NCBI GenBank assembly: GCA_025937835.1
Contig: JAICQO010000014.1
Span: 1 to 64,000 of the forward strand
From: Polyangiaceae bacterium
Lineage (GTDB): Bacteria > Myxococcota_A > Polyangia > Polyangiales > Polyangiaceae
Reading direction: 5' to 3'
Length of the DNA stretch: 64,000 bases
The notes under the pieces were generated by a model. The model saw only the letters and a list, made by a program, of their open reading frames with translations, did not search any database and was not told where the DNA came from. This document shows, piece by piece, positions 1-64,000 of this stretch (positions are counted from its first letter, which is position 1; every line of letters begins with the position of its first letter). A program made the position numbers and the translations under genes.

Positions 1-95
1 AAGACCAGCGGCCCCCCAAGAAAATCTTTGTCCGGCCCTTCCTGTCTTCCCGGTCTTCCTGTTGCCCCCGCCCGAGCGTGCCTCGACGAGCATCG
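1..95. repeat. Intergenic direct repeat, copy 1 (cut by window edge)
   Basis: A 95-base block recurs at 250-344 with a single mismatch (G at 20, A at 269). It begins at the first base of the window, so the true left end may lie outside. It holds a run of C, an A/T-rich patch and alternating cttcc/gtcttcc words. Positions 46-63 reappear in inverted form at 134-150 with one base deleted. No reading frame is preserved, so this looks like a non-coding intergenic repeat. Confidence 0.85.
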
Positions 96-211
96 TCGTC
101 GCTTCGATCCCATTTTCGCGGCCCTGATTTTTTAACAGGAAGCCGGGAAGTGATGAAGTTCGGAACGGGAGGATTTTTGGGGTTGCGGCGGGAGGCGTTC
201 GGACAAGACCC

Positions 212-227
212 GACAACTCAGGTTGTC
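212..227. promoter_or_regulatory. Small perfect inverted repeat, possible operator or hairpin
   Basis: gacaac-tcag-gttgtc is a perfect 6-bp inverted repeat with a 4-base spacer, between the two direct-repeat copies and about 145 bases upstream of the NUDIX gene. It could be a protein-binding site or part of the repeat element's fold; nothing else in the sequence decides which. Confidence 0.3.
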
Positions 228-249
228 CGTCCCGCAGGAGGCGACGGCC

Positions 250-344
250 AAGACCAGCGGCCCCCCAAAAAAATCTTTGTCCGGCCCTTCCTGTCTTCCC
301 GGTCTTCCTGTTGCCCCCGCCCGAGCGTGCCTCGACGAGCATCG
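250..344. repeat. Intergenic direct repeat, copy 2
   Basis: Second copy of the 95-base repeat found at 1-95, offset by 249 bases. It ends 26 bases before the NUDIX start codon. The two copies diverge abruptly after the shared catcg, which gives a sharp right boundary. The stretch between the copies (96-249) carries the inverted partial copy at 134-150 and a small palindrome at 212-227. Confidence 0.85.
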
Positions 345-358
345 GCGTGTCCGCGCCG

Positions 359-364
359 TACACT
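359..364 (+). promoter_or_regulatory. Candidate -10 element (TACACT) for a leaderless NUDIX mRNA
   Basis: TACACT matches TANNNT and ends 6 bases before the ATG at 371. No Shine-Dalgarno sequence is visible. At this spacing transcription would begin at or beside the start codon. No convincing -35 box was seen. Confidence 0.35.
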
Positions 365-370
365 GCGCCC

Positions 371-838
371 ATGCCGAAGGTGAGTGCCGGGTTGCTTCTC
401 TACCGGGTTCGCGGGGGACGGCTCGAGGTGTTGCTCGCGCACCCGGGCGGGCCGTTCTTTCGGAACAAGGACCTTGGCGCCTGGTCGATACCGAAGGGTG
501 AGCCGAACGAGGGCGAGGCGTTGCTGGAGGCGGCCAAGCGCGAGTTCCGCGAAGAGACCGGCTTCCGCGTCGACGGGGAGTACCTCGAGCTCGGCTCGGT
601 CAAGCAGAAGGGGGGAAAGCTGGTCCACGCCTGGGCGATCGAGGGGGACTGCGAGCCGTCGGCGCTGTGCTCGAACACGTTCCCGCTCGAGTGGCCGCCG
701 CGCTCGGGAAAGCGCGTCGAATTCCCCGAGCTGGATCGGGTCGAGTTCTTCGAGCTCGAGGCGGCGCGCGAAAAGATCAAGGACGCGCAGCGGGCGTTCC
801 TCGACGCGCTCGAACGGCGAATCGGCCCTGGCCGTTAG
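371..838 (+). CDS. NUDIX hydrolase
   Basis: A 155-residue cytosolic protein that should hydrolyse a nucleoside diphosphate linked to another moiety. It has a textbook Nudix box in its first half: G-x5-E-x7-REF-x-EE-x-G-F, starting GEPNEGE and ending REETGF, which supplies the Mg-binding glutamates. The N-terminus SAGLLLYR and the AWSIPKGEP lead into the box are typical of small NTP or diadenosine-polyphosphate hydrolases. The ATG at 371 was chosen because an in-frame extension back to 311 gives low-complexity sequence overlapping the intergenic repeat. Substrate cannot be read from sequence. It appears monocistronic, convergent with the kinase gene across a decayed stretch. Confidence 0.9.
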   Translation: MPKVSAGLLLYRVRGGRLEVLLAHPGGPFFRNKDLGAWSIPKGEPNEGEALLEAAKREFREETGFRVDGEYLELGSVKQKGGKLVHAWAIEGDCEPSALCSNTFPLEWPPRSGKRVEFPELDRVEFFELEAAREKIKDAQRAFLDALERRIGPGR

Positions 839-840
839 GC

Positions 841-1110
841 GGAGCCTCTCTGGCGCTCGAGCTCGACGACGCGCGGGCGTTCGGATCGAAGGAGACGTTC
901 GCGCGATGATCCACTTCATCTCGACAAGTCGAAGGACTACTTCGAGCGCTTTCTGCCCGAGCTCGAGCGGCATTTCGAGGTCTCGGTTTCGGTTTCGGTG
1001 CACCCGCGCAATCGTGACGAGAAGACGCCGACACGGCGCTGCTCGACGCCGACTACGCTGAAGAAGCTGGCGCTTTCGGGCGCGGCTCTCTCCGCCTGAC
1101 GGCCTTCTAG
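841..1110 (+). pseudogene. Possible decayed ORF between NUDIX and kinase genes
   Basis: This 268-base gap contains coding-like pieces in different frames. One frame gives LELDDARAFGSKETFAR followed by a stop at 907-909. Another continues from 905 with DDPLHLDKSKDYFERFLPEL. A third, near 1035-1110, gives DTALLDADYAEEAGAFGRGS and ends at TAG 1108-1110. Stitched together they resemble one small acidic protein of about 85 residues broken by frameshifts. I do not recognise a family, and the frames may be chance in GC-rich DNA. Confidence 0.25.
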
Positions 1111-2651
1111 CCCGCCTTCGGCAGCTCGGACCTGTCCGAGACTCGTTCGTCGAGCGCGACCTGGATCGTGCGGCCGGCCTCGATCGAGCGACGCTGCGCG
1201 TCGGGATCGAACTCGCGGAGCCACCAATCCCGCGCTTGCTCGGCGCTGAACGGCTCGATACCGGAAAGCTCGGCGAGCGCCTTGCCGAGCTTCGCCGCGC
1301 TCTCGGGGCGCTCCGCCGGCTTCTTGGCGAGGCAGGACAGGATCAAGCTCTCGAGCGCATCGGGCAACGCCTGGCCGAGGCGCTGCGAGGGAGGCTCGGG
1401 CGGAGTGTGCAGGTGGTGGCCGCAAACCTCGACCACCGACGAGCCGCGGAACGGCGGCGTCCCGGTGAGCAGGTGATACGCGGTCACGCCGAGGCTGTAC
1501 AGATCCGCGCGCGCGTCGATGCGCTCGGGAGTGACGATCGCCTCGGGGGCCATGTAGAGCGGCGTTCCGACCAAGAGCTGCGTGCTGCTCTGGGTGATCG
1601 ACGCTTCGGCCGTGACCTGGCGCACGAGGCCGAAATCCAGCACCTTCACGAAGTCGTCGATCCCGCCTTGCCGGCACAAGAAGATGTTGGCGGGCTTCAA
1701 ATCCCGGTGGATCAGCCCCACGGCGTGCGCCTCGGCCAGCGCGCCGCAGGCCTGGAGCATGAGGTTGACGACGCGCCCCGGTGGCTGCGCGCCGTGGTGC
1801 TCGATCAGCGTGTCGAGGTTCAACCCCTCGAGCAGCTCCATCGCATAGTAGAAGGTGCCTTCGGGCGTGCGGCCGTAGTCGAAGATGCAGATCGTGTTCG
1901 GGTGGGTGAGCGAGGCCGTGAGCTGCACCTCGCGTTCGAAGCGGCGCAGCTGCTCTTCGGAGTGGTCTCCCGGCAGGAGCTTGATCGCGGTTTTGCGCCG
2001 TAACATCGCGTGGCGCGCGCGGTAGATCTCGCCCATCCCGCCCTGGCCGATCTTGGCTTCGAGCGTGTATTGCCCGAGTTGCCGCGCCTCGAGCACCTTC
2101 TCTTGAAGGCCGTAGATCACCTTCGAGGTCATGGTCGCGAGCGCGGTGCCGGCGATCGCCCACAGCAGCGGATCGATGGCGGCGAACACCCGCGCGCCCG
2201 CGTGGTCCATGTACAGCGAGGGCGCGGGCCGGAGCAGCGCTTCGACGAAGATCATCCCGAGCGCGATGCCGGTGAGACACAGCGTGCGCTGCGGCGTGCT
2301 CGGCACCTGGGCCGCGCGCCCGAGCGTGACGTAGGAAACCGCGAGCGTGCCGACCAGGGTGCCGACGCCGGGGGGCATCGCGTAGGCCATCAGCGCGAAC
2401 AGCGCCGAAACCCCGAGCGTGCCCGCGGTATCGATCCGGTTCAGCCCGGCGATCGAGTAGCGCCGGCGGCCGCGCGCGACCAGCCACATCGCGAGCGCAG
2501 CCACGGTGGCTGCCACGTGGTACACGCGGCTCGGATCGCGCAGGAACAAGCCCAGATGACCGACGGACAGGTGCGTCGCGACTCCGACGGCCAAAAACAG
2601 CCCTGAAAGGCTGGCCACGGTCGCCCCGCACAGCGAAAGCCGCTGCTGCAA
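1107..2651 (-). CDS. Membrane-anchored Ser/Thr protein kinase (Hanks type)
   Basis: Signalling kinase with a membrane N-terminus (about residues 10-180, five or six hydrophobic segments) and a C-terminal kinase domain, the reverse of the PknB layout. The domain is complete: glycine loop GQGGMGEIYRA (202-212), AIK lysine K224, HRDLKPANIF (315-324), DFG (339-341), APE and the RADLYSLGV helix. No sensory domain follows. The start given is TTG at 2651, but the frame stays open to a stop at 2769 and the extra residues (GSVPDRADQDLSFLQQRL) read like coding sequence. A CTG at 2756 may therefore be the true start. It is divergent from the FMN reductase gene. Confidence 0.93.
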   Translation of the reverse strand: MQQRLSLCGATVASLSGLFLAVGVATHLSVGHLGLFLRDPSRVYHVAATVAALAMWLVARGRRRYSIAGLNRIDTAGTLGVSALFALMAYAMPPGVGTLVGTLAVSYVTLGRAAQVPSTPQRTLCLTGIALGMIFVEALLRPAPSLYMDHAGARVFAAIDPLLWAIAGTALATMTSKVIYGLQEKVLEARQLGQYTLEAKIGQGGMGEIYRARHAMLRRKTAIKLLPGDHSEEQLRRFEREVQLTASLTHPNTICIFDYGRTPEGTFYYAMELLEGLNLDTLIEHHGAQPPGRVVNLMLQACGALAEAHAVGLIHRDLKPANIFLCRQGGIDDFVKVLDFGLVRQVTAEASITQSSTQLLVGTPLYMAPEAIVTPERIDARADLYSLGVTAYHLLTGTPPFRGSSVVEVCGHHLHTPPEPPSQRLGQALPDALESLILSCLAKKPAERPESAAKLGKALAELSGIEPFSAEQARDWWLREFDPDAQRRSIEAGRTIQVALDERVSDRSELPKAG

Positions 2652-2814
2652 GAAGGACAGATCCTGATCGGCGCGATCGGGGACGCTGCCGAGGCGGATC
2701 GTCGAAGGGCGCGCCGAGGAACGAGGCCCGGACGTGAGTGGTGCTTGGGTGACCAGGGTGCGCCGAGTCTAGCCCAGTTTGACGCTGCTCGGCCCCGGCG
2801 ATACCAACCCGCAC

Positions 2815-3387
2815 ATGCAAGCGTTGCGGCTAGAAATCCTGATCGCCAGCACGCGCCCGGGTCGCGTCGGTTGGCCAGTTGGTAGCTGGTTCGTGGAGCG
2901 GGCGCGCGCTCACGGCCGCTTCGACGTGGTGTTGATCGATCTCAAGGAGCTCGCCCTGCCGATGCTCGATGAGCCAAAACACCCCCGCCTCGGCCAGTAC
3001 GAGCACGAGCACACCAAGCGTTGGAGCGAGACCGTCAAGGCCGCCGACGCATTCGTGTTCGTCACTCCCGAATACAACACCGGCACGCCGCCGGCCCTCG
3101 TCAACGCGCTCGACTACCTGCACGCGGAGTGGGCGTACAAGCCGGTTGCGTTCGTGTCGTACGGCGGCGTCTCCGGAGGCACGCGGTCGGCGCAGATGAC
3201 GAAGCAGATCGTGACGACGCTGCGCATGGTCCCGCTCTTCGAGGCGGTCCAGATCCCGTTCGTCACCAAGTACATCGGTGACAACGGCGCCTTCCAGACG
3301 AACGAGACCTTCGACAACGCGGCGAAGGCGATGCTGGACGAGCTCCATCGCTGGGCCGAGGCGTTGAAGCCCATGCGAGCGGGCTGA
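2815..3387 (+). CDS. NADPH-dependent FMN reductase family protein
   Basis: A 190-residue flavodoxin-fold oxidoreductase that should bind FMN and use NAD(P)H to reduce quinones, azo compounds or metals; the physiological acceptor is unknown. The FMN phosphate loop STRPGRVGWPVGSWF follows the first strand (residues 9-23), and the conserved PEYNTGTPPALVNALDYL segment packs on the isoalloxazine. Length fits the family. The ATG at 2815 places the first strand (LRLEILIAS) directly at the N-terminus; a TTG at 2779 would add 12 unremarkable residues. No obvious operon partner; it diverges from the kinase. Confidence 0.88.
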   Translation: MQALRLEILIASTRPGRVGWPVGSWFVERARAHGRFDVVLIDLKELALPMLDEPKHPRLGQYEHEHTKRWSETVKAADAFVFVTPEYNTGTPPALVNALDYLHAEWAYKPVAFVSYGGVSGGTRSAQMTKQIVTTLRMVPLFEAVQIPFVTKYIGDNGAFQTNETFDNAAKAMLDELHRWAEALKPMRAG

Positions 3388-3436
3388 CCGGCTTTCAGGG
3401 GAGAGCGGCGTTTTCCCGCGGGCATTTTGCGCCGAG

Positions 3437-3454
3437 GCCCGGGGTTCTCCGGGC
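3437..3454 (+). terminator. Possible hairpin between FMN reductase and GH43 genes
   Basis: gcccgg and ccgggc form a 6-bp GC-only stem around ggttct, 50 bases past the FMN reductase stop and followed within 20 bases by pyrimidine-rich tctctctttt. It could terminate the upstream gene. The T-run is not immediately adjacent, so the case is weak. Confidence 0.3.
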
Positions 3455-3536
3455 AAATGCGTCTCTCTTTTGGCGCGGTTCTCTTTTTTCGACAGAACGC
3501 GGGCCCTGAAGGCACTGCCCGGTTCAGGAGCAACAG

Positions 3537-5414
3537 ATGAACCTACGCGCTCGACAGGCCCTGTTTTCGTCGGTGTTTTTCGGGGCGCTGGCGGCGTTGT
3601 CGGCTCGGTCCGCGCTGGCGGACAACCCGATCGTGCAGACCTACTACACGGCGGACCCCGCGCCGATGGTGCACGAGGGCCGGGTTTACCTCTACACGTC
3701 CCACGACGAGGACGTGACGGTGAATGACTTCTTCACCATGAACGACTGGCGGCTCTACTCCACCACCGACATGGTGAACTGGACGGACCACGGCTCGCCC
3801 GCAAGTTACAAGACCTTCAGCTGGGGAACGGGTGACGCGTGGGCGCCGCACGGCATCGCGCGCGGCGGCAAGTTCTACCTGTACGTGCCGCTCACCAACT
3901 CGACGGGCGCGAAGATCGGCGTGCTCGTCGCGGACGGCCCCGCGGGCCCGTTCAAGGACCCGCTCGGCAAGGCGTTGATCGCTTCCGGCGGCGGCAACAT
4001 CGATCCGAACGTGTTCATCGACGACGACGGCCAGGCTTACCTGTACTGGGGCAACCCCGACCTTTACTCGGTGAAGCTGAACACCGACATGATCTCGCTT
4101 CAGGGGAGCCCCGCCAAGATGGAGCTCACCCCGGCGGGCTTCGGCACGCGCTCCAACAACGAGCGGCCCACGCAGTACGAAGAGGGGCCGTGGTTCTACA
4201 AGCGCGGCGCGCTGTATTACCTGGTCTATCCCGCTGACGGCATACCGGAGAAGATCGCCTACTCCACCGCGTCCGCGCCGCTCGGCCCCTGGACGTACCG
4301 GGGCGAGATCATGGCCAAGCAGACCGGCGGCGGCTCGAGCTTCACGAACCACCCGGGCGTCATCGACTACAAGGGCAAGTCGTACTTTTTCTATCACAAC
4401 GGCGCGCTGCCCGGAGGCGGCAGCTACAAGCGCTCCGTGTGCGTGGAAGAGTTCACGTACAACGCAGACGGCACCATTCCGACCATCAAACAGACCACGC
4501 AGGGGCCCGCCGCGGTCGACACGCTGAATCCATTCGCACAGGTCGAGGCGGAGACGATCGCGTTCTCTTCGGGCCTGAAGACGGAGGTGTGCACGGACAC
4601 CGGCGGCGGCATGAACGTCACCAACATCGACAACGGCGACTACATCAAGGTCAAAGACGTCGAGTTTCTCGACGGAGTGACCTCGTTCGAAGCGCGTGTG
4701 TCCGCGTCGACCAGCAACGCCAAGATCGAGCTCCACCTCGACAGCCAGACCGGCACCTCGCTCGGTACCTGCGACGTCTCCGGTGCTTCGGACTGGACCA
4801 CGAAGACCTGCGCGGTCACGGGCGGCAGCGGAAAACACGATCTCTATCTGAAGTTCGTGGGCGGCAACGGCGCGCTGTTCAAGTTCAACTGGTGGAAGTT
4901 CTCCGGACCCACCGTGCCCGACCCGAACGGCGGAGCCGGCGGCGGCGGAGCCGGCGGCGCGGGCGGCGGGAGCGCGGGAGCTCCGATCGCTGGCGGTACG
5001 GCGGGCAGCGGCGGCACCGGCGGGGTCACGGCCCCGGGCGGCGGAGCGGGCGCGGGCGGAATTGGCGGCGCCGGCAATGCGCCCACTGGCGGCGCTTTGG
5101 CCACGACCGGCGGCGCAACGGGCTCGAGCGGCGCGAACACGGGCGGCACGGCGAGCGGAGCCGCGGCGAGCGGCGGCACTGGCGCGAGTGTGAGCGCGGG
5201 AACGAGCGCTGGCGGCAACGCAAACGGCGGCACGCGGCCCGTCGCGAGCGGCGGTAGTGCTGCACCGAGCCCGGCGGCTCCTCCGAGCTCGAGCAGTGAC
5301 TCGGGCTGCGCGATTGGCGCGAGCTCCAAGTCCGGCGTCGCGGCGCCTGCTGCGCTGTTGCTACTGTTCGCTTTCGCACGCCGGCGCCGAGCCGCGAGGG
5401 CCGCGCGGAGCTGA
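3537..5414 (+). CDS. Secreted GH43 glycosidase with CBM6 and MYXO-CTERM tail
   Basis: A 625-residue exported enzyme, probably a beta-xylosidase or alpha-arabinofuranosidase acting on plant arabinoxylan. It has a signal peptide (1-28), then a five-bladed GH43 propeller with candidate catalytic residues D40 (ADPAP), D156 (NIDPNVF) and E216 (EEGPWFYK). A CBM6-like sandwich follows (about 335-456, beginning VEAETIAF and containing NGDYIKV). Next comes a Gly/Ala/Ser linker (463-590). The tail has a Cys in DSGCAIGA, a hydrophobic helix and an Arg cluster (RRRR), the MYXO-CTERM pattern for surface sorting in myxobacteria. AGGAGC upstream is a fair ribosome site. Exact substrate is inferred only from family. 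Confidence 0.9.
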   Translation: MNLRARQALFSSVFFGALAALSARSALADNPIVQTYYTADPAPMVHEGRVYLYTSHDEDVTVNDFFTMNDWRLYSTTDMVNWTDHGSPASYKTFSWGTGDAWAPHGIARGGKFYLYVPLTNSTGAKIGVLVADGPAGPFKDPLGKALIASGGGNIDPNVFIDDDGQAYLYWGNPDLYSVKLNTDMISLQGSPAKMELTPAGFGTRSNNERPTQYEEGPWFYKRGALYYLVYPADGIPEKIAYSTASAPLGPWTYRGEIMAKQTGGGSSFTNHPGVIDYKGKSYFFYHNGALPGGGSYKRSVCVEEFTYNADGTIPTIKQTTQGPAAVDTLNPFAQVEAETIAFSSGLKTEVCTDTGGGMNVTNIDNGDYIKVKDVEFLDGVTSFEARVSASTSNAKIELHLDSQTGTSLGTCDVSGASDWTTKTCAVTGGSGKHDLYLKFVGGNGALFKFNWWKFSGPTVPDPNGGAGGGGAGGAGGGSAGAPIAGGTAGSGGTGGVTAPGGGAGAGGIGGAGNAPTGGALATTGGATGSSGANTGGTASGAAASGGTGASVSAGTSAGGNANGGTRPVASGGSAAPSPAAPPSSSSDSGCAIGASSKSGVAAPAALLLLFAFARRRRAARAARS

Positions 5415-5418
5415 TCCG

Positions 5419-5796
5419 CTATTTCCGCAGGATGCTCTCGAGCTTCTTGCCCCTGGCGAGCTCGTCGATCAGCTTGTCCAGGTAGCGGATCTTCTGCATC
5501 AGCGGATCCTCGATGTTCTCCACACGCATGCCGCACACGACGCCGGTGATGAGTCCCACGTTCGGGTTCAGGCGTGGGGCTTCGGCGAAGAAGGTCTCGA
5601 GATCGATCTTGGTATCGAGCACGCGCTTCAACGTCTTGCCCTGGTAGCCCGTGAGCCAGGCGATGACCGCGTCCACTTCCTCCTGGGTTCGGCCCTTCTT
5701 CTGGGCCTTCTCGAGGTAGAGCGGGTAAACGCTCGCGAACGACATCCCGAACACGCGCGGTTTCTTGTCGGGGCTCTTGGCGGCTTTCTTCGGCAT
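5419..5796 (-). CDS. DUF2200 family protein
   Basis: A 125-residue soluble protein matching my recollection of DUF2200 along nearly its whole length: [20 protein letters not shown], the AWLTGY segment, [11 protein letters not shown], and the C-terminal [18 protein letters not shown]. No biochemical function is established. The N-terminal Lys-rich stretch ([11 protein letters not shown]) is an extension. The ATG at 5796 overlaps the stop of the upstream methyltransferase (TGATG), so the two are probably translationally coupled. A GTG three bases earlier is an alternative start. It is convergent with the GH43 gene, 4 bases away. Confidence 0.8.
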
Positions 5797-6416
5797 CACG
5801 ACACCCGTTTAGCGCAGATCACCGCGTCAACACCGGTTCCCGCGGCGGCGCGCGGGCGTTCTTCCGCCACGAGCAGCTGCCACGTGGGAGCGGTGAGCAC
5901 CGAGGCGGCTTCTGCGACGGACACCTGCACCTGATTCGCGGCGGCGGTGGGCTTCCCCGTGACGGGGTCGATCGGGCGGTGGCCGACCAAAAACAGGGTG
6001 CCGCCGGGAGCGACGCCGCTCGCCATGCGTTGCACCATTTCCGGGACCGAGCCCGCGACGTGCACGTAGAGGCAGACCACGAGCTCGAACGCGCGTAGCG
6101 GCGGCGCCCACACACCGAGATCGCCCTCGACCCAGGTCACGCGCCCGGCGATTTCCGGTCCGAGCGCATCGGCGGTGCTCCGCGCGTGGGCGAGCGCGGT
6201 CGCCGAGAAGTCGACCGCCGTCACCTCCCAACCGTGACCCGCGAGCCAGAACGTCTCTGCGCCGTGCCCGCAACCGGCGTCGAGGGCGCGCCCTGCGGGC
6301 AAATCGGCGAGCTCCGACGTGAGGTGCGCATTGGGCGGGCGCTTCGCGACCTTGTCGCCGTGCTCGCGCAGCGCCTTCTGCCAGAGCTGTTCCCAATGAT
6401 CGCGGTCGTAGGGCAT
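5796..6416 (-). CDS. Class I SAM-dependent methyltransferase
   Basis: A 206-residue cytosolic methyltransferase, possibly TehB/thiopurine-like, acting on an unknown small acceptor. Motif I is [18 protein letters not shown], the acidic end of strand 2 is VTAVDFS, and motif post-II is WVEGDLGVW. The opening [10 protein letters not shown] is typical of this group. The start is ATG at 6416, because a longer frame back to 6494 would run through the tRNA-Leu gene. The gene begins 9 bases after the tRNA 3' end, so it may be read from the tRNA transcript. Its stop overlaps the DUF2200 start. Confidence 0.85.
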
Positions 6417-6425
6417 GGGAAGTTG

Positions 6426-6508
<83 letters not shown>

Positions 6509-6585
6509 TCGGGAACGAGCGGATAGCGTGATCAGCCGGCGATCGCCAGCGGAAAGCTCGTCGCTGCGCGCACGTACTTTGAGGC

Positions 6586-7638
6586 TCACTCCTTCGTGGC
6601 GGCCCAGCGCTCGACGACGTCGAGCAGGCCGTCGAAGGCGTCGCGCAGGGCCCAGGCTTGTTCGTGAGATTCGCGGAGCGTCGAGGCTTTCTTGCGGCCG
6701 GCGGCGAGGGCGCGCGTGGCCTTCTTGCAGGATGGGCCGAGCTTGCGCTCGAGGTCGAGCGCGGCGCCTTCGTACACGTGGTAGCAACTGGCGTAGTCGC
6801 CGTCGTTGTAGAGGGGCGCGCCGACGTTGATGGCAGTCTGGATCGACTCCAGCATCAGCGCGATCGAATGGGGCTTGCAGCCGTCGAGGACGCTGAGTGC
6901 ATGCTTCGGGATCTGGCGCTTGACGGTAGGCGCTTCGGGCTCGGCGGTGGTTTCGGCGAAGGCCTCCATGCTGAGGGGTGACGGGGACTCGAGCAGGGGC
7001 TTCAGGTAGTTGACGGGGACGCCGAAGTTCAGGTTCTGACCCCCGACCAGGATGCCGGTCGCGACGCCGATGACCTCGCCGCGATCGTTGAAGAGCGGGC
7101 CGCCGGAGGAGCCGGGCGCGATGGGCGCGGAGATCTGCAGCATGGTGAGCTCGGGCGCGACTTCGCGCACGGCGCTGACCAGGCCGTTGGAGACGGTGTG
7201 ATCGAGGCCGAGCGGGTTGCCGATGGCGACGACTTGCTCGCCCGTGCGCACGCGATCGCTGTCCCCGAGCCGGAGCGCGCGCAGCCCCTTGGTTTCGACC
7301 TCGAGCACGACCAGGTCGCGCTTGATATCGCCGTTGTAGATGCGCTTGACCGGCAGCTTTTCACCGCCGATCACCACCAGCACCTCCGCGCGGCCGGCGA
7401 CGACGTGCAGGTTCGTGACGACCAGGCCGTTCGGCGAGACGACGAAGCCCGAGCCGAGCGAAGTCTCGGTGACCACCGACACCACCGAGGGCATCGCCTG
7501 TTCGGCGATCTCGGCCGGGTTCTTCGGCGTCGCGTCCGCGCTCTGAGCTCCGCCGTCTGGACTCGACGCGGGCTCGACGCGAGCCGCGCACGCCGTGAGG
7601 ACCAGCGCGAGGATCCCGAAGTGAGTGCGAGAGCGCAC
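6586..7638 (-). CDS. Trypsin-like serine protease lipoprotein (DegP/HtrA-like) with Cys-containing C-terminal domain
   Basis: A 350-residue periplasm-facing protease. The GTG at 7638 gives a short lipoprotein signal with lipobox LTAC (C17). The chymotrypsin fold carries an intact triad: H78 (NLHVV), D108 (KRDLVVLEV) and S178 (GSSGG), with the HtrA-like oxyanion segment APIAPGSSGGPLF. No PDZ domain follows. Residues 245-350 instead form a helical domain with three cysteines (C254, C285, C304) and the motif GAPLYNDGDYASCYHVYE, which I do not recognise. An earlier in-frame ATG at 7737 would overlap the divergent thiD start, so GTG is preferred. It probably acts in envelope quality control. Confidence 0.85.
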   Translation of the reverse strand: MRSRTHFGILALVLTACAARVEPASSPDGGAQSADATPKNPAEIAEQAMPSVVSVVTETSLGSGFVVSPNGLVVTNLHVVAGRAEVLVVIGGEKLPVKRIYNGDIKRDLVVLEVETKGLRALRLGDSDRVRTGEQVVAIGNPLGLDHTVSNGLVSAVREVAPELTMLQISAPIAPGSSGGPLFNDRGEVIGVATGILVGGQNLNFGVPVNYLKPLLESPSPLSMEAFAETTAEPEAPTVKRQIPKHALSVLDGCKPHSIALMLESIQTAINVGAPLYNDGDYASCYHVYEGAALDLERKLGPSCKKATRALAAGRKKASTLRESHEQAWALRDAFDGLLDVVERWAATKE

Positions 7639-7714
7639 GACTCTGGTCAGTGTACTCTCAAAAACCGACTCGGCACGTTGCGGGAAAGCCCGCGCTCTGT
7701 GATGCTGCCCGACC

Positions 7715-8524
7715 GTGCTTCCCAGAGTGCTCAGCATTGCAGGTTCGGATTCGGGCGGCGGCGCCGGGATCCAGGCCGACGTGAAGACCGTGACGGCGCT
7801 CGGCGGTTACGCTGCCACCGTCATTACCGCGCTCACGGCGCAGAACACGCTCGGAGTCACGGGAGTGTTCGCGGTCGATGCGGATTTCGTTTCCGAGCAG
7901 CTTCGCGCGGTGTTGGACGATGTAGGTGCGGATGCGATCAAGACCGGGATGTTGTTTTCGGCGCGTATCATCCGCCGGGTTGCGGCGGAGCTCGAGAGCC
8001 GAGCCACCAGCGTGCCAGTCGTGGTCGATCCGGTGATGGTAGCGAAAGGTGGGGCGCGGTTGCTGGAGGAGGACGCGACGCGGGCGCTGATCGAACGGCT
8101 AGTGCCGCTCGCCGCGCTCGTGACACCGAACGTTCCGGAGGCCGAGGTGCTGACGGGGATCCGGGTGCGCGGGGTGGACGACTTGCCGCGCCTCGCGGAC
8201 GCGCTCTTGACCCTTGGGCCCTCGGCGGTGCTGGTCAAGGGCGGTCACCTCGAGGGTGACGAGGTGGTGGATCTGCTGCGCACGGCGGACGGAGCGGAGC
8301 ACCGCTTCACGGGACGGCGGATCGCGACGCGCTCGACGCACGGGACGGGCTGCACCCTGTCTTCTGCGATCGCGACCGGGCTCGCCGAGGGGCTGACGCT
8401 CGAGAGCTCGGTGGCGCGGGCTCGGCGCTACGTGGAGCGGGCCCTCGAGACCGCGCCGGGGATCGGGTCGGGGCATGGGCCTTTGAACCACGTGTGGCCG
8501 ATCACGGACCCGCCCGCTGGCTAG
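7715..8524 (+). CDS. thiD: Hydroxymethylpyrimidine/phosphomethylpyrimidine kinase
   Basis: ThiD phosphorylates 4-amino-5-hydroxymethyl-2-methylpyrimidine and its monophosphate with ATP in thiamine biosynthesis. The 269-residue ribokinase-fold protein shows SIAGSDSGGGAGIQAD at the N-terminus, the AIKTGML and VVVDPVMVAKGG segments, the VTPNVPEAEVL signature, and STHGTGCTLSSAIA with the anion hole. Length is normal and no ThiE or TenA fusion is present. The start is GTG at 7715; an ATG at 7702 lies in another frame. No other thiamine genes are nearby, and no TPP riboswitch is visible in the 76-base divergent gap before it. Confidence 0.95.
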   Translation: MLPRVLSIAGSDSGGGAGIQADVKTVTALGGYAATVITALTAQNTLGVTGVFAVDADFVSEQLRAVLDDVGADAIKTGMLFSARIIRRVAAELESRATSVPVVVDPVMVAKGGARLLEEDATRALIERLVPLAALVTPNVPEAEVLTGIRVRGVDDLPRLADALLTLGPSAVLVKGGHLEGDEVVDLLRTADGAEHRFTGRRIATRSTHGTGCTLSSAIATGLAEGLTLESSVARARRYVERALETAPGIGSGHGPLNHVWPITDPPAG

Positions 8525-8527
8525 CTT
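8522..8527 (+). promoter_or_regulatory. Candidate -10 element (TAGCTT), leaderless start
   Basis: TAGCTT lies 9 bases upstream of the ATG at 8537 and overlaps the thiD stop codon. No Shine-Dalgarno sequence is visible between it and the start, so transcription may begin at the start codon. Confidence 0.35.
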
Positions 8528-8536
8528 GCTGCCCGC

Positions 8537-9745
8537 ATGACAAAGCTACGGCTCATGGGCGCCCGGGGCTCGACTGGTCGGTTGTGCGCGGTCGTCGCGA
8601 TCGCGGCGGCGTGCTCCACGGAGTACAACAAGCCGATCGGCGCGCGGCCCACGCAGCCGTCCACGGGCGGGCGCGCCAACACCGGGAGCGGCGGCGTCGC
8701 TGGCTTTGCCACGATCCCGAACGGCGGGCTGTCATCGAGCACGGGCGGTCGCGCGCCGGATGAGCCGCCAGGCGATAGCGCGCTCACGTTCGTGAACGGC
8801 GTGGTCGACGCGCAGAGCGTGCTCTTGTGCCTGACGACGGGTGAGGGGCCGAACTCCCCGGGTTGGGGCTCTCCGTTCCCCGAAGGCGGGCTCGAATACG
8901 GCGCGTCGCTGGTCGTGACCGATCAGAGCTCGCTCGAGCTCGACGGGCAGCCGTTCGCGCCGGCGGTGATCGCGGGCGAGCTCGAGCTCGTGCGCGGGAT
9001 GGATTGCGAGGAAGCGCTCGCCACCGCCCGCGCGGAGCAAGCCGCACCTCCGGAAGCAGACCCGGAGGAGCTCGAGGGCGAGACGGACGCCGGCGGAGCG
9101 GGAGGGGAAGGCGGCGCGGGTGGCGCCCCGGCGCGGCTGCCGCCGAAGCCGAGGCTGCGTGTCGGCAGCCTACCGATGCTGCCTCCCGAGACGCTGGCTT
9201 CCGGGCGCAGCTTGCTGATGGTCGCCGTGGGCTGCATCGGCGGCCCGGCGTACTCGGCGAAGAACGACGTGCTCGCCTGCGGCGCCGACTATCGCCCCGA
9301 TCGGCCGACGCTGAGCGCCGTGGCGACGCGCATGTCACGCACGCGGCTCGCGGGTCGCGTCGGGTTCCAGGCGCTGCACGCGGTGACGGCTAGCCCGCCG
9401 CTCGACGTGCGCTCCGCGCCGCTCTCGGACTCGAGCGATCCCACGATGTGGATCACCACGCAGTTACCCTTCGGGGTGATTGCGCCCGCCCCTCCGCGCC
9501 TCGAGTTCACCGTCCTAGGTTACCGAGCCAACACGAGCGCCTGGGGGCTCCAGGTGCTTGCCAACGGCTCGGTCATGTACTCCGAGCCGTGGAGCGACGT
9601 CACCGAGCGCTCGGGCGTGACGCCGGTGGACGGCCGCAACTACACCGTGGTCGTCGTGGGCCCGGCAGTGGGCCTCGCGCCGAACGGTTTTTGGAACCCG
9701 TCGCGCGCGGTGGTCGTGGACAGTGACCCGGCGTACGTGGAATAG
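8537..9745 (+). CDS. Putative lipoprotein, unknown function
   Basis: A 402-residue protein with an export signal and lipobox-like AIAAAC near residue 26, so probably membrane-anchored outside the cytoplasm. A short Gly-rich linker (STGGRANTGSGG) precedes the first domain (about 80-165), which contains GWGSPFPEGGLEYG. A second Gly/Ala/Glu linker (GGAGGEGGAGGAPA) separates it from a C-terminal part of about 210 residues. The phrase VGFQALHAVTASPPLDV faintly resembles the core of DUF4397 domains, but I would not rely on that. Two domains tethered by linkers fit the lipoprotein style of this genome. It follows thiD by 12 bases but has its own candidate promoter. Confidence 0.75.
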   Translation: MTKLRLMGARGSTGRLCAVVAIAAACSTEYNKPIGARPTQPSTGGRANTGSGGVAGFATIPNGGLSSSTGGRAPDEPPGDSALTFVNGVVDAQSVLLCLTTGEGPNSPGWGSPFPEGGLEYGASLVVTDQSSLELDGQPFAPAVIAGELELVRGMDCEEALATARAEQAAPPEADPEELEGETDAGGAGGEGGAGGAPARLPPKPRLRVGSLPMLPPETLASGRSLLMVAVGCIGGPAYSAKNDVLACGADYRPDRPTLSAVATRMSRTRLAGRVGFQALHAVTASPPLDVRSAPLSDSSDPTMWITTQLPFGVIAPAPPRLEFTVLGYRANTSAWGLQVLANGSVMYSEPWSDVTERSGVTPVDGRNYTVVVVGPAVGLAPNGFWNPSRAVVVDSDPAYVE

Positions 9746-9787
9746 GCGGAGAGGGCTCACAGGCGACAGCGGACAGCCCTCTCGACC

Positions 9788-10642
9788 TCAGTGATAAAGC
9801 TGCACCTGAGCGAGCTTCGCCTTGGCCTCGAGGATGTGCGGGCTCGACGGGAAACGGCGCAGGAAGGCGCGCAGGGTGCCCTTGGCGTCGTTCCAGGCCT
9901 GGATGTCGAGCTGTGCGAGCGCGAGTGACAGCGTGGCCTCGTCCATCACGTCCTTGTCCGACGACACCTCGGAGAGTTGCATGAGGATCGGGATCGCCTC
10001 GCGGTGCAGGCCGAGCTTGACCAGCGCCCGCGCGAGCTCGAGGTTCGCTTGCGGGCTGTGGGCGGCGTCGGACTTGTACTTGAGCGACTCGCGCAGCGCC
10101 TGCTGCGCTTCGTGGTAGCGACCCATGCGCGCGTGGTCGCGTCCGTTCTGGTACGCGATCAAGGACAGCTCGTTGCGAGCGCGCTCGACCGCGGCCTCGA
10201 ACACGGAGCGCTCGGTGGGCGTGAGGTCGAGCTTGGCAATTTCGGAGAAGCCTTCGATCAGCTCCCGCCGCTTGTTGAGCGTGATCAGCTGGTGGAACTC
10301 GGCGGCGCGGCGGCTGAGGCGGGCCCGCGCTTCTTCCCGGCCCTGCAGGGACTTGAGCTCTTTCTCGAGCTGCGCGACGCGCTCGCGTGACTCGCGTGAC
10401 TCGTCGCGCACGGTCTCGAGCCGTACGTCCCAGGCGAGCTTCACGAACAGCAAGATCACGGCGATCGTCACGGCATAAGCCGTGGCGCTGTTCACGAACA
10501 CTCGCCGCTCGTAGCCCTGCTGGCGCTTGGCGATGCTCTTCAGATCCGCCGACAGCGCGTTGATCAAGTTGTTGGTCTTGATCGACAGCGAGCGGCTCTC
10601 GACGATTTCGCGTTTGATCTCCTCGAGCTCGATCTCGTCCAT
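9788..10642 (-). CDS. Single-span membrane protein with coiled coil and TPR-like repeats
   Basis: A 284-residue protein with a charged N-terminal helix (1-48), one transmembrane segment (about 49-69, NSATAYAVTIAVILLFVKLA), a coiled coil (70-105, ERVAQLEKELKSLQ), then TPR-like helices to the C-terminus (GRYHEAQQALRESLKYK; ANLELARALVKLG; AWNDAKGTLRAFLRRFP). No enzyme motif is visible. It is probably an inner-membrane scaffold with its TPR part in the periplasm or cytoplasm; topology cannot be settled by eye. It is convergent with the lipoprotein gene at 8537, 42 bases away. Confidence 0.8.
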   Translation of the reverse strand: MDEIELEEIKREIVESRSLSIKTNNLINALSADLKSIAKRQQGYERRVFVNSATAYAVTIAVILLFVKLAWDVRLETVRDESRESRERVAQLEKELKSLQGREEARARLSRRAAEFHQLITLNKRRELIEGFSEIAKLDLTPTERSVFEAAVERARNELSLIAYQNGRDHARMGRYHEAQQALRESLKYKSDAAHSPQANLELARALVKLGLHREAIPILMQLSEVSSDKDVMDEATLSLALAQLDIQAWNDAKGTLRAFLRRFPSSPHILEAKAKLAQVQLYH

Positions 10643-10694
10643 GCAGCTCGGAGGGCGTATCTCTGCGGCACTGGGCGGGCAAGCTCGGCTGGCC

Positions 10695-10814
10695 GTCAGT
10701 TATCGGCTATCAGCCGCCGGCTTCGCTCGCGAGAGGGCAGGGCTCGAGGGACGGGGAGGCGGCCCCGAACCCCTTCCACCGGGCTGATAGCTGATAGCTG
10801 ACGGCTGATAGCCG
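10695..10814. repeat. Palindromic intergenic element (GCTGATAGC family)
   Basis: Arms at 10704-10716 (cggctatcagccg) and 10802-10814 (cggctgatagccg) are perfect 13-bp inverses. A second pairing, 10695-10713 with 10784-10802, matches at 17 of 19 positions. The right arm is an iterated gctgatag word. The element lies between divergent genes, the TPR membrane protein and efp. A degenerate relative (agctgatagc-gaa-agctgat) is at 39845-39863. It may be a REP/MITE-like dispersed repeat and could fold into a long stem in RNA. Confidence 0.75.
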
Positions 10815-10902
10815 CTAAAATTGCGGCTCTGGGCCGAAAACGGCTGCAAAATGGGCCACCTCCGCCGCCAACCATGCTAGAGCGCCGGCCTCGAGGAATC
10901 AG

Positions 10903-11472
10903 ATGGATACCAGCGACATCCGCAAGGGCCTGAAGATCATGATGGACGGTCAGCCGTACGTCGTGGTCGAGTTTCAGTTCGTCAAACCCGGCAAGGGGCA
11001 GGCCTTCACCCGCACGAAGATGAAGAACATGCTCAACGGCGGGGTGATCGAGCGGAACCTGCGTTCGAGCGAGAAGCTCGAGGCCGCGGACGTCGAGGAG
11101 CGCACGCTTCAGTACATCTACCCCGAGGGCGATGCCTTCGTGTTCATGCACCAGCAGTCGGGCGAGCAGATCACCGTCCAGGCCGACGCCGTCGGTGACG
11201 ACGCGGGCTTTCTGATCGACGGGATCGAGGTCCAGGTCACGATCTACAAGGGCAACCCGGTGGGCGTCTCGCTGCCGCCGCACATCGTGGTGCAGGTGGC
11301 CGAGACCGAGCCGGGCGTGCGCGGCGACACCGCGACCAACGTCACGAAACCCGCCAAGATCTCGACCGGCGCCAACGTGCCGGTGCCGCTTTTCGTGAAC
11401 ACCGGCGACTGGATCAAGGTCGATACCCGCTCGCGGAGCTACATCGAGCGCGCCAAGCCCCCCGGGGGCTGA
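10903..11472 (+). CDS. efp: Elongation factor P
   Basis: EF-P binds ribosomes stalled at polyproline stretches and promotes peptide bond formation. The 189-residue protein has the three expected beta-barrel domains: KOW-like N-domain (DIRKGLKIMMDGQPYVVVEF), the loop KPGKGQAF whose tip lysine K31 corresponds to the residue modified in many bacteria, the OB domain, and a C-terminal OB domain ending NTGDWIKVDTRSRSYIER. A GAGGAATC ribosome site precedes the ATG. No EpmA/EpmB-type modification enzyme is in the window. A need for EF-P fits the proline-rich envelope proteins encoded nearby. Confidence 0.97.
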   Translation: MDTSDIRKGLKIMMDGQPYVVVEFQFVKPGKGQAFTRTKMKNMLNGGVIERNLRSSEKLEAADVEERTLQYIYPEGDAFVFMHQQSGEQITVQADAVGDDAGFLIDGIEVQVTIYKGNPVGVSLPPHIVVQVAETEPGVRGDTATNVTKPAKISTGANVPVPLFVNTGDWIKVDTRSRSYIERAKPPGG

Positions 11473-11480
11473 GCCCTAAG

Positions 11481-13265
11481 CTACCTCGAGTAGACCTCGA
11501 CCCGCCCTGCTCGAATGCAGGCGGCGCGCTTGACGTCGTTCGAGAGCACGCAATCCGTGCCCGCGGCGACGTCCCAGCCGTCGACCTTCCACAGCTCGCT
11601 CTTGCTGCCGACGACGGCGAGCCCGAGCGGCGTGGCGAAGGCCATGGAATTGCCGTCTTCGCTCCGGGGTGAGCCGGGCTTCGGCCGGGGCCGTTGGTCG
11701 CCCGAGCGGAGCAGCACGCCGCCCCAGATCACCTCGAAGCCGTTCTCGTCCGCGGCCACCGGGATCATCGGGAAGGCTTCCTCGAACTTGCCGCCGCGGC
11801 ACGCGCCCGGCCGTGGCGCGAGCATTTTCAGCGGCAGCATGCGCGCGCCCGCGCCCGTGAGCAGCAGCTGCACCTCGGATCGGTCACACGAATAAACCGG
11901 GCCCGTCAGGCGGTCGGGGCCGGCAGCCACCTCGAGCGGCCAGGGCAGCGCCGGGACCTCGGAGGTCGCGCGAGCGGCGCTACCCGCCAGCGTCGCCACG
12001 CCGCCGGTGTCTGTCACGATCAGGAGACTGCCGTCGGCGAGGAAGCGCAGCGGGGAGTAGCGCGGCCTCGGAGCGAGCTTCGGGTTCACGTCGAGGCGCA
12101 GCGTCGTCACCGGGATCGGCGGCAGCTTCTTCTCGATCTCGGCGAGCAGCGCGACGCGCTTGGCCGGGCGCATCGCACCGAGGTACCAGCCGTCGCGCAT
12201 CAACGCCGAGATCGCGGCCGGGCCTTCGCCCTGGGTGAGGCGCGCCGTGACCTCGACCGCGGCCAGGCGATCGAGCACGTCGGGGCTGAGCTCGCAGCGC
12301 AGCGGCGCGCCCTCCCAATCGAAGAGCCGCGGCGTGTGGCTCTCGTCGCAGGCGCTGAACAACGTGCGCCGCGTGGCCTCGACCCGCGTCAGCGAGCGCT
12401 GGACGCTCTTTTTTCGCTGGGCGCGGATCAGATCGCCGTCGAGCTCGGCCACCAGCGCGCGGCTCGGTTGGCGCGTATCGCGCGAGGCGCCGGCCGCGCG
12501 ATCGAACCAGTCGAACTGAATCGTGATCGGCGGCTCGACCTTGCCGCCGCCGACGCCGAAGCGCAGCGCCGGATCGCTGCGACCGTCGTTGTCGGCGTCG
12601 CGCGAGAGCAGGTCGACGACCAGGGTTTCTTCGGGAGCCGGGTCGGCCGTGCGCACGCCGAACAGGAAGGGGCGCGGCGCGAGCGGCTCGAGCAACACCA
12701 CCGCCCGGGTCGGCGCGCGGGCGACGAGCTGCGCCTGGCAGCTGACGCGCAAGTCGACCTCGACCGTGCGCGGGCTGTCTTGCGTGAGCGCGCTCGTGGT
12801 GCTGCAGGTCGGCCCGCTCGGGAGAAAGCTCGGAAACTCCAGGATTTTCTCGGGGGGATCCTGCTTTCTGTAGAGGTAGAGCTCGCCGGGTGCGGCGTCG
12901 TCGGGGGCGCCTGCTTTGGGTAGCGTGAACGCGAGCAGCTCGTCCTGACCGTCGGCGTCGAGGTCGGCCGCGAGTAGCTGCTCGAACACGCGCCCTTCGG
13001 GGCTGTCGAAGCCGCGCTCTCCGATCTGGACGTGGGTCGCCGACTTTTCGGCAGATAGCGAGTTCTTGATCGGAAAGGGTGCCTCGGGCGCGGCGCTCGC
13101 GGACGGCAGGGGCACGGCGCTCGGCTCTGCGCTCGGCAGGGCCGAGGTGACGCCGAACGGCGTGTAGGGCTTGTCGGAGCGACAGCCCTTGCAGCCGGGG
13201 AGCCCGAGCACACAACACAGGACGAGCCCGGCGCGCGCCGTCTCGAACAAGCGCTCAGCTCCCAC
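11481..13265 (-). CDS. Large lipoprotein with FG-GAP/VCBS-like repeats, unknown function
   Basis: A 594-residue exported protein. The GTG start at 13265 gives a signal ending in lipobox GLPGC (C25) followed by CKGCRSDK. A Pro/Ser/Ala linker follows (about 40-65). The region LLAADLDADGQDELLAFTLP and the phrase SRDADNDGRSD resemble calcium-binding loops of FG-GAP/VCBS propeller blades. Further beta-rich segments (PLRFLADGSLLIVTDTGGVA; DVAAGTDCVLSNDVK) suggest a propeller-like fold. No catalytic motif is visible. Its start overlaps the stop of the crotonase gene by 11 bases, so it is the last gene of a three-gene minus-strand operon despite no obvious functional link. Confidence 0.75.
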   Translation of the reverse strand: MGAERLFETARAGLVLCCVLGLPGCKGCRSDKPYTPFGVTSALPSAEPSAVPLPSASAAPEAPFPIKNSLSAEKSATHVQIGERGFDSPEGRVFEQLLAADLDADGQDELLAFTLPKAGAPDDAAPGELYLYRKQDPPEKILEFPSFLPSGPTCSTTSALTQDSPRTVEVDLRVSCQAQLVARAPTRAVVLLEPLAPRPFLFGVRTADPAPEETLVVDLLSRDADNDGRSDPALRFGVGGGKVEPPITIQFDWFDRAAGASRDTRQPSRALVAELDGDLIRAQRKKSVQRSLTRVEATRRTLFSACDESHTPRLFDWEGAPLRCELSPDVLDRLAAVEVTARLTQGEGPAAISALMRDGWYLGAMRPAKRVALLAEIEKKLPPIPVTTLRLDVNPKLAPRPRYSPLRFLADGSLLIVTDTGGVATLAGSAARATSEVPALPWPLEVAAGPDRLTGPVYSCDRSEVQLLLTGAGARMLPLKMLAPRPGACRGGKFEEAFPMIPVAADENGFEVIWGGVLLRSGDQRPRPKPGSPRSEDGNSMAFATPLGLAVVGSKSELWKVDGWDVAAGTDCVLSNDVKRAACIRAGRVEVYSR

Positions 13266-14043
13266 GAAAGATTGCCGCTCTCTTCTCGAGAAAAGCCCGC
13301 ATGCCCTCCTGGCCGTCGGCGCTCGCGAACAAGCTCGCGAACTCGCCGCTCTCGAAATCGGTGGCGGTGGTGGGGTCGGTCGTGCGGGCTCGAAGCAAGC
13401 AGCGGCGCGCCGCGGCGATCGCGAGCGGGGGCTTGACCGCGATCTTGCGGGCGAGCTCCTGTGTCTTCGCGAGCAGCTCCCGAGCCGGAAAGATCGCGTC
13501 GCACAGGCCGATTTCCAGCGCCTTGGCGGCGTCGATCGGCTCCCCGGTGAGGATCAGGCGGTTCGCCCAGCCCGGCCCGGTGCGGCGTGCGAGCCGGAGC
13601 GTGCCGCCGAAACCGGGGACGAGCCCCAGGTTGATCTCGGGCTGGCCGAAGCGCGCGCGTTCGGAGGCCAAGATCAGATCGGCGCACAGGGCGAGCTCAC
13701 AACCGCCGCCGAGCGCGAAGCCGTTGACCGCGGCGATCACGGCGAAGCTCGCCTCGTCCAGGGCGCGACCGAGCCGCTGGCCGAGCTCGCTGAAGCGACG
13801 TGCGTCGCTCGCACCCATGCCTGCCATCGAGGAGATGTCGGCTCCGGCCACGAACGCCTTTTCACCCTGGCCGGTGATGATCACCACGCGCGGCCGCGAC
13901 TCGACGGGGCGCGCCTCGAGCTCGGCGACGCGCTCGGTCAGCCGGGAGAGGAGTGACGCATCGAGCGCGTTCAGGCGATCGGGCCGGTCGAGCGTGAGTG
14001 TGGCGACGCCGGCGTCTTCGCTGGCCAGCACGAGCTCGGTCAA
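13255..14043 (-). CDS. Enoyl-CoA hydratase/isomerase family protein (crotonase)
   Basis: A 262-residue cytosolic crotonase that should hydrate trans-2-enoyl-CoA to 3-hydroxyacyl-CoA. The oxyanion-hole segment AFVAGADISSMAGM and the helix GFALGGGCELALCAD carry E116, and FGQPEINLGLVPGFGGT carries E136, the two glutamates needed for hydratase activity. It starts at TTG 14043, overlapping the stop of the dehydrogenase gene (TTGA), and is followed by an overlapping lipoprotein gene. The pairing with a 3-hydroxyacyl-CoA dehydrogenase points to beta-oxidation or butyryl-CoA/polyhydroxybutyrate metabolism. Confidence 0.93.
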   Translation of the reverse strand: MTELVLASEDAGVATLTLDRPDRLNALDASLLSRLTERVAELEARPVESRPRVVIITGQGEKAFVAGADISSMAGMGASDARRFSELGQRLGRALDEASFAVIAAVNGFALGGGCELALCADLILASERARFGQPEINLGLVPGFGGTLRLARRTGPGWANRLILTGEPIDAAKALEIGLCDAIFPARELLAKTQELARKIAVKPPLAIAAARRCLLRARTTDPTTATDFESGEFASLFASADGQEGMRAFLEKRAAIFRGS

Positions 14044-14936
14044 GAGCCGGCCCCCGGGAGGACGCGCTGGCCCTGTGCGTCGTAGCGATAGAAGCCGCGG
14101 CCGGTCTTCTTTCCGAGAAACCCGGCAGCGACGAGGTTCTTGAGCAACATGGCGGGCCGATACTTGTCGTCGCCGAACTCGCGCTGGAGCACGTCGGCGA
14201 TCGCGAGCACGGTGTCGAGGCCCACGAAATCAGCGAGCTCGAGCGGGCCCATCGGATGGTTGAGCCCGAGGCGCGCCCCCTGATCGATGTCTTCGGCGCT
14301 GCCCACGCCTTCTTGCAGGGCAAAACAAGCCTCGTTCAAGAGGGGCAGCAGCATGCGATTGACCAGGAAGCCGGGCCGGTCCTCGCTCGCGATCACGAGC
14401 TTGTCGAGGCGCGTGGCCAGCGCGCGACCGAGCTCCATCGTCTCGGCCGAGGTGGCGACGCCGCGCACCAGCTCGACCAGCTTCATCAACGGGACGGGGT
14501 TGAAGAAATGCATGCCGAAGAAGCGTTCGGCGCGCTTCGTGTGCGCGGCCAGGCGCGTGATCGAGATGCTGGACGTGTTGGAAGCGAACACCGCCTCGGG
14601 TTTGGCGAGCGCCTCGGCGCGGCCGAAGAGGTCGAGCTTGAGCGCCAGATTTTCGGGAGCGGCCTCGATTACGAGGTCGGCCGGGCCGACGGCCTCGTCG
14701 AACCCGAGCGGCTCGAGGTTCCGGGCGACGGTGTCGCGGACCTCGCGCTCGACCTTGCCCTTGTCCACCAGGCGATCGAGGCTCTTCAAGATCTTGTCGC
14801 GTCCCGCGCTGGCGCGCTCCACGCTGACGTCCGAGAGCGTGACGCGGAAGCCTTGCGCCGCGGCGACCTGTGCGATGCCGGCCCCCATTTGCCCTGCCCC
14901 GAGCACGGCGATCACGCGAACTTCGGCGGCGTTCAT
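14040..14936 (-). CDS. 3-hydroxybutyryl-CoA dehydrogenase
   Basis: A 298-residue NAD(P)-dependent dehydrogenase interconverting 3-hydroxyacyl-CoA and 3-ketoacyl-CoA. The Rossmann motif is VLGAGQMGAGIAQ (11-23). The substrate-domain signature includes NTSSISITRLA, HFFNPVPLMKLVELVRG and DRPGFLVNRML. The C-terminal part has the family's GLNHPMGPLELADFVGLDT. Length matches the short single-domain HBD/PaaH type rather than the FadB fusion. The ATG at 14936 directly precedes the first strand. It heads the operon with the crotonase and the FG-GAP-like lipoprotein, and is divergent from the TPR lipoprotein gene. Confidence 0.93.
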   Translation of the reverse strand: MNAAEVRVIAVLGAGQMGAGIAQVAAAQGFRVTLSDVSVERASAGRDKILKSLDRLVDKGKVEREVRDTVARNLEPLGFDEAVGPADLVIEAAPENLALKLDLFGRAEALAKPEAVFASNTSSISITRLAAHTKRAERFFGMHFFNPVPLMKLVELVRGVATSAETMELGRALATRLDKLVIASEDRPGFLVNRMLLPLLNEACFALQEGVGSAEDIDQGARLGLNHPMGPLELADFVGLDTVLAIADVLQREFGDDKYRPAMLLKNLVAAGFLGKKTGRGFYRYDAQGQRVLPGAGS

Positions 14937-14974
14937 CGAATTTTCGTAGCGCGGGGAGTTGGGTTTTGGCAAGC

Positions 14975-15898
14975 ATGAGCCTTGCCCGGCTAGGAGCCAG
15001 CGCCTTGCACCGCTCAAAACGCACGAGCGCGTCCCGCGCATCCCGCTTTGCGCTCGGGCTTTCGATCGGCCTGTGGGCGTGCACCCCACAACCCGGGCAG
15101 CGCGCCCGCGAAGCGATGCTGCTCGCCGATACGGGCCAGAACCGTGAGGCGCTCGAGCTGCTCGAGCAGCACCTCGCGAAACAGCCGAAGGCGGAGCTCG
15201 AACGGCGACTCGCGGTGCGGCTCTCGGGCGCGCTCGGCGATCTCGGTCGCGCCGAGCGCCACGCCGCAGCGCTCGAACAGCAACTCGGGCCACGAAGTCC
15301 GGCGCCCGCGCTCGAGCTCGGTCATGCCCTCGAGCTTACCCACCGCTACGAAGAGGCACTGGCGCTCTACGATCGAGCTGCCGAGCTCGCGCCAAACGAT
15401 CCGGCCGGCCCACGAACCGGAGGAATGCGGGCGGCGGCTTGGGGCGAGGTAGAGCTGGCCGAGCCGCGTCTCGCGGAAGCGGCTCGGCGCGATCCGAAGG
15501 ACGCGCGCACCTGGCACGCGCTCGGGCTGGTGCGCGCTCGGCTCGGCGAGCTCGAGGGCGCCGAGCGCGCCTACCAGGCTGGCCTCGCGTCCGATCCACG
15601 TGGAACCGACAATCGCGTCGGGCTCGCGACGCTGGCGCTGCTTCGTGACGATCCGCGGGCGGTCCTCGGAGAGTACGACGCGCTGCTCGCAATGCACCCT
15701 GCGTTTGCCGACGCACACCTAGGGAGGTCGTGGGCTCTTGTCCGACTCGGCCGTTTCGCCGAAGCTGCCCAGGCGCTCGACCACGCCGAGCGCCTGGGCG
15801 CCGATCGCGTGACCCTCGCGAACCAGCGCCGCTGGCTCGAGCTGGAACGCGCGAGCGAGCGGGAACGGGCGCGGAAGACACGCGCGCGAACCCCATGA
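14975..15898 (+). CDS. TPR-repeat protein, probable lipoprotein
   Basis: A 307-residue protein. A basic N-terminus and hydrophobic stretch FALGLSIGLWAC, with a cysteine at the lipobox position, suggest membrane anchoring, though the n-region is long. The rest is TPR: NREALELLEQHLAKQPK, YEEALALYDRAAELAPNDP, DARTWHALGLVRARLGELEG, AERAYQAGLASDP and FAEAAQALDHAERLG. These are protein-protein scaffolds with no catalytic motif. The gene lies 118 bases upstream of the giant repeat protein on the same strand, and the pair may form one transcription unit with the MlaEF-like genes. Confidence 0.82.
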   Translation: MSLARLGASALHRSKRTSASRASRFALGLSIGLWACTPQPGQRAREAMLLADTGQNREALELLEQHLAKQPKAELERRLAVRLSGALGDLGRAERHAAALEQQLGPRSPAPALELGHALELTHRYEEALALYDRAAELAPNDPAGPRTGGMRAAAWGEVELAEPRLAEAARRDPKDARTWHALGLVRARLGELEGAERAYQAGLASDPRGTDNRVGLATLALLRDDPRAVLGEYDALLAMHPAFADAHLGRSWALVRLGRFAEAAQALDHAERLGADRVTLANQRRWLELERASERERARKTRARTP

Positions 15899-16016
15899 AA
15901 ATCCGCGGCTTACCTGCTTGTAACGGGTGGGCCCGCGGCGTAACCTCGCGCTTCCGTGCCGCTCGCGCACGGGCTGTTTCGCACGCGGGCGCATGACCCG
16001 AGTCGACGGGTGAGGA

Positions 16017-19000
16017 ATGCATTCCCAAGAGATCCGCAGGGCGCTCGGAAAACTTCAGGTCGAACCGGACGCAGAGCAAGCGTGGGCGACGCTGACTTCA
16101 GAAATCACGACCAACGACGGTGACCTATCGCGAGAAGATCTCGTGCGGCTGCTCGATGCGGCGCGCGAGGAGCACGCGCGGCGCGGTGAATGGCACGCCG
16201 TCGCGCGCTTGCTCGAGGTCTCGGTCAAAGTAGCCGAACACACGCCGCACGAGGCAGACCTCGTCGCCGCGCAAGCGCGCGTGCTCGCCGAAGAGCTGTA
16301 CGACGACGAGGGGGCGGCGATCCTCTACCTGCGGCTGCTCGAGCTCCGGCCCAACGAGGCCGGCGCGCAGTCGGCGATTCAGGAGAGCGAGGGGCGGCGC
16401 GGTCGCTACCAGGAGCTCGTGAAGAGCTATCTGGCCGAAGCCGAAGAGGCGAGCGACGACATCTACAAGAGCTCGATGTTGATGCGCGCCTCGGAGATGG
16501 AGGTTCGCTACGGCGGCAGCGGCATCAACCTGGAGCAGGCGATCGATCGCGTGGAGCAGGCCGTGCGCCTCGACGCCACCAACGCCCGCGCCAGCCGCTT
16601 GCTCGAGCACCTCTACCGCCGCTCTTCGCGCTGGGAAGAGCTCGCGCGCGTGCTGGAACGCCTCGCCGATCAGAGCGAGCAGCCGCGCGAGCGCGTCGCC
16701 GCGGGTACGCGCCTGGCGCGCGTCTACGCCCAGCACCTCGACGACAAGGAGCGCGCAGCGCGCGCCTACGATCGCGTGCTGCGCGACGAGCCCGGCTACG
16801 CCGAAGCCACGAGCTTCCTGTCCGAGTTCTACGGCGCCGAGAACCGCTGGGCGGAGCTCGTGGGGCTGTACGAGCGCGAGCTGAAGTCGAAGGAGATGCA
16901 CGAGAGCGAGCGCCTGGGCGACATGCTCCAGATCGCGATGCTCTACTGGAAGAAGCTCGAGCGCCCGCAGGACGCCGAGCCCTGGTTCGAGCGCGTGCGC
17001 AAGGTCGAGCCGACCAACGAGGTGATGCTCGGTTTCTACCGCGAGTACTGCACCGCGCTCGGCGACGAAGCACGGTTGATGGACGTGCTCCAGGGCGCCC
17101 AGCGCGCGCTGCGCGACGGCTCGAAGGACAAGGCCAGAGTCGCGCAAGAGATCGCGCGGCTCGCGGAAGGCCAGGCCAACGCGCAGAAGGCGATCGAACA
17201 GTACAAGTCCGTCCTGCGTCAGGATCCCGATCACGACGAGGCGCGCGAGCGTCTGAAGACGCTCTACAAGCAGACCCAGGGCTACAACGCGCTGGTCGAG
17301 CTGTTGCGCGTGCAGCTCGAGCGCACGCCGCTCGATCAGTACCAGACGCGGCTCGGCATCTTGCGCGAGGTCGCGACCGTGTACCGGCAGTACCAGAAGA
17401 GCGACGCCGCGTTGCTCTCGGTGCTGAGTCAGATCGTCCAGCTCGACGACAAGATCGACGAGCACGATCTGGAGGAGCTGCGCGAGATCGTGCAGCTCTA
17501 CGAGCGGCTCGGCCGTCACCGCGACCTCATCACCCACCAGTTGAAGCTGGCCGAGGTGACGCCCGACGTGGAAGAGAAGCGGGAGCTCTACCGCTCTGCC
17601 GGCCGACGCTGGCTCGAGCAGTTCTCGAACGCGCAGAACGCGACCGAGGCCTTCGAGAAGCTGCTCAAGGTGGCGCCGTCGGACGAAGAAGCCAGGCGGC
17701 GTCTCGACGAGCTGTACCGGAAGCGCCGCGCCTGGAACCAGCTTTACGAGCTGTACGCGTCCGAGCTCGCCGACAAGCAGGGCTCGGAGCGGCTGACCTT
17801 GATGCGGGAGATGGCGCAGCTCGCCCAGGAGCGCCTGAACAAGCCGCAAGACGCGATCACTCTTTACCGGCAGATCCTCGAGATCGATCCGGATCGAGTG
17901 GAGATCCTGGACTCGCTCGAGAAGCACGCCGAGCGCTCCAAGGATTGGGCGACGCTGGCGGACGCGCTCGAGCGCCGCGCGGCGATCGCGAGCGACGATC
18001 AATCGCGGCTCGCCACGCTGCAGAAGCTCGGCTCGGTTTACTCCGAGCACCTCGGCAACGCGGAGTCGAGCGTGCGGACCTGGCGGCGTGTGCTCGAGCT
18101 GTCGCCCGGGCACAGCCGCGCCTTGCGGGTGCTGCGCGAAGCGTACCTCGCGAGCGAGAACTACGACGGGCTCGAGCAGCTCTACGCCTCGCAGAACGAC
18201 TGGGAGGGCCTGGCCGAGGTGCTGAGCAACGCGGCAGATCGCGCCAAGGAGGCGCCCGCGCGCATCGAGCTCAGCTACCGCGCCGCGCGCGTGCTCGAGC
18301 AGAACCTGAACCAGCCGGACCGTGCCTTCCGCTCGTACGAGCGGATCTTGCTGGCCGATCCGGGCGACGTGAAGGCTGCTCGCGCGCTGATCCCGCTCTA
18401 CGAAAAGGACGAGAAGTGGTCGCGCCTGCCGGCGCTGTACGAGCTGCTCCTCGAAAAGTCGGACGATCCCGAGGAAAAGCTCGCGCTGTACACGCGCCTC
18501 GTGGAGGTCACCGGCAGGCGGCTCGGCGATCGCCGGAGCGCGGCGGGCTACGCGCGGCGCGCCTACGAGCTTGCGCCCGACGAACCGAGCGCGCTCGTGT
18601 TGTTCGAAGACGCGTCGCGCGCGGCGGGCGCGTGGGAGTCGTTCGTCGAGGCGCTCTCGGCACGCCTGCCCGCGGCGGATGCCACGCCCGTACCACGCGA
18701 AGAGCCGTCGGCCGCGACTGCCGCGCAGACCCCGGTCACGGAAGGGGAGCCGAAGAAGAGGGGCAAGAAGAAGAAGCGCGGCCCTGAGCCGTCGTCGCCC
18801 TCGGCTTCCGTCCCGCCGCCGCCTCCGGCGGAGGGGCGTGACCTGGAGCGCCGCGCGCTCGAGCTGAAGCTCGCCCGCGTCTACTCCGACGAGCTCAACC
18901 GCGTCGACGACGCCGTGGCGATCTACAAGCGATTGCTCGAGCGCGACCCGAGCGACGCCGAGGTCACGGCCGTGCTCGAGAACATCCTGCGCACGGGAGA

Positions 19001-22000
19001 TCGCCGCGACGATTTGCGTTGGTTCTTCGAGCTGCGCGTCGAAAGCGCGGGAGACGCGGGCGAAAAGCGCCGGCTGCTCGCGGAGTACGCGGGGCTCGAG
19101 GAAGAGGCGTTCGAGGCGCCCGAGCGCGCGGTGAACCTGTACCGCCGCATGCTCGAGCTCGACGCGGGCGACCGCACGGCGCTCACGACGCTACCCAGGC
19201 TCTTGCTCGCCCAGGGCGACGCGGCGGGAGCGGCCGAGGTGATCGCGCAGCACCGAGATCAGCTCGTCGGCGAGGGCCGCGCCGAGCTCGAGGCGGAGCT
19301 CGCCGAGCTCTACCTCGAGCGCCTGAGCCGCCCGGAAGATGCGCTGATCAGCGCCATCGCGGCGCTCGGCTCGCCCGAGCGCGCCACGCGGGCGATGGTG
19401 GTGCTCGAGGCGCTCGTGCGCATCGACAGCGTGCGCGAGCGCGCCGCGTCGGTGCTGGCCGAGCGCTACGCGGAAGCCGGCGACGTCCGCAAAGAGGTGC
19501 AGGCGTTGGAGGTGATGCTGGCCGGCTCGAGCGATCCTGCCGAGCGCCGGATCTTGATTCAGCGGCTCACCGACGCCCACGAGACCAAGCTCTCGAGCTA
19601 CGGTAGCGCGCTCGACGTGCTCTTGCGCGCCGTCCGCGAGTTCCCGAGCGATCTCGAGCTCTGGACCCGCGCCGACAGCCTGGCGGTGTCGGCGGGGCGC
19701 CCGACCGATCTGGCCGAGGCGTTCCGCGAGGTGTTGCGTGCACCGCTCGACCGCGATCTCGAGATCGAGCTCTCCGAGCGCGCCGCGCACCTGTTCGAAG
19801 ACAAGCTCGGCGACCCGATCGGGGCGACGCCGTACCTCGAGCGCGTGCTCGGGCTCGAGCCGAGCAACGAGGCCGCGTTCCGCCGCCTGAAGGACATCCT
19901 GACCGCAGCGGAGCGCTGGGGTGAGCTCGAGGCGCTCTACGATCGGGCCGCGAACGCGACCGACGACACCACGCGTCGGATCGAGATGTTGGTCGAGGTC
20001 GCGCTGATCTGCGAAGAGATCATCGAGGACGCGGCCAAGGCCACCCGCTACTACGAGCGGATCGCGGCGATCGACCCGCTGCACGAGGGCACGAACCGGG
20101 CGCTCGATCGGCTCTACGTCGCGCAGCACAAGGACCAGGAGCTGTCGGCGTTGCTCGAGCGGCGGCTCGAGACGGCCGAGGGCGACGAGGCCTTCGAGCT
20201 CAAGCTGCGGCTGGCGCGGCTCAAGCTCGACCTGCACGAGCCCGACAAGGCCGTGAGCCACGTCGAAGACGTCCTCACCGCGCGCGTCGGCGACTACGAG
20301 GCGCGCGAGCTCGCGGAGCGCATGCTGGAGATCGGCGAGCTCCGGCAGCGCGCGGCCTCCATGCTCGAGCACGTCTACGAGGCGCGCGACGAAATTCGCG
20401 ATCTGGTGCGCGTGCTCGAGATCCGCCTCGAGGGCCTCGCCGAGCAGAAGACGCAGACGGCCGCGGACGAACGCCGCGAGCTCTTGCGCCGCATCGCGCA
20501 CCTGCGCGACGACCGGCTGCACGACGACGAGAGCTCGTTCGACGCCTTCGCGCGGCTCGTGCCGCTCGAGCCGGGCGACACCGAAGCGCGCCGCCGCTTG
20601 ATGGAGATCGGCCGCCGGCTCGGGACGCACGAGCGCGTCGCCCGCGTGCTCGCCCAAGCCGCGCAGAACACCGAGGATCCGGCGCTCCGCGGCGAGATCT
20701 TGATGCACGTCGCCGCCACCTACGACGAGCTCGTGGGCAACCGGAACGAAGCCGAGCGCGTGTACCGCGAGGTGCTCGACATCGACCGCAGCAACGCCGA
20801 CCTGACGCTGCCCGCCGCGCGTGCGCTCGAGCGCATCTACGTCGGGGCCGGCGACAACGCCAAGCTGGCCGAGATGCTCCGCATCGAGGTCGCGCTCGAG
20901 ATGGAGTCGGCCACGCGCCAGCGCATCCTGGGCCGCCTCGGCGACCTGTGCGAGCGCGAGCTCTACGACAACGACGGCGCGATCGCGGCCTGGAAGCAGC
21001 GGCTGGACGAGGCCGGTGACGACGAGGCCGCGCTGTCGGCGCTGGATCGCCTGTACGAGAAGACCGAGCGCTACCGCGACCTGGTCGAGGTCATGCGCCA
21101 GCGCGCCGAAATCGGCACCGACTCGATCTTGCGCCGCCGCTTGCTCGAGCGCATCGCCGAGGCGTTCTGGAAGCGGCTCGAATCCACCTCGGAGGCGATC
21201 GACGCCTACCGCGCGCTGATCAGCGAGTACGGGCCCGACGGCGACTCGCTGCGCGCGCTCGAGACCCTGTTCGAATCCTCGGAGCGCTGGGAGGATCTCG
21301 GTGAGACCCTCGAGCAGCACATCGAGATCGCGAGCTCCGACGCCGAGCGGCTCGAGCTCCTGGCCCGGCTCGGGGACATCAAGCGCGAGCGCTTGCTCGA
21401 CGTGCCGTCGGCGCTCTCGGTATACCGGAGAGCGCTCCTGCTCGACAGCCGTCACGCGGCGAGCCGCGCCGCGCTCGACAAGCTGCTCGACTCGCCCGAG
21501 GCGCAGTCGCGGCGCGAGGCGGCCCAGGTGCTGCGGCCGATCCTCGAGGGCGAGGGCGCCTACGAGCAGCTGTTGCGCGTGCTCGAGATCGAGATCGAGA
21601 CCTCGGAAGACGCGCTCGAGAAGCTCGGCAGTCTGGAGCTCGCGCTCAACGTGGCGGAGCGCTCGCTGTCCGACTCGAACCGCGCGTTCGGCTACTCCGA
21701 GCGGGCCGTGCGCACCGCGGTCGGCCACACCGACCTCCTGCCGTGGTTCGGACACGTCGAGCGCCTGGCCAACGTGACCGGCCGGCACCGAGAGCACGTC
21801 ACGCTGCTGAGCGACGTCGTGCCGAACATCTTCGACGGGCAGGTCCAGCTCGACGTCACGTTGAAGATCGCCGATCTGGCCCGTCAGAAGCTGTCCGATC
21901 GCGATCTGGCGCGCGACTACTACAAGAAGGCGCTCGAGATCCGCGCCGACGAGCGCCACGCGCTGGCAGCGCTCGAAGTGCTCTACGAAGAGAGCGGCGA

Positions 22001-25000
22001 CGCCAAGAACCTGCTCGAGGTGCTCGAGCGGCGCGCCGACATCGCCGAGACCGACGACGACAAGAAGCAGCTGATGTTCCGGCGTGCGCGGCTGCTGTCG
22101 GACGTGCTCGACGACAAGCCGCAGGCCATCGAGGTCTACCAGGTGATCCTGGACCTCGGGCTCGAGCGGCAGGCGCTCGACGCGCTCGAGACGCTGTACA
22201 CCGGCGCCGGTCGCTGGGCGGACCTGATCACGCTCTACGAGCGACAGCTCGACGCCCGCCTCGGCTCGGCCGCCGATCTACACGTCAGCATCGGCCGCGT
22301 CGCGGCGCAGAAACAGGGCGACATCCCGCTCGCCTTCGAGCAGCTCGAGGAGGCGCTCAAGCTGGATCGCCAGCACACGGGCGCGATCGCCGAGCTCGAG
22401 CGGCTGCTTCTCGAAGCCCCCGAGCTCGAGCAGCGAGCCCACGCCGCGGCGCTCCTCGAGCCCGTGTACCTGGCTCGCGCCGACTACACGCGCGTGATGG
22501 ACACGATCCGCGCTCGCCTCGAGTACGCGCCCGGCCTCGAGGAGCGGCGCGAGCTGCTCACGCGCCTCGCTCAGCTCTACGAAGAGCAGAAAGAGGATTA
22601 CCGCGCCGCGCTCGAGACGATCGCCCGACTGTTGCACGAGGACGTCAGCGACGAATCCACCGTTCACGAGCTCGAGCGCCTGGCCAAGGTGGCCGGCGCC
22701 GAGGATCGGCTGGCGGAGATCTACGCCACGGAGCTCGGCACGATCGACGCCGACGACGCGCACAGCGCGACGCTCGCGCGCCGCACCGGCGAGCTGTTCG
22801 ACTCCCTCGGCAAGCCCGACCGCGCGCTCGAGTTCTACCGCCGTGCGCTCGAGTTCTCGCCCGAGAGCCGCTCGCTGTTCGACTCGATCGACGCGATCTT
22901 GAAGCGCCTTTCGCGCCACGAAGAGCGGGTCAAGCTCTACCGCGGCGCGCTCGAGCACCGCTTCGATCCGGCGGATCGGCTCGCGACCCTGCACACCATC
23001 GCCGCGCTCGAGCGGCGTGAGCTCGGCCGGGCCGACGACGCGATCGAGACCTACCGCGCCGCGCTCGAGGTCGAGGACATGGATCCTCGCACGCTCGACG
23101 CCCTGGCCGAGCTGTACACGGAGCGCGGTCGCTGGGAAGACCTGGCCGAGCTCTACCTGAGGCGCGCCGAGACGGCGAGCGACGCCAACGTGGCGGCCGA
23201 TTACCGCTTGTCACTCGCCAAGCTACACGTGCAGACCGGGCAGCTCGAGCGCGCCGTCGATCAGCTGGAAGAGATCGTGCGCGTGCTGCCGAGCCACGCG
23301 CAGGCCATCGCCGAGCTCGAGTCGCTGCGTAAGAGCGAGCCGCTGCGCGAGCGGGTGGTCGACATCCTGCGGCCGCTGTACGAAGCCGCCGACGACTGGC
23401 GACGCCAGATCACGCTCAACGAGGATCGCTTCACGCTCGCCAATGACGCCGCCGGTCGAGTGGCGGTGCTGCGCGAGACCAGCGAGCTCTGGGAGCGGCG
23501 CGGCAACGACGAGAAACGCGCGCGCCGCGCGATGGAAGCTGCCGTTCGCATCGATCCCGAGGACGGCGACGTGCGCCGTGAGTACGAGCGGTTGACCGAG
23601 CAGACCCACTCCTGGGATCAGTTCACCGAGGTCTACGAGGAGGTCCTGGCCGAGAACCCGGAGCTCGCGAGCCGCCGCGACATGCTGCAGATCCTGGCCG
23701 AGGTGCACGATGCGCGGCGCAACGATCCGCGCCGCTCGCTCGAGGCCTACGATCGACTGCGCGCGACCGACGAGACCGACATCGGCCCGCTCGAGAAGAT
23801 GGAGGCGCTGGCGACGTTGCTCAGCGACTGGCCGACCCTGGTGCGCGTCCTGACGGCCAAGGCCGACTTGCTGCTCGACGACGGCGAGCGGGCCAGCGTC
23901 TGGCGCCGCGTGGGCGAAGCCAAGCGCGACATGCTCGACGACGCCGATGGCGCGATCCAGGCCTACGAGCGCGCGCTCGACCTCGATCCGGAGAGCGCCT
24001 TCACGCTGGATTGCTTGATCGAGCTGTACGAGGGCCGGCGCGACGCGCCGCGCCTGGTGGAGCTCTATCAGCGCCGCGTCGAGCTCGCGGAGGACGACGA
24101 CGCGGATCTCAAGTTCACCCTGCTCACGCTGGCGGCCGCGGCCTACGAGAAGGAGCTTTCGGATCGCACCCGGGCCATCGAAGCGCTGGTGCAGGCCCTT
24201 TCCGTGCGCCCCGGCGACGAGGGCGTGCGCGACAGCCTGAACCGGCTGTACCGCGCCGAGGCGATGTGGCCGGAGCTGCTCGACAGCCTGCGCGGGCAGG
24301 CCGAGGCCACGAGCGAGCCCACGGCGCGCGCCGCTTTGCGCCGCGAGATCGGCGACATCCTCGCCGACAAGCTGAGCAGCCTGGAGGAGGCGCTCGAGTC
24401 GTATCGCCTCGCGCTCGATGACGCGCCCGACGAGATGGCGATCGTCACCAAGGTGCGCACGCTGGGCGAGGGCCACGAGGATCTGCGCTCGCCGGTCGCG
24501 GCCGTGCTGGTACCGGTGTTGAAGCGCACCGAGCGCTGGGAAGCTCTGGCCGAGGTGCTCGAGCTCCGGCTCAGCGTCGAGACCGACCCCGGCGATCGGA
24601 CTCAGACGCTGGTGGCGATGGCGGAGGTGCTGGAGACGCGCCTCGGTCGCGTCACGGACGCCGAGACTGCGCTGCTTCGCGCGCTCGCGGAGCGGCCCGA
24701 CGCCGAGGACCTGCACCGCGAGGTGACGCGACTCGCCTCCGGCTCCGGCAGCTGGTCGCGCTACGCGGACGTGCTCACCGAGCGCGCTCAGGCCACCTTC
24801 GAGCCCGAGGTCGTCAAGGACCTCTACGTGCGCCTGGCCAAGGTCGCAGAAGACAAGCTCGGCGACGACCGGCGCGCCGTCGAAGGCTACGTGAAGGCCA
24901 TCGAGCAATCGGGCGACCAGCCCGAGCTCCTCGACGCGCTGGATCGGCTGTACCAGCGGCTCGCCGATCACACCGCGCTCGCCGACGTGCTCGAGCGGCG

Positions 25001-27398
25001 CGTTTCGGTCGAGGACTCGGACAAGCGCCAGGCCGAGCTGTTCTACCGCCTGGCCGTGCTCCAGAACGACCAGTTCAAGGAGAACGCTCGGGCGCTCGGC
25101 TCGCTGCGCACTGCCATCGAGCGCGATCCCGAGCACGAGGCTGCCGTCTCGGAGCTCGAGAAGCTCACTCGGGAGCCGGAGCTGTTCGAGGAAGCAGCCG
25201 AGGTGCTCGAGAGCGTGTACCGCACGCGCAGGCACACCGACCGCCTGGCGAGCCTGTACCAGCAGCGCGTCGAACACGCGGACACGACCGGCGCCAAGGT
25301 CGAGATGCAGAAGGCGCTGGCGCGCGTGCTCGAGGACGACGTGCGCGACCCGCGCGGGGCTCAGCGCGTGATCGAAGCGAGCCTGCTCACGTCCCCCGGC
25401 GATCACGAGCTCGTGGACGAGCTCGAGCGCCTGGCGGGCATCACCGGCGAGTGGAGCTCGGCCGGCGCGGCCCTCGAGAAGGCGCTCGAACAGCACGCGG
25501 AGCTCGAGACCGAGGCGGCCGTGGAGCTGTGCGTGCGACTCTCGGGCTGGCTCAAGGATCGGGCCTCCGATCCGGCCGGTGCCGAGCGCGTCCTGGCGCG
25601 GGCCCTGCGCTACGACGCCGAGAACGACGACGTGTTGGCTCGTCTCGAGGCGCTGCAGACCGGCCCGGGCCGCGAGCGCGACCTGTTCGAGACGATCCGG
25701 CGCCGCGCCAAGCTCCAGCTCGACGACCACAAGCGTGAACGGCTCTACCAGCAGGCCAAGGAGATCGCCGACGGCCTCGGCGACCACCAGGCGGCCGAAG
25801 CCGTGCTGCGCGAGCTGCTGTCGCTCGACGACATGAACGGCTGGGCCCTCGACAGCCTGACCGTGCTGCGCGAGCTCGCCGGTGACTACAAGGAGACCTT
25901 CGAGCTTTTGGTTAGACAGAGCGAGCTGTCGACCGATCCGGCAAGCACGCGCGAGCTCCAGCGCAAGGCCGCCGGAATCGCCCGCGACCGGCTCGAGGAC
26001 ACGCCGCGCGCGATCGAGCTCTTCGAGCAGCTGTTCGAGGACGACTCGTCCGACGACACCGCGGCCACGGCGCTGCGCTCGCTGTACGCCGAGCAAGGCC
26101 GTTTCCAGGACCTGGGCCGGCTGATCGAGCGCCTGATCGACGTCGCGACCTCGCCCGGCGAACGCAGCAAGCTCCGCATCGAGCTCGCCAAGCTGAGCGA
26201 GGAAAAGTTCGCGTCGCTCGATACGTCCATCGATCAGCTGCGCGCGGTGCTCGAGGACGAGCCCGGCCACGAGCTCGCCGTGGTGCACCTGAGCGAGCTC
26301 TACGAGCGCACCCAGCGCGACGAAGAGCTCGCGTCGCTGCTCTCGACACAGATCGAGGACGCTCAGGCCCGGAACGACCTGGACGCGGAGCTCCGCTTCC
26401 AGACGCGGCTCGGCGATATCTACGAGGCGCGCCTGCGTGACCGTTCGCGCGCCATCGAGACCTATCGCAGCGTGCTCGAGCGCAAGCCCGACCATCAGGG
26501 TGCGCTCGAGGCTCTCTCACGCTTGCTCACGGCCGACGGCCGGCTCGACGAGGCGACCGAGGTCATGGAGAAGCTGCTCGCGCTGGCTAGCGGAGACGAA
26601 GCCGTTCGCCGTTCGCTGGAGCTCGCGGGCGTCTACGAGAAGCAGGGCCAGAACGACAAGGCCGCACACGCGCTCGAGGTCGGGCTCAAGGCAGACCGCC
26701 GCAACCTGGAGATCAGAAAGCGGCTGCGCCCGCTGTTCCAGGCGGCGGCGGATTGGCAGGCCCTGGCAGAGCTCTCGTCCGAGGAGGCGGAGTTCGCCGA
26801 GGCTCCCGAGGCCGCCGTGCAGCTCCTGCGCCAAGCCGCGACGATCCACGCCGAGAAGCGCGACGATCTGTTCAAGGCCGCGGAGCTGCTCGAGCGCGCG
26901 ACCCAGCTCAAGCCGAACGACCGCGAGCTCTTGCTCGAGCTCTGCGACGTCTACGGCAAGAGCGGGCGCGGCCGCGACGCGGTGCGGGTCCTCGAGCGAG
27001 TCGTGGAGAGCTACGGTCAGAAGCGCACCCGCGAGCTCGGCGAAATCCACCGCCGGCTCGCCAACGCCTACATCGCCGATGGCGAGGTCCAGCGCGCGCT
27101 GGAAGAGCTCGACAAGGCCTTCCGCATCGAGCCCGGAAATCTGCAGGTCCTCACCTTGCTGGGCGACGTGGCGATCCAGGCCAAGGACTACAAGAAGGCG
27201 CAGCAGATGTACCGCGCGCTCTTGCTCCAGAAGCTCGACGAGGGCGCGCCCATCAGCAAGAGCCAGGTCTTCCTCCGTCTCGGCGACATTCACGAGGCGA
27301 TCGGCGAAACCCCCAAGGCGATTCAGATGTACGAGCGCGCCGTGCAGACGGACGGCCTGGAAGAAGCCAAGGAACGCCTGAAAACCCTGAAGAAGTAG
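16017..27398 (+). CDS. Giant TPR/helical-repeat protein (3793 residues)
   Basis: One uninterrupted 11.4-kb frame with ATG at 16017 and GAGGA just upstream. There is no signal peptide and no transmembrane segment, so the protein should be cytosolic, of about 420 kDa. Nearly all of it is an imperfect repeat of about 70-75 residues, each holding two TPR-like hairpins. The recurring theme is R-W-x-x-L, then L-E-x-R, A-x-L-x-E-x-x-L, A-I-x-x-Y-x-x-x-L, D-P and L-x-x-L-Y; roughly fifty units fit the length. A Lys/Pro-rich hinge breaks the solenoid at about residues 888-941 (KKRGKKKKRGPEP, then PPPPP). The C-terminal 120 residues (IEPGNLQVLTLLGDVAIQAK) are the most canonical TPRs. It precedes MlaE and MlaF-like genes by 46 bases. 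A scaffold role is inferred; no named homologue is claimed. Confidence 0.92.
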   Translation: MHSQEIRRALGKLQVEPDAEQAWATLTSEITTNDGDLSREDLVRLLDAAREEHARRGEWHAVARLLEVSVKVAEHTPHEADLVAAQARVLAEELYDDEGAAILYLRLLELRPNEAGAQSAIQESEGRRGRYQELVKSYLAEAEEASDDIYKSSMLMRASEMEVRYGGSGINLEQAIDRVEQAVRLDATNARASRLLEHLYRRSSRWEELARVLERLADQSEQPRERVAAGTRLARVYAQHLDDKERAARAYDRVLRDEPGYAEATSFLSEFYGAENRWAELVGLYERELKSKEMHESERLGDMLQIAMLYWKKLERPQDAEPWFERVRKVEPTNEVMLGFYREYCTALGDEARLMDVLQGAQRALRDGSKDKARVAQEIARLAEGQANAQKAIEQYKSVLRQDPDHDEARERLKTLYKQTQGYNALVELLRVQLERTPLDQYQTRLGILREVATVYRQYQKSDAALLSVLSQIVQLDDKIDEHDLEELREIVQLYERLGRHRDLITHQLKLAEVTPDVEEKRELYRSAGRRWLEQFSNAQNATEAFEKLLKVAPSDEEARRRLDELYRKRRAWNQLYELYASELADKQGSERLTLMREMAQLAQERLNKPQDAITLYRQILEIDPDRVEILDSLEKHAERSKDWATLADALERRAAIASDDQSRLATLQKLGSVYSEHLGNAESSVRTWRRVLELSPGHSRALRVLREAYLASENYDGLEQLYASQNDWEGLAEVLSNAADRAKEAPARIELSYRAARVLEQNLNQPDRAFRSYERILLADPGDVKAARALIPLYEKDEKWSRLPALYELLLEKSDDPEEKLALYTRLVEVTGRRLGDRRSAAGYARRAYELAPDEPSALVLFEDASRAAGAWESFVEALSARLPAADATPVPREEPSAATAAQTPVTEGEPKKRGKKKKRGPEPSSPSASVPPPPPAEGRDLERRALELKLARVYSDELNRVDDAVAIYKRLLERDPSDAEVTAVLENILRTGDRRDDLRWFFELRVESAGDAGEKRRLLAEYAGLEEEAFEAPERAVNLYRRMLELDAGDRTALTTLPRLLLAQGDAAGAAEVIAQHRDQLVGEGRAELEAELAELYLERLSRPEDALISAIAALGSPERATRAMVVLEALVRIDSVRERAASVLAERYAEAGDVRKEVQALEVMLAGSSDPAERRILIQRLTDAHETKLSSYGSALDVLLRAVREFPSDLELWTRADSLAVSAGRPTDLAEAFREVLRAPLDRDLEIELSERAAHLFEDKLGDPIGATPYLERVLGLEPSNEAAFRRLKDILTAAERWGELEALYDRAANATDDTTRRIEMLVEVALICEEIIEDAAKATRYYERIAAIDPLHEGTNRALDRLYVAQHKDQELSALLERRLETAEGDEAFELKLRLARLKLDLHEPDKAVSHVEDVLTARVGDYEARELAERMLEIGELRQRAASMLEHVYEARDEIRDLVRVLEIRLEGLAEQKTQTAADERRELLRRIAHLRDDRLHDDESSFDAFARLVPLEPGDTEARRRLMEIGRRLGTHERVARVLAQAAQNTEDPALRGEILMHVAATYDELVGNRNEAERVYREVLDIDRSNADLTLPAARALERIYVGAGDNAKLAEMLRIEVALEMESATRQRILGRLGDLCERELYDNDGAIAAWKQRLDEAGDDEAALSALDRLYEKTERYRDLVEVMRQRAEIGTDSILRRRLLERIAEAFWKRLESTSEAIDAYRALISEYGPDGDSLRALETLFESSERWEDLGETLEQHIEIASSDAERLELLARLGDIKRERLLDVPSALSVYRRALLLDSRHAASRAALDKLLDSPEAQSRREAAQVLRPILEGEGAYEQLLRVLEIEIETSEDALEKLGSLELALNVAERSLSDSNRAFGYSERAVRTAVGHTDLLPWFGHVERLANVTGRHREHVTLLSDVVPNIFDGQVQLDVTLKIADLARQKLSDRDLARDYYKKALEIRADERHALAALEVLYEESGDAKNLLEVLERRADIAETDDDKKQLMFRRARLLSDVLDDKPQAIEVYQVILDLGLERQALDALETLYTGAGRWADLITLYERQLDARLGSAADLHVSIGRVAAQKQGDIPLAFEQLEEALKLDRQHTGAIAELERLLLEAPELEQRAHAAALLEPVYLARADYTRVMDTIRARLEYAPGLEERRELLTRLAQLYEEQKEDYRAALETIARLLHEDVSDESTVHELERLAKVAGAEDRLAEIYATELGTIDADDAHSATLARRTGELFDSLGKPDRALEFYRRALEFSPESRSLFDSIDAILKRLSRHEERVKLYRGALEHRFDPADRLATLHTIAALERRELGRADDAIETYRAALEVEDMDPRTLDALAELYTERGRWEDLAELYLRRAETASDANVAADYRLSLAKLHVQTGQLERAVDQLEEIVRVLPSHAQAIAELESLRKSEPLRERVVDILRPLYEAADDWRRQITLNEDRFTLANDAAGRVAVLRETSELWERRGNDEKRARRAMEAAVRIDPEDGDVRREYERLTEQTHSWDQFTEVYEEVLAENPELASRRDMLQILAEVHDARRNDPRRSLEAYDRLRATDETDIGPLEKMEALATLLSDWPTLVRVLTAKADLLLDDGERASVWRRVGEAKRDMLDDADGAIQAYERALDLDPESAFTLDCLIELYEGRRDAPRLVELYQRRVELAEDDDADLKFTLLTLAAAAYEKELSDRTRAIEALVQALSVRPGDEGVRDSLNRLYRAEAMWPELLDSLRGQAEATSEPTARAALRREIGDILADKLSSLEEALESYRLALDDAPDEMAIVTKVRTLGEGHEDLRSPVAAVLVPVLKRTERWEALAEVLELRLSVETDPGDRTQTLVAMAEVLETRLGRVTDAETALLRALAERPDAEDLHREVTRLASGSGSWSRYADVLTERAQATFEPEVVKDLYVRLAKVAEDKLGDDRRAVEGYVKAIEQSGDQPELLDALDRLYQRLADHTALADVLERRVSVEDSDKRQAELFYRLAVLQNDQFKENARALGSLRTAIERDPEHEAAVSELEKLTREPELFEEAAEVLESVYRTRRHTDRLASLYQQRVEHADTTGAKVEMQKALARVLEDDVRDPRGAQRVIEASLLTSPGDHELVDELERLAGITGEWSSAGAALEKALEQHAELETEAAVELCVRLSGWLKDRASDPAGAERVLARALRYDAENDDVLARLEALQTGPGRERDLFETIRRRAKLQLDDHKRERLYQQAKEIADGLGDHQAAEAVLRELLSLDDMNGWALDSLTVLRELAGDYKETFELLVRQSELSTDPASTRELQRKAAGIARDRLEDTPRAIELFEQLFEDDSSDDTAATALRSLYAEQGRFQDLGRLIERLIDVATSPGERSKLRIELAKLSEEKFASLDTSIDQLRAVLEDEPGHELAVVHLSELYERTQRDEELASLLSTQIEDAQARNDLDAELRFQTRLGDIYEARLRDRSRAIETYRSVLERKPDHQGALEALSRLLTADGRLDEATEVMEKLLALASGDEAVRRSLELAGVYEKQGQNDKAAHALEVGLKADRRNLEIRKRLRPLFQAAADWQALAELSSEEAEFAEAPEAAVQLLRQAATIHAEKRDDLFKAAELLERATQLKPNDRELLLELCDVYGKSGRGRDAVRVLERVVESYGQKRTRELGEIHRRLANAYIADGEVQRALEELDKAFRIEPGNLQVLTLLGDVAIQAKDYKKAQQMYRALLLQKLDEGAPISKSQVFLRLGDIHEAIGETPKAIQMYERAVQTDGLEEAKERLKTLKK

Positions 27399-27444
27399 CC
27401 GGGCGCGACAAGCGCGCGTTCGCTGGTGGATAAATGGTTCGGAC

Positions 27445-28323
27445 ATGACGAGTCAGGATCCGCTGCCGGCGCGGCGCTCGACGCTGCCCTACAACCCGCG
27501 CTCCGAATACAGGCGGCGCGCGGGGTTCCTGGGCTCGATCGGCCGCGGCGCAATCGCCTGGGTGTACGGCGCCTCGGCGCTGTTCGGCACGCTGGGGCTG
27601 GCGCTGACTTCCTTCGCGACGCCGGGCCGGGCGGCGGCGCGCACGGTGCGAGCCGTGACCTTATCGCAGATCTTGTTCACGGGCGTGCAGGCGGTCTCGC
27701 TGGTGAGCGTGATCGGTCTGTTGATCGGCGCGACGATCGTGATCCAGACCAGCCTGATGGTGCCGGGCGCCGACGGCGACCTGCTCGGCAAGATCGTGGT
27801 CGCGGTGGTCCTGCGCGAGCTCTCGCCGCTGATCACGGCGATCATCGTGGCGGGTCGCTCCGGGACGGCTATCGCCACCGAGCTCGGCAACATGAAGGTG
27901 AGCGGCGAGATCCTGGCCTTGACCTCGCTCGGCATCGATACGCCGCGCTTCATCGTCTGGCCGCGGCTCGTCGCGTCGGTGCTGAGCGTCGTGGCGTTGA
28001 TGGTGTATTTCAGCTTCGTGGCGGTGATGGCCTCCGCGGTGCTCGGCCAGGCCGTGCTCGGTCCGAGCCCGGCCGAGCTGCGCTCCGGGATAGCGCGCGC
28101 GCTGACGCTGCACGACCTGGTGTTGTTCGTGGCCAAGGGCGTGGGACTCGGCACGATCGTGGGCTGGATCGCCTGCCATTACGGGCTCTTGGTGAAGAGC
28201 TCGCCGACCGAGGTGCCGAAGCAGGCCAGCGCCGCCGTGGTGCGGATGCTGCTCGGCGCCGTGATGTACGACTTTGCGCTGACCGTCGTGTTCTACTGGT
28301 TGGTCGGACCGCCGCTCCGCTGA
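27445..28323 (+). CDS. MlaE-family ABC transporter permease
   Basis: A 292-residue inner-membrane permease of the MlaE/YrbE family, which moves phospholipids or other lipids between inner and outer membrane with MCE-domain partners. After a polar N-terminus come an amphipathic helix and about five membrane spans. Family signatures are the conserved core VVLRELSPLITAIIVAGRSG, then TAIATELGNMKVSGEILAL and the late VKSSPTEVPKQAS turn. Length is typical. It lies between the giant TPR gene and an MlaF-like ATPase on the same strand. No MCE (MlaD-like) or MlaC/MlaB gene is in the window, although MlaEF is normally accompanied by an MCE protein. Confidence 0.92.
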   Translation: MTSQDPLPARRSTLPYNPRSEYRRRAGFLGSIGRGAIAWVYGASALFGTLGLALTSFATPGRAAARTVRAVTLSQILFTGVQAVSLVSVIGLLIGATIVIQTSLMVPGADGDLLGKIVVAVVLRELSPLITAIIVAGRSGTAIATELGNMKVSGEILALTSLGIDTPRFIVWPRLVASVLSVVALMVYFSFVAVMASAVLGQAVLGPSPAELRSGIARALTLHDLVLFVAKGVGLGTIVGWIACHYGLLVKSSPTEVPKQASAAVVRMLLGAVMYDFALTVVFYWLVGPPLR

Positions 28324-28330
28324 GGGACCC

Positions 28331-29014
28331 TTGAAACTCGGCCTCGAACTCGACCACGTCAGCTTTCGGTACGGCGATCTGTGGGTGTTTCGCGAGCTCA
28401 CGCACACGCTGCCGATGGGCGGAAATCTGGTGGTGATCGGCGAAAACGGCGTCGGAAAGTCCACGCTGCTCTACCTGTGCGCGGGCCTGACGCAGGCCAG
28501 CACGGGCAACGTCTATCTGTCGGGGCACGCGCCGAACCCGACCCGGCCGAGCGAGCTGTTCCGAAACGGCGTGCGCCGCGGCTTCGTGTTCTACGCCGGC
28601 GGCCTGCTCTCCAACGCCACGGCGCTCGGCAACGTCACTCTCGCCCTGCGCTACCACGCCGACGTGCTCGGCCTGAGCGAGTCACAGATCGACAGGCGGG
28701 CGCGCGATCAGCTCACCGAGCTACGCGTCGCGCAGACTGATTTCCACGCGCTGCCGGCGCACCTGTCGGTCGGGGTGCGGCGACGGGTCAGCCTGGCGCG
28801 AGCGCTGGCGCTAACCCCGAATTTCCTGTTCCTGGACGATCCCGACTCGAACCTGGATACCCAGACCAAGCACCTGGTCTACGAGCTGCTCGAGCAGAAG
28901 CGTGACGACCCCGCCGTCACGCTGCTGGTCACGACCACGAGCCCGGAGCTGGTGGAGCGGCTCGGCGTGCCGCCCCACGAGCTCGCGCACGGCTACCTCA
29001 TGGCCCGGATTTGA
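28331..29014 (+). CDS. MlaF-like ABC ATPase with degenerate catalytic motifs
   Basis: A 227-residue nucleotide-binding subunit paired with the MlaE permease. Walker A is intact (GENGVGKST, 37-45), but other motifs deviate. The Q-loop Gln of VFQ is Tyr (FVFYAGG, Y88), the signature is LSVGV (145-149) instead of LSGGQ, the Walker B Glu is Asp (FLFLDDPD, D170), and the H-loop His is Thr (LLVTTTS, T202). E. coli MlaF keeps all of these. The protein may bind ATP but hydrolyse it poorly. It starts at TTG 28331 behind GAGGGA that overlaps the mlaE stop. Its 3' end overlaps the convergent FKBP gene by 17 bases. Confidence 0.88.
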   Translation: MKLGLELDHVSFRYGDLWVFRELTHTLPMGGNLVVIGENGVGKSTLLYLCAGLTQASTGNVYLSGHAPNPTRPSELFRNGVRRGFVFYAGGLLSNATALGNVTLALRYHADVLGLSESQIDRRARDQLTELRVAQTDFHALPAHLSVGVRRRVSLARALALTPNFLFLDDPDSNLDTQTKHLVYELLEQKRDDPAVTLLVTTTSPELVERLGVPPHELAHGYLMARI

Positions 29015-29945
29015 TCTGGAGCAGCTCGATGTCGAAGACCAGCGTTCCCGAAGGCGCGCCGGGGCGCGTCGGCTTGTCGCCGTAGGCGAGATCTCCCGGG
29101 ATCCAGAAGCGGGCCTTCTCTCCCTCGACCATCAGCTGCACGCCCTCGGTCCAGCCCTTGATCACGCCGTTCAGGTTGAAGCTCGAGGGTTGGCCGCGCT
29201 GCACCGACGAGTCGAACATCTTTCCGTCGGTGGTCCAGCCGGAGTAGTGCACCGTGACCCGGTCGGTGGCCTTCGGGTGGGCCTTGCCCGTGCCCTTCTT
29301 CAGCACGCGGTAGGCGAGGCCCGAGCCCGTGCGCTTCGCCGTCGCGGGTGGAGCCTTGACGTCTTCGGGTGCCTTCGGCGCCGCGAGGATCTCGAGCAGC
29401 TCGACGTCGAAGGTCAGGTCCCCCGCGGGCGCGCCCATGCGCGGCGTGTCGCCGTAAGCGAGCTTGCCCGGGATCCACAGCCGGCGCTTCTCGCCGACGA
29501 CCATCAGCTTCAGCGCTTCCGTCCAGCCGGGGATCACCTGTGTCACGCCGAAGCTCGCGGGTTCGCCGCGCTCCACGGACGAGTCGAACATCTTTCCGTC
29601 TTTGGTCCAGCCCGTGTAGTGGACCTTGACCTGGTCGGCGTCGGTGGGGTGCTCCTTCGACTTGCCCGGCGTGAGCACCTTGGTCACGAGGCCCGACTCG
29701 GTTTTCTTCGCGTCGGCCGGGGGTTTGGCCACGTCCTCCGGCGCCGGGATGCCCTTCGGCGCTTCTGCGCTCGGCGCCGCGGTCTCCGCCGGCGCGGGGG
29801 TGGTGGCCGCCGCGGGAGCTTCGCTCGCGGCCGCCGCCGGGGTGGCTGCGGGCTCGGCAGTGGCCGAACCGCTGGGCTCGGCGAGCTTCTTCTGACAGGC
29901 GGGGATCGCGAACGCGAGGATCAGGACGGGCAGGTAGGTCCGCAT
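28998..29945 (-). CDS. Tandem-domain FKBP-type peptidyl-prolyl isomerase lipoprotein
   Basis: A 315-residue exported folding catalyst. Signal with lipobox AIPAC (C17), then a long Ala/Pro/Glu-rich spacer (20-75), then two FKBP domains. Each has the VKVHYTGW or VTVHYSGW strand, DGKMFDSSV, the IPGWTE or IKGWTE active-site loop, G-E-K-R/A with WIPG, LAYGD and the terminal FDVELLEI or FDIELLQI strand. The domains are clearly duplicates of each other. It should accelerate proline isomerisation in secreted or outer-membrane proteins. ATG at 29945 was chosen because the longer frame adds a non-signal-like N-terminus. It is monocistronic and convergent with the MlaF-like gene. Confidence 0.92.
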   Translation of the reverse strand: MRTYLPVLILAFAIPACQKKLAEPSGSATAEPAATPAAAASEAPAAATTPAPAETAAPSAEAPKGIPAPEDVAKPPADAKKTESGLVTKVLTPGKSKEHPTDADQVKVHYTGWTKDGKMFDSSVERGEPASFGVTQVIPGWTEALKLMVVGEKRRLWIPGKLAYGDTPRMGAPAGDLTFDVELLEILAAPKAPEDVKAPPATAKRTGSGLAYRVLKKGTGKAHPKATDRVTVHYSGWTTDGKMFDSSVQRGQPSSFNLNGVIKGWTEGVQLMVEGEKARFWIPGDLAYGDKPTRPGAPSGTLVFDIELLQIKSGP

Positions 29946-30127
29946 GGTGGTGGGCGATTTGTTGCGGAACCACGGCGAAGGCGCAAGGCCCGTCTCCGGC
30001 TCGTCGAAACGGTCCGGCCGTCCCCCGTGATTTTGCCGTGAATTCGGCGGGGCCCCTCCCCACGCGCTCGCTCTCTTTTCGTCCGAATTTTCCGCCGATC
30101 TCGGCAAGTTCCTAGCCGCTTGTCGCT

Positions 30128-30883
30128 CTAGCCCGGGCCGCGGAGGCGCAGGCCGCTGGCTGGCGCGGCCTCCTCGGAGCGTAAGCGGGCCGGCACGTCC
30201 TCACTCGCGAAGGCCGCTCTCGCGGCCTCGCTCGTGCTCAGCGACGTGCCGCGGAACGGGTTACTCGTGAAGAACCAGGCGTGGAGCGCCGCGCGCTCGC
30301 CGAGGCCGCGATCGACTTCGCGTAGCGCGCCCTCGAAGCCGCGCAGATCGAGACGGAAGCCCCGCACCGGGTCGTCCGCGTCCAGCCGATACGAGCGGCG
30401 CTCTCCCCAGGGGGTGAAGCGCAAGACGCGCTCGAAGTAGGGGCCGTGCTTGGGGCTCACTGCCGCGAAGCCGTCGTCGAACCCGAGGTCCATGCCCCAC
30501 GCCAGAACGGCGCGGGCGAGGCCCAGGAACACCGAAGTCTTCCGGAACTCGTGCGCGATCGCCAGGTTCGTGATTTCCGCGACACGCCGCCCTCTGCCTC
30601 GCAACGCGCCGAGCTCGCGACCGAACACCGGATCGGACGGCAGCCCGAGCTCCGGAGAGTCGCCGATCACGCTCATCACGCCCACGACGCCGCCCGCCGA
30701 CCTGGCCACGAAGGTGGCCATCGACGGCGAGAGCTCGCAGGCCCGCACGCGGAGGCGCGACGGGCTCGCGTCGATCAAACCCTCGTCGACGAAGGTGTCG
30801 TGCACCAGCCGGTACGCCGCGAGGAGCTCGTCGGCGTGCACGGCCCGCTCGATCGCCACCTCCCCCGTGGGGGCTGCGAACAT
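30128..30883 (-). CDS. FeeM-like N-acyl amino acid synthase (GNAT superfamily)
   Basis: A 251-residue GNAT-fold acyltransferase resembling FeeM-type N-acyl amino acid synthases and, more distantly, autoinducer synthases. Recognisable parts are AYRLVHDTFVDEGLID (acyl-donor side helix), SMATFVARSAGGVVGVMSVI, SDPVFGRELGALRGRGRRVA and EITNLAIAHEFRKTSVFLGL, followed by the SPKHGPYFERVLRF turn. These enzymes transfer a fatty acyl group from acyl-ACP to an amino-acid amine. The frame is open back to a TTG at 31036, which would overlap the start of the divergent ligase gene. ATG 30883 leaves a 132-base promoter region and is preferred, with some doubt. Substrate is unknown. Confidence 0.72.
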   Translation of the reverse strand: MFAAPTGEVAIERAVHADELLAAYRLVHDTFVDEGLIDASPSRLRVRACELSPSMATFVARSAGGVVGVMSVIGDSPELGLPSDPVFGRELGALRGRGRRVAEITNLAIAHEFRKTSVFLGLARAVLAWGMDLGFDDGFAAVSPKHGPYFERVLRFTPWGERRSYRLDADDPVRGFRLDLRGFEGALREVDRGLGERAALHAWFFTSNPFRGTSLSTSEAARAAFASEDVPARLRSEEAAPASGLRLRGPG

Positions 30884-31015
30884 CCCGGATCCGAGCAAGC
30901 GCAGCAGGCGCCGAGCCTCGCCGGGCTCCGGCTCCGAGCGGGCGGAATCCGAGCGAGCTCCGGGGCCCCCCGCGCGCGCTTGCCAGGCGGGCTCCGGGTC
31001 TGTGAAACAAGGAAG

Positions 31016-32440
31016 ATGGAGTTCGGCTTGGGACAATTGCAGCGGACGCGACCGAAGGCGATTGGAAGAAGGCTCTGGTCAGCGCTCGCGCGCCGGGCGA
31101 TCGCGCGCGCCGAAGCGCTGGATCCCGAGAGCGTCGCGCGCGCCACCGAAGCCCGCGCTCTCGCGAGCTTTCGACGTACGGCCAGCGCCGTGCCGGCGTA
31201 TCGAGCCTTGCTGCGAGAGAGCGCGGTCGATCCCCGGCAAATCGTCGCGATTGGCGATTTTCATAGGCTCGTTCCCGTCGTGACCAAGCAGCGGCTGTTC
31301 GATGCACAGCGGCTCGCCGCTCTCGTCGCCAACGGCCGGATCGGGGACGGATCTTTAGTCTTCACGAGCTCGGGTTATTCGGGCTCGTTCTCGTTCGGGC
31401 TCGAGACCGCTCGCCAAACGTCAGCGCTCACCGAGCGTATCGACGCGTTGCTCGACTATTACTTCAGGGTTTGCTCGAAGCGCACTTTGCTGGTGAACGC
31501 GTTGCCGGGTGCGGTACGCATCCCCACACGCGCCGCGCTGGTGGCAGAGCTCGGCCCGCGCCCCGAAGCGGTGCTGCGCGTGCTCGAGTGTTTGGGCAGT
31601 GATCACGAGCAGATCGTGCTCGTCGCTGAACCTCTACTTGCGAAAGAGCTGGCGGAGCAGGCGCGTGAGCGCGGCCTCGATCTCGCGGCGTTTCGCGTGT
31701 CGGCGATCGTCGGCGGCGAGTTCGTGGCCGATTCGTTTCGACGCTATCTCGCGCCGCTGCTCGGCGGCGAGCTGTTCACGAGCTTCGGCATCTCCGAGCT
31801 CGGGTTGAGCCTCGCACACGACACGGCGGAGCTACGCCGCGCGGTTTCGGCGCTCGATCGAGACCTGGAGCTTTTGACCAGGGTGTTCGCTGGTGCACCG
31901 TTCCCACCGTCGCTGCTCCAGTACTACCCCGACCAGTACTATCTCGAGACCCCCGAGCTCGATGGACGGCGGAGCCTGGTCGCCACCACGCTCGATCCGG
32001 GTCGACTGCTGCCGCTCGTGCGCTACCGGAGCGGGGACTGGGCGGAGGCGCTACGCGGCGGGGAGCTCGCCGAACGCCTGAGCCGCGCCGGGCGCTCCGA
32101 GCTCGCGCCGGCTTCGCGCTTGCCGATGCTCGCCGTGTACGGGCGCGGCGGTTCGATCGAGGCAGCCGGGGCGCGCGCCTATCCGGAGCAAATCAAGGCC
32201 GCCTTGTTCGAGCAAGCCGAGCTCGCGCGGCTCGTCACCGGCCGCTTTCGGCTCGAGGCCGGCGAGCGGCCGCGTGTGCGCGTGGAGTGCCGGAGCGCGG
32301 AGCCGCCGGAGGCGCGGCTCGCTGCGCGCTTCCGGTCCGAGCTCGAACGCCGCGGTGTCCCGGGCCTCACGCTCGCCTGGGTGCCGCGCGGAGCCGGTTT
32401 TGCCGAAGGCTTCGAGCGAAAGCAGCGCTACCTCGAGTGA
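31016..32440 (+). CDS. Adenylate-forming ligase (PaaK/LuxE-like)
   Basis: A 474-residue protein of the ANL superfamily, closest in style to phenylacetate-CoA ligases and LuxE/capsule-type enzymes. It has the phosphate loop FTSSGYSGSFSFG (116-128), an A5-like TSFGISELG, the A7/A8-like LVRYRSGDWAEAL, and a C-terminal subdomain with AYPEQIKAALFE. It should activate a carboxylate, likely a fatty or aryl acid, as an acyl-adenylate; the acceptor (CoA, ACP or protein) is not evident. AAGGAAG precedes the ATG. It is divergent from the FeeM-like gene and lies 31 bases upstream of plsC, suggesting a shared acyl-transfer pathway. Confidence 0.75.
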   Translation: MEFGLGQLQRTRPKAIGRRLWSALARRAIARAEALDPESVARATEARALASFRRTASAVPAYRALLRESAVDPRQIVAIGDFHRLVPVVTKQRLFDAQRLAALVANGRIGDGSLVFTSSGYSGSFSFGLETARQTSALTERIDALLDYYFRVCSKRTLLVNALPGAVRIPTRAALVAELGPRPEAVLRVLECLGSDHEQIVLVAEPLLAKELAEQARERGLDLAAFRVSAIVGGEFVADSFRRYLAPLLGGELFTSFGISELGLSLAHDTAELRRAVSALDRDLELLTRVFAGAPFPPSLLQYYPDQYYLETPELDGRRSLVATTLDPGRLLPLVRYRSGDWAEALRGGELAERLSRAGRSELAPASRLPMLAVYGRGGSIEAAGARAYPEQIKAALFEQAELARLVTGRFRLEAGERPRVRVECRSAEPPEARLAARFRSELERRGVPGLTLAWVPRGAGFAEGFERKQRYLE

Positions 32441-32458
32441 CGCGAGAGCGGGCGATGC

Positions 32459-32464
32459 TAGGGT
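32459..32464 (+). promoter_or_regulatory. Candidate -10 element (TAGGGT) before plsC
   Basis: TAGGGT ends 7 bases before the ATG at 32472, in the short gap after the ligase gene. No ribosome-binding sequence is visible, which suggests an extra, leaderless promoter for the acyltransferase. Confidence 0.35.
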
Positions 32465-32471
32465 CCGCCCG

Positions 32472-33257
32472 ATGTCGATGGTGAGCCGCGGTGTGGAGAC
32501 CCGACCCGACGCGGCGCGCGGGCTCCGGGGCTCTGGGCTCTTCGTCTACAACCTCGTCTATTGGCCGTATCTGATCGGCACCTGCGTGGTGTTTTTCGTG
32601 CCCGCGCTGTTGATCTTCTGCGTTTCGTTCTGGCAGCGCCCGCGCCGCTGGCTGCACGCGTACACGTCCGTCTGGGGCGCGCACTACTTGGCGTGGGCCC
32701 CCTACGCCGGCGTGCGCGTCGAGGGGCGCGAGAGAGGGCTCGACATCGGCCGCTGCGTCTACGTCGTGAACCACCAGTCGATGGTCGACATCCTCGCGGT
32801 GTACGCCACGCGCCTGCCGTTCCTGTGGGTCAGCAAGCGCGCCAATTTCATGGCGCCGTTCCTGGGCTGGAACATGTGGCTGAACGGCTACGTGCCGCTG
32901 CGGCGCGGGCATCTACCGAGCATCCGCCGCATGCTCCGCAAATCCGAGGCCGAGCTCCGCGCGGGAGCCAGCCTGTGCGTGTTCCCCGAGGGCACCCGCT
33001 CACGCGACGGAGAGCTCAAGGCATTTTACCGCGGCGCCTTCTGGATCGCGGTCCGCGCAGGCGTACCCGTCGTGCCGATCGTGGTCGATGGCACACACAC
33101 GATCCTCGCCAAGGGCAAGGTCGGCATCCGGCCGCGCCCCGTCACCGTGCGCGTGCTCTCGCCGATCACGCCCGAAGAGGCAGAGAACGACGACCGAAAG
33201 CTCTCCGCGCTCGTGCACGCGCGCATGGCCGAAGAGCTGCGCCAAATGCGGCGCTGA
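32472..33257 (+). CDS. 1-acyl-sn-glycerol-3-phosphate acyltransferase (PlsC family)
   Basis: A 261-residue membrane-associated acyltransferase. A hydrophobic N-terminal hairpin (about 24-55) anchors it. Motif I is NHQSMVDI with catalytic H101 and D106. Motif II lies in the LGWNMWLNGYVPLRRG region, motif III is FPEGTRSR (171-178), and motif IV is VPVVPIVVDG. These match PlsC, which makes phosphatidic acid. Related enzymes such as OlsA O-acylate lyso-ornithine lipid, a meaningful alternative here because an N-acyltransferase-like gene is nearby. It is convergent with the ConA-like lipoprotein gene, 4 bases away. Confidence 0.92.
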   Translation: MSMVSRGVETRPDAARGLRGSGLFVYNLVYWPYLIGTCVVFFVPALLIFCVSFWQRPRRWLHAYTSVWGAHYLAWAPYAGVRVEGRERGLDIGRCVYVVNHQSMVDILAVYATRLPFLWVSKRANFMAPFLGWNMWLNGYVPLRRGHLPSIRRMLRKSEAELRAGASLCVFPEGTRSRDGELKAFYRGAFWIAVRAGVPVVPIVVDGTHTILAKGKVGIRPRPVTVRVLSPITPEEAENDDRKLSALVHARMAEELRQMRR

Positions 33258-33261
33258 GCGC

Positions 33262-34449
33262 TCAGTTCGTGCAGCCGACGCGCTCGTCGTCGAGCACGAC
33301 TTCGTCGATCCAGACGTCGAAAGCGTCGGGCGTCACACCGGTCGCGTACTGCCAGAAGCCGACCCACGCGGACTCGAACTCCGGCAGCAGATATTGCTCG
33401 GTCTCTTCGCCGCCGTGGTCGTCGGCGCTGGTGCGCAGCGAGGCGCGCTCTTCCTCGTTGACCCAGAACCGGGTCTCGTCGCTGCTGCCGTCGTGGAGCC
33501 ACTCCAGGCACAGCCATTCGCGGACGGGTACGGGATCGTCGCTGTCCTCGTCGAGCCGGGTCCAGTCGCCGGTCGGACCGTGATCGGTCCCCACACCGAA
33601 GCGGTTGAGCTCGCCGTCGAACTGGCCGCCGACGCGGATCTCCGCCTCTTCCGCGCCCTGCGCGCCGACCACGCTCCAGTGCGCCCAGCGCGGGGCCGAC
33701 GGCAGGGCGTCGAAGTACACGAAGAGCCGGCCGTAGTAGCGGTTGTCCGGCACCGGGAAGATGCTGCTGTTGCGGATCAACATCAGCCCGTTGTCGGTGG
33801 TGCGGAAGTGGCCCGAGCGCTCACCGCGCGCAGCGCGCGTGGAGTCGAACGTCGGCGCGGAGCCCATCGTGCTCCATTTGTCGCCGTCGAGCGACGTACC
33901 CTCGAAGTCTTCGCACAACAAAAATTCGGCGCTGCAGCGGCTGTCACCGAAGAACTCGCCGACCGGAGGCTGCTCGGGGTTGCCGGGAGCACCCGCTTCT
34001 CCGGCCGAGCCCAGGTCGGGCATCCCGCCTTCGTTTCCGCTGCCGCCTTCGCTTTCGCTACCACCGTCGTTTTCGCTACCGCCCGAGTTGGCTTTGCCGC
34101 CGGTGTTGCCGGCCTTGCCGCCCGTGCTGGCCTTGCCACCGCCGCCGCCGTTGGCCCTACCGCCGGTTGCTCTTCCGCCCGAGCCCGACGCTCCAGCTTT
34201 CGGCGGTGCGCCGCCGGTCGAGCCGCCGGAGCCACCGCTCTCGTCCGAGCTCGTGCGCCCGCCGGCTTCGGTTCCCCCGGTCCCTTCGCCCGGTTCACCG
34301 GCATCGTTGGCCGAGCCGCCGCTCATCCCCGGCGCGCCGCCCTTGTCTCTGCCCTGAAAAGACGTGGAGGGGCGCGGGTCGCCCGAGCAGGCGGCGATCC
34401 AGGCCGCGAGAGCACAACGACCGATCCAACGTCGGGGGGCGTGGGGCAT
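33262..34449 (-). CDS. Lipoprotein with Gly-rich linker and ConA/laminin-G-like domain
   Basis: A 395-residue surface lipoprotein. Signal CALAAWIAAC gives the lipid cysteine. Residues 30-150 are a Gly/Ser/Thr-rich linker. The C-terminal part, about 230 residues, begins SAEFLLCEDFEGTSLDGDKW, the style of concanavalin-like sandwich domains used for polysaccharide binding or lysis. It contains YYGRLFVYFDALPSAPRWAH, EWLCLEWLHDG and FDVWIDEVVLDDERVGC. The final strand DVWIDEVVLDDE resembles the broken gene at 45568, so the two are paralogues. No catalytic residues are assigned. Myxobacteria encode many such proteins; role in glycan binding is an inference. Confidence 0.78.
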   Translation of the reverse strand: MPHAPRRWIGRCALAAWIAACSGDPRPSTSFQGRDKGGAPGMSGGSANDAGEPGEGTGGTEAGGRTSSDESGGSGGSTGGAPPKAGASGSGGRATGGRANGGGGGKASTGGKAGNTGGKANSGGSENDGGSESEGGSGNEGGMPDLGSAGEAGAPGNPEQPPVGEFFGDSRCSAEFLLCEDFEGTSLDGDKWSTMGSAPTFDSTRAARGERSGHFRTTDNGLMLIRNSSIFPVPDNRYYGRLFVYFDALPSAPRWAHWSVVGAQGAEEAEIRVGGQFDGELNRFGVGTDHGPTGDWTRLDEDSDDPVPVREWLCLEWLHDGSSDETRFWVNEEERASLRTSADDHGGEETEQYLLPEFESAWVGFWQYATGVTPDAFDVWIDEVVLDDERVGCTN

Positions 34450-34577
34450 GCACCGTTACGTACCGTACCCGAGCTGGGGCGGCTCAGCCCTCCCGCTTCG
34501 AGGCGGGCAAGGCTGCATGGTTCTGCCGAGGATGAAATGCGGGCGAGATTTCGACCGAGCTTCGGCGAGCCGCGACG

Positions 34578-34583
34578 TATCGT
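34578..34583 (+). promoter_or_regulatory. Candidate -10 element (TATCGT), leaderless start
   Basis: TATCGT ends 6 bases upstream of the ATG at 34590, with no Shine-Dalgarno sequence between them. A TTCGAC at 34550-34555 is a possible but over-distant -35 box (22-base spacer). Confidence 0.4.
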
Positions 34584-34589
34584 CCTGCC

Positions 34590-35306
34590 ATGGGCAAAGC
34601 ATTCGAAGACTGGAAGCCGCTCGCGCACGAGACGTTGCTTCGTCTGGCGGAGAACCTGTACTGGGTGCGCGGCTCGATCCCCGGCATGTCGCTCAAACGC
34701 GTGATGACGGTGGCGCGACTCGAGGACGGCGGCCTGGTCTTGCACAGCGCGATCGCGCTCGAGGAGTCGTCGCAGAAACAACTCGAGGCGCTCGGCGAGC
34801 CGCGCTTTCTGATCGTGCCGAACCCCGGGCATCGGCTCGACGCACCCGCGTACAAGAAGCGCTACCCGAAGGTGGCGGTACTTGCGCCGAAAGGTGCGCG
34901 ACAGAAGGTCTCCGAAGTCGTGGCGGTCGACGGCAGTTACGAGGACTTTCCGCAGTCGAACGTGGTGCGTTTCGAGCCATTGAACGGCGTCGCCGACATG
35001 GAGGGCGCCATGCTGGTGCGGTCGCCGGACGGAACCAGCGTGGTGTTGAACGACGTGATGTTCAACATGGATCGGAAGAAGGATCCGCTCGGCTTCTTCT
35101 TCACCACCGTGCTCGGCTCGGCTCCCGGCCCGCGTGTCTCGCGGCTGGCGAAGCTCGTGTACGTGAAGGACAAGCCGGCGCTGCGCGCGGATTTCGAGCG
35201 CTTCGCGGCGATCCCGGATCTCGTGCGCGTGATCGTCGCGCACGAGAAGGTCGCGAGCGGCCCCGAGGCAAAGGCTGCATTGCTGAAGGCCGCAACCTAC
35301 CTCTGA
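34590..35306 (+). CDS. DUF4336-like protein (metallo-beta-lactamase-related fold)
   Basis: A 238-residue soluble protein. The order LAENLYWVRGSIPGM, VARLEDGGLVLHSAIAL, EALGEPRFLIVPNPGHR and YPKVAVLAPKGAR follows DUF4336 proteins, which look like metallo-beta-lactamase folds. The HxHxDH metal site is absent; only isolated H such as PGHR remains, so hydrolase activity is doubtful. The later part GAMLVRSPDGTSVVLNDVMF and VIVAHEKVASGPEAKAAL fits the same fold. No operon partner. Function is unknown. Confidence 0.6.
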   Translation: MGKAFEDWKPLAHETLLRLAENLYWVRGSIPGMSLKRVMTVARLEDGGLVLHSAIALEESSQKQLEALGEPRFLIVPNPGHRLDAPAYKKRYPKVAVLAPKGARQKVSEVVAVDGSYEDFPQSNVVRFEPLNGVADMEGAMLVRSPDGTSVVLNDVMFNMDRKKDPLGFFFTTVLGSAPGPRVSRLAKLVYVKDKPALRADFERFAAIPDLVRVIVAHEKVASGPEAKAALLKAATYL

Positions 35307-35330
35307 CGGCTCGCTCGCGAGTACCGAGCG

Positions 35331-36506
35331 TCAGGCCCGCATCGCCTCGATCGGCGACACCTTCGAGGCGCGGATCGCCGGGAAGAAGCCGCCGAGCACG
35401 CCCATCGCCGTGCCGGCGATCAGCGAGATCACGAAGGTTGCAGGATCGGGGCTGAAGCTAAAGGTGATTTCCTGCCAGGTCGCGAAGTTCATCATCGAGA
35501 TCTTCGTGAAGCTGAGGAGCGAGGCGCAGACCAGGCCGATCGCGCCGCCGAGCAGCGCCAGCACCGCCGACTCCACCAGGAACGAGAACAGGATCGCCGC
35601 GCGCGAGAAGCCCAGCGCCCGCAGCGTGCCGATCTCGCGCTTGCGCTGCGAAACGGCCGCGTACATCGTGATCATCGCGCCGATCATCGCGCCGAACGAG
35701 GAGAAGAAGGCGATCACCGCGCCGATCGCCGTCACGAAGATGCTCGTGCCCTCGGACTGGCGGCGGTAGTAGTCGTCCTCGCGAAAGCTCTCGAGGCCGA
35801 GCTGCTTGTCGCTCTCGACGTAGGTCTTGAAGCCCTCGAATTTGCTCGACGACTCGAGCCGCACCGTCACCGAGGAGACCAGGCCCTCGCGGCCGAACGA
35901 CGTGCGCACGGTGTCGATGTCCGCCCAGATCTCGGATTCGAAGCTCGAGCCGCCCGCCTCGAAGATCCCGACCACGTTCACGGGTCGGTTCTTCTTCAGC
36001 TCGAAGCGCTGGTTCAGGTCCACGCCCTCGAAACGACCCGCGATGCCCTTGCCGATCATCACCTCGTCCGTGCCGGGCGTCGGCGGGCGCCCGGAGATCA
36101 CCCGCACGTCGGGCCGAACCTTGAGCACCTTGTCGCCGGGTACCCCGCGCACCTGCACGTTCGAGATTTGAGAGTCGTCGGCGCCGAGCTTGGCCAGGGT
36201 GATCACGATCACCGCCTCGCCGACCGTGAGCGGAGCGCCGGTCTCGTCCTTCTTCACGCCGGGGGCGGCCTGGATCAGGCTGACGCGCTGGGTTTCGATG
36301 CCGCTCGCGAGCTCGGTGTCCGAGCCCTTGCGCAGGACGATCGCGTTGTCGTCGCGGCCGGCGCTCACCAGCGTCTTCTGGATACCGGTCGACAGCATCA
36401 GCGCTGCCGCCAGCACGAACACGACGAGGCCGACACCGAGCGCGGTGGCGATGGTCGTGGTGCGTCGAACGAACAGACTCCGAACGTTGTAGCTCAGCGG
36501 AATCAT
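35331..36506 (-). CDS. MacB/FtsX-type ABC transporter permease (second permease)
   Basis: A 391-residue inner-membrane protein with the MacB/LolC topology: one span near residues 15-42 (TTTIATALGVGLVVFVLAAAL), a periplasmic domain of about 200 residues (45-245), then three C-terminal spans with the FtsX core (MYAAVSQRKREIGTLRALGF, ESAVLALLGGAIGLVCASLL) and the terminal FPAIRASKVSPIEAMRA. It is the last gene of a four-gene minus-strand operon with a membrane-fusion protein, an ATPase and another permease. It probably pairs with the neighbouring permease as a heterodimer. Confidence 0.9.
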   Translation of the reverse strand: MIPLSYNVRSLFVRRTTTIATALGVGLVVFVLAAALMLSTGIQKTLVSAGRDDNAIVLRKGSDTELASGIETQRVSLIQAAPGVKKDETGAPLTVGEAVIVITLAKLGADDSQISNVQVRGVPGDKVLKVRPDVRVISGRPPTPGTDEVMIGKGIAGRFEGVDLNQRFELKKNRPVNVVGIFEAGGSSFESEIWADIDTVRTSFGREGLVSSVTVRLESSSKFEGFKTYVESDKQLGLESFREDDYYRRQSEGTSIFVTAIGAVIAFFSSFGAMIGAMITMYAAVSQRKREIGTLRALGFSRAAILFSFLVESAVLALLGGAIGLVCASLLSFTKISMMNFATWQEITFSFSPDPATFVISLIAGTAMGVLGGFFPAIRASKVSPIEAMRA

Positions 36507-36519
36507 TTCCGGACCTCTT

Positions 36520-37686
36520 TCAGCCGACGCGGCGCAACGAGTCCACGACCTTGAGCTTCGACGCCCGGTAAGCCGGGATCGCCGAGGCGAGCAGGCTGGC
36601 GCCGAGCGCGAGCCCCATCGACAGCGCGGCCAGCGACGGCTGCACGCGGAAATACGGGAACATGGCGCCCATGTTCTCCTCCAGGAAGCGCCCGAGGCCG
36701 TTCTGGACCAGCGGGTACGCGAGCCCGACGCCGAGCAAGCCGCCGAGCAGGCCGATCACCATCGACTCGCCGATCACGAAGATCACGATGTGGCGGGGGA
36801 CGAAGCCGATCGCGCGGAGCACGCCATACTCACCGGTGCGGTCGCGGACACCCATGGCGATCGTGTTGCCGAGGATCAGCATCATGATCAGCAGGATGAC
36901 CACCGAGACCACGTCGATGGCCCGCAAGATCGCCGACAGCATGCCGAGGAACGAGGCCTGCATGGCCCGCTCGCTCATGCTCAGCGTCTGAATGTCACGC
37001 TCCGAGAACTTCTGATCGATGGTGCGGCAGATGGCCGCTGACTGACCGGGATCGGCGACGCGCGCCACGATCCAACCCACCTGATCCTTGCGCTGGGCGG
37101 GCAAGGAGTCGTTCAGGTACTTCCAGTGGAACCAGAGCGTGGAGCGATCGACCGAGGCGCGCTTCGACGTGTAAATGCCGGCGATGTGGAACTCCCAATC
37201 GCCCGGGTAGATGGTGCCGCGCAGCGTGACCTTGTCGCCGATCTTCCAGCCCTTTTTCTTGGCCAGCGCGTCGCCGACGAGGGCGCCGCGGCGGTCCTGC
37301 TTCCAGGCCTCGATCTGCTCGGGCGGAGCTTCTATCTCGCGGTACACGTCCAGCAAGTCGTTCGGTTCGACGGCGATGGTCGCGAAGAAGTCGCTCTCGT
37401 CTTTCGGGTCTTTGGCGCCGAACCAGTTGGCGTAGCTGATGCCCGTGACGCCCGGCGTGCTGCGGATCTCCTCCGCGTAGCGGAGCGGCAGCGTCATGAT
37501 GAAGGTGATCTTGTGCCGGATGCCGATCCGGTCGCTGGCGCTCTGTTCTTGGGCGGCCGTCCAGGACCAGTTCATGGTCCGGAGCGCGATGAACATGATC
37601 AGCGCGGCTGCCACGCCGAGCGCTGTGAGCAACGTGCGCAGCCGGTTGCGCGCGACGTTCTTGATGGCGATGGTTGCGAGCCTCAC
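36520..37686 (-). CDS. MacB/FtsX-type ABC transporter permease (first permease)
   Basis: A 388-residue permease of the same family as its neighbour: N-terminal span (about 17-40, LLTALGVAAALIMFIALRT), periplasmic domain (45-265, containing ISYANWFGAKDPKDESDF), then three spans with MGVRDRTGEYGVLRAIGFVP and GESMVIGLLGGLLGVGLAYPL, ending IPAYRASKLKVVDSLRRVG. Sequence is clearly distinct from the second permease, supporting a heterodimer rather than a recent duplication. It lies 7 bases after the ATPase gene and 13 bases before the second permease. Confidence 0.9.
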   Translation of the reverse strand: MRLATIAIKNVARNRLRTLLTALGVAAALIMFIALRTMNWSWTAAQEQSASDRIGIRHKITFIMTLPLRYAEEIRSTPGVTGISYANWFGAKDPKDESDFFATIAVEPNDLLDVYREIEAPPEQIEAWKQDRRGALVGDALAKKKGWKIGDKVTLRGTIYPGDWEFHIAGIYTSKRASVDRSTLWFHWKYLNDSLPAQRKDQVGWIVARVADPGQSAAICRTIDQKFSERDIQTLSMSERAMQASFLGMLSAILRAIDVVSVVILLIMMLILGNTIAMGVRDRTGEYGVLRAIGFVPRHIVIFVIGESMVIGLLGGLLGVGLAYPLVQNGLGRFLEENMGAMFPYFRVQPSLAALSMGLALGASLLASAIPAYRASKLKVVDSLRRVG

Positions 37687-37693
37687 GCTGCCC

Positions 37694-38386
37694 TCACACC
37701 AGGTTGCCCTTGTCGAGGCGGCGGACGATCGAGGCGCGTTCGGCGGCGGCCGGATCGTGGGTCACCATCACGATCGTCTTCTTGAACTCCTTGTTCAGCC
37801 GCTCGAGCAAGTTGAGGATGTCGTTGGCGCTGTCGCGATCGAGGTCACCGGTGGGCTCGTCGGCCACGATGATCTTCGGGTCCGTGACGATCGCGCGCGC
37901 GATCGTGACGCGCTGCTCCTGACCGCCCGAGAGCTGGCGGGGCAGGTGGTCCATGCGGTCTTTCAGGCCGACCACCTCGAGCGCGATCTCGGCGCGCTTG
38001 CGGCGCTCGGCGGCCGGCAGCTTCGCGAGCAGCAGCGGGAGCTCGACGTTCTCGACGGCCTTCAACACCGGCAGCAAGTTGTAGGTCTGGAACACGAAGC
38101 CGATCGTCGAGGCGCGCCAGGCAGCGCGCTGCCCCTCGCTCATCTCGCCGAGGTTCGAGCCGGCCACGATCAGCTTGCCGCTGGTCGGGGCGTCGAGGCC
38201 GGCGATCAGGTTCAACAGGGTGGACTTGCCGGAGCCGCTCGGCCCCATCAGCGCCTCGAAGGCCCCCTCGGCGATGTCGAGGTCCAGGCTCTTCAGCACC
38301 TCGAGCGGCTCCTTGCCGCGGTAGAAGGTTTTACCCACGCCTTGCAGCCGGATCATCGATTCGGCGCCGTTCGTCGCTTCACTCAT
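37694..38386 (-). CDS. ABC transporter ATPase (MacB/LolD-like)
   Basis: A 230-residue ATP-hydrolysing subunit. Walker A is GPSGSGKST, the Q-loop is IGFVFQTYNLLPVLKAVENV, the signature is QLSGGQEQRVTIARAI, Walker B is KIIVADEPTGDLD, and the H-loop is VTHD. The NLLP and EPTGDLD features place it in the LolD/MacB group. All catalytic residues are present, in contrast to the MlaF-like ATPase. ATG 38386 was chosen over a longer frame because it has GCGAGGA upstream. It follows the membrane-fusion protein gene by 87 bases. Confidence 0.95.
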   Translation of the reverse strand: MSEATNGAESMIRLQGVGKTFYRGKEPLEVLKSLDLDIAEGAFEALMGPSGSGKSTLLNLIAGLDAPTSGKLIVAGSNLGEMSEGQRAAWRASTIGFVFQTYNLLPVLKAVENVELPLLLAKLPAAERRKRAEIALEVVGLKDRMDHLPRQLSGGQEQRVTIARAIVTDPKIIVADEPTGDLDRDSANDILNLLERLNKEFKKTIVMVTHDPAAAERASIVRRLDKGNLV

Positions 38387-38473
38387 GCCGTCCTCGCTCG
38401 TTTTCCAGAGTCCAGTGGGCCCAGTCATAGTGCCGAGGCTCGAAAATCGCGAGCCTCGCTAGGACACGATTCG

Positions 38474-39718
38474 TCAGTTCGCGGAGCGTTCTTTGACGGC
38501 CTGGCCGTCCTCGAGCGTCTCCGGCGGATCCTTGACCAGGCGCGTACCCGCGTTCGGGCCCTTGACCAGCTCGAAGCCGCTGCCGAAGGCGGGGCCGAGC
38601 ACGACCGGCGTGACCCGCACCTTGTTGTCGTCGACCACGTAAACGATCTTGGTGCCGCCCCGGGTCGCGAGCGCCGAGCCCGGCACGATCAGCTTCGGAG
38701 GCGCCTGGATCGCCTTTTCGTCGACCTCGCTGCTGAGAAAGCTCACGCGCGCGGACATCTCCGGCAGCGCGCCCTCCTTTTCGTCCACGAAGGCCACCTT
38801 GACCATCACCGTGGCCTTGGCGCGGTCGATCTTCGGCGTGATCTCGAAGGCCTTGCCGCGGTATCGCTTGTTCGGATACGCGTCGAGCACGATCTCGCAG
38901 GGGCTGCCGAGCTTCACCAGGTTCAGGCGCTGTTCGGGCACGTCGGTTTCGACCATCAGCGTGTCGAGATCGGCGATCTCCACTCCGCCCATGTCCACGG
39001 ACACGCCGGCAGGCTGGGGGCCGACGTACTCACCCACCTCCGGCGGCTTGTTCAGCACCTTGCCCGAGATCGGCGCGCGGATCGTGTAGTTGTCGAGCCC
39101 GACGCGCAGCGCATTGACGAGCGCGCCAGCCGCGCGCGTGTCGGCTTCGGCCGCGCGGGCCTGCTCTCCCAGCGCCTTGGCGCGCATCAAAAGATCGTCG
39201 GCGTTCGACTGCGGCGCGACGCCCTGTTCGGCGAGGGTCCTGGCGCGGTTCGCCTGCTGCTCGATCTCGAGCTGCTGGGCGCGCGCCGCGACGGCCCGCG
39301 CGCGCGCGGCCGCGACCTGGCTCTGGGCGCTGGCCACGTTCGCCTGGTGATCCGAAGGATCGATCTCGATCAGGACGTCGCCGGCCTTGACGTCGCTGCC
39401 CTGGCGCACGTGGACCTTCGCGACACGCCCGCCGATCTTGGCGGCGATCTTGGAGAGCGTCTGAGGGACCAGGTAGCCCGTGGAGGTGAGCTCGATCGCC
39501 GCCTGTGCGGGCGAGACCAGCGCCACCTCGGTGAGCTCCACCTCGGTCTTGAACACCTTGGCCTCGAGGATCGGCAGGCCATACACGTAGGCCGCGCCAG
39601 CGCCGCCGAGCAGAAGCGCGGCGATCAGCAGGTTCTTCCACAAGCTGGAGCCAGGCGGACGCCCGACGCTGCGGTCGATCTTGAGCGCCGCGAGGTTGTT
39701 GGAGAGTTGATCCGCCAT
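38474..39718 (-). CDS. Membrane fusion protein (HlyD/MacA family)
   Basis: A 414-residue periplasmic adaptor with one N-terminal anchor (about residues 29-50, LLIAALLLGGAGAAYVYGL). It has a split lipoyl/barrel-sandwich domain (GGRVAKVHVRQGSDVKAGDV and IRAPISGKVL), a long alpha-helical hairpin between the halves (SAQSQVAAARARAVAARAQQ onward), a beta-barrel and a membrane-proximal domain with SALATRGGTKIVYVV. It connects the inner-membrane ABC complex with an outer-membrane channel. No TolC-like gene is in the window. It heads the operon. Substrate could be a peptide, lipid or antibiotic; sequence does not tell. Confidence 0.93.
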   Translation of the reverse strand: MADQLSNNLAALKIDRSVGRPPGSSLWKNLLIAALLLGGAGAAYVYGLPILEAKVFKTEVELTEVALVSPAQAAIELTSTGYLVPQTLSKIAAKIGGRVAKVHVRQGSDVKAGDVLIEIDPSDHQANVASAQSQVAAARARAVAARAQQLEIEQQANRARTLAEQGVAPQSNADDLLMRAKALGEQARAAEADTRAAGALVNALRVGLDNYTIRAPISGKVLNKPPEVGEYVGPQPAGVSVDMGGVEIADLDTLMVETDVPEQRLNLVKLGSPCEIVLDAYPNKRYRGKAFEITPKIDRAKATVMVKVAFVDEKEGALPEMSARVSFLSSEVDEKAIQAPPKLIVPGSALATRGGTKIVYVVDDNKVRVTPVVLGPAFGSGFELVKGPNAGTRLVKDPPETLEDGQAVKERSAN

Positions 39719-39844
39719 GCCGCCGTCCGCGCCGTGGCGCGAATCGCTAGCACGCCCGCCGGCAGCTGTCTTCCGCGTCTCACCCCCCGTACGTTGCGCT
39801 CGCGCCAAAATCCGGCGCTCTGGCTAGCCGATTTTTTCGCCGAC

Positions 39845-39863
39845 AGCTGATAGCGAAAGCTGA
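39845..39863. repeat. Degenerate copy of the GCTGATAGC intergenic repeat
   Basis: agctgatagc-gaa-agctgat repeats the gctgatag word that makes up the palindromic element at 10695-10814. It lies between the divergent MFP and GH63-like genes. It is shorter and lacks a full palindromic partner, so it may be a decayed copy. Confidence 0.45.
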
Positions 39864-39889
39864 TGGCCCGCCCGGATGGCGCCCATGGT

Positions 39890-41464
39890 ATGTCCGTCCC
39901 TTCCGAGCGCTGCACCATGCGCAATCCGCTCGAGCTGCGAAACAAGCCGGGTGCCCGGCCGTACGTCGCCACGTACGTCGAGAACCCGTACGCGGAAGAG
40001 AATCCGTTTCGCGTGCAGAGCCGGGGGTCTCCGAGCGAGTGGCCGCGCTTCGAGCGAGCGATCGCCGAAACCTTGCCGATGCCGGTGTATCCGTCGCGAC
40101 CCGAAGTCGTGGCCTGCTACCGCCGCTGTTGGGAGATCGCGTTCGCGAACTTCCGGCGCGCGACGGACGAGAACGGGTTCGTCTCCGACTACTCGTCGAC
40201 GATGTTCGAGCAGTCCCTGTACCAGTGGGATTCCGTGTTCATCACGCTGTTCGGGCGCTACGGCGATCGCGCCTGGAAGTTCCAGCGCACCCTCGACAAC
40301 TTCTACGCGAAGCAACACCCCGACGGCGGGATCTGCCGGCAGTTCCTCGAGGACGACGGCAGCGAGTGCTTCGCGCGCTTCGATCCGGCGGGTAGCGGGC
40401 CCAACGTGCTCGGCTTCAGCGAGTGGGAGTACTACCGCTTCTTTCAGGACAAGGAGCGGCTCTCGCGCGTGTTTCCGGCGCTGGTTGCCTACGGCCAGTG
40501 GTACCGGCGCTACCGCACCTGGCCGAACGGCAGCTACTGGGGCACGGGTTGGGCAAGCGGCATGATCAACCAGCCGCGCACGCCCGAGGGCTCGCACCTC
40601 TGGTACGACCACGCGCATCGCACCTGGGTCGATACCAACCTGCAACAAGTGCTCGCCAACCGGGTGCTGCTCGAGATGGCGGACGTGCTCGGGCGCCGCG
40701 AGGAGATCCGCGATTTCGAAGAAGAGAACGCGCTGCTCGTGCCCTGGATCAACGAGCACCTGTGGGACGAGTCGACCGGCTTTTATCACGACCTCGAGCG
40801 CAGCCAATCGCGCGTCGTAACGGTGAAGACGATCGGCGCTTACTGGGCCCTGCTCGCGGATGCGGTGCCGCCCGAGCGCCTCGAGCGCTTCGTCGATCAT
40901 CTGCGGCGAGAAGACGAATTCAAGCGCGTGCACCGCGTGCCGAGCTTGTCGGCCGACACCGAGGGCTACGATCCCGACGGCGGCCTCTGGCTCGGCGGCG
41001 TCTGGGCCCCCACGAACTACATGGTGCTGCGCGGCCTGAGCCGTCACGGCTACCACGACCTCGCCTACGAGATCGCGCACAACCACTACTTCAACGTCGT
41101 GGAGAGCTTCGCGAAGACCGGCAGCGTGTGGGAGCATCTGGCACCCGACGCCAGAGCCGAGGGGCGCGGGCGAAAGGACTTCGTGGGCTGGACGGGGATC
41201 ACGCCGATCGCCGTGCTGTTCGAGTACATCCTGGGACTCGAGCCCGAGCCCGCCCGGCAGCGCCTGGTCTGGAACCTGCGCACGGTCGACGAGATCGGCG
41301 TGCAGCGCTATCCGTTCGGGAGCGCGGGCTCGCTGGACCTGCTCGTCAAGGCGCGCACGGATCCAGAGCAGGAGCCTGAAATCGTGGCGCGCACCAACCA
41401 GCCGCTCGAGCTTGCGCTAATCTGGGCGGGCGGTCGGCGCACGGAGCAGCTGATACCAAAATGA
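39890..41464 (+). CDS. GH63/GH37-like (trehalase/glucosidase family) protein
   Basis: A protein of about 524 residues with an (alpha/alpha)6-barrel glycosidase pattern and no signal peptide, hence cytosolic. Family-like segments are EQSLYQWDSVFITLFGRYGD, WKFQRTLDNFYAKQHPDGGI, LWLGGVWAPTNYMVLRGL, SVWEHLAPDA and DFVGWTGITPIAVLFEY. Related enzymes hydrolyse trehalose, glucosylglycerate or oligosaccharide glucose caps. At the position where I recall a catalytic Asp in SG-M/W-D-N-S-P-R, this protein has SGMINQPR, so activity or mechanism may differ. Start choice is uncertain: ATG 39890 is used, and ATG 39917 (MRNPLELRNKPG) is equally plausible. Its stop overlaps the next gene (ATGA). Confidence 0.75.
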   Translation: MSVPSERCTMRNPLELRNKPGARPYVATYVENPYAEENPFRVQSRGSPSEWPRFERAIAETLPMPVYPSRPEVVACYRRCWEIAFANFRRATDENGFVSDYSSTMFEQSLYQWDSVFITLFGRYGDRAWKFQRTLDNFYAKQHPDGGICRQFLEDDGSECFARFDPAGSGPNVLGFSEWEYYRFFQDKERLSRVFPALVAYGQWYRRYRTWPNGSYWGTGWASGMINQPRTPEGSHLWYDHAHRTWVDTNLQQVLANRVLLEMADVLGRREEIRDFEEENALLVPWINEHLWDESTGFYHDLERSQSRVVTVKTIGAYWALLADAVPPERLERFVDHLRREDEFKRVHRVPSLSADTEGYDPDGGLWLGGVWAPTNYMVLRGLSRHGYHDLAYEIAHNHYFNVVESFAKTGSVWEHLAPDARAEGRGRKDFVGWTGITPIAVLFEYILGLEPEPARQRLVWNLRTVDEIGVQRYPFGSAGSLDLLVKARTDPEQEPEIVARTNQPLELALIWAGGRRTEQLIPK

Positions 41465-42324
41465 CCGGCACGGTGTGGATCGACGGGGAGCGCTTCTCGG
41501 CGGAGTCGGCGCAGGTCAGCGTCTTCGATCGCGGCTTTCTCTACGGCGACTCGGTGTTCGAGACGCTGCGCACCTACGGCAAGCGGCCGTTCGCGCTCGA
41601 CGAACACCTGTCGCGGCTCGAGCGCAGCGCCGAACGCGTGCTGATCCGCATGCCGCTCGATCGCGACGGGTTCCGCCGCGAAGTGAACGAAGCGCTCGGC
41701 GCGGTCGATTACGACGAGAGCCTGGTGCGGATCATGCTGACTCGAGGTCGCGGCGAAAGCCTGGGGCTCGATCCAGGGCTTTCGAACACGCCGTTGCGCG
41801 TGATGCTGGTGATGCCGCTGGTGGCGCCGGCAGCTCACAAGTACGCCGAGGGTATCGGCGTGATCACTTACCGGGCGCCGCGGCTCGCCGACGGTACGGC
41901 TGCAGCGGGCGCGAAGGTCGCAAACTATTTGGCCGCAGTGCTCGCAATCGACGCCGCGCGTAAGGCCTCCGCCGAGGAGGCGCTGTTCGTGGATGCCGAG
42001 CAGCGCGTGCTCGAGGGCTCGACCTCGAACGTGTTCGCCGTGCGCGGCGGTCGACTCGTCACTCCGCCGGAGGAACTCGGTATTCTGCCTGGAATTACCC
42101 GGGCCCACGTGCTGTCGCTGGCTGCAGGGCGCGGGCTTCTCACCGAGCTCCGCTCGCTTTCGGTGGACGAGCTGTTCGAAGCCGAGGAACTGTTCATTTC
42201 CTCTTCGATCCGCGAGCTATTGCCGGTGGTTTCGGTCGATGGCCGCCGCATCGGGGACGGCCGTCCCGGGAAAACCACGCTTGCTCTGTTGTCGGATTTC
42301 AGAGTGGCCGCTAGAGCCGTTTGA
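41461..42324 (+). CDS. Class IV aminotransferase (IlvE/PabC/D-amino-acid transaminase fold)
   Basis: A 287-residue PLP enzyme. It shows the fold-type IV pattern: VSVFDRGFLYGDSVFETLRT near the N-terminus, EHLSRLERSAERV, the lysine segment AGAKVANYLAAVLAIDAARK with the PLP Schiff-base lysine, EGSTSNVFAV and GILPGITRAHVL. These separate class IV enzymes only weakly, so branched-chain aminotransferase, aminodeoxychorismate lyase and D-alanine aminotransferase are all possible. The ATG overlaps the upstream GH63-like stop (ATGA), indicating translational coupling. No ilv or pab genes are nearby. Confidence 0.88.
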   Translation: MTGTVWIDGERFSAESAQVSVFDRGFLYGDSVFETLRTYGKRPFALDEHLSRLERSAERVLIRMPLDRDGFRREVNEALGAVDYDESLVRIMLTRGRGESLGLDPGLSNTPLRVMLVMPLVAPAAHKYAEGIGVITYRAPRLADGTAAAGAKVANYLAAVLAIDAARKASAEEALFVDAEQRVLEGSTSNVFAVRGGRLVTPPEELGILPGITRAHVLSLAAGRGLLTELRSLSVDELFEAEELFISSSIRELLPVVSVDGRRIGDGRPGKTTLALLSDFRVAARAV

Positions 42325-42417
42325 AGCGGCGGAAATGCTTGTTGTCGCGATCGCGCGGCTGAGATAAGCCACGGCTGCGGAGTCGAGCGAGGCGGCTCGA
42401 CAAGGAGTGGAATCGGC

Positions 42418-44049
42418 ATGGCTTACTCATCGGCTTTTGGGCAGCGCATCGCTGCGATGTTGGTCTTGGTTGCTCCGCTCGGGCTCGTGAACTGCGGCGA
42501 TGACGACGGAGACTCGACTCCGCCGCCCGCGACCGGCGGCGTGACGGGTTCGGGCGGCGCCGGCACTGGCGGCACCGCGACGGGCGGCAAGGCCACGGCG
42601 GGCCAGCCGGGTACGGGTGGCAAGAGCACGGGGGGCGCTTCGTCCGGAGGCAACGCCGGCATGGCCGGTAGCCCGACGGGCGGCAAGGCCGGCGGCGAAG
42701 GCGGCGGCGGCGGTGAAGCGGGCGGCTCCGAAGACATTGGCGGCGCGGGCGGCAGCGGCGGTAGCGGCGGCAGCGGCGGTAGCGGCGGCAGCGAAGATGC
42801 GGATGCGGGCGGCGGCGGTGAAGCCCCGGTCGAGGACGATGTCTTGAACTCGATCCTGATCGGCACGTTCGCGGCGCTGCCCGACTACGAAGAGCTCGAC
42901 ATCACCGGCCAAGCGCTGCTGGTGCGCACCGAAGACCAGACGCGGGTCTCCGTTCAGGTGGTCGGGCTCGACGCCGAGACCGAGTACCCGGTTCACGTGC
43001 ACAACCTGCCTTGTGAGTTCTTGGCGGGCAGCCACTACAAGATCGACACCACCAACGCCGACACCGAGGAAGAGAACGAGGTGTGGCCGATGTTCGAGAC
43101 CGACGAAGACGGCGTCGGTTTCGCCGAAGTGGTCGTCGATCACTTGCTGCGTGGCGATGCGATGTCGGTGGTCGTTCACGAGCCGACCGACTCCGGAACC
43201 CCGCCGAAGATGGCCTGCGCCGATCTCGCGATCGCCGAGGCCGCAGAGTTGTCCGCGACGGGCACGTTCGACAGCTTCGCCGCGGCGACCGATCAGGACG
43301 AGGCGATCGAGGGCACGATCGAGGTCGAACGCGACGCCTCGGGCACGCTGGTAAGCTACGAGATCAGCGGCCTCGACGCAGAAGAAGAGTACATGGCCCA
43401 CGTCCACGCCTTGCCCTGCGACGAGGCGGACGCTGGCGGTCACTACAAGCTCGACCCGAGCGAGGCTTCCACGGTGGAAGAGAACGAGCTGTGGCTCGAG
43501 CTCGGCTCCACCGCCGACGGCGAGTCGAGCGACAGCATCGAATCCGACCACAAAGCCCGGCTCGACGCGCAGTCCGTGGTCCTCCACCGCGTGGTCGACG
43601 ACGACACGAGCCTCAAGGTGGCGTGCGCGCCGATCACCATCGAGAACTACCCCGACGTCCAGGTTCAGGGCGCGAGCATCTCGTTCGACGCTGCCGCAGA
43701 CCGCGGGCTCACGGACATTCAGGCGCTCGGCTCGCTGCAGCGCTCGCTCACGGGTGAGACTCGAGTGCGCGTCAGCGCCGCGGGGCTGGACCCGAACGTG
43801 GAATACATGGTGCACGTGCACGCGCTGCCGTGCTCCACGAACGACGGCGGCGGTCACTACAAGATCGACCGCGAGGAGGCCGACACCGTGGAAGAGAACG
43901 AGCTCTGGCTATCGCTCGAGACCGACGCGGAGGGGATCGGCACCGTCGTCGAGACCTTCGAGCACACGGCCCGCGCCGATGCCCGCTCGATCGTGATCCA
44001 CGACCCCGAGGACAGCGCGAAGCTCGCCTGCATCGATCTCGCTCCCTGA
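42418..44049 (+). CDS. Lipoprotein with three copper-only SOD-like repeats
   Basis: A 543-residue lipoprotein: signal with lipobox LVNC (C26), Gly-rich linker (38-135), then three tandem domains of about 135 residues. Each follows the Cu/Zn superoxide dismutase order. An HVH pair (H193/195, H328/330, H467/469) precedes a Cys (C199, C334, C472). Then come GxHYK (H206, H342, H480), a DH/EH His (H242, H378, H516), SVVVH-type His (H254, H390, H528) and a final AC (C267, C403, C538). These would be the four copper ligands and the disulfide. The His-rich zinc loop is replaced by an acidic EENE segment. The guiding Arg before the last Cys is Lys each time. SOD activity is inferred, not shown. Confidence 0.78.
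   Translation: MAYSSAFGQRIAAMLVLVAPLGLVNCGDDDGDSTPPPATGGVTGSGGAGTGGTATGGKATAGQPGTGGKSTGGASSGGNAGMAGSPTGGKAGGEGGGGGEAGGSEDIGGAGGSGGSGGSGGSGGSEDADAGGGGEAPVEDDVLNSILIGTFAALPDYEELDITGQALLVRTEDQTRVSVQVVGLDAETEYPVHVHNLPCEFLAGSHYKIDTTNADTEEENEVWPMFETDEDGVGFAEVVVDHLLRGDAMSVVVHEPTDSGTPPKMACADLAIAEAAELSATGTFDSFAAATDQDEAIEGTIEVERDASGTLVSYEISGLDAEEEYMAHVHALPCDEADAGGHYKLDPSEASTVEENELWLELGSTADGESSDSIESDHKARLDAQSVVLHRVVDDDTSLKVACAPITIENYPDVQVQGASISFDAAADRGLTDIQALGSLQRSLTGETRVRVSAAGLDPNVEYMVHVHALPCSTNDGGGHYKIDREEADTVEENELWLSLETDAEGIGTVVETFEHTARADARSIVIHDPEDSAKLACIDLAP
42748..42792 (+). repeat. 18-bp tandem repeat encoding the Gly-Ser linker
   Basis: The word ggcagcggcggtagcggc is iterated about two and a half times inside the linker of the SOD-repeat lipoprotein (GGSGGSGGSGG). 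Because the unit is a multiple of three, slippage would change linker length without a frameshift. Confidence 0.7.
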
Positions 44050-44107
44050 CGCGAGGCGGGTTCTGCGGCGCCGGTGGAGAGCTACCGGCGCCGCGTTGCG
44101 CTCGGGG

Positions 44108-45499
44108 CTAAGGCCCGCCCGAGACGGGCCAGTCATCCTCGTCCCAGGCAAGCTCGGACACCCGGAGCACGGGGTCGCCGCGGTTGTCGGCGTCGTAAGC
44201 GTGGTAGGCGTTGTAGGCGCCGTCTTCGGTGAACAAGACGGCGTTGTGTCCGGGCCCGCGAAAGCGCGTGCCGCCCTGGAGGACCAGGCTGCCGCCGCCG
44301 TTCAGGAGCTGTTTGCCGTCGCGATCGACGTAGGGTCCGGTCACGGATGCAGAGCGTCCGACGCGCAAATTGTAGGTGCTGTCCGCGCCCTTGCAGCAGG
44401 CGTCCCACGACGTGAACAGGTAGTAGTAGCCGCAGCGGCGCACGATCGTCGGCGCTTCGAGCGCCCCGCTGTTGCTCGGCCGCGCCGCGATCGTCTGCAC
44501 CTCGGTGCCGGCTCGCGCACCCGAAGCGTCGAGCTCGATCAGCTGGATTCCGCCCCAGAAGCTGCCGAACGACAGCCAGGCTTTGCCGGATTGGTCGACG
44601 ATCGCGTTCGGGTCGATGGCGTTCCAGTTGTCGGGTCGTGAGCCCGAGTCGCAGCTCCGGTTCTGGTTCGAGCAGATCACGGCGCCTTCATCGCTCCAGC
44701 TCCCGCTGTCGAGCGCCGCACGCGTCAGGTGACCGATGCACGAGACGTTGCAGCCGAAGGTCGATGCCGAATAGTAGAGATGATACTTGCCGCCGAAGAA
44801 CGAGATGTCGGGCGCCCAGAGGTTCATCACGCCGGGCACGCGCTCGGCGAGCCACTTCGGCCGCGTCGCAGCGGTGAAGACCTCGGGAGCAGCCTGCCAC
44901 GAGCGCAGGTCCTTCGACGTCTTCGCGCCGAGCTGATCTCCGGTGCTGAACAGGTAGTACTGGCCGTGGGCGGCGATCAGCGTCGGGTCGTGCGTGCCGA
45001 GGTTGCCGGTGAGCGACAAGGCTTGGGGTGGGTCTGCCGGGTCGAGCTTGGCGATCGAACAGCGGTCGTCGTCTGGGGCTCCGCCCTGGTTGCCGGCGCC
45101 GCCGCTGCCGCCGGTTCCGCCCGATGCCGGCGCCCCGCCGTTTCCTCCCGCTGCCGCGCCGCCCGTCGCTCGACCGCCCGTCGCTGCGCCACCGACGGCG
45201 AGCGTGCCACCGGTGGAGGCGCCGCCCGGCGAGCCTCCGCTCGGTGCGCCGCCCGTTTGCGGCGTGCCGGCGCTGCCACCCGAGGGCGTGGGGCTCGGTG
45301 CTGCGCCGCCCGTCGCAGCGCGAGCTCCGCCGGTGGTCGCCGCCATGCCGCCGCTGGCCGGCGCGACGCCGCCGCTCGCGGACATGCCGCCCGTGGGTGC
45401 GGCGGGCGCCTGATTCGCGTCCTCCGAATGGGGCGCGCAGTAGAGCAGCGCGCAGCCGCTCAGGCTCACGAACCAGGGCGTTACGCTTCGAGGGGACAC
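44108..45499 (-). CDS. GH43 lipoprotein, arabinan endo-1,5-alpha-arabinosidase-like
   Basis: A 463-residue surface glycosidase. The N-terminus is a signal with Cys near LLYCAP, followed by a long Gly/Ala/Thr/Ser linker (35-140). The GH43 propeller has LGTHDPTLIAAHGQYYLFST (catalytic base Asp), NLWAPDISFFGGKYHLYYS, AIDPNAIVDQSGKAWLSFGS (second Asp) and GALEAPTIVRRCGYYYLF (acid Glu), the layout of endo-arabinanases. GHNAVLF is the late metal-site His segment. The GTG at 45499 has ACGAGGAC upstream. It complements the GH43/CBM6 enzyme at 3537, so the organism is equipped for arabinan/arabinoxylan breakdown. It lies next to a broken lipoprotein gene. Confidence 0.9.
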   Translation of the reverse strand: MSPRSVTPWFVSLSGCALLYCAPHSEDANQAPAAPTGGMSASGGVAPASGGMAATTGGARAATGGAAPSPTPSGGSAGTPQTGGAPSGGSPGGASTGGTLAVGGAATGGRATGGAAAGGNGGAPASGGTGGSGGAGNQGGAPDDDRCSIAKLDPADPPQALSLTGNLGTHDPTLIAAHGQYYLFSTGDQLGAKTSKDLRSWQAAPEVFTAATRPKWLAERVPGVMNLWAPDISFFGGKYHLYYSASTFGCNVSCIGHLTRAALDSGSWSDEGAVICSNQNRSCDSGSRPDNWNAIDPNAIVDQSGKAWLSFGSFWGGIQLIELDASGARAGTEVQTIAARPSNSGALEAPTIVRRCGYYYLFTSWDACCKGADSTYNLRVGRSASVTGPYVDRDGKQLLNGGGSLVLQGGTRFRGPGHNAVLFTEDGAYNAYHAYDADNRGDPVLRVSELAWDEDDWPVSGGP

Positions 45500-45567
45500 C
45501 GTCCTCGTTATGCACCGGAACGCCCGCCGGATCTCACGCCGTAGCGAACCGATAGTAAATTACCTTT

Positions 45568-45975
45568 TTAATCGCAGCCGATCGGCGACGTGCTCAAGAC
45601 CAGGTCGTCCAACCAGATGTCGGCGGTGGAGCTGCTGAAGCTGTGCCAACCGAGGATCACCTCGACGAACTTACCGTTCAACCAGGTATCGGGCATGGTG
45701 CCGTTCTGCCACTGGTTGCCCGCGGTCACCGAGTGGACCTCCGTGCCGTTGTGCCAGGCGTGGAGCTCGTTCGGCGTCTTGTCGCCGATGAAGGCTGATT
45801 CCGCCCGTGACCGCCGCACCGCCGCCCGTGCTCGTGCCACCCGTGACTACGGGCGAACCGCCCGTCCCTCCCGGGGCTCGGAAGGAGTGTCCTCACTGCT
45901 GCACGCGAAGGACAGCGCGACGGCAGAGCCAAGGCCGAACGACAAACGACGGAGCGAAGTTCGCAGCGTGTGCAC
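45568..45975 (-). pseudogene. Broken lipoprotein gene (ConA-like family remnant)
   Basis: Three pieces of one lipoprotein are present in different frames. From GTG 45975 one frame gives a good signal and lipobox (GSAVALSFACSSEDTPSEP). Another frame gives the Gly-rich linker GGTGGSPVVTGGTSTGGG. A third gives the end of a ConA-like domain (TPNELHAWHNGTEVHSVTAG; ADIWLDDLVLSTSPIGCD) and a TAA at 45568. The final strand resembles VWIDEVVLDDERVGC of the intact paralogue at 33262. Most of the domain is missing. At least two frameshifts and a large deletion are needed to explain it. Confidence 0.72.
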
Positions 45976-46057
45976 GAGGCGCCGATCTTTGCATTTGAGC
46001 TGTGCGCTCACCAGCCGCCTTGCCGGCGCTGTTCGGCATCACAGCTACACGCAAAGG

Positions 46058-47191
46058 TTACACGGCATCCTGCGCGGGGGCGCGGCCCGACATCGGCACG
46101 CTGAGCTTGCCGCCGTTTTGCATGGCCAGCGTCAACACGGCTTTTTCGAAGAAGGCGCGCAAGAACGGCACCTCGTGCGGGGGGTTCGTGATGAGCCCCG
46201 CGGCTTCGATGGCCTTCATCGTCGCCACCACCTCGAGCGCGCGCACCTCTCCGTGCGAGTTCAGCACGCCGAGCGCGCTGTCCTTCATCAACTTGAGCAG
46301 CCCCGTGCGCCGCTCGGGCGTGAAGTAGCGATCGGTCGCCCCGCGGATCGCCTCGGTCATCACCTGCGCGACCTTCTCCTGATCCTGGCTTCCCTCCGGG
46401 CCGAGCTCGGCGCCGAGGTTCGAGAGCAGCTCCGCGACGATGTTGCGATCCGGCAGCCAGGAGCGAAACTCCGGAAGCTGGTGGAGCAACGCCGACTTCT
46501 TGGCGAGCTCCGCCGCGTCTTCGTCGGCGAGTTCGAGGCCTTCGACGTCGAACGGATGCGGCTCGGGCGCCTCCGGTGCCGGCTCGAGCAGCGCTTCGGC
46601 GCTCATCATCGACAGCGGCTCGGGCAGCTTCAGCTCGGTCAGCCGCTTTCGCTCTTCGAGGATCCGCTGCCGCGCGTAGCCCGGCGAGATCGACACCGGC
46701 TCGAGCCCCAAGGAGCCCGCGCGCCGCAGCGCCTCTTTGAGCTTGCTGCCGCTCAGCTCGCCGACGGAAACCTCTTCGATGCCGAAGCCGCTCCGCAGGT
46801 AGAAGAAGCCGCTGTGAGCCCGCGAGGTCGTGGAGCGCGTGGACAGCACGATCAACACGATGCCGTTCGGATCCGGCGGGACGAGCCAGGCTTCGGTCAC
46901 GGTCTCCGCGTCCCGGGCGAGCTTCGTCACGCGCGGCGCCGCCTCGACCCGGATCCCGCGCGACCCGAGCACCTGGGCGCCGCGGCGGGCGGCCTTGCGC
47001 GCGGCACCGCTGCCGCGCTCGGCAACGACCGCGACGGCTTGCGCGTTGCCCGCGCGAACCCAGGCCTCGACGAGCTCCTGGCTCTTGTCGCCCGCGCTCG
47101 TGATCGCGGCCAGCGCGTCGTCGGCTGCAGCATGGATCCAGGCGTCGTCGAGTTTCGAAGGAGCAAGCTTGCTGGGGTTGGCCATGGTCAT
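46058..47191 (-). CDS. Conserved-looking hypothetical protein in the dnaX-recR operon
   Basis: A 377-residue soluble protein I do not recognise. There is no signal or membrane span. The N-terminal half (1-190) is mixed alpha/beta (SQELVEAWVRAGNAQAVAVV; DPNGIVLIVLST), with a GIEEVSVGELSG segment. The C-terminal half is helical, with an acidic linker (EPAPEAPEPHPFDVEGLELA) and LPDRNIVAELLSNLGAELGP. The ATG at 47191 was chosen; a longer frame to 47332 would run antisense through ridA. It starts 7 bases after the ridA stop and ends the dnaX-recR-ridA operon. Codon use looks like that of its neighbours. Confidence 0.75.
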   Translation of the reverse strand: MTMANPSKLAPSKLDDAWIHAAADDALAAITSAGDKSQELVEAWVRAGNAQAVAVVAERGSGAARKAARRGAQVLGSRGIRVEAAPRVTKLARDAETVTEAWLVPPDPNGIVLIVLSTRSTTSRAHSGFFYLRSGFGIEEVSVGELSGSKLKEALRRAGSLGLEPVSISPGYARQRILEERKRLTELKLPEPLSMMSAEALLEPAPEAPEPHPFDVEGLELADEDAAELAKKSALLHQLPEFRSWLPDRNIVAELLSNLGAELGPEGSQDQEKVAQVMTEAIRGATDRYFTPERRTGLLKLMKDSALGVLNSHGEVRALEVVATMKAIEAAGLITNPPHEVPFLRAFFEKAVLTLAMQNGGKLSVPMSGRAPAQDAV

Positions 47192-47198
47192 TTCGTTC

Positions 47199-47582
47199 TC
47201 AGGGCAAGAGGGCGACGGCTTCGATTTCGACGTGCGCTCCACGAGGCAGGGCAGCGACGGCCACGGTGGCACGCGCGGGAGGATCCATCGGAAAGTAGGT
47301 CTTGTAGGCGGCGTCGAAAGCCTTGAAATCACCCATGTCGGTCAAGAAGACGGTGACCTTGACCACGTCGGCGAGCGTGGCGTGCGCGGCCTCGAGCACC
47401 AGCGTCAGGTTGTCGAGCGCTCGGCGTGTCTCCGGCTCGATGCCTCCCGTCACGAGCTCGCCGGTGGCGGGGTCGAGCGGGATCTGCCCCGACACGAACA
47501 CGAATTTGTCGGCGCGCACCGCGCTCGAGTACGAGGCGACGGGTGTCGGCATGCGATCGGAGCGAATCACGTTCTTGGGCAT
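47199..47582 (-). CDS. ridA: RidA-family enamine/imine deaminase
   Basis: A 127-residue protein of the YjgF/YER057c/UK114 family, which hydrolyses reactive 2-aminoacrylate and other imines released by PLP enzymes. Seen are YSSAVRADKFVFVSGQIPLD at the N-terminus, TRRALDNLTLVLEAAHATLA, VVKVTVFLTDMGDF and the C-terminal PARATVAVAALPRGAHVEIE, which contains the substrate-binding Arg. Length is normal. It sits 27 bases after recR. A damage-control enzyme makes sense as a co-expressed housekeeping gene, but the coupling to recombination genes is probably only operonic. Confidence 0.93.
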   Translation of the reverse strand: MPKNVIRSDRMPTPVASYSSAVRADKFVFVSGQIPLDPATGELVTGGIEPETRRALDNLTLVLEAAHATLADVVKVTVFLTDMGDFKAFDAAYKTYFPMDPPARATVAVAALPRGAHVEIEAVALLP

Positions 47583-47609
47583 GGGGGCCTCACGTTTCGT
47601 GGCTGGGCT

Positions 47610-48218
47610 CTAACCCATCGAGCGCCGGCCGTCGATGGCTCGCCCGAGCGTGACCTGATCGGCGAACTCCAGGTCGCCGCCGTGGGGCACGCCGCTCGCG
47701 ATCCGCGTCAGGCGCAGCGACTGAGCGGCGAGCTCCCGCGCGAGGAGCAGCGCGGTCGCCTCGCCGTCCACGGACGGCGGAGTGGCGAGGATCACCTCCG
47801 TCACGCCGTCCTCGCGGATGCGCTCGAAGAGCCGCGTCAGCGGCAGCTGATCGGGTCCGATCCCATCGAGCGGCGACAGCAGCCGCCCGAGCACGAAGTA
47901 GCGCCCGCGCATCGCGCCGCTGCGTTCGATCGCGAGCAGATCCTGGATGCGGTGCACGATGCAGAGCAGCCGTGGATCTCGGCGGTTGTCGCGACAGATC
48001 GCGCACACGGCCTGGCCGTCGCTCACGTCCGCGAGGCTGCCGCAGCGCTCGCACGGCCTCACGTGGCTCGCGAGCGCGGCGAGCTCGTGACCGAGCTCCT
48101 CGGCGAACCCCGCCGCCTCGCCCGCGAAGAACAGCGCGAACCGCTGTGCGGTCTTTTCACCGACGCCCGGCAGCATCGCAAACAGCTCCACCACGCGTCG
48201 CAGGCGTTCGGGCAACAT
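47610..48218 (-). CDS. recR: Recombination protein RecR
   Basis: RecR acts with RecO and RecF to load RecA on gapped DNA. The 202-residue protein has the N-terminal helix-hairpin-helix (LPGVGEKTAQRFALFF), a four-cysteine zinc finger (CERCGSLADVSD ending VCAIC), and a TOPRIM domain (LGRLLSPLDGIGPDQL; EVILATPPSVDGEATAL) with a C-terminal Walker-like tail (RIASGVPHGGDLEFAD). Length is typical. It follows dnaX by 63 bases; the small ybaB gene often found between dnaX and recR is absent here. Confidence 0.97.
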   Translation of the reverse strand: MLPERLRRVVELFAMLPGVGEKTAQRFALFFAGEAAGFAEELGHELAALASHVRPCERCGSLADVSDGQAVCAICRDNRRDPRLLCIVHRIQDLLAIERSGAMRGRYFVLGRLLSPLDGIGPDQLPLTRLFERIREDGVTEVILATPPSVDGEATALLLARELAAQSLRLTRIASGVPHGGDLEFADQVTLGRAIDGRRSMG

Positions 48219-48281
48219 CGTCGAAGCCGGAGCGTTGTCCGAAGGGAGCCGCGGGGCAAGGGCCGAACCGCGCCGTGCGGC

Positions 48282-50063
48282 TCAGGAGGCGGAAGACAGC
48301 TTCAGATCGCGCACGCGGGCGGAGAAGATTTCGACCGCCTCTTCCACGCGCGGGTGACGCCGGATGCGCTCGTAGGCCTCTTTTCGGCGCTGCTCGCGGG
48401 CTTCGGCCTCGAGCACGCTCAGCGTCTTGCGCCCCTTGGCGCGCTCCGAGTCGGGCTCGTGGGTGAGCCGCATCGGCATGCCGAGCAGCTCGGTCGAAAG
48501 CCGCTCGATCACCGCGTTGTTCTCCGGGGTGCCGACCAACGATCCGAAGACGCTCTCCGGCGGCCAGCCGAGCACGAGCCGGTTCGCTCCGAGCTCCACC
48601 AGCACGCCGTGCTCGAGCTTTGCGGCGAGCTCCGGGCGCTCGGCGGCGACGCGACCCACCAGGGCTCGAAAGACCTCGTCGAGATCCGGCGCCTCGACGG
48701 CGGCAGAGCGCGCCGACCCTGCGGGCCGCGCGCGCGCTTCTGGAGGCTCCTTGCGCTCGTCGCTCGGTTCCGGGCGGCGGCGCGGAGCGGCTTCGGGCTC
48801 GCGCGCCTGTCCCTGGAAGCCCGGGCGCGCTGGCGGCGCCGAGGGGGCCGGTCGAGCGCCCGCCGGCGGCCGCGGAGGCGGCGAGCCGAGCCGTCGCTCG
48901 AGCCGCGACAGCCGCTCGATCAACGCATCGACCGCGAGCAGCGGCGGCCGGCGCGAGAGCCGTACCAGGAGCATTTCGAGGGCCGAGCGCGGCTGCCCGC
49001 TGCGCACGACGCTGTCGTAGCCCTCGGCGAAGCCGTGGTGGAGCCGCAGCAGATCATCGGCGCTGGTCTGAGCCGCGAGCTCCGCGAGCTCCCGCGCTTC
49101 TTCCTCCGGGCGATCGATCAGCCGCGCCGAGTCCTTGGAGACCTTGGCCACCACCAGGTCGCGCAGCACGCTCAGCAGGTCGCGCGCGGCGTGGGAGAGA
49201 TCGTGACCCTCGTTGGCGAGCTCGGCCACGACCTCCAGACAGCGCTCGGCGTTGCCCGTCACGAGCGCACGCGCCGCCTCTTGCAGCACCCGGTGGCTGG
49301 CCACGCCCAGCACACGCGCCACGTCGTCGCCGCGGAGCTCCGTGCCGCCCCAGGCGATGACCTGGTCGAGCAGGCTCATCGCGTCTCGCATGCTGCCCGC
49401 GGCCTCGCGCGACAGGATCGAGATCGCGGCCTCGTCCGCGGCGATTTTTTCCTGCTCGAGCACGTAGCGCAGCCGGGCGGCGATCTGCTGCGCGGCGATC
49501 AGCTTGAAATCGAAGCGCTGCACGCGCGACAAGATCGTGATCGGGACCTTGTGCACCTCGGTCGTGGCGAAGATGAACTTGACGTGAGGCGGCGGCTCTT
49601 CGAGCGTCTTCAGGAACGCGTTCCAGGCGTTCTGCGAGAGCATGTGGACCTCGTCCACGATGAAGAGCTTGTAGCGGTCGCGCGCGGGCCGGTAAAAAAT
49701 GCCGTCCTGCAGCTTCCGGACCTCGTCCACGCCGTTGTAGCTCGCGCCGTCGATCTCGCGCACGTCCACGTCGTTGCCCTGGGCGATCTCGAGGCAGGCG
49801 GGGCATTTCAGGCACGGCGTGGCGGTGGGCCCTGGATCGGTCCCCGGCGGCGTCGTGGCCGGATCACCCATGCAGTTCAGCGCCTTGGCAAGGATCCTCG
49901 CGCTAGTAGTTTTTCCGACGCCGCGGACACCGGTGAACAGGAAGGCATGCGCGACGCGGCCCTGCGCGATCGCGTTCCCGAGCGTGCGCGCGACGTGGTC
50001 TTGCCCCACCAAATCCTCGAACCGCATCGGGCGCCACTTGCGCGCGAGGACCAGGTAGCTCAT
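48282..50063 (-). CDS. dnaX: DNA polymerase III subunit gamma/tau
   Basis: Clamp-loader ATPase of the replisome. The 593-residue protein begins MSYLVLARKWRPMRFEDLVG. It has Walker A GVRGVGKT (45-52), zinc-module cysteines C64, C84, C87 and C90 (CLKCPAC), Walker B/DExx KLFIVDEVHMLS, and the arginine-finger motif EPPPHVKFIFATTEVHKVP. A domain III helical collar follows, then a Pro/Arg-rich linker (about 385-455) and a C-terminal tau-like region. No obvious -1 frameshift slippery heptamer was noticed. ATG 50063 is used, since an upstream extension has no homology-like character. It heads the dnaX-recR-ridA operon. Confidence 0.97.
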   Translation of the reverse strand: MSYLVLARKWRPMRFEDLVGQDHVARTLGNAIAQGRVAHAFLFTGVRGVGKTTSARILAKALNCMGDPATTPPGTDPGPTATPCLKCPACLEIAQGNDVDVREIDGASYNGVDEVRKLQDGIFYRPARDRYKLFIVDEVHMLSQNAWNAFLKTLEEPPPHVKFIFATTEVHKVPITILSRVQRFDFKLIAAQQIAARLRYVLEQEKIAADEAAISILSREAAGSMRDAMSLLDQVIAWGGTELRGDDVARVLGVASHRVLQEAARALVTGNAERCLEVVAELANEGHDLSHAARDLLSVLRDLVVAKVSKDSARLIDRPEEEARELAELAAQTSADDLLRLHHGFAEGYDSVVRSGQPRSALEMLLVRLSRRPPLLAVDALIERLSRLERRLGSPPPRPPAGARPAPSAPPARPGFQGQAREPEAAPRRRPEPSDERKEPPEARARPAGSARSAAVEAPDLDEVFRALVGRVAAERPELAAKLEHGVLVELGANRLVLGWPPESVFGSLVGTPENNAVIERLSTELLGMPMRLTHEPDSERAKGRKTLSVLEAEAREQRRKEAYERIRRHPRVEEAVEIFSARVRDLKLSSAS

Positions 50064-50140
50064 CGAGTCGCGAGGCGTAGCAGATCGAGACCAGTGCCGA
50101 AAGCCCGGCCGCTCTTGTCGCCAAGTTCGTGGGCTTACGC

Positions 50141-50146
50141 TAGGCT
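50141..50146 (+). promoter_or_regulatory. Candidate -10 element (TAGGCT)
   Basis: TAGGCT followed by cggcccc lies 14 bases upstream of the TTG at 50161, in the 97-base gap between divergent dnaX and the lipoprotein gene. The surrounding gctaggctcggcccc resembles the elements before 53864 and 57768. Confidence 0.3.
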
Positions 50147-50160
50147 CGGCCCCGGAAATC

Positions 50161-51033
50161 TTGTCATTCGGACTCGAGGCTACGACGCGGCTCGCGACTG
50201 CGACGGCCGCTGTCTCGGTACTTTCGCTCGTCGTCGGGTGTGGTGGCCGCGCGCCGAAGAGCGCGCTCGCCGTGCCCGCCGGGCAGCCCTCGGCTGCGGC
50301 GAGCGAACGCGCGCCGGCCACAGCGGGTGTGTCCGCGTCCAGGGCGCAGCTCGCGGGCAGCATCCGCCTCGAGCGTGAAGCGCGCGCCGCGATGCCAGGG
50401 CCGCGCCCGCGACTCGAATTTCTGTCGCCCACCTTCGGCGAAATCCTGCCGGAGCTGGCGGTGCGAAAGCAGGAAGTCAGCGTGCAGGTCGTGCCGGCGC
50501 TGGCGGCGGGTCAAACGCTCGCGGTCTCTCTCGACGGCGGGCGCAGGCGGGCGATCGAGCCGAGCGCGCCGCTCGTGCTCGGCGACCTGCTCCCCGAAGA
50601 TCGGCCGCTCGCGCCGGGCGCGCATTCGCTGTTGTTGGTCGTGCTCGATGCCGCGGGCGCCGAGGCGTTCGGCGGCGCGGCGCGCAACGACCAGGTGTTT
50701 GCGCTGGTCGACTTTTTCGTGGGGGCGCGCGACCGCACGCTGCCGCCGCCCGATGCGTCGCGCTTGTTCTGCCTCGCGCCGGTGGGGACTCATCACGGCG
50801 CCGAAAGCGACAGGCCGCTGCTCGAGCTGTTCGCGGTCGGCGCTGTCGGCCGTGAGATCCCGCTGCGGATCGAGGCCGGGAGATTCGTGTTCGAGGCGCT
50901 CGTGGACCCGCGCGGCCGCTATCGCGTGAGCGGCTTGCCCGCCGGGGACGCGCGCGTCGTCGCGGGTGCCGACGGCGGTCCGCGCGCGGAGTGTGTGTTC
51001 ACGCTGAACCCCGAGCGGCAGGGGGGATCGTGA
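50161..51033 (+). CDS. Putative lipoprotein upstream of a histidine kinase
   Basis: A 290-residue exported protein starting at TTG 50161. Signal TAAVSVLSLVVGCGG gives a lipid cysteine near residue 27. A disordered Ala/Pro/Ser stretch runs to about 75. The body is beta-rich (RPRLEFLSPTFGEILPELAV; GRFVFEALVDPRGRYRVSGL) and may consist of Ig-like or carboxypeptidase-regulatory-like domains. No enzyme motif is present. Its stop overlaps the GTG of the kinase gene (GTGA), so the two are coupled. An attractive but unproved idea is that it provides extracytoplasmic input to that kinase. Confidence 0.72.
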   Translation: MSFGLEATTRLATATAAVSVLSLVVGCGGRAPKSALAVPAGQPSAAASERAPATAGVSASRAQLAGSIRLEREARAAMPGPRPRLEFLSPTFGEILPELAVRKQEVSVQVVPALAAGQTLAVSLDGGRRRAIEPSAPLVLGDLLPEDRPLAPGAHSLLLVVLDAAGAEAFGGAARNDQVFALVDFFVGARDRTLPPPDASRLFCLAPVGTHHGAESDRPLLELFAVGAVGREIPLRIEAGRFVFEALVDPRGRYRVSGLPAGDARVVAGADGGPRAECVFTLNPERQGGS

Positions 51034-52538
51034 CGTCCGAGTTCGTCGCAGGCGTGCTGATCGCCTGGACGGCGACGCACCTCGGGCTGAGCCTGTTCTT
51101 CGCGCTCGCCTATTCTCTCGCGCGCAAGAAAGAGTACCTGCTGTTCAGCGCGCTGTGTGCGGCGCTCTGCGTGCTCACGGCGGGCGTCGCCACCGACCAC
51201 CTGAGCTCGACGATCGAGGCCCGGCGCATCGCGGATCTCGTGATCTACACGGGCGCGATCCTGGCCGCCGCGACCAACGCACACTTCGCCTACGCGCTCG
51301 CTTACCCGGGGCGGCGGGGTCGCTTCACGCACTGGGTGTATGCCGTCACCGCGGCGTTCTTGATCGTGAACTTCAGCGGCGGGTTCTGGCGCGAGGGCTC
51401 GTACCACGTGGTCTCCGGCCGCGCCTTCGGCATCGTGACGCGCCACGCGATCGGCGAGCCGAGCGCCTTCGCGCTGGCCTTCTTCGTGATTGGCGGGATC
51501 GAGACCTTCGCGGCGTTTGCGTTTCTGGTGCAAGCCTTCAGAAGCGGCCGGCGCGAGGTGTTGAGCTCGCTGGTCGGCGCGGGCCTGGCTATCCCGGCCA
51601 TGTTCAACGACGTCGGCATCGCGACCGGGATGCTCAAGGACACCTTCCCGGCCCTGCCGCACGTGTTCCTCGTGTACGCGTTCGGCGTCGCAGGCTCCTT
51701 GCTCTGGCGTTACCGCCTGGCCGCCGGAGAGCTGGAGGCCACGGCGACCAGCCTGCGCCAGCGCACGGAGGAGCTTCGGCATTCTTATGCCGAGCTCCGC
51801 GAGCTGCAGAGCGAGCTCGTGATGAAGAAGCAGCTTGCTGCGGTCGGCGAGCTGGCGGCGGCGATCGCGCACGAGGTCAGAAACCCGCTGGCGGTGATCG
51901 TCAACGCCGTCGCGGGCCTGCGCCGGGCCGGCATCTCGGACGAGGACCGCTCGATGTTGCTCGGTATCGTCGAGGAAGAGGCCGGGCGCCTGAATCGGCT
52001 GGTCACCGACCTGCTTCGCTTCGCGCGTCCCGTCAGCGTCAAGCGTTCCCCGGTCGCGCTGCTCGAGCTCGCCAACCGGTGCAGGATGAACGCGAGCGAG
52101 AGCTTCGACGTGCGCGTCTCGATCGACGACGACCCGCGCGTACAGACGGTAGACGTCGATCCGAACCTGTTTCGCGTGGTGTTCGACAACCTGGTCTCGA
52201 ACGCCTGCCAGTCGATGGGCACGAGCGGCGTGGTCGAGATCCGCATCGGCCGGGGAGATCTCGGTCAGGTGCCGGCAGTCCGGATCCAGATCCGGGACAG
52301 CGGGCACGGCATGGAGCCGCAGGTGCTCGAGCGCGCCCTCGACCCATTCTTCACCACCCGGCCGAGCGGCACCGGGCTCGGGCTGCCGATCGTTCAGCGT
52401 ATCATCGAGGCCCACGGCGGCGAGCTCTCGCTCGACAGCGACGAAGGGGAGGGGACCACCGTGACGTTGCTGGTGCCGATGCGCGCCGAAGCGCTCACGG
52501 AAACGAGCGTGCCGCCCAGCCCCGCAGGCCCCGCATGA
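51030..52538 (+). CDS. Sensor histidine kinase with multi-span N-terminus
   Basis: A 502-residue kinase. The first 230 residues hold about seven hydrophobic segments in the style of 7TM/MASE-like sensors (HLGLSLFFALAYSLA; FALAFFVIGGIETFAAFAFL). A coiled coil (230-268) leads to HisKA with IAHEVRNPLAV (phospho-acceptor H281). The HATPase domain has the N-box NLVSNACQSM, G1 DSGHGM, F-box DPFFTTRPSG and G2 GTGLGLPI, all intact. No response regulator is adjacent. GTG 51030 has GGGGGG upstream and overlaps the lipoprotein stop. Its own stop overlaps the bioA ATG. Confidence 0.93.
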   Translation: MTSEFVAGVLIAWTATHLGLSLFFALAYSLARKKEYLLFSALCAALCVLTAGVATDHLSSTIEARRIADLVIYTGAILAAATNAHFAYALAYPGRRGRFTHWVYAVTAAFLIVNFSGGFWREGSYHVVSGRAFGIVTRHAIGEPSAFALAFFVIGGIETFAAFAFLVQAFRSGRREVLSSLVGAGLAIPAMFNDVGIATGMLKDTFPALPHVFLVYAFGVAGSLLWRYRLAAGELEATATSLRQRTEELRHSYAELRELQSELVMKKQLAAVGELAAAIAHEVRNPLAVIVNAVAGLRRAGISDEDRSMLLGIVEEEAGRLNRLVTDLLRFARPVSVKRSPVALLELANRCRMNASESFDVRVSIDDDPRVQTVDVDPNLFRVVFDNLVSNACQSMGTSGVVEIRIGRGDLGQVPAVRIQIRDSGHGMEPQVLERALDPFFTTRPSGTGLGLPIVQRIIEAHGGELSLDSDEGEGTTVTLLVPMRAEALTETSVPPSPAGPA

Positions 52539-53824
52539 AGCCGCGACTCCTCGAGCTCGACCGCCGTCACGTCTGGCACCCGTACACCCAGGCGAGCAGC
52601 GCCCGCGAGCCGCTCTTGATCGAGCGCGCTTCGGGGTCGAGGCTCTACGACAGCGACGGCAAGAGCTACATCGACGCCAACTCGTCCTGGTATTGCGCCG
52701 TGCTCGGGCACGACCATCCGCGCCTGGTGGCGGCGCTGCGCGATCAGCTCGAGCGGTTGCCGCACGTCGCCCTCGCGGGCATCACGCACGAGCCCGCCGT
52801 GCTCCTGGCAGAGGCGCTCGTGCAGAAGGCCCCGGGCGAGCTCTCGCGCGTCTTTTACAGCGACGACGGCTCGACGGCGATCGAGTCGGCGCTGAAGCTG
52901 TGTGTGCAGTACTGGCATCAGAACGGTAAGCCCGAGCGGCGGCGCTTCGTGGCGCTCGACTCGGCGTTTCACGGCGAAACGCTGGGCGCGACGGCCGTCT
53001 CCGGCGTACCGGTGTTTCGCAGGCCGTTCGCCTCGGTCGTGTTGGATTGCGTGCATTTGCCGCCGGAGCTCGACGGGCCCGAACGCGCGTTCTCTGCGCT
53101 CGAAGCGCTGCTCGAGCGCGACGCGGCGCGGATCGCAGCGGTCGTGCTCGAGCCGGTCGTGCAGGCGGCGGGCGGGATGCGCATCTACGATCCGGCGTTG
53201 GTGCGTGCCGCGCGCGAGCTCACGCGCCGGCACGACGTGTTCCTGATCGTGGACGAGGTGTTCACCGGTTTCGGTCGCACCGGCCCGTACTGGGCACTCG
53301 AACACGCCGGCGTCGAGCCGGATCTGTTGTGTCTGGCGAAGGGGCTCGGCGGTGGGCTCTTGCCGTTTGCCGCGACGCTCGCCACCGAGCGCCTGTACGA
53401 GGGATTTCTGGGCGCTCCCGAGCGCACGTTCTTCTACGGTCACACGTTCTGCGGCAACCCGCTGGGCGCGCGCGTGGCCCTCGAGCTCTTGCGCGTCTAC
53501 GAGGACGAGCGGGTGATCGAGCAGGCAGAACCCAAGGCGCAGCGCATCGCACGCGCGTTTTCGCGCTTCGGCGAGCTGCCCGGCGTGGAACGCGCTCGCT
53601 CGCTGGGCATGGTGGCCGCGCTCGATCTGACCGCCGAAGGTTACCTCGGCACCCTGGGAAAGGCGGTCTACGCCGAGGCGCTCCGGCGCGGAGCGTACTT
53701 GCGACCGCTCGGCGACACGATCTACGTGACGCCGCCGATCAACATCCCCGACCCGGATTTGGACGAGCTGCTCGAGATCGTCGGTGCCTCGGTGCAGCAC
53801 GCGCTCGAGCAAGCGCGGCCTTGA
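52535..53824 (+). CDS. bioA: Adenosylmethionine-8-amino-7-oxononanoate aminotransferase
   Basis: BioA converts 7-keto-8-aminopelargonate to 7,8-diaminopelargonate in biotin synthesis, using S-adenosylmethionine as amino donor. The 429-residue fold-type I PLP enzyme shows the BioA opening DRRHVWHPYTQ, SWYCAVLGHDHP, the cofactor site YSDDGSTAIESALKLC, the FHGETLGA loop, DEVFTGFGRTG and the PLP lysine in CLAKGLGGG. The WHPYTQ segment separates BioA from other class III aminotransferases. No other bio genes are in the window. It overlaps the histidine kinase stop (ATGA). Confidence 0.95.
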   Translation: MKPRLLELDRRHVWHPYTQASSAREPLLIERASGSRLYDSDGKSYIDANSSWYCAVLGHDHPRLVAALRDQLERLPHVALAGITHEPAVLLAEALVQKAPGELSRVFYSDDGSTAIESALKLCVQYWHQNGKPERRRFVALDSAFHGETLGATAVSGVPVFRRPFASVVLDCVHLPPELDGPERAFSALEALLERDAARIAAVVLEPVVQAAGGMRIYDPALVRAARELTRRHDVFLIVDEVFTGFGRTGPYWALEHAGVEPDLLCLAKGLGGGLLPFAATLATERLYEGFLGAPERTFFYGHTFCGNPLGARVALELLRVYEDERVIEQAEPKAQRIARAFSRFGELPGVERARSLGMVAALDLTAEGYLGTLGKAVYAEALRRGAYLRPLGDTIYVTPPINIPDPDLDELLEIVGASVQHALEQARP

Positions 53825-53849
53825 CGCCGTCAGTCGCGGTCGAGAGTGC

Positions 53850-53855
53850 TAGTCT
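53850..53855 (+). promoter_or_regulatory. Candidate -10 element (TAGTCT), leaderless start
   Basis: TAGTCT lies 8 bases upstream of the ATG at 53864. The intervening cggcccca holds no ribosome site. TTGACG at 53821-53826 could be a -35 box, but the 23-base spacer is too long. Confidence 0.4.
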
Positions 53856-53863
53856 CGGCCCCA

Positions 53864-54217
53864 ATGGCCCAGCGCAAGCGCTACCTGTTCGTGTGTGTCA
53901 ACTCCCGGCCCGACGGCACCCCCAAGGGTTCCTGCGCGGCGCGCGGCGCGGTCGCCGTTCACACGGCGCTGAAGGAACAGCTCAAGGCACGCGGGCTCGC
54001 CGGGCTCGAGGCGCGTGCTTGCACCGCGAGCTGCCTCGACACGTGCTGGGTCGGCCCGAGCATCGCGGTCGAGCCGGACCACTATTTCTACGGTCGCGTC
54101 ACGCTCGCCGACGTGCCCGAAATCGTCGAAGCCCTGGCGCGCGGCGAACGCGTGGAGCGCCTGGTGTTGAAGCCAGAGGACTACATCGAACCGCGCGAGC
54201 TGAAGAAGCAGGCCTAG
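53864..54217 (+). CDS. Thioredoxin-like [2Fe-2S] ferredoxin
   Basis: A 117-residue electron carrier of the Shethna/NuoE-related thioredoxin-like ferredoxin family. Cluster ligands are likely C11 and C24 (CVNSRPDGTPKGSC) and C57 and C61 (SCLDTCWVGP), with an extra C53. The C-terminal IAVEPDHYFYGRV and the VTLADVPEIVEAL helix are typical. Redox partner is not evident. ATG 53864 was chosen over 53846 because it starts at the first strand. It lies 39 bases after bioA, the pathway ending in a radical-SAM/Fe-S step, but a functional link is speculative. Confidence 0.88.
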   Translation: MAQRKRYLFVCVNSRPDGTPKGSCAARGAVAVHTALKEQLKARGLAGLEARACTASCLDTCWVGPSIAVEPDHYFYGRVTLADVPEIVEALARGERVERLVLKPEDYIEPRELKKQA

Positions 54218-54221
54218 CTCG

Positions 54222-54548
54222 ATGCGGTCTTGGATAGTCTTCGCGCTCCTGGTATTCGGCTGCGCGAACGCTGCCAGCGAGGCGAAGCCGCGGTCGAGCT
54301 CCGGGCCAGCCAGCGCGCCGAAGCTCGCCTGTGAGCGTCCCGGCGATTGCGGACCTGGCAACACCTGCTGCACGACTCCGCTCTGGGACGGCACTTACTG
54401 CACGGCGCGCTGCGATCTCGCCAACAACGGCCAGGTTTGCTCCGCCGACTCCGACTGCCCCGAGCTCGGCGGGACGAAGACCCGCTGTTCGCCCGCCTCA
54501 CCGCTCGACGCTCCGGGCCTGCCGCCCGCGCTAAAGGTCTGCCAGTAA
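54222..54548 (+). CDS. Small Cys-rich lipoprotein
   Basis: A 108-residue exported protein: signal IVFALLVFGC with the lipid cysteine at residue 14, a Ser/Pro spacer, then a compact cysteine-rich part (CERPGDCGPGNTCCTT; YCTARCDLANNGQVCSADSD) with about nine cysteines in an EGF/knottin-like spacing. Such modules are common in myxobacterial lipoproteins, where C-x(5)-C-x(5)-C-C patterns recur. Function is unknown. It starts 4 bases after the ferredoxin stop and is convergent with the phosphoesterase gene, again 4 bases away. Confidence 0.78.
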   Translation: MRSWIVFALLVFGCANAASEAKPRSSSGPASAPKLACERPGDCGPGNTCCTTPLWDGTYCTARCDLANNGQVCSADSDCPELGGTKTRCSPASPLDAPGLPPALKVCQ

Positions 54549-54552
54549 CGGC

Positions 54553-55647
54553 TCAATCCACGCGCACGACGCTGACACTCGCACCGTCGCGCGCCGGATC
54601 CACCGTCACGGCCAGGAAGTGTCGACCGATCCCGTCGAAGCGCTCGGGGATCGCGCCGCCGCCGCCGCTGATGTACGCGGGGATGCCGGCGTTCTCGAAC
54701 GCGTAGTAGCTGTGGATGTGTCCGTAGAAAGTCATGTCCACGCGCCCCCGGCCGAGCAGCGACAGCAGCTTGGCGGCCTCGGCCCGGCTCGAGAACGCGC
54801 CGTTGCGGATCCCGAACGGGTCGAGCGGCGGCACGTGCATGAACACCAGGTGATTTTCCGAGCGGGATAGCTCCAGCCAGCCCTCGAGCCAGTCATAAAC
54901 TTCGGCGTCGATCGTGGCGCTCGCGGAGTCGAGGAACGTGAAGCGCACGCCGTGGAAGCGGAAGCTCTGGCTGCCCCGGCCGAAGTACTCGTAATACGGT
55001 AAGTCGGAGTCGCCGAGCTCGTGATTGCCGAGGGTGGTGAAGAGCGGCAGCGACAGGCTGCGCATCTTGCGCTGGAACTCCTCGAGCTGGCTGCGCTTGC
55101 CGCGCTGGGTGAGGTCTCCCGAGAACATCGCGAAGCGCGCCTCGCTGCGCTCGTTGATCTTGGCGAACACGTCTTCGACGCGATCGAGCGCCTCTTGCAC
55201 GTCCGCGAGCGCGATGAACTCGAACGGTTCGCGCGACTCGACGTCACGCGGCGCGAGCCGCAGCGAGTAGCGGGCGTTTCGCCGAACAGCGAGCGAGAAG
55301 CGCTTTTCGGTGGCGACCTCGGCGGAAAGCGTCGTGATGGTTACCGGAGCTCCGTTCTCGTCTTCGACCTGGAGCTCGGCGTCGGGGAGCGCGTTCCGCA
55401 CCAGCAACCTGAAGCTATCCGGGGCTCGCTCCCCGAGCGCGAGCGTCGCCTCGAGCGCCGGCGCATTGGCCCAAATTTCGAGGGCCGCCGCGTCCAGCCG
55501 GTGCACGGCCCCGAGCCCGTCCCGAATCTCCACGCGGTTTTCGGCGGCTTCGGCCTTGCCGATCGTGCGGTCTCGCTGGGCGCGCTCTCCGGCGATTTCG
55601 AGGCAGGCGCTGGCGAAGAGCCCCGCCAACAGCAGCTTTCGGATCAT
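54553..55647 (-). CDS. Calcineurin-like metallophosphoesterase lipoprotein
   Basis: A 364-residue exported phosphoesterase. The signal ends in ASAC (C15). An N-terminal beta domain (35-135) precedes the catalytic fold. Metal motifs are ALADVQ (D149, with Gln at the usual His position), FSGDL (G177-D178), LGNHE (207-210), FMHVP (H271) and YGHIH (309-312). It should cleave a phosphoester or pyrophosphate outside the cytoplasm; substrate unknown. The ATG at 55647 overlaps the upstream stop (ATGA), so it is the last gene of a four-gene minus-strand envelope operon. Confidence 0.9.
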   Translation of the reverse strand: MIRKLLLAGLFASACLEIAGERAQRDRTIGKAEAAENRVEIRDGLGAVHRLDAAALEIWANAPALEATLALGERAPDSFRLLVRNALPDAELQVEDENGAPVTITTLSAEVATEKRFSLAVRRNARYSLRLAPRDVESREPFEFIALADVQEALDRVEDVFAKINERSEARFAMFSGDLTQRGKRSQLEEFQRKMRSLSLPLFTTLGNHELGDSDLPYYEYFGRGSQSFRFHGVRFTFLDSASATIDAEVYDWLEGWLELSRSENHLVFMHVPPLDPFGIRNGAFSSRAEAAKLLSLLGRGRVDMTFYGHIHSYYAFENAGIPAYISGGGGAIPERFDGIGRHFLAVTVDPARDGASVSVVRVD

Positions 55648-56711
55648 GGTCGAGCTCCCGGTCGAAACAAGAGCGAGAGGCCGGTCGTGAACGCCGAGCC
55701 GTATTCGAATCCTAGCTCGGCGCCGAAGGCCGGCGTGAAAAACAGCCGCGTCGTCTGTTCGAGATGCCCGGCGTAACCCGCAGGCACGCCGGCGAAGCGC
55801 ATCCCACCCGCCAGCGTGTCGCGCCGGTGATCGTAGACGATCGCGGCTTCTCCGTGCACGCCGTCCGGGCGGCCCAGATAGATGCCGAAGCCGAGGCGTG
55901 CGAGCAGCTCGTCCGTCTGGTCTCCTTCGAGCCCGTCGTAGCGCAAGAATTCGCGCGCGTAGCCGAGCGAGGACTCGGCGAACGAGCCGGCGAGGTTCGA
56001 GTCCAGGTCCCCGAGGTCGAGCCGCGAGTCGAGCCGGAGCTCGAGCGCGGTCAGCCCGAAAGCGTCGTCGTGGTAGGCCTGCTCTGTCACGCCCGCCGTG
56101 ATGTCGAGCGCAGAGCCGGAGCGCGCCGCGCGCCCGGGGCGTGCTCCGAGCAGCCGGCGCGCCACGAACAGCGAGTAGCGATACGTCGCCGCATCCAGCC
56201 CGAGCTCGAAACCCGGAGAAAGTCGCAGCCCGCCCGCTTCCAGCGAAAAGCCGTGGGACCAGAAATACTCGTGGGAAAACAGCGGGTCGTAGACGTAGAG
56301 CAAGCCGGAGCGGATCTCGAACCGCGGCGGCTCCGGCTCGGGCGCGCCGGTTCCAGCTTCGGGCGCGAGCACGCCGTACACGTCTGCGAGCAGCGTCACT
56401 CCGAACAAGCCGAGGCCGCCGAGCGCGCCGATCGCGAAAGGCGTGACCGTGTACTGAGACGCACCCGTCAGCGCGAGCCCGCCAAGAGACACGCCGGCCG
56501 AGCCGAGCCCGATGCCTTCGTACAACAGCAGCAGGCGAGCGGTCTTCGCTCGACCGGCTACCCAGTGACCGCTGCCGTGCACGAGCACGCCCGGCACGAG
56601 AGCAGCGGTCGCTGCCAGCGCACGCCGCGCAGGGCTCGGCGTGGCCGGCCGCTGTGCGGGTTCTCGCGCAGGTTCCGCGCGCGCCGCAGGCGCTGCAAGC
56701 GCGACCAGCAG
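55644..56711 (-). CDS. Probable outer-membrane protein, uncertain start
   Basis: About 355 residues. A signal-like stretch (LLVALAAPAARAEP) is followed by a small hydrophobic region (ATAALVPGVLVHGSGHWVAG; GIGLGSAGVSLGGLALTG) and then a beta-rich C-terminal half with alternating aromatic strands (EIRSGLLYVYDPLFSHEYFW; LELRLDSRLDLGD) ending in FRPGARP. No ATG, GTG or TTG lies at the expected start; the nearest codons are CTG at 56711 and 56708, so the start is a guess. The longer frame runs back inside the upstream lipoprotein gene. It overlaps the phosphoesterase start. Confidence 0.65.
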   Translation of the reverse strand: MLVALAAPAARAEPAREPAQRPATPSPARRALAATAALVPGVLVHGSGHWVAGRAKTARLLLLYEGIGLGSAGVSLGGLALTGASQYTVTPFAIGALGGLGLFGVTLLADVYGVLAPEAGTGAPEPEPPRFEIRSGLLYVYDPLFSHEYFWSHGFSLEAGGLRLSPGFELGLDAATYRYSLFVARRLLGARPGRAARSGSALDITAGVTEQAYHDDAFGLTALELRLDSRLDLGDLDSNLAGSFAESSLGYAREFLRYDGLEGDQTDELLARLGFGIYLGRPDGVHGEAAIVYDHRRDTLAGGMRFAGVPAGYAGHLEQTTRLFFTPAFGAELGFEYGSAFTTGLSLLFRPGARP

Positions 56712-56743
56712 CGAGACTTGCGAGAACTGACGCTTGGCTCGGA

Positions 56744-57064
56744 TTAGGGCCCGATGTCCTTCTTCAGTTTGTCGAGCTCGGCCTGAGCGTTGCTGTCGGT
56801 GATGTCGCGCGCTGCGACCTGCTCGAAGTCCTCGGGGACGGGGATCTGCGCGTCGCTCGCGCTCGGGCCCGTGGGGGACGCGACGGTGGCGGTGGCCGGA
56901 GTGATGACCGTGGGCACCGCCATCGCCGAAGCCAGCGCAGAAGCCGAAGCCAGCATCGCCTCCGCCTTCTTCTTCTGGTTGAGCTGATCCATCAGCTTGC
57001 TGCAGCCCAGAGGCCCCGCCAGGGCCAGACCCACACACAGACTCAGATTCAGAACACGGTTCAC
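56744..57064 (-). CDS. Small lipoprotein, unknown function
   Basis: A 106-residue protein. GTG at 57064 gives signal LSLCVGLALAGPLGC with the lipid cysteine at residue 21, followed by a Lys/Ala-rich helix (KLMDQLNQKKKAEAMLASAS), a Thr/Ala/Pro stretch and an acidic helical tail (NAQAELDKLKKDIGP). It resembles small Lpp-like or adaptor lipoproteins in size only. Its start overlaps the stop of the upstream gene (GTGA). No family is recognised. Confidence 0.72.
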   Translation of the reverse strand: MNRVLNLSLCVGLALAGPLGCSKLMDQLNQKKKAEAMLASASALASAMAVPTVITPATATVASPTGPSASDAQIPVPEDFEQVAARDITDSNAQAELDKLKKDIGP

Positions 57065-57651
57065 GGTTTGCCTCCCGAGGCGCGCAGCGCGTTCATCGCG
57101 GTGCCATGGCGAAGCTCTTCTTTCGTGACGAGACCGTCCACGGCCTCGATCATCGACAGCTTCTTCTTGTCTTCCGCCAGGGTGCGGATGCGGGCCAGCC
57201 GAGCCACTCGCTCGGCGTGCGTCTTCAGCTCCTGGCGCGCGGCTTCGCTGTCCACGAGCGAGCCCCAGCGCTCGCGTAGACGCGTGACCGTCGCCTTGCG
57301 TCGCTCGTCGCGGGTGCGATCGAGCTCGGCCAGGGTTTCCGCGGCCTTCGAGGTCGTGGTCGTGGTCGTGGTCGTGGCCGTGGTTCCGCCTTTGGGCTCG
57401 GCTTTGGGCTTGCCGCCGGCGCCGCCGCTGCCGCCCGTGCTGGTCTTGCCGCCGGTGCTGGCGGTGCTGCTCGCTCCGGCCTTGCCCTCCATCTCTTGCT
57501 TCTTCTTCAGCAGCAGCTTGCGCGCTTCCTCGAGCTTCTTGCGCATCTCGTCGAGCTTTGCGTTCGGCGGCGGAGCGTCGCCAGCGCGGGCGTCGGGTAA
57601 GGCGAATGCGGAAAGAGCGAGAAACGCAGCAGTAGCGAAAAAGTGTCGCAT
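57061..57651 (-). CDS. Exported coiled-coil protein with Thr-repeat linker
   Basis: A 196-residue protein with a signal peptide (FFATAAFLALSAFALPDARA), so periplasmic or outer surface. A coiled-coil segment (KLDEMRKKLEEARKLLLKKK) is followed by a Gly/Ser/Lys linker with a run of eight Thr (positions from about 97), then a second helical region (LDRTRDERRKATVTRLRERW). The Thr run is encoded by a hexanucleotide repeat at 57352-57384. No catalytic motif. It heads the four-gene minus-strand operon and is divergent from the OmpA-like operon across 116 bases. ATG 57651 was chosen for its signal peptide. Confidence 0.75.
   Translation of the reverse strand: MRHFFATAAFLALSAFALPDARAGDAPPPNAKLDEMRKKLEEARKLLLKKKQEMEGKAGASSTASTGGKTSTGGSGGAGGKPKAEPKGGTTATTTTTTTTSKAAETLAELDRTRDERRKATVTRLRERWGSLVDSEAARQELKTHAERVARLARIRTLAEDKKKLSMIEAVDGLVTKEELRHGTAMNALRASGGKP
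57352..57384. repeat. Hexanucleotide microsatellite (GGTCGT)n
   Basis: About five and a half copies of ggtcgt, one with a C substitution, inside the coiled-coil protein gene. On the coding strand it reads alternating ACC/ACG (poly-Thr). The unit is a multiple of three, so expansion would lengthen the linker in frame. Confidence 0.8.
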
Positions 57652-57751
57652 GGCGGAAGGCGAGCCTACCACCCTCGGACTCGCCCAGGGAACAGCGGAT
57701 TAGGAGCCCCGGTTTCGGGTCCTCGAGCGATCACCGTCATTGCGCCTGGGC

Positions 57752-57757
57752 TATAGT
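57752..57757 (+). promoter_or_regulatory. Candidate -10 element (TATAGT) for the OmpA-like operon
   Basis: TATAGT is a strong -10 match, 10 bases upstream of the GTG at 57768, with only cgcggccccg between. No ribosome site is visible. It lies in the 116-base gap between two divergent envelope operons. Confidence 0.45.
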
Positions 57758-57767
57758 CGCGGCCCCG

Positions 57768-59357
57768 GTGAGACGCTTTCGGTCGTTCGCGAACCTCGCC
57801 CGCATTGGGTCGAGCGTCTTCAGCCTGGCGATAGCGTCGCCCAGCCGGGCCGACCCGGGAACGAACTTGCTGGCGGAGCCCGCGCCCGCCGGTGACGCGG
57901 CGTTGCTCGTGCCCTCCGCCGATGCGCGAGGCAACGGGACACTGCGGGCTCGCCTGGTCTTCGACTACGCCGTCGAACCGCTGGTCTTGATCCAGTCCGA
58001 TCAGAGCACGCGCGACGTGGTGTCGGCCGAGCGCACGGCGCACCTCGGGCTGTCGTTCAGCGCGTTCCACCGGCTGCTCGCGTACGCCAACCTGCCGCTC
58101 TCGACCGCCGTGGCCGGCGGGGAGCTCAGGAATCGCGGCGTCGATCTGGCGCCACCCGACGACGGCGCCGGTCTCGGCGACGTGCGTCTCGGTGCGCGCG
58201 TGCACTGGCTCGGCCCGCTGGAAGATGGCTTTCAACTCGCGAACGCCGCAGAGCTATGGCTGCCCACCGGTAGCGAAGCCCGCTATAGCGGCGACGGCCA
58301 GCCGAGGGCTCGTTTGCTCGCGTTGGGGGGCCTCTCGAAGCGGCGTTTCGCCGGCTCCGTGCAGGTCGGCCTGGGCTTTCGCGGCGCGGAGGCCTTGCCC
58401 GGCATCCTGCCCACGCGCGTCGGCCGCACGCTCGAGCTCGGGCTCGCGGCGCGCGCGCCGCTCGATCGCGGCGGCCACGTCTGGGTCGGGCCCGAGCTCG
58501 AAGCCAAGCTCGGCTTCGGCGACGGCGCCCGCCCGTTCGATCCGCGGAGCAGCGTGGCGCAGGCGTTGCTCGCGCTGCGCGTGCACCCGGTGCTCGGCGC
58601 GCTCGAGCTCGGCGCGGCGCTCGGCCCGGGTCTCGGTCGAGGCGCGGGCAGCCCGGACTACCGCGTCCTCGCTTTCGTCGGCTTCTCGCCGGAGGCGCCG
58701 CCGCCGCCACCCGACGCGGACTCCGACGGCGTGCCCGACGCTGCCGACATCTGTCTCAACCTCCCGGGAGAGCCGTCGAAGGATCCGTTGATGAACGGTT
58801 GCCCCGAGGCGCCGCTCGACAGCGACGGCGATTCGATCCCCGACGGCTTCGATGCTTGCCCTCGAGAGCCGGGCGAGCCGACCGGCGTGCGTCGCACGCA
58901 TGGCTGCCCGAAGTCCGCGCTTCCCGTGGCGCCCCCCACCGTGGCGCCCCCCGCTCCGTTGCCGGAACCGCCCGCCGCGACGGTCTCCGAACACGCGATC
59001 ACGATCTCCGAACAAGTGCAGTTCGAGACCGGAACCGCGGTGATTCGCCCCGAGAGCGAGGCAATCCTCGGCGCGGTTCGGCGCGCGCTGCACGAACACC
59101 CCGAGATCCGGCTGCTCGAGATCCAGGGGCACACCGACGACACCGGCACGCCCGAGTTGAACCAGCGCTTGTCGCAAGAGCGCGCCGCGGCCGTGCTCGC
59201 CTGGCTCGTCGCGCACGGTGTCGACGCCGCGCGGCTGCGTCCGGTCGGCTACGGCCAGACCCAGCCGCTCGCCGACAACACGAGTGACGAAGGCCGCGCC
59301 ACGAACCGCCGCGTCGAGTTCCGGATCCTCGAACGGGACACGGAGAAACGACCGTGA
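57768..59357 (+). CDS. OmpA-family outer-membrane protein with thrombospondin type 3 repeats
   Basis: A 529-residue protein. It has a signal (SSVFSLAIASPSRA), a beta-barrel-like N-terminal domain (30-310; strands such as LGLSFSAFHRLLAYANLPL and LELGLAARAPLDRGGHVWVG), and TSP3 calcium-binding repeats (about 318-370; DADSDGVPDAADICLN and DSDGDSIPDGFDACP). A Pro/Ala linker leads to a C-terminal OmpA peptidoglycan-binding domain (EIQGHTDDTGTPELNQRLSQ; RPVGYGQTQPLA; RATNRRVEF). It should link outer membrane to peptidoglycan. It starts at GTG and overlaps the next gene (GTGA), heading a four-gene operon. Confidence 0.92.
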   Translation: MRRFRSFANLARIGSSVFSLAIASPSRADPGTNLLAEPAPAGDAALLVPSADARGNGTLRARLVFDYAVEPLVLIQSDQSTRDVVSAERTAHLGLSFSAFHRLLAYANLPLSTAVAGGELRNRGVDLAPPDDGAGLGDVRLGARVHWLGPLEDGFQLANAAELWLPTGSEARYSGDGQPRARLLALGGLSKRRFAGSVQVGLGFRGAEALPGILPTRVGRTLELGLAARAPLDRGGHVWVGPELEAKLGFGDGARPFDPRSSVAQALLALRVHPVLGALELGAALGPGLGRGAGSPDYRVLAFVGFSPEAPPPPPDADSDGVPDAADICLNLPGEPSKDPLMNGCPEAPLDSDGDSIPDGFDACPREPGEPTGVRRTHGCPKSALPVAPPTVAPPAPLPEPPAATVSEHAITISEQVQFETGTAVIRPESEAILGAVRRALHEHPEIRLLEIQGHTDDTGTPELNQRLSQERAAAVLAWLVAHGVDAARLRPVGYGQTQPLADNTSDEGRATNRRVEFRILERDTEKRP

Positions 59358-60592
59358 GGCTCCGCGGATTGGCGCTGACAGCGGCCGTGCTGCTCGCCTT
59401 CGGCGGCAACCGCGTCGTGCACGCCGAAGAGAAGAGCTCGCTCGGCCCCAGCATCCTCAAGGTGCCGATGCTCGAGCGCCACGCCGAGCAGGGCATCCTG
59501 ACGCCCGTGCCGCTCGACCTCGAGCTCCCCGACGATTTGCCGGCGCGCCGCGTGCTCGTTCACTACCGGATCCACGGCTCGAAGGAGTGGAGGACGCTCG
59601 AGCTCTTGCGCTACGGCAAGCGCTGGGTCGGAGCGATCCCGTGCCTCGAGGTCAGCACGATCACCGGTGACGTCTCGTACTACGTCCGCATCCACGACGC
59701 CGCCGGCAGCGTGATCGCTTATAGCGGTTCGCGGCACAGCCCCTATCGCGTCACGATCAAACACGACACGGAGCTCGCGCGCTCCGCCTCGGCCCCCGCC
59801 CGCTGCCCTGATCCCGCCGATTGTCCGCCGGGCCTCTTGGGCTGCCCGAGCGCCACGGTCGAGCGCATCCCCTGCCGCTCCGACTCGGACTGTGAGGGCG
59901 GGACGAGCTGCGGCTGGGACGGCTTCTGCGAGCTCGACGAGCGGTCGCACCACTGGCTCGCGCTCGATCTGGAAGCGGGCCTCGGCGTGGTCTCCGGGAC
60001 CGGCGCCTGCAGCGTTCCGAGTCAGGAGAACGAGGGCTACGCCTGTTATCGCGAGAGCGACGGAGCGACTTACACTGGACGCCCCGTCTACACCAACGAA
60101 CCGCTCGCAGTGGGGACCACGCCGGTGCGGATCGTGCTCGGCTACGAACATCTGCTCAACGAGAACACGCTGCTCGGGGCGCGCTTCGGCTACGCGTTTT
60201 CTGGCGCTGGGCCGAAGCCGCGCGGAGGGGTCGACTTCGTGCCGTTTTCGGGCGAGCTCCGCGCCACGCACGTGTTCGGCACGGACCCGTTCGCCAGCAC
60301 GGGGCTCCGGCCGTTCGCGCTGGCGGCGGCCGGCTACGCGCAGCACGACATCCAGGTCACCGTGCATGCGCGGCACGACCTCGGATACGCCGTCGATCAG
60401 GGCGGCAACGACTGGGACCAGGACCTCGAAACCTGGCGTCGCGCCGGTGATGCTTACGTCGGCGTCGGCGGCGGGCTGTGGTGGCTCACGAGCCAGGGCT
60501 TCGGCGTTGCCGGCGAGCTGCGAGCGGTCCAAGCTTTTCCGTACGGAGCGTTCGTCATGACCTGCGATGCCGGGATCCGGGTGGGGTTTTGA
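59354..60592 (+). CDS. Outer-membrane beta-barrel-like protein
   Basis: A 412-residue protein with a signal peptide (LALTAAVLLAFGGNRVVHA). The N-terminal 110 residues form a beta domain (LPARRVLVHYRIHGSKEWRT). A Cys-rich insert follows (CPDPADCPPGLLGCPS; CRSDSDCEGGTSCGWDGFC) with EGF/EB-like spacing. The C-terminal 200 residues have alternating strands and end in GIRVGF, a typical barrel C-terminus. Co-transcription with the OmpA-like protein suggests an envelope complex. It starts at GTG overlapping the previous stop, and its own stop overlaps the following ATG (TGATG). Confidence 0.8.
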   Translation: MRLRGLALTAAVLLAFGGNRVVHAEEKSSLGPSILKVPMLERHAEQGILTPVPLDLELPDDLPARRVLVHYRIHGSKEWRTLELLRYGKRWVGAIPCLEVSTITGDVSYYVRIHDAAGSVIAYSGSRHSPYRVTIKHDTELARSASAPARCPDPADCPPGLLGCPSATVERIPCRSDSDCEGGTSCGWDGFCELDERSHHWLALDLEAGLGVVSGTGACSVPSQENEGYACYRESDGATYTGRPVYTNEPLAVGTTPVRIVLGYEHLLNENTLLGARFGYAFSGAGPKPRGGVDFVPFSGELRATHVFGTDPFASTGLRPFALAAAGYAQHDIQVTVHARHDLGYAVDQGGNDWDQDLETWRRAGDAYVGVGGGLWWLTSQGFGVAGELRAVQAFPYGAFVMTCDAGIRVGF

Positions 60593-60963
60593 TGCTGTTG
60601 CGCCGCGTGTTCCTGGGGTTCGGGCTGCTCCTGCTCGGTTGCTCCGCCGACTCCGTGGACGAACGTGAGCCGACGCTCGATACGATCGGCGTGTTCGTGG
60701 CGCGCAGCGAGCCGGGGGGCGGCTACAAGCTGCACCGGGTGCTGTATGCGCTGCGGCTTCAGACCGACGACACGTCGCTGTTCATCACCACCTATTCGGG
60801 CATCGCGCGCACACTCGACGACGCTCGCGCTCGGGCGCGCTCGGGCCCGTTGCCGGTAGACGTCGACGTGCAGGTCGTGTCGCAGCGCCAGTTCGCCTCG
60901 GTGCCGTACGAGATCGTGTGGTTTCGCAGCCTGACGCCCGATGAACGAAAGCGCGTCCAATGA
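60592..60963 (+). CDS. Small lipoprotein, unknown function
   Basis: A 123-residue protein with signal FLGFGLLLLGCSADS (lipid cysteine at residue 17). The mature part is a small alpha/beta domain (TIGVFVARSEPGGGYKLHRV; DDTSLFITTYSGIARTLDDA; PVDVDVQVVSQRQFASVPYE). I do not recognise a family. The ATG overlaps the barrel gene's stop and its own stop overlaps the next gene's ATG (ATGA), so all four genes of this operon are tightly coupled. Confidence 0.75.
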   Translation: MLLRRVFLGFGLLLLGCSADSVDEREPTLDTIGVFVARSEPGGGYKLHRVLYALRLQTDDTSLFITTYSGIARTLDDARARARSGPLPVDVDVQVVSQRQFASVPYEIVWFRSLTPDERKRVQ

Positions 60964-61544
60964 AGCAACGCCGGTTCAGCGCGTTTTTCGGGTTCGGCGT
61001 GCTGCTGCTGCTCGGCGGCGCGTGCTCGCGGAGGGCCGATCTGCTCGACGACCCGAACGGCGGCATCGATCTCGGGCCATCGAACCCGTTCGACGAGGCG
61101 GAGCTCGTGGACCTCGAGGTGCCGTTCGGCGAGCCGCCGTTCACGAGCTGCAAGCAGCGCCCCGAGGGTGCTTGCGTCGGCGTGAACGACTTTCCCTGTG
61201 ATTTCAACGGTTGGTTCAACAAGGTCGCCGACGACTGCCAGAACCAGACGGGCTGCCGCGCCAACGGCTGGGTGGTCGCCGACATGGGCGAGGACGGCTG
61301 CGTCGCGCGCTTGCGCATGAGCGAGCCGAGCCAGGAGTTTGCGGCGTGCCTGACCGAAGTGCTCGGCGCCTACCGCTGCCCGTGTCGCGCCGAGTCACGC
61401 CGTCGCTTCCTCGGCATCGACAACGTGCCCTGTGCGCCGGGCGAACGGCCGTGCGGCCCGGCGGAGTTCCCGTGTCCGTCGGGCCAGCTCTGCCGCGACG
61501 GCGTGTGCGTGCTCGCGTCCGAGGCCGGCGGCGGCCCAGGCTGA
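60960..61544 (+). CDS. Cys-rich lipoprotein, last gene of OmpA-like operon
   Basis: A 194-residue exported protein: signal GFGVLLLLGGACSRR gives the lipid cysteine at residue 22, followed by about 14 cysteines spread through FTSCKQRPEGACVGVNDFPC, DDCQNQTGCRANGW, AYRCPCRAES and a C-terminal FPCPSGQLCRDGVCVLA module resembling the small Cys-rich units elsewhere in the window. It is likely disulfide-stabilised on the cell surface. No enzymatic motif. It ends the operon that starts at 57768. Confidence 0.75.
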   Translation: MKQRRFSAFFGFGVLLLLGGACSRRADLLDDPNGGIDLGPSNPFDEAELVDLEVPFGEPPFTSCKQRPEGACVGVNDFPCDFNGWFNKVADDCQNQTGCRANGWVVADMGEDGCVARLRMSEPSQEFAACLTEVLGAYRCPCRAESRRRFLGIDNVPCAPGERPCGPAEFPCPSGQLCRDGVCVLASEAGGGPG

Positions 61545-61587
61545 GCCGACCTGAGTCAGCTTGCGTACAGGGCGCCTGACGGCGATC

Positions 61588-61614
61588 ACCCGTCCGGGAG
61601 GGGCCCCCGGGCGG
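61588..61614. terminator. Possible GC-rich hairpin after the OmpA-like operon
   Basis: The segment ccgggaggggcccccgg can fold into a short GC stem, 45 bases after the last stop of the operon. It is followed by ccttgttg, not a clear T-run, so termination is only a possibility. Confidence 0.25.
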
Positions 61615-61620
61615 CCTTGT

Positions 61621-61635
61621 TGAATCTGATTTTCA
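61621..61635 (+). promoter_or_regulatory. Fur-box-like palindrome before the TonB receptor gene
   Basis: tgaatctgattttca matches the 7-1-7 Fur consensus TGATAATnATTATCA at 11 of 14 scored positions. It is the only AT-rich patch in the gap and begins 28 bases upstream of the receptor's GTG start. Iron-dependent repression of a FecA-like receptor would be typical. Binding is not shown by sequence alone; Zur-like regulators recognise related sites. Confidence 0.5.
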
Positions 61636-61648
61636 ACATCAGCTGCGC

Positions 61649-63964
61649 GTGGTACGGCACCCCCGAAACCGCGTGACCCCTCGATATTCAGCCAGTTGTC
61701 TCGGTGCGTTGCTCGCGCTCGCCCCCCTCGCCGCGCGAGCCCAGGAGCCCGAACCAGACGCTCCGCCTCCGGCCGCCCCCGCGCCGGCCCCGGTTTCCGA
61801 GCCCGTGCCGAACGCGCCCCCCGCAACCGCTCCCGCGCCGCCATCGGCGGAGCCGGCCGGCGAAGTGACGATCCTCGGCGCGCGCGTGGCGCGTACGCCG
61901 GGCTCGGCGCACGTGATCCGCACCAAGGAGCTCGAGCGTTACAACTACGACGATCCGCACTCGGTGCTGCAGAGCGTGCCGGGCGTGTACTCGCGCGGCG
62001 AAGACGGCATCGGCCTGCGCCCCAACATCGGCATCCGCGGGGTAAACCCCGATCGCAGCAAGAAGCTGACGCTGATGGAGGACGGCATCCTGTTCGGGCC
62101 GGCTCCGTACTCGGCTCCTGCAGCGTATTACTTTCCGCTCGTGACCCGCATGACCCAGGTGCGGGTGCTCAAGGGCCCCTCGGCGCTGATCTACGGGCCG
62201 CAGACGATCGGCGGCGCGATCGATTTCATCACCAGGAACCCCCCGAGCACGCCCTCCGGCGCGCTCGACGCGGCCTATGGGCAATACGGCTACAACAAGC
62301 TGCACGGTTACTTCGGCGCGAGCGACGAGAACAACGGCTTCGTGATCGAGGGCGTCCACGTGGGCGCCGACGGCTTCAAGGAGCTACCGAACGACGGCGA
62401 CAGCGGATTTCACCGCAACGAGTGGATGTTCAAGGGCTTCCATTCACTCTCTCGCCCGGGCGGGGTGAAGAACGAGCTCTGGCTCAAGGCCACGTACTCG
62501 GATGAAATCTCGAACGAGACTTACCTAGGCCTCACGGACGCGGATTTTCGCAAGGCGCCGCTGAGCCGCTACGGCGCGAGCCAGCTCGATCGCATGCGCT
62601 GGCACCGGACCTCGTTCGCGTTGAGCCACGTGATCGAGCCCACCTCGCGGCTGTCGATCACCACCACCCTGTATCGTCACGACTTCTTCCGGATCTGGCG
62701 CAAGGTCAACGGCTTCCGGGGCGCGTCGATCTTCGACATCGTCACCAACCCCGACGCGCCGGAGTACGCCTCCTATCTCGGCATCTTGCGCGGGGAGCTC
62801 GACAGCACCGCGGGCGAGGCGATCCTGATCGGCCCCAATCAACGGGATTTCGTCTCGCAGGGCCTGGACATCCAGGCTCGCTACGCCGCCAGCACCGGAC
62901 CCTTCGAGCACCGGCTCGAGTACGGCGCGCGCCTGCACCAGGACCGCATCGAGCGCCTGCACAGCCAGAACGCCTTCGACATCGTGGGCGGCGAGCTGCT
63001 GCCCGATGGAGGGCCCACCCAGGTCACGGTGCGCAACCAGGACCAGAGCGAGTCGCTCGGGCTGCACGTGATCGACGCCATCACCATCGGCCGTTTGACC
63101 GTGACGCCCGGCGCGCGCCTCGAGGTGATCCACTCGAAGACCGAGGACTATCTGAACGGCGGCGAGTCGAGCCAGGTCTTGCACGTGCCGCTGCCCGGCA
63201 TCGGCGCGTTCTACGGCCTCACCGAGCACCTCGGCGTTCTCGCCGGCGTCTATCGCGGCTTCAGCCCGCCCGCGCCGGGCAGCGGAGAATCGGTCGAGCC
63301 GGAGCTCAGCATCAACTACGAGGGCGGCCTCCGCTACACGGACGAACCGCTGCGCGCCGAGCTGATCGGCTTCTACAACGACTACTCGAACCTCACCGAC
63401 GTTTGCACGATGTCGAGTGGTTGCGTCAGCAGCGACGTCGATCGCCAGTTCGACGCCGGACAAGCGCGGATCTACGGCCTCGAAGCCTATCTCGCGCACG
63501 AGCCCGCGATAGGCTCGGTCAAGCTGCCGCTCGGGCTCACTTACACGCTGACCTTCGCCGAGTTCAGGAACAGCTTCGACTCGGAAGATCCGATCTTCAA
63601 GCCGAGCCCGAGCTTGCGGAGCTCGGGCCTCGTCGAGCCCGGCGACGAGATGCCGTACGTCCCGCGCCACGAGCTGCGCGCGAACGCCGGCGTCGAGACC
63701 GGGCGCTTCGGCGTCTCGGCTGCGCTGATCTACGTGTCCAAGATGCGTGAGCAGCCCGGGCCGGGCGCGATCGAGTCCTCTCTGCACACCGACGAACAGC
63801 TCGTGGTCGACGCCACGGGCGCCGTGCGCGTGTCGGGCGGCATCAAGGTTTACTCGCACGTCCGGAACGTGTTCAACGATCATTCGATCGTCTCGCGGCG
63901 CCCCTACGGGGCGAGGCCGAATGCACCGCGCTGGGTCCAGGTCGGCGCCCAAGTCGAGTTTTGA
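61649..63964 (+). CDS. FecA-like TonB-dependent outer-membrane receptor
   Basis: A 771-residue receptor for an iron chelate, perhaps citrate or another siderophore. Signal peptide (LGALLALAPLAARA), Pro/Ala linker, then a plug domain (about 70-195): VHVIRT-like entry, SVLQSVPGVYSRGEDGIGLR, IRGVNPDRSKKLTLMEDGI, APYSAPAAYYFPLVTRM and VLKGPSALIYGPQTIGGAID, the FecA/TonB plug pattern. The rest is a 22-strand-like barrel ending in GAQVEF with the terminal Phe. No extracytoplasmic sigma-signalling extension is present. Start is GTG 61649; GTG 61673 (MTPRYSAS) is a good alternative. It is preceded by a Fur-box-like site. It is complete, ending 36 bases before the window edge. Confidence 0.93.
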   Translation: MVRHPRNRVTPRYSASCLGALLALAPLAARAQEPEPDAPPPAAPAPAPVSEPVPNAPPATAPAPPSAEPAGEVTILGARVARTPGSAHVIRTKELERYNYDDPHSVLQSVPGVYSRGEDGIGLRPNIGIRGVNPDRSKKLTLMEDGILFGPAPYSAPAAYYFPLVTRMTQVRVLKGPSALIYGPQTIGGAIDFITRNPPSTPSGALDAAYGQYGYNKLHGYFGASDENNGFVIEGVHVGADGFKELPNDGDSGFHRNEWMFKGFHSLSRPGGVKNELWLKATYSDEISNETYLGLTDADFRKAPLSRYGASQLDRMRWHRTSFALSHVIEPTSRLSITTTLYRHDFFRIWRKVNGFRGASIFDIVTNPDAPEYASYLGILRGELDSTAGEAILIGPNQRDFVSQGLDIQARYAASTGPFEHRLEYGARLHQDRIERLHSQNAFDIVGGELLPDGGPTQVTVRNQDQSESLGLHVIDAITIGRLTVTPGARLEVIHSKTEDYLNGGESSQVLHVPLPGIGAFYGLTEHLGVLAGVYRGFSPPAPGSGESVEPELSINYEGGLRYTDEPLRAELIGFYNDYSNLTDVCTMSSGCVSSDVDRQFDAGQARIYGLEAYLAHEPAIGSVKLPLGLTYTLTFAEFRNSFDSEDPIFKPSPSLRSSGLVEPGDEMPYVPRHELRANAGVETGRFGVSAALIYVSKMREQPGPGAIESSLHTDEQLVVDATGAVRVSGGIKVYSHVRNVFNDHSIVSRRPYGARPNAPRWVQVGAQVEF

Positions 63965-64000
63965 CCGCGGCAATCAATCCAGGACGAATCGCGCTGTGGT

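Follow-up and report, generated by a model that had tools for sequence, protein, structure and literature searches.

A divergent MlaEF pair with a catalytically degenerate ATPase next to a giant TPR gene in a Polyangiaceae bacterium

Gene content of the locus

Analysis of the window (the whole 64,000-nucleotide stretch of Polyangiaceae DNA considered here) showed a TPR lipoprotein gene, a giant TPR gene and an MlaE–ATPase gene pair in succession on the forward strand. The features discussed below were:

14870..15898, + strand: TPR lipoprotein with lipobox ...LWAC (Pfam TPR); belongs with the giant downstream of it rather than with MlaEF
16017..27398, + strand: giant cytoplasmic TPR solenoid protein of 3793 aa, distant paralog of GltI/AgmK (Pfam TPR, order-wide orthologs, repeat period)
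27445..28323, + strand: MlaE-family permease, its lineage divergent and spanning several phyla (PF02405, E 5.5e-50; AlphaFold2; trees)
28331..29014, + strand: MlaF-like ABC ATPase (ABC_tran, E 9.2e-21; AlphaFold2)
28998..29945, − strand: FKBP peptidyl-prolyl isomerase, convergent with MlaF; a neighbour not considered part of the system
32478..33257, + strand: acyltransferase (PF01553, Pfam), with a counterpart near MlaF in 7/7 other genomes of the genus
41461..42324, + strand: class-IV aminotransferase, outside the genus the gene type directly 3′ of the giant

The spacings given in the original prediction were borne out by the ORF coordinates: the lipoprotein gene, whose TPR character agreed with Pfam, lies 118 nt upstream of the giant gene, which in turn ends 46 nt before MlaE. 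The ATPase gene starts 7 nt after MlaE. The true start of the lipoprotein is probably downstream of 14870. A FeeM-type N-acyl amino acid synthase was present beside the cluster (30128-30883, − strand). A promoter/terminator scan between the window genes returned nothing convincing.

The giant had been described as an uninterrupted helical-repeat ORF of 3793 residues. Its length and its TPR repeats, identified by Pfam and with a dominant period of 72 aa, were confirmed, but it is not uninterrupted, the repeats being broken around residue 920 by a Pro/Lys-rich stretch of ~55 residues. No transmembrane or hydrophobic segment was found. With an 800-aa piece as query, orthologs of similar length were found across the order, so the ORF is not a chance one.

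The permease and the MCE genes of the genome

The assignment of the permease to MlaE was upheld by the Pfam match (PF02405) and by its AlphaFold2 model, which showed a normal fold (pLDDT 87.9) and whose best PDB matches were all MlaE/YrbE. Within the genus, dN was well below dS for both MlaE and MlaF, and the possibility that MlaF is a decaying pseudogene was rejected on this ratio.

The statement that no MCE gene is present held for the surroundings of MlaEF; the search of the rest of the genome gave three MCE genes, none beside the window MlaEF, plus four other MlaE genes. One MCE gene belongs to a full MlaE-MlaE-MlaF-MCE cluster at C2, and the other two have no adjoining MlaE. One of the three is located on the same contig (C8:92341), 28 kb beyond the window end. 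Among the Polyangia loci, none of 23 had an MCE gene adjoining MlaEF. Both unlinked MCE groups were present throughout the order, with or without a window-type MlaE; phylogenetic profiling for a dedicated unlinked partner was consequently uninformative and no such partner was identified.

Degeneracy of the ATPase

The ATPase (P0003; 227 aa) scored higher against the models of FtsE and LolD than against that of MlaF, so that it is named MlaF mainly for its MlaE neighbour. Its AlphaFold2 model showed a normal ABC fold of the MlaF/LolD type (pLDDT 93.6). The match to E. coli MlaF ends at residue 210 of 269, and the C-terminal extension of MlaF is absent.

In the window protein, the catalytic Glu is replaced by Asp (D170), the H-loop His is missing and the Q-loop Gln is replaced by Tyr, while Walker A is intact; Walker B reads FLFLDDPD and the signature LSVGV. 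The predicted catalytic degeneracy was thus confirmed, and it extends well beyond this genome: Asp substitutes for the catalytic Glu, and the H-loop lacks its His, in all 23 readable Polyangia orthologs (window included). An intact Walker A and signature Ser/Gly were seen in 23/23 readable orthologs and the D-loop Asp in all of them, and the Q-loop Gln was lost in some members only, the window ATPase among them. Conventional MlaF sequences sampled kept the Glu in 9/9 and the His in 8/9. These data support MlaEF as a variant pair, conserved across the clade, in which the ATPase is catalytically degenerate. In E. coli, MlaF variants E170Q and K47A do not complement (PMC7367683), and E170Q cuts ATPase activity by ~80% (PMC7784689).

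A cross-phylum MlaE lineage with graded erosion of the ATPase

Scanning the genome collection for relatives of the window MlaE gave 80 sequences. The first 23 (43-76% identity) carried titles of Polyangia, Myxococcales or vaguer proteobacterial origin, and none had an adjacent MCE gene. The other 57 (32-46% identity) came from Nitrospirota, Spirochaetota, Elusimicrobiota, Geobacteraceae, Kiritimatiellota and others; an MCE gene was directly downstream in 49 of these loci, commonly followed by a TPR lipoprotein gene in those looked at. Of the eight loci without MCE, four stop at a contig end or close to it, L204 groups with the Polyangia clade, and three are from Geobacteraceae (L211, L221 and L223), where neither an ATPase nor an MCE gene was detected alongside MlaE of the same lineage.

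The window MlaE lineage was separated from conventional MlaE with a support of 100/100 in a 43-row tree; a 101-row quick tree (SH-aLRT only) gave the same outline with weak deep order. By its sequence relationships, the window MlaE is placed in a cross-phylum lineage that is usually organised MlaE-MlaF-MCE, and the window system has most likely lost its linked MCE gene.

The ATPases of this lineage ranged from intact to strongly eroded. In Spirochaetota, the Glu and the His were each present in 14/15 sequences, and in Nitrospirota Asp replaced Glu without the His in 13/13. Walker A was present in 0/4 ATPases of the Geobacteraceae type and in 0/6 of the Kiritimatiellota group, with the caveat that the motifs were read from a profile alignment of very diverged sequences, in which single positions of the Walker-less group are uncertain. 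These ATPases, without a recognisable Walker A, are retained in MlaE-ATPase-MCE operons both in the Geobacteraceae type (L220, L232, L233, L240) and in Kiritimatiellota and relatives (L226, L229, L230, L235, L245, L213). The three Walker-less proteins checked still scored above the Pfam ABC_tran cut-off, and comparison of three of the Geobacteraceae type indicated purifying selection (dN/dS about 0.14-0.24). No description of an eroded MlaF in MCE operons was found in the open-licence literature searched, and the main result to retain is the erosion of the ATPase in this MCE transporter lineage that spans several phyla.

Linkage of the giant gene to MlaEF

The giant–MlaE–MlaF order was kept in all eight genomes of the genus, counting G004, in which the giant is divided between contigs. 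The gap between giant and MlaE was 12-46 nt in seven of the eight and 238 nt in G001; the short gaps make co-transcription within the genus plausible. The genes 3′ of MlaF varied among the species of the genus, with the acyltransferase recurring nearby.

Outside the genus, the gene following the giant in the fetched loci was mostly that of a DUF374 protein (Pfam) and/or a class-IV aminotransferase, and a window-type MlaE was beside the giant in none of them. Genes for DUF374 and/or class-IV aminotransferases accompanied the giant TPR gene across the order (L087-L117); the aminotransferase gene of the window sits 12 kb further along. Conversely, no giant ortholog was found beside the MlaEF orthologs of five other genera (G036, G016, G014, G012, G013), the giants of which were on other contigs, with a split match in G013. 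MlaE (L173), MlaF (L249) and giant (C63) were on three contigs in G404, a MAG for which a binning error is possible.

The giant gene therefore occurs in related genomes without mlaEF beside it, an observation that the original prediction had itself named as its refutation; the shared gene order was found within the genus and was not found outside it. The pairing of giant and MlaEF is real at the genus level, and the giant is probably a recent operon neighbour of MlaEF: within the genus, MlaEF would have come to lie directly after the giant, probably in one transcript. The occurrence of the giant across the order without MlaEF, and of MlaEF elsewhere without the giant, speaks against the original prediction of a dedicated scaffold or tether and favours the simple adjacency that it had named as the alternative. 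A genus-specific version, in which MlaEF is bound by the giant as its scaffold or tether in the cytoplasm, would fit the gene order, which all eight genomes retain at ~60% protein identity and seven of them with short gaps, while the genes after MlaF were rearranged; given the order-wide giants without adjoining MlaEF, the MlaEF orthologs without a giant and the unlinked genes of G404, we consider it improbable.

An ortholog of the TPR lipoprotein precedes the giant in the genus and also in four genomes without a close relative of the window MlaE (G020, G028, G009, G034), which indicates that the lipoprotein goes with the giant and not with MlaEF. Its origin as a relict of an MlaE-MlaF-MCE-TPR lipoprotein operon was rejected, as no specific similarity was found.

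In Myxococcus, the gliding (Glt) machinery includes the giant TPR protein GltI/AgmK (PMC3169522). A second giant TPR protein of ~3,790 aa is encoded in the same genome (L107; G000:C132), downstream of a TPR lipoprotein gene and near GltG, and because of this position it is probably the GltI/AgmK of the gliding machinery. The window giant resembles GltI/AgmK in being a very large cytoplasmic TPR protein that has neither a signal peptide nor a transmembrane segment, and both giants of this genome are downstream of a TPR lipoprotein gene. However, the window giant is located outside any glt cluster, only the L107 giant adjoins GltG, and the two share ~25% identity. The window giant probably represents an older cytoplasmic scaffold, related to GltI/AgmK and independent of MlaEF.

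Proposed function

Based on the observed arrangement and distribution of the genes, the loss of motifs, the purifying selection and the MCE linkage in relatives, our preferred reading, to which we assign a probability of roughly 0.55, is that MlaEF constitutes a reduced, hydrolysis-impaired, slow or ATP-gated lipid transporter of the MCE type, with the giant as a separate neighbour in a probable genus-level operon. MlaE would form the membrane channel, and the ATPase would still be equipped for ATP binding and dimerisation. With Asp as the general base and no H-loop switch, its cleavage of ATP should be slow. MlaEF could then act as a phospholipid valve that is gated by ATP, slow or mostly passive, either connecting the inner membrane with an MCE protein from another locus or working alone. 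Slow hydrolysis, passive or gated transport and the partnership with an unlinked MCE protein are what we infer from these features. Lipid moves spontaneously from MlaD to MlaC in vitro, and the need for ATP at each Mla/MCE step and the direction of lipid transport are open questions (PMC7790496).

The window pair shares the MlaE fold and the adjacent ABC ATPase with MlaFEDB of E. coli and A. baumannii, but differs from it in having no linked MCE gene (MlaD) and an ATPase without the catalytic Glu, the H-loop His and the MlaF C-terminal extension. Variant MCE systems with rearranged parts exist, such as the chimeric Mla-Pqi system Mpc of Brucella (PMC12436622); its abstract makes no mention of an eroded ATPase.

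Extended to the whole lineage, a more tentative interpretation, which we put at somewhat less than even odds, is that the ATPase of these MCE transporters underwent erosion, which in several lineages went as far as a pseudo-ATPase devoid of ATP-binding motifs, and that it stayed under selection as a structural or regulatory part, with lipid passing passively via MlaE or with another energy source; the window MlaEF would represent an intermediate stage. Retention of the ATPase gene despite the greater loss in other phyla raises the question of what drives such transporters, and the MlaE systems, with ATPases graded from intact to devoid of Walker motifs, provide a natural protein set for tests of hydrolysis-free lipid transport.

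Several points weigh against the impaired transporter. Some hydrolysis is possible with Asp, the two unlinked MCE groups occur order-wide with no dedicated partner identified, and a canonical ATPase, e.g., one of those at the C2 locus (L053), could combine with the MlaF subunits. According to the strongest alternative, MlaF is still an active ATPase whose rate is only tuned by the Glu-to-Asp change, and an MCE protein from an unlinked gene serves what is otherwise an ordinary Mla transporter. The intact Walker A, signature Ser/Gly and D-loop Asp of all orthologs and the three MCE genes of the genome would agree with this, but the Glu and the H-loop His were lost together in every ortholog and the gene is kept in the Geobacteraceae and Kiritimatiellota operons without any Walker A, so that we regard it as unlikely, at about one chance in four. 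A mixed dimer of the degenerate MlaF with a canonical ATPase encoded elsewhere, which like asymmetric ABC transporters would have a single active site, appears very unlikely: the C2 locus does encode two more MlaF-type ATPases, with DEP Walker B motifs, but in nearly all Polyangia loci MlaE is followed by its own degenerate MlaF.

What the first reader, a model, noticed from the sequence alone, without database searches (positions are those of the whole stretch)
28331..29014. MlaF-like ATPase with substitutions in four catalytic motifs
Walker A is intact, but the Q-loop Gln is Tyr88, the signature is LSVGV, the Walker B Glu is Asp170 and the H-switch His is Thr202. Known ABC biochemistry predicts severe loss of hydrolysis from the last two changes. 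This is not a frameshifted pseudogene: the frame is clean and codon use matches the neighbours. It may be a non-hydrolysing structural NBD, or may need a second active ATPase.
Basis: partly seen in the sequence, partly recalled or inferred. Interest (0 to 1): 0.72.

Follow-up and report, generated by a model that had tools for sequence, protein, structure and literature searches.

The report
Lipid pump with disabled ATPase motor
A two-gene bacterial membrane-lipid transporter of the Mla type has kept its ATP-binding pocket but has lost, as a fixed feature of a whole lineage, the residues that split ATP and also its usual periplasmic partner gene, so it probably moves or gates lipids in a way the textbook pump does not.

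Summary
The ORF at 28331-29014 is real and selected (dN/dS 0.05-0.27). With the MlaE permease at 27445-28323 it forms a dedicated pair, here 'MlaE*F*', present in the same 25 of 108 genomes of its family and absent from the rest. Walker A Lys, Walker B Asp, D-loop Asp and the signature Ser and second Gly are invariant (25/25). The catalytic Glu is Asp in 25/25; the H-switch His is Asn/Thr/Gly in 24/24 readable. The Q-loop Gln survives in 16/25 and is missing in the window. LSxG alone is weak evidence. A sister lineage (6 genomes) has the opposite damage: signature and D-loop Asp lost in 6/6, Glu kept in 5, His in 4, and it carries its own MCE gene directly downstream in 6/6. The MlaE*F* genomes have no such MCE gene and no excess of MCE genes. 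Two intact MlaF ATPases exist elsewhere in the genome. Best reading: an MCE-less Mla-type transporter under selection for ATP binding rather than fast hydrolysis, possibly an ATP-gated lipid facilitator. Slow catalysis by Asp, or mixed dimers with a canonical MlaF, remain open. New variant of a known kind.

The parts
28331..29014 (+). MlaF* : ABC NBD (227 aa, TTG start)
   Evidence: only in-frame start after the upstream stop
27445..28323 (+). MlaE* : MlaE-type permease (292 aa), ends 7 bases before MlaF*
   Evidence: PF02405 5.5e-50; AF2 fold matches solved MlaE/YrbE chains, all 16 hits at E<=0.001; helix order IF-TM1-TM2-CH-TM3-PH-TM4-TM5 read by me from the DSSP line
28439..28465 (+). Walker A GENGVGKST (residues 37-45), intact
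   Evidence: Lys43 25/25
28592..28594 (+). Q-loop position 88, Tyr (Gln in 16 of 25 orthologues)
28763..28777 (+). signature LSVGV (residues 145-149); Ser and second Gly kept
28838..28840 (+). Walker B catalytic position 170, Asp instead of Glu (25 of 25 orthologues)
28937..28939 (+). H-switch position 203, Thr instead of His (Asn 18, Thr 5, Gly 1 of 24)

Best explanation
MlaE* and MlaF* form a dedicated Mla-type inner-membrane lipid transporter (inferred as MlaE2F2) that has no MCE partner gene of its own and has lost the two residues that drive fast ATP hydrolysis. ATP binding and the ATP sandwich remain under selection (Walker A, Walker B Asp, signature Ser/Gly, D-loop Asp); hydrolysis does not. 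Shown: conservation, pairing, selection, absence of a local or dedicated MCE gene, predicted folds. Inferred: both composite sites of a homodimer are degenerate, so ATP acts mainly as a ligand that closes or holds the NBDs, and MlaE* works as an ATP-gated lipid facilitator or slow floppase in the inner membrane rather than a fast pump.
For: 25/25 Glu->Asp, 0/24 His, Walker A Lys 25/25, D-loop Asp 25/25, signature Ser and second Gly 25/25. MlaE* and MlaF* occur in exactly the same 25 of 108 family genomes; same contig in 24, MlaE* directly upstream in 23 (G130 in reversed order with a gap; G113 on another contig). dN/dS 0.05-0.27 in 8 pairs. No dedicated MCE: PF02470 counts 3.20 (25 genomes) vs 3.20 (83 others), p 0.59; the sister lineage's MCE matches in 6/6 of its own genomes and 0/25 of these. 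MlaE* keeps the R97/E98/D198/K205 equivalents (25/25) of the E. coli lipid site (PMC7790496 passages). The sister lineage lost other catalytic elements while keeping Walker A Lys and Walker B Asp 6/6, so the clade as a whole seems not to need fast hydrolysis. In E. coli MlaF E170Q cuts ATPase by about 80% and fails in vivo (PMC7784689, PMC7367683 passages).
Against: No activity data. Asp in place of Glu can hydrolyse slowly (PMC7756269 passages). The homodimer is assumed from E. coli MlaFE. An MCE protein encoded elsewhere could still serve the pair: the genome has three. Gln is kept in 16/25, so the Q-loop is still under selection in many members.
Confidence: 0.5

Rival explanations
1. Slow but true ATPase: Asp170 (perhaps helped by the near-invariant Asp172 and by Asn/Thr203) activates water, and the pair is an ordinary though slow ATP-driven Mla-type transporter.
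For: Asp keeps the charge; degenerate sites with Asp hydrolyse slowly (PMC7756269). Asp172 is D in 24/25 and in 0/27 comparison NBDs. E170Q MlaF keeps about 20% ATPase (PMC7784689). Gln kept in 16/25.
Against: The same protein also lacks His in 24/24 readable members, and in the window's subgroup the Gln too; the sister lineage discards yet other catalytic parts.
Confidence: 0.27
2. MlaE*F* is one half of a mixed transporter: MlaF* pairs with a canonical MlaF (and MlaE* with a canonical MlaE), giving one active and one degenerate site as in TAP or TM287/288.
For: MlaF* lost the Walker B/His half and the sister lineage lost the signature/D-loop half, which resembles the two halves of heterodimeric ABC transporters; intact MlaF genes exist in the genome; own contig C2 holds two MlaF with one odd motif each, two MlaE and an MCE.
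Against: MlaF* carries both a changed Walker B/His and a changed signature; in a mixed dimer these would fall in different sites. MlaF* and the sister MlaF** occur in no common genome. Canonical partners are encoded on other contigs.
Confidence: 0.17
3. Recent decay, pseudogene or sequencing error.
For: Q-loop Gln missing in 6 of 8 genus members suggests some relaxation there.
Against: Same Asp and lack of His across 12 genera, open frames, dN/dS 0.05-0.27, strict pairing with MlaE*.
Confidence: 0.02

Closest known systems
MlaFE of the E. coli/Acinetobacter/Pseudomonas MlaFEDB phospholipid transporter
   Same: MlaE fold and polar lipid-site residues; NBD fold; ATP-binding motifs; NBD gene next to an MlaE gene
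   Different: No MlaD/MCE gene; NBD lacks catalytic Glu and His, has LSxG for LSGGM, and ends about 40 residues earlier, without the C-terminal extension that E. coli MlaF needs (227 vs 269 aa)
Sister lineage MlaE**-MlaF**-MCE** in six genomes of the same family (found here)
   Same: Closest relatives in both the MlaE and the NBD tree; also catalytically degenerate; also a short NBD (237-252 aa)
   Different: Keeps Glu (5/6) and His (4/6) but lost LSGGQ and the D-loop Asp (6/6); has an MCE gene directly downstream (6/6)
Degenerate NBD halves of heterodimeric ABC exporters (TAP1, MRP1 NBD1, TM287, Pdr5)
   Same: Walker B Glu changed (often to Asp), often with a changed H-loop
   Different: Those pair with a competent half; here no competent half is encoded with it
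LolD/MacB/FtsE-type NBDs
   Same: Best structural matches of the NBD model (Z about 27-29, against 26.5 for MlaF)
   Different: Partner is an MlaE permease, not LolCE/MacB/FtsX

Membership tests
MlaF (phospholipid ABC NBD) | Score over NCBIfam MlaF cut-off (NF008809, 441 bits) | tested here: not met
   77.7 bits; no own-genome NBD meets it either
MlaF (phospholipid ABC NBD) | Encoded with an MlaE-type permease | tested here: met
   24 of 25 on the same contig
MlaF (phospholipid ABC NBD) | Groups with canonical MlaF against other NBDs | tested here: inconclusive
   Placement changes with the row set: support 76 for the MlaF side; nearer two LolD-type rows at 89/74
MlaF (phospholipid ABC NBD) | Catalytic Glu, His, LSGG signature | tested here: not met
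   0/25, 0/24 readable, 0/25
MlaF (phospholipid ABC NBD) | C-terminal extension (handshake) | tested here: not met
   24 complete members measured 226-253 aa from the aligned start; model ends at E. coli residue 227 of 269
MlaE permease | PF02405 over cut-off and MlaE fold | tested here: met
   170.4 bits vs 22.5; Foldseek TMt 0.72-0.90 to solved MlaE/YrbE
MCE transport system | MCE-domain protein in the operon | tested here: not met
   no PF02470 in the flanking proteins scanned; own-genome MCE genes lie at C135, C2 and C8:92341, 64 kb away
Heterodimeric ABC transporter with one degenerate site | A competent partner NBD encoded with it | tested here: inconclusive
   no second NBD seen directly beside MlaF* in the gene listings around all 25, but not every neighbour was family-scanned and an unlinked partner is not excluded
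Functional ABC ATPase | ATP hydrolysis | not testable with these tools
   needs purified protein

The most novel reading that the evidence does not exclude
A naturally hydrolysis-free Mla-type transporter: ATP binding opens or closes an MlaE lipid path and phospholipid runs downhill through it, which would make it a natural version of the ATP-independent, forward-directed phospholipid flow reported for E. coli Mla components when hydrolysis is absent. Two sister lineages disabled the motor in opposite halves of the site.
Probability: 0.17. Interest if true: 0.85.

Novelty: new variant of a known kind. Interest (0 to 1): 0.6.

Why it matters
Which way Mla-type systems move phospholipid, and what ATP hydrolysis is for, is disputed: lipid passes from MlaD to MlaC without ATP, and hydrolysis has been reported to block that flow (review PMC10212509, passages). 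A selected lineage of Mla-type pairs without the catalytic residues is a natural test of whether such transporters can work by ATP binding alone. It also offers two sister lineages with complementary lesions, one with and one without an MCE partner.

Tried and rejected
Pseudogene/decay: rejected by conservation and dN/dS. A specific MCE partner: the C8:92341 MCE protein is family-wide, 98 of 108 genomes, so not specific. MlaF* with MlaF** as partners: never in one genome. Third conserved operon gene: neighbours differ between genera. My own early note that residue 202 is the H-switch (notes 1-2) was wrong and is corrected in a later note and. The tree held one mis-framed row (18% filled) and was redone. 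In one search rows L033 and L034 hit the same MlaE; corrected by direct translation. STAR_G146 (truncated NBD) was left out of the NBD trees (24 of 25 used). One search's MlaE search missed the copy in G113 and cut that in G130; one search found them. Papers: searches (open-access PMC only) listed no paper that by title or abstract start describes an MlaF with this degeneracy; I saw search listings, and passages only of PMC7756269, PMC7367683, PMC7784689, PMC7790496 and PMC10212509. The naming of TAP1 and TM287 as examples is partly recalled.

Full report
WHAT IS THERE. The ORF at 28331-29014 (227 aa, TTG) is the second gene of a tight pair: an MlaE-type permease at 27445-28323 ends 7 bases before it. 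I call the pair MlaE*F*; the names are mine. The NBD scores as a general ABC ATPase (PF00005, 75 bits) and under the cut-off of every NCBIfam model shown, 77.7 bits for MlaF. AF2 gives an ordinary NBD (pLDDT 94.4) whose best solved matches are MJ0796, YbbA, FtsE, MacB and LolD, with MlaF about 2 Z units below the top. The permease model (pLDDT 80.5, 12 sequences) matches solved MlaE/YrbE chains only: all 16 hits at E<=0.001. Downstream on the other strand is a double FKBP isomerase; upstream is a giant TPR ORF. No MCE gene is beside the pair.

ORTHOLOGUES. A profile of the NBD finds 25 members among 183 genomes of the order, 197 bits or more, the next match 153. In 317 genomes of the class the same 25 stand at 259 bits or more against 167 or less. 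A sample of 377 genomes of the phylum adds none, the next match being 167 bits. All 25 lie in the window's family, in 12 genera. The MlaE* profile finds 25 genomes at 226 bits or more among 108 family genomes, the same 25; the next five score 142-166. The two genes are on the same contig in 24, MlaE* directly upstream in 23; G130 has the reverse order with a gap of about 1.2 kb, G113 has them on two contigs.

MOTIFS. Final alignment of 25 MlaF*, 6 sister NBDs and 27 comparison NBDs (22 MlaF-like, 5 others): Walker A Lys 25/25; Walker B first Asp 25/25; D-loop Asp 25/25; signature Ser and second Gly 25/25 with V/L/A/F/H between; catalytic position Asp 25/25 (Glu 27/27 in comparison); H-switch Asn 18, Thr 5, Gly 1, one truncated (comparison His 25, Ser 1, Asn 1); Q-loop Gln 16, Glu 3, Tyr 2, Gly 2, Ser 1, Asp 1 (comparison Gln 27). 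Asp172 after the Pro is D in 24/25 and in 0/27 comparison rows. The H-switch position is 203: the stretch T197-G221 aligns without a gap to two intact own-genome MlaF. The comparison rows are among the best NBD matches, not a random sample. The 24 complete members measure 226-253 aa, so the C-terminal extension that E. coli MlaF needs (deletion fails to rescue; PMC7367683 passages) is absent.

SELECTION. Nei-Gojobori dN/dS (my script) in 8 pairs: 0.05, 0.12, 0.25, 0.22, 0.23, 0.11, 0.27, 0.18, with dS 0.49-1.18. The frame is complete in all but one contig-end copy. The clear Gln losses lie within the window's genus: 6 of 8 genus members lack it, two keep it; three members elsewhere have Glu there.

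SISTER LINEAGE. Weaker MlaE matches in G111, G112, G124 and G024 share MlaE* marks (RSGTAIATELG or close, a [TA]EIP loop where canonical MlaE has GGxxGVG). Their NBDs, and two more in G092 and G019 found by profile (6 of 317 class genomes), form one clade with MlaF* (99/90; 100/96 with three of them); the MlaE tree agrees (99), with long branches flagged. In these six: Walker A Lys and Walker B Asp 6/6, but signature Ser/Gly 0/6, D-loop Asp 0/6, Gln 0/6 (Glu 4, Ala 1, Asp 1), catalytic Glu 5/6 (Asp in G124), His 4/6 (Ala in G092 and G019). So the two lineages broke opposite halves of the composite site. Each of the six has an MCE gene directly downstream of the NBD; of the four next genes scanned, three match TPR models (one of them under the curated cut-offs) and one gives no hit; two genomes have Omp85-type genes upstream. 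That MCE family matches in these six plus two weak hits (51-52 bits) and in none of the 25 MlaE*F* genomes.

OTHER ATPASES IN THE GENOME. Five MlaE and three MCE genes. MlaF-like NBDs at C63:2330 and C49:5682 have all motifs; C2:111062 has Glu/His but LGDGL; C2:106033 has Glu and LSGGQ but Ser for His. So other Mla-type ATPases are available to the cell.

MECHANISM. Shown: a dedicated, selected pair with conserved ATP-binding and sandwich residues, no catalytic Glu or His, a conserved permease with the polar lipid-site residues (R, E, D, K equivalents 25/25; those of E. coli from PMC7790496 passages, where single Ala mutants had no phenotype, while R97E did in PMC7784689), a changed coupling helix (Glu at the Gln of the canonical TEQ in 25/25), and no dedicated MCE partner. 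Inferred: hydrolysis is strongly reduced (E170Q in E. coli leaves about 20% and fails in vivo; PMC7784689 and PMC7367683 passages); the dimer is symmetric; ATP acts as a ligand. An ATP-gated facilitator has precedent in a TAP D-loop mutant that became a nucleotide-gated facilitator (PMC7756269 passage). Rivals are a slow true ATPase and mixed dimers.

LIMITS. Presence/absence could suffer from incompleteness, but MlaE* and MlaF* were found by separate profiles. The NBD's deeper origin (MlaF or LolD-like) is not settled: support 76 for the MlaF side, 89/74 for grouping with LolD-type rows. PF02470 counts may miss divergent MCE domains.

Noticed in passing
window 16017-27398 (+): 3793-aa TPR ORF ending 46 bases before MlaE*; a similar ORF flanks the pair in 9 of the 12 regions first read (8 same-genus genomes and G013), and TPR proteins follow the MCE gene in the sister operon.
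   Followed up: partly
G000:C2:106033-112173 (L054): Two MlaF-like NBDs with one odd motif each (His->Ser; signature LGDGL), two MlaE and one MCE gene: possibly a heterodimeric MCE transporter with one degenerate site.
   Followed up: partly
L232, L233 (G111, G112): Omp85-POTRA gene upstream of MlaE**-MlaF**-MCE** (a weak DUF4390 match lies between them in G111): may be an outer-membrane-linked MCE operon.
   Followed up: partly
window 28998-30107 (-): Two-domain FKBP isomerase whose 3' end overlaps the MlaF* 3' end by 17 bases.
   Followed up: no
G000:C8:92341 (L051:9224-10696): 490-aa MCE protein on the same contig, found in 98 of 108 family genomes, between a CAP-domain gene and a GH11 gene.
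   Followed up: partly
window 37694-38428 (-): LolD/MacB-like NBD among neighbours on the same strand (35331-39808) that recur together near the pair in G005 and G006.
   Followed up: no
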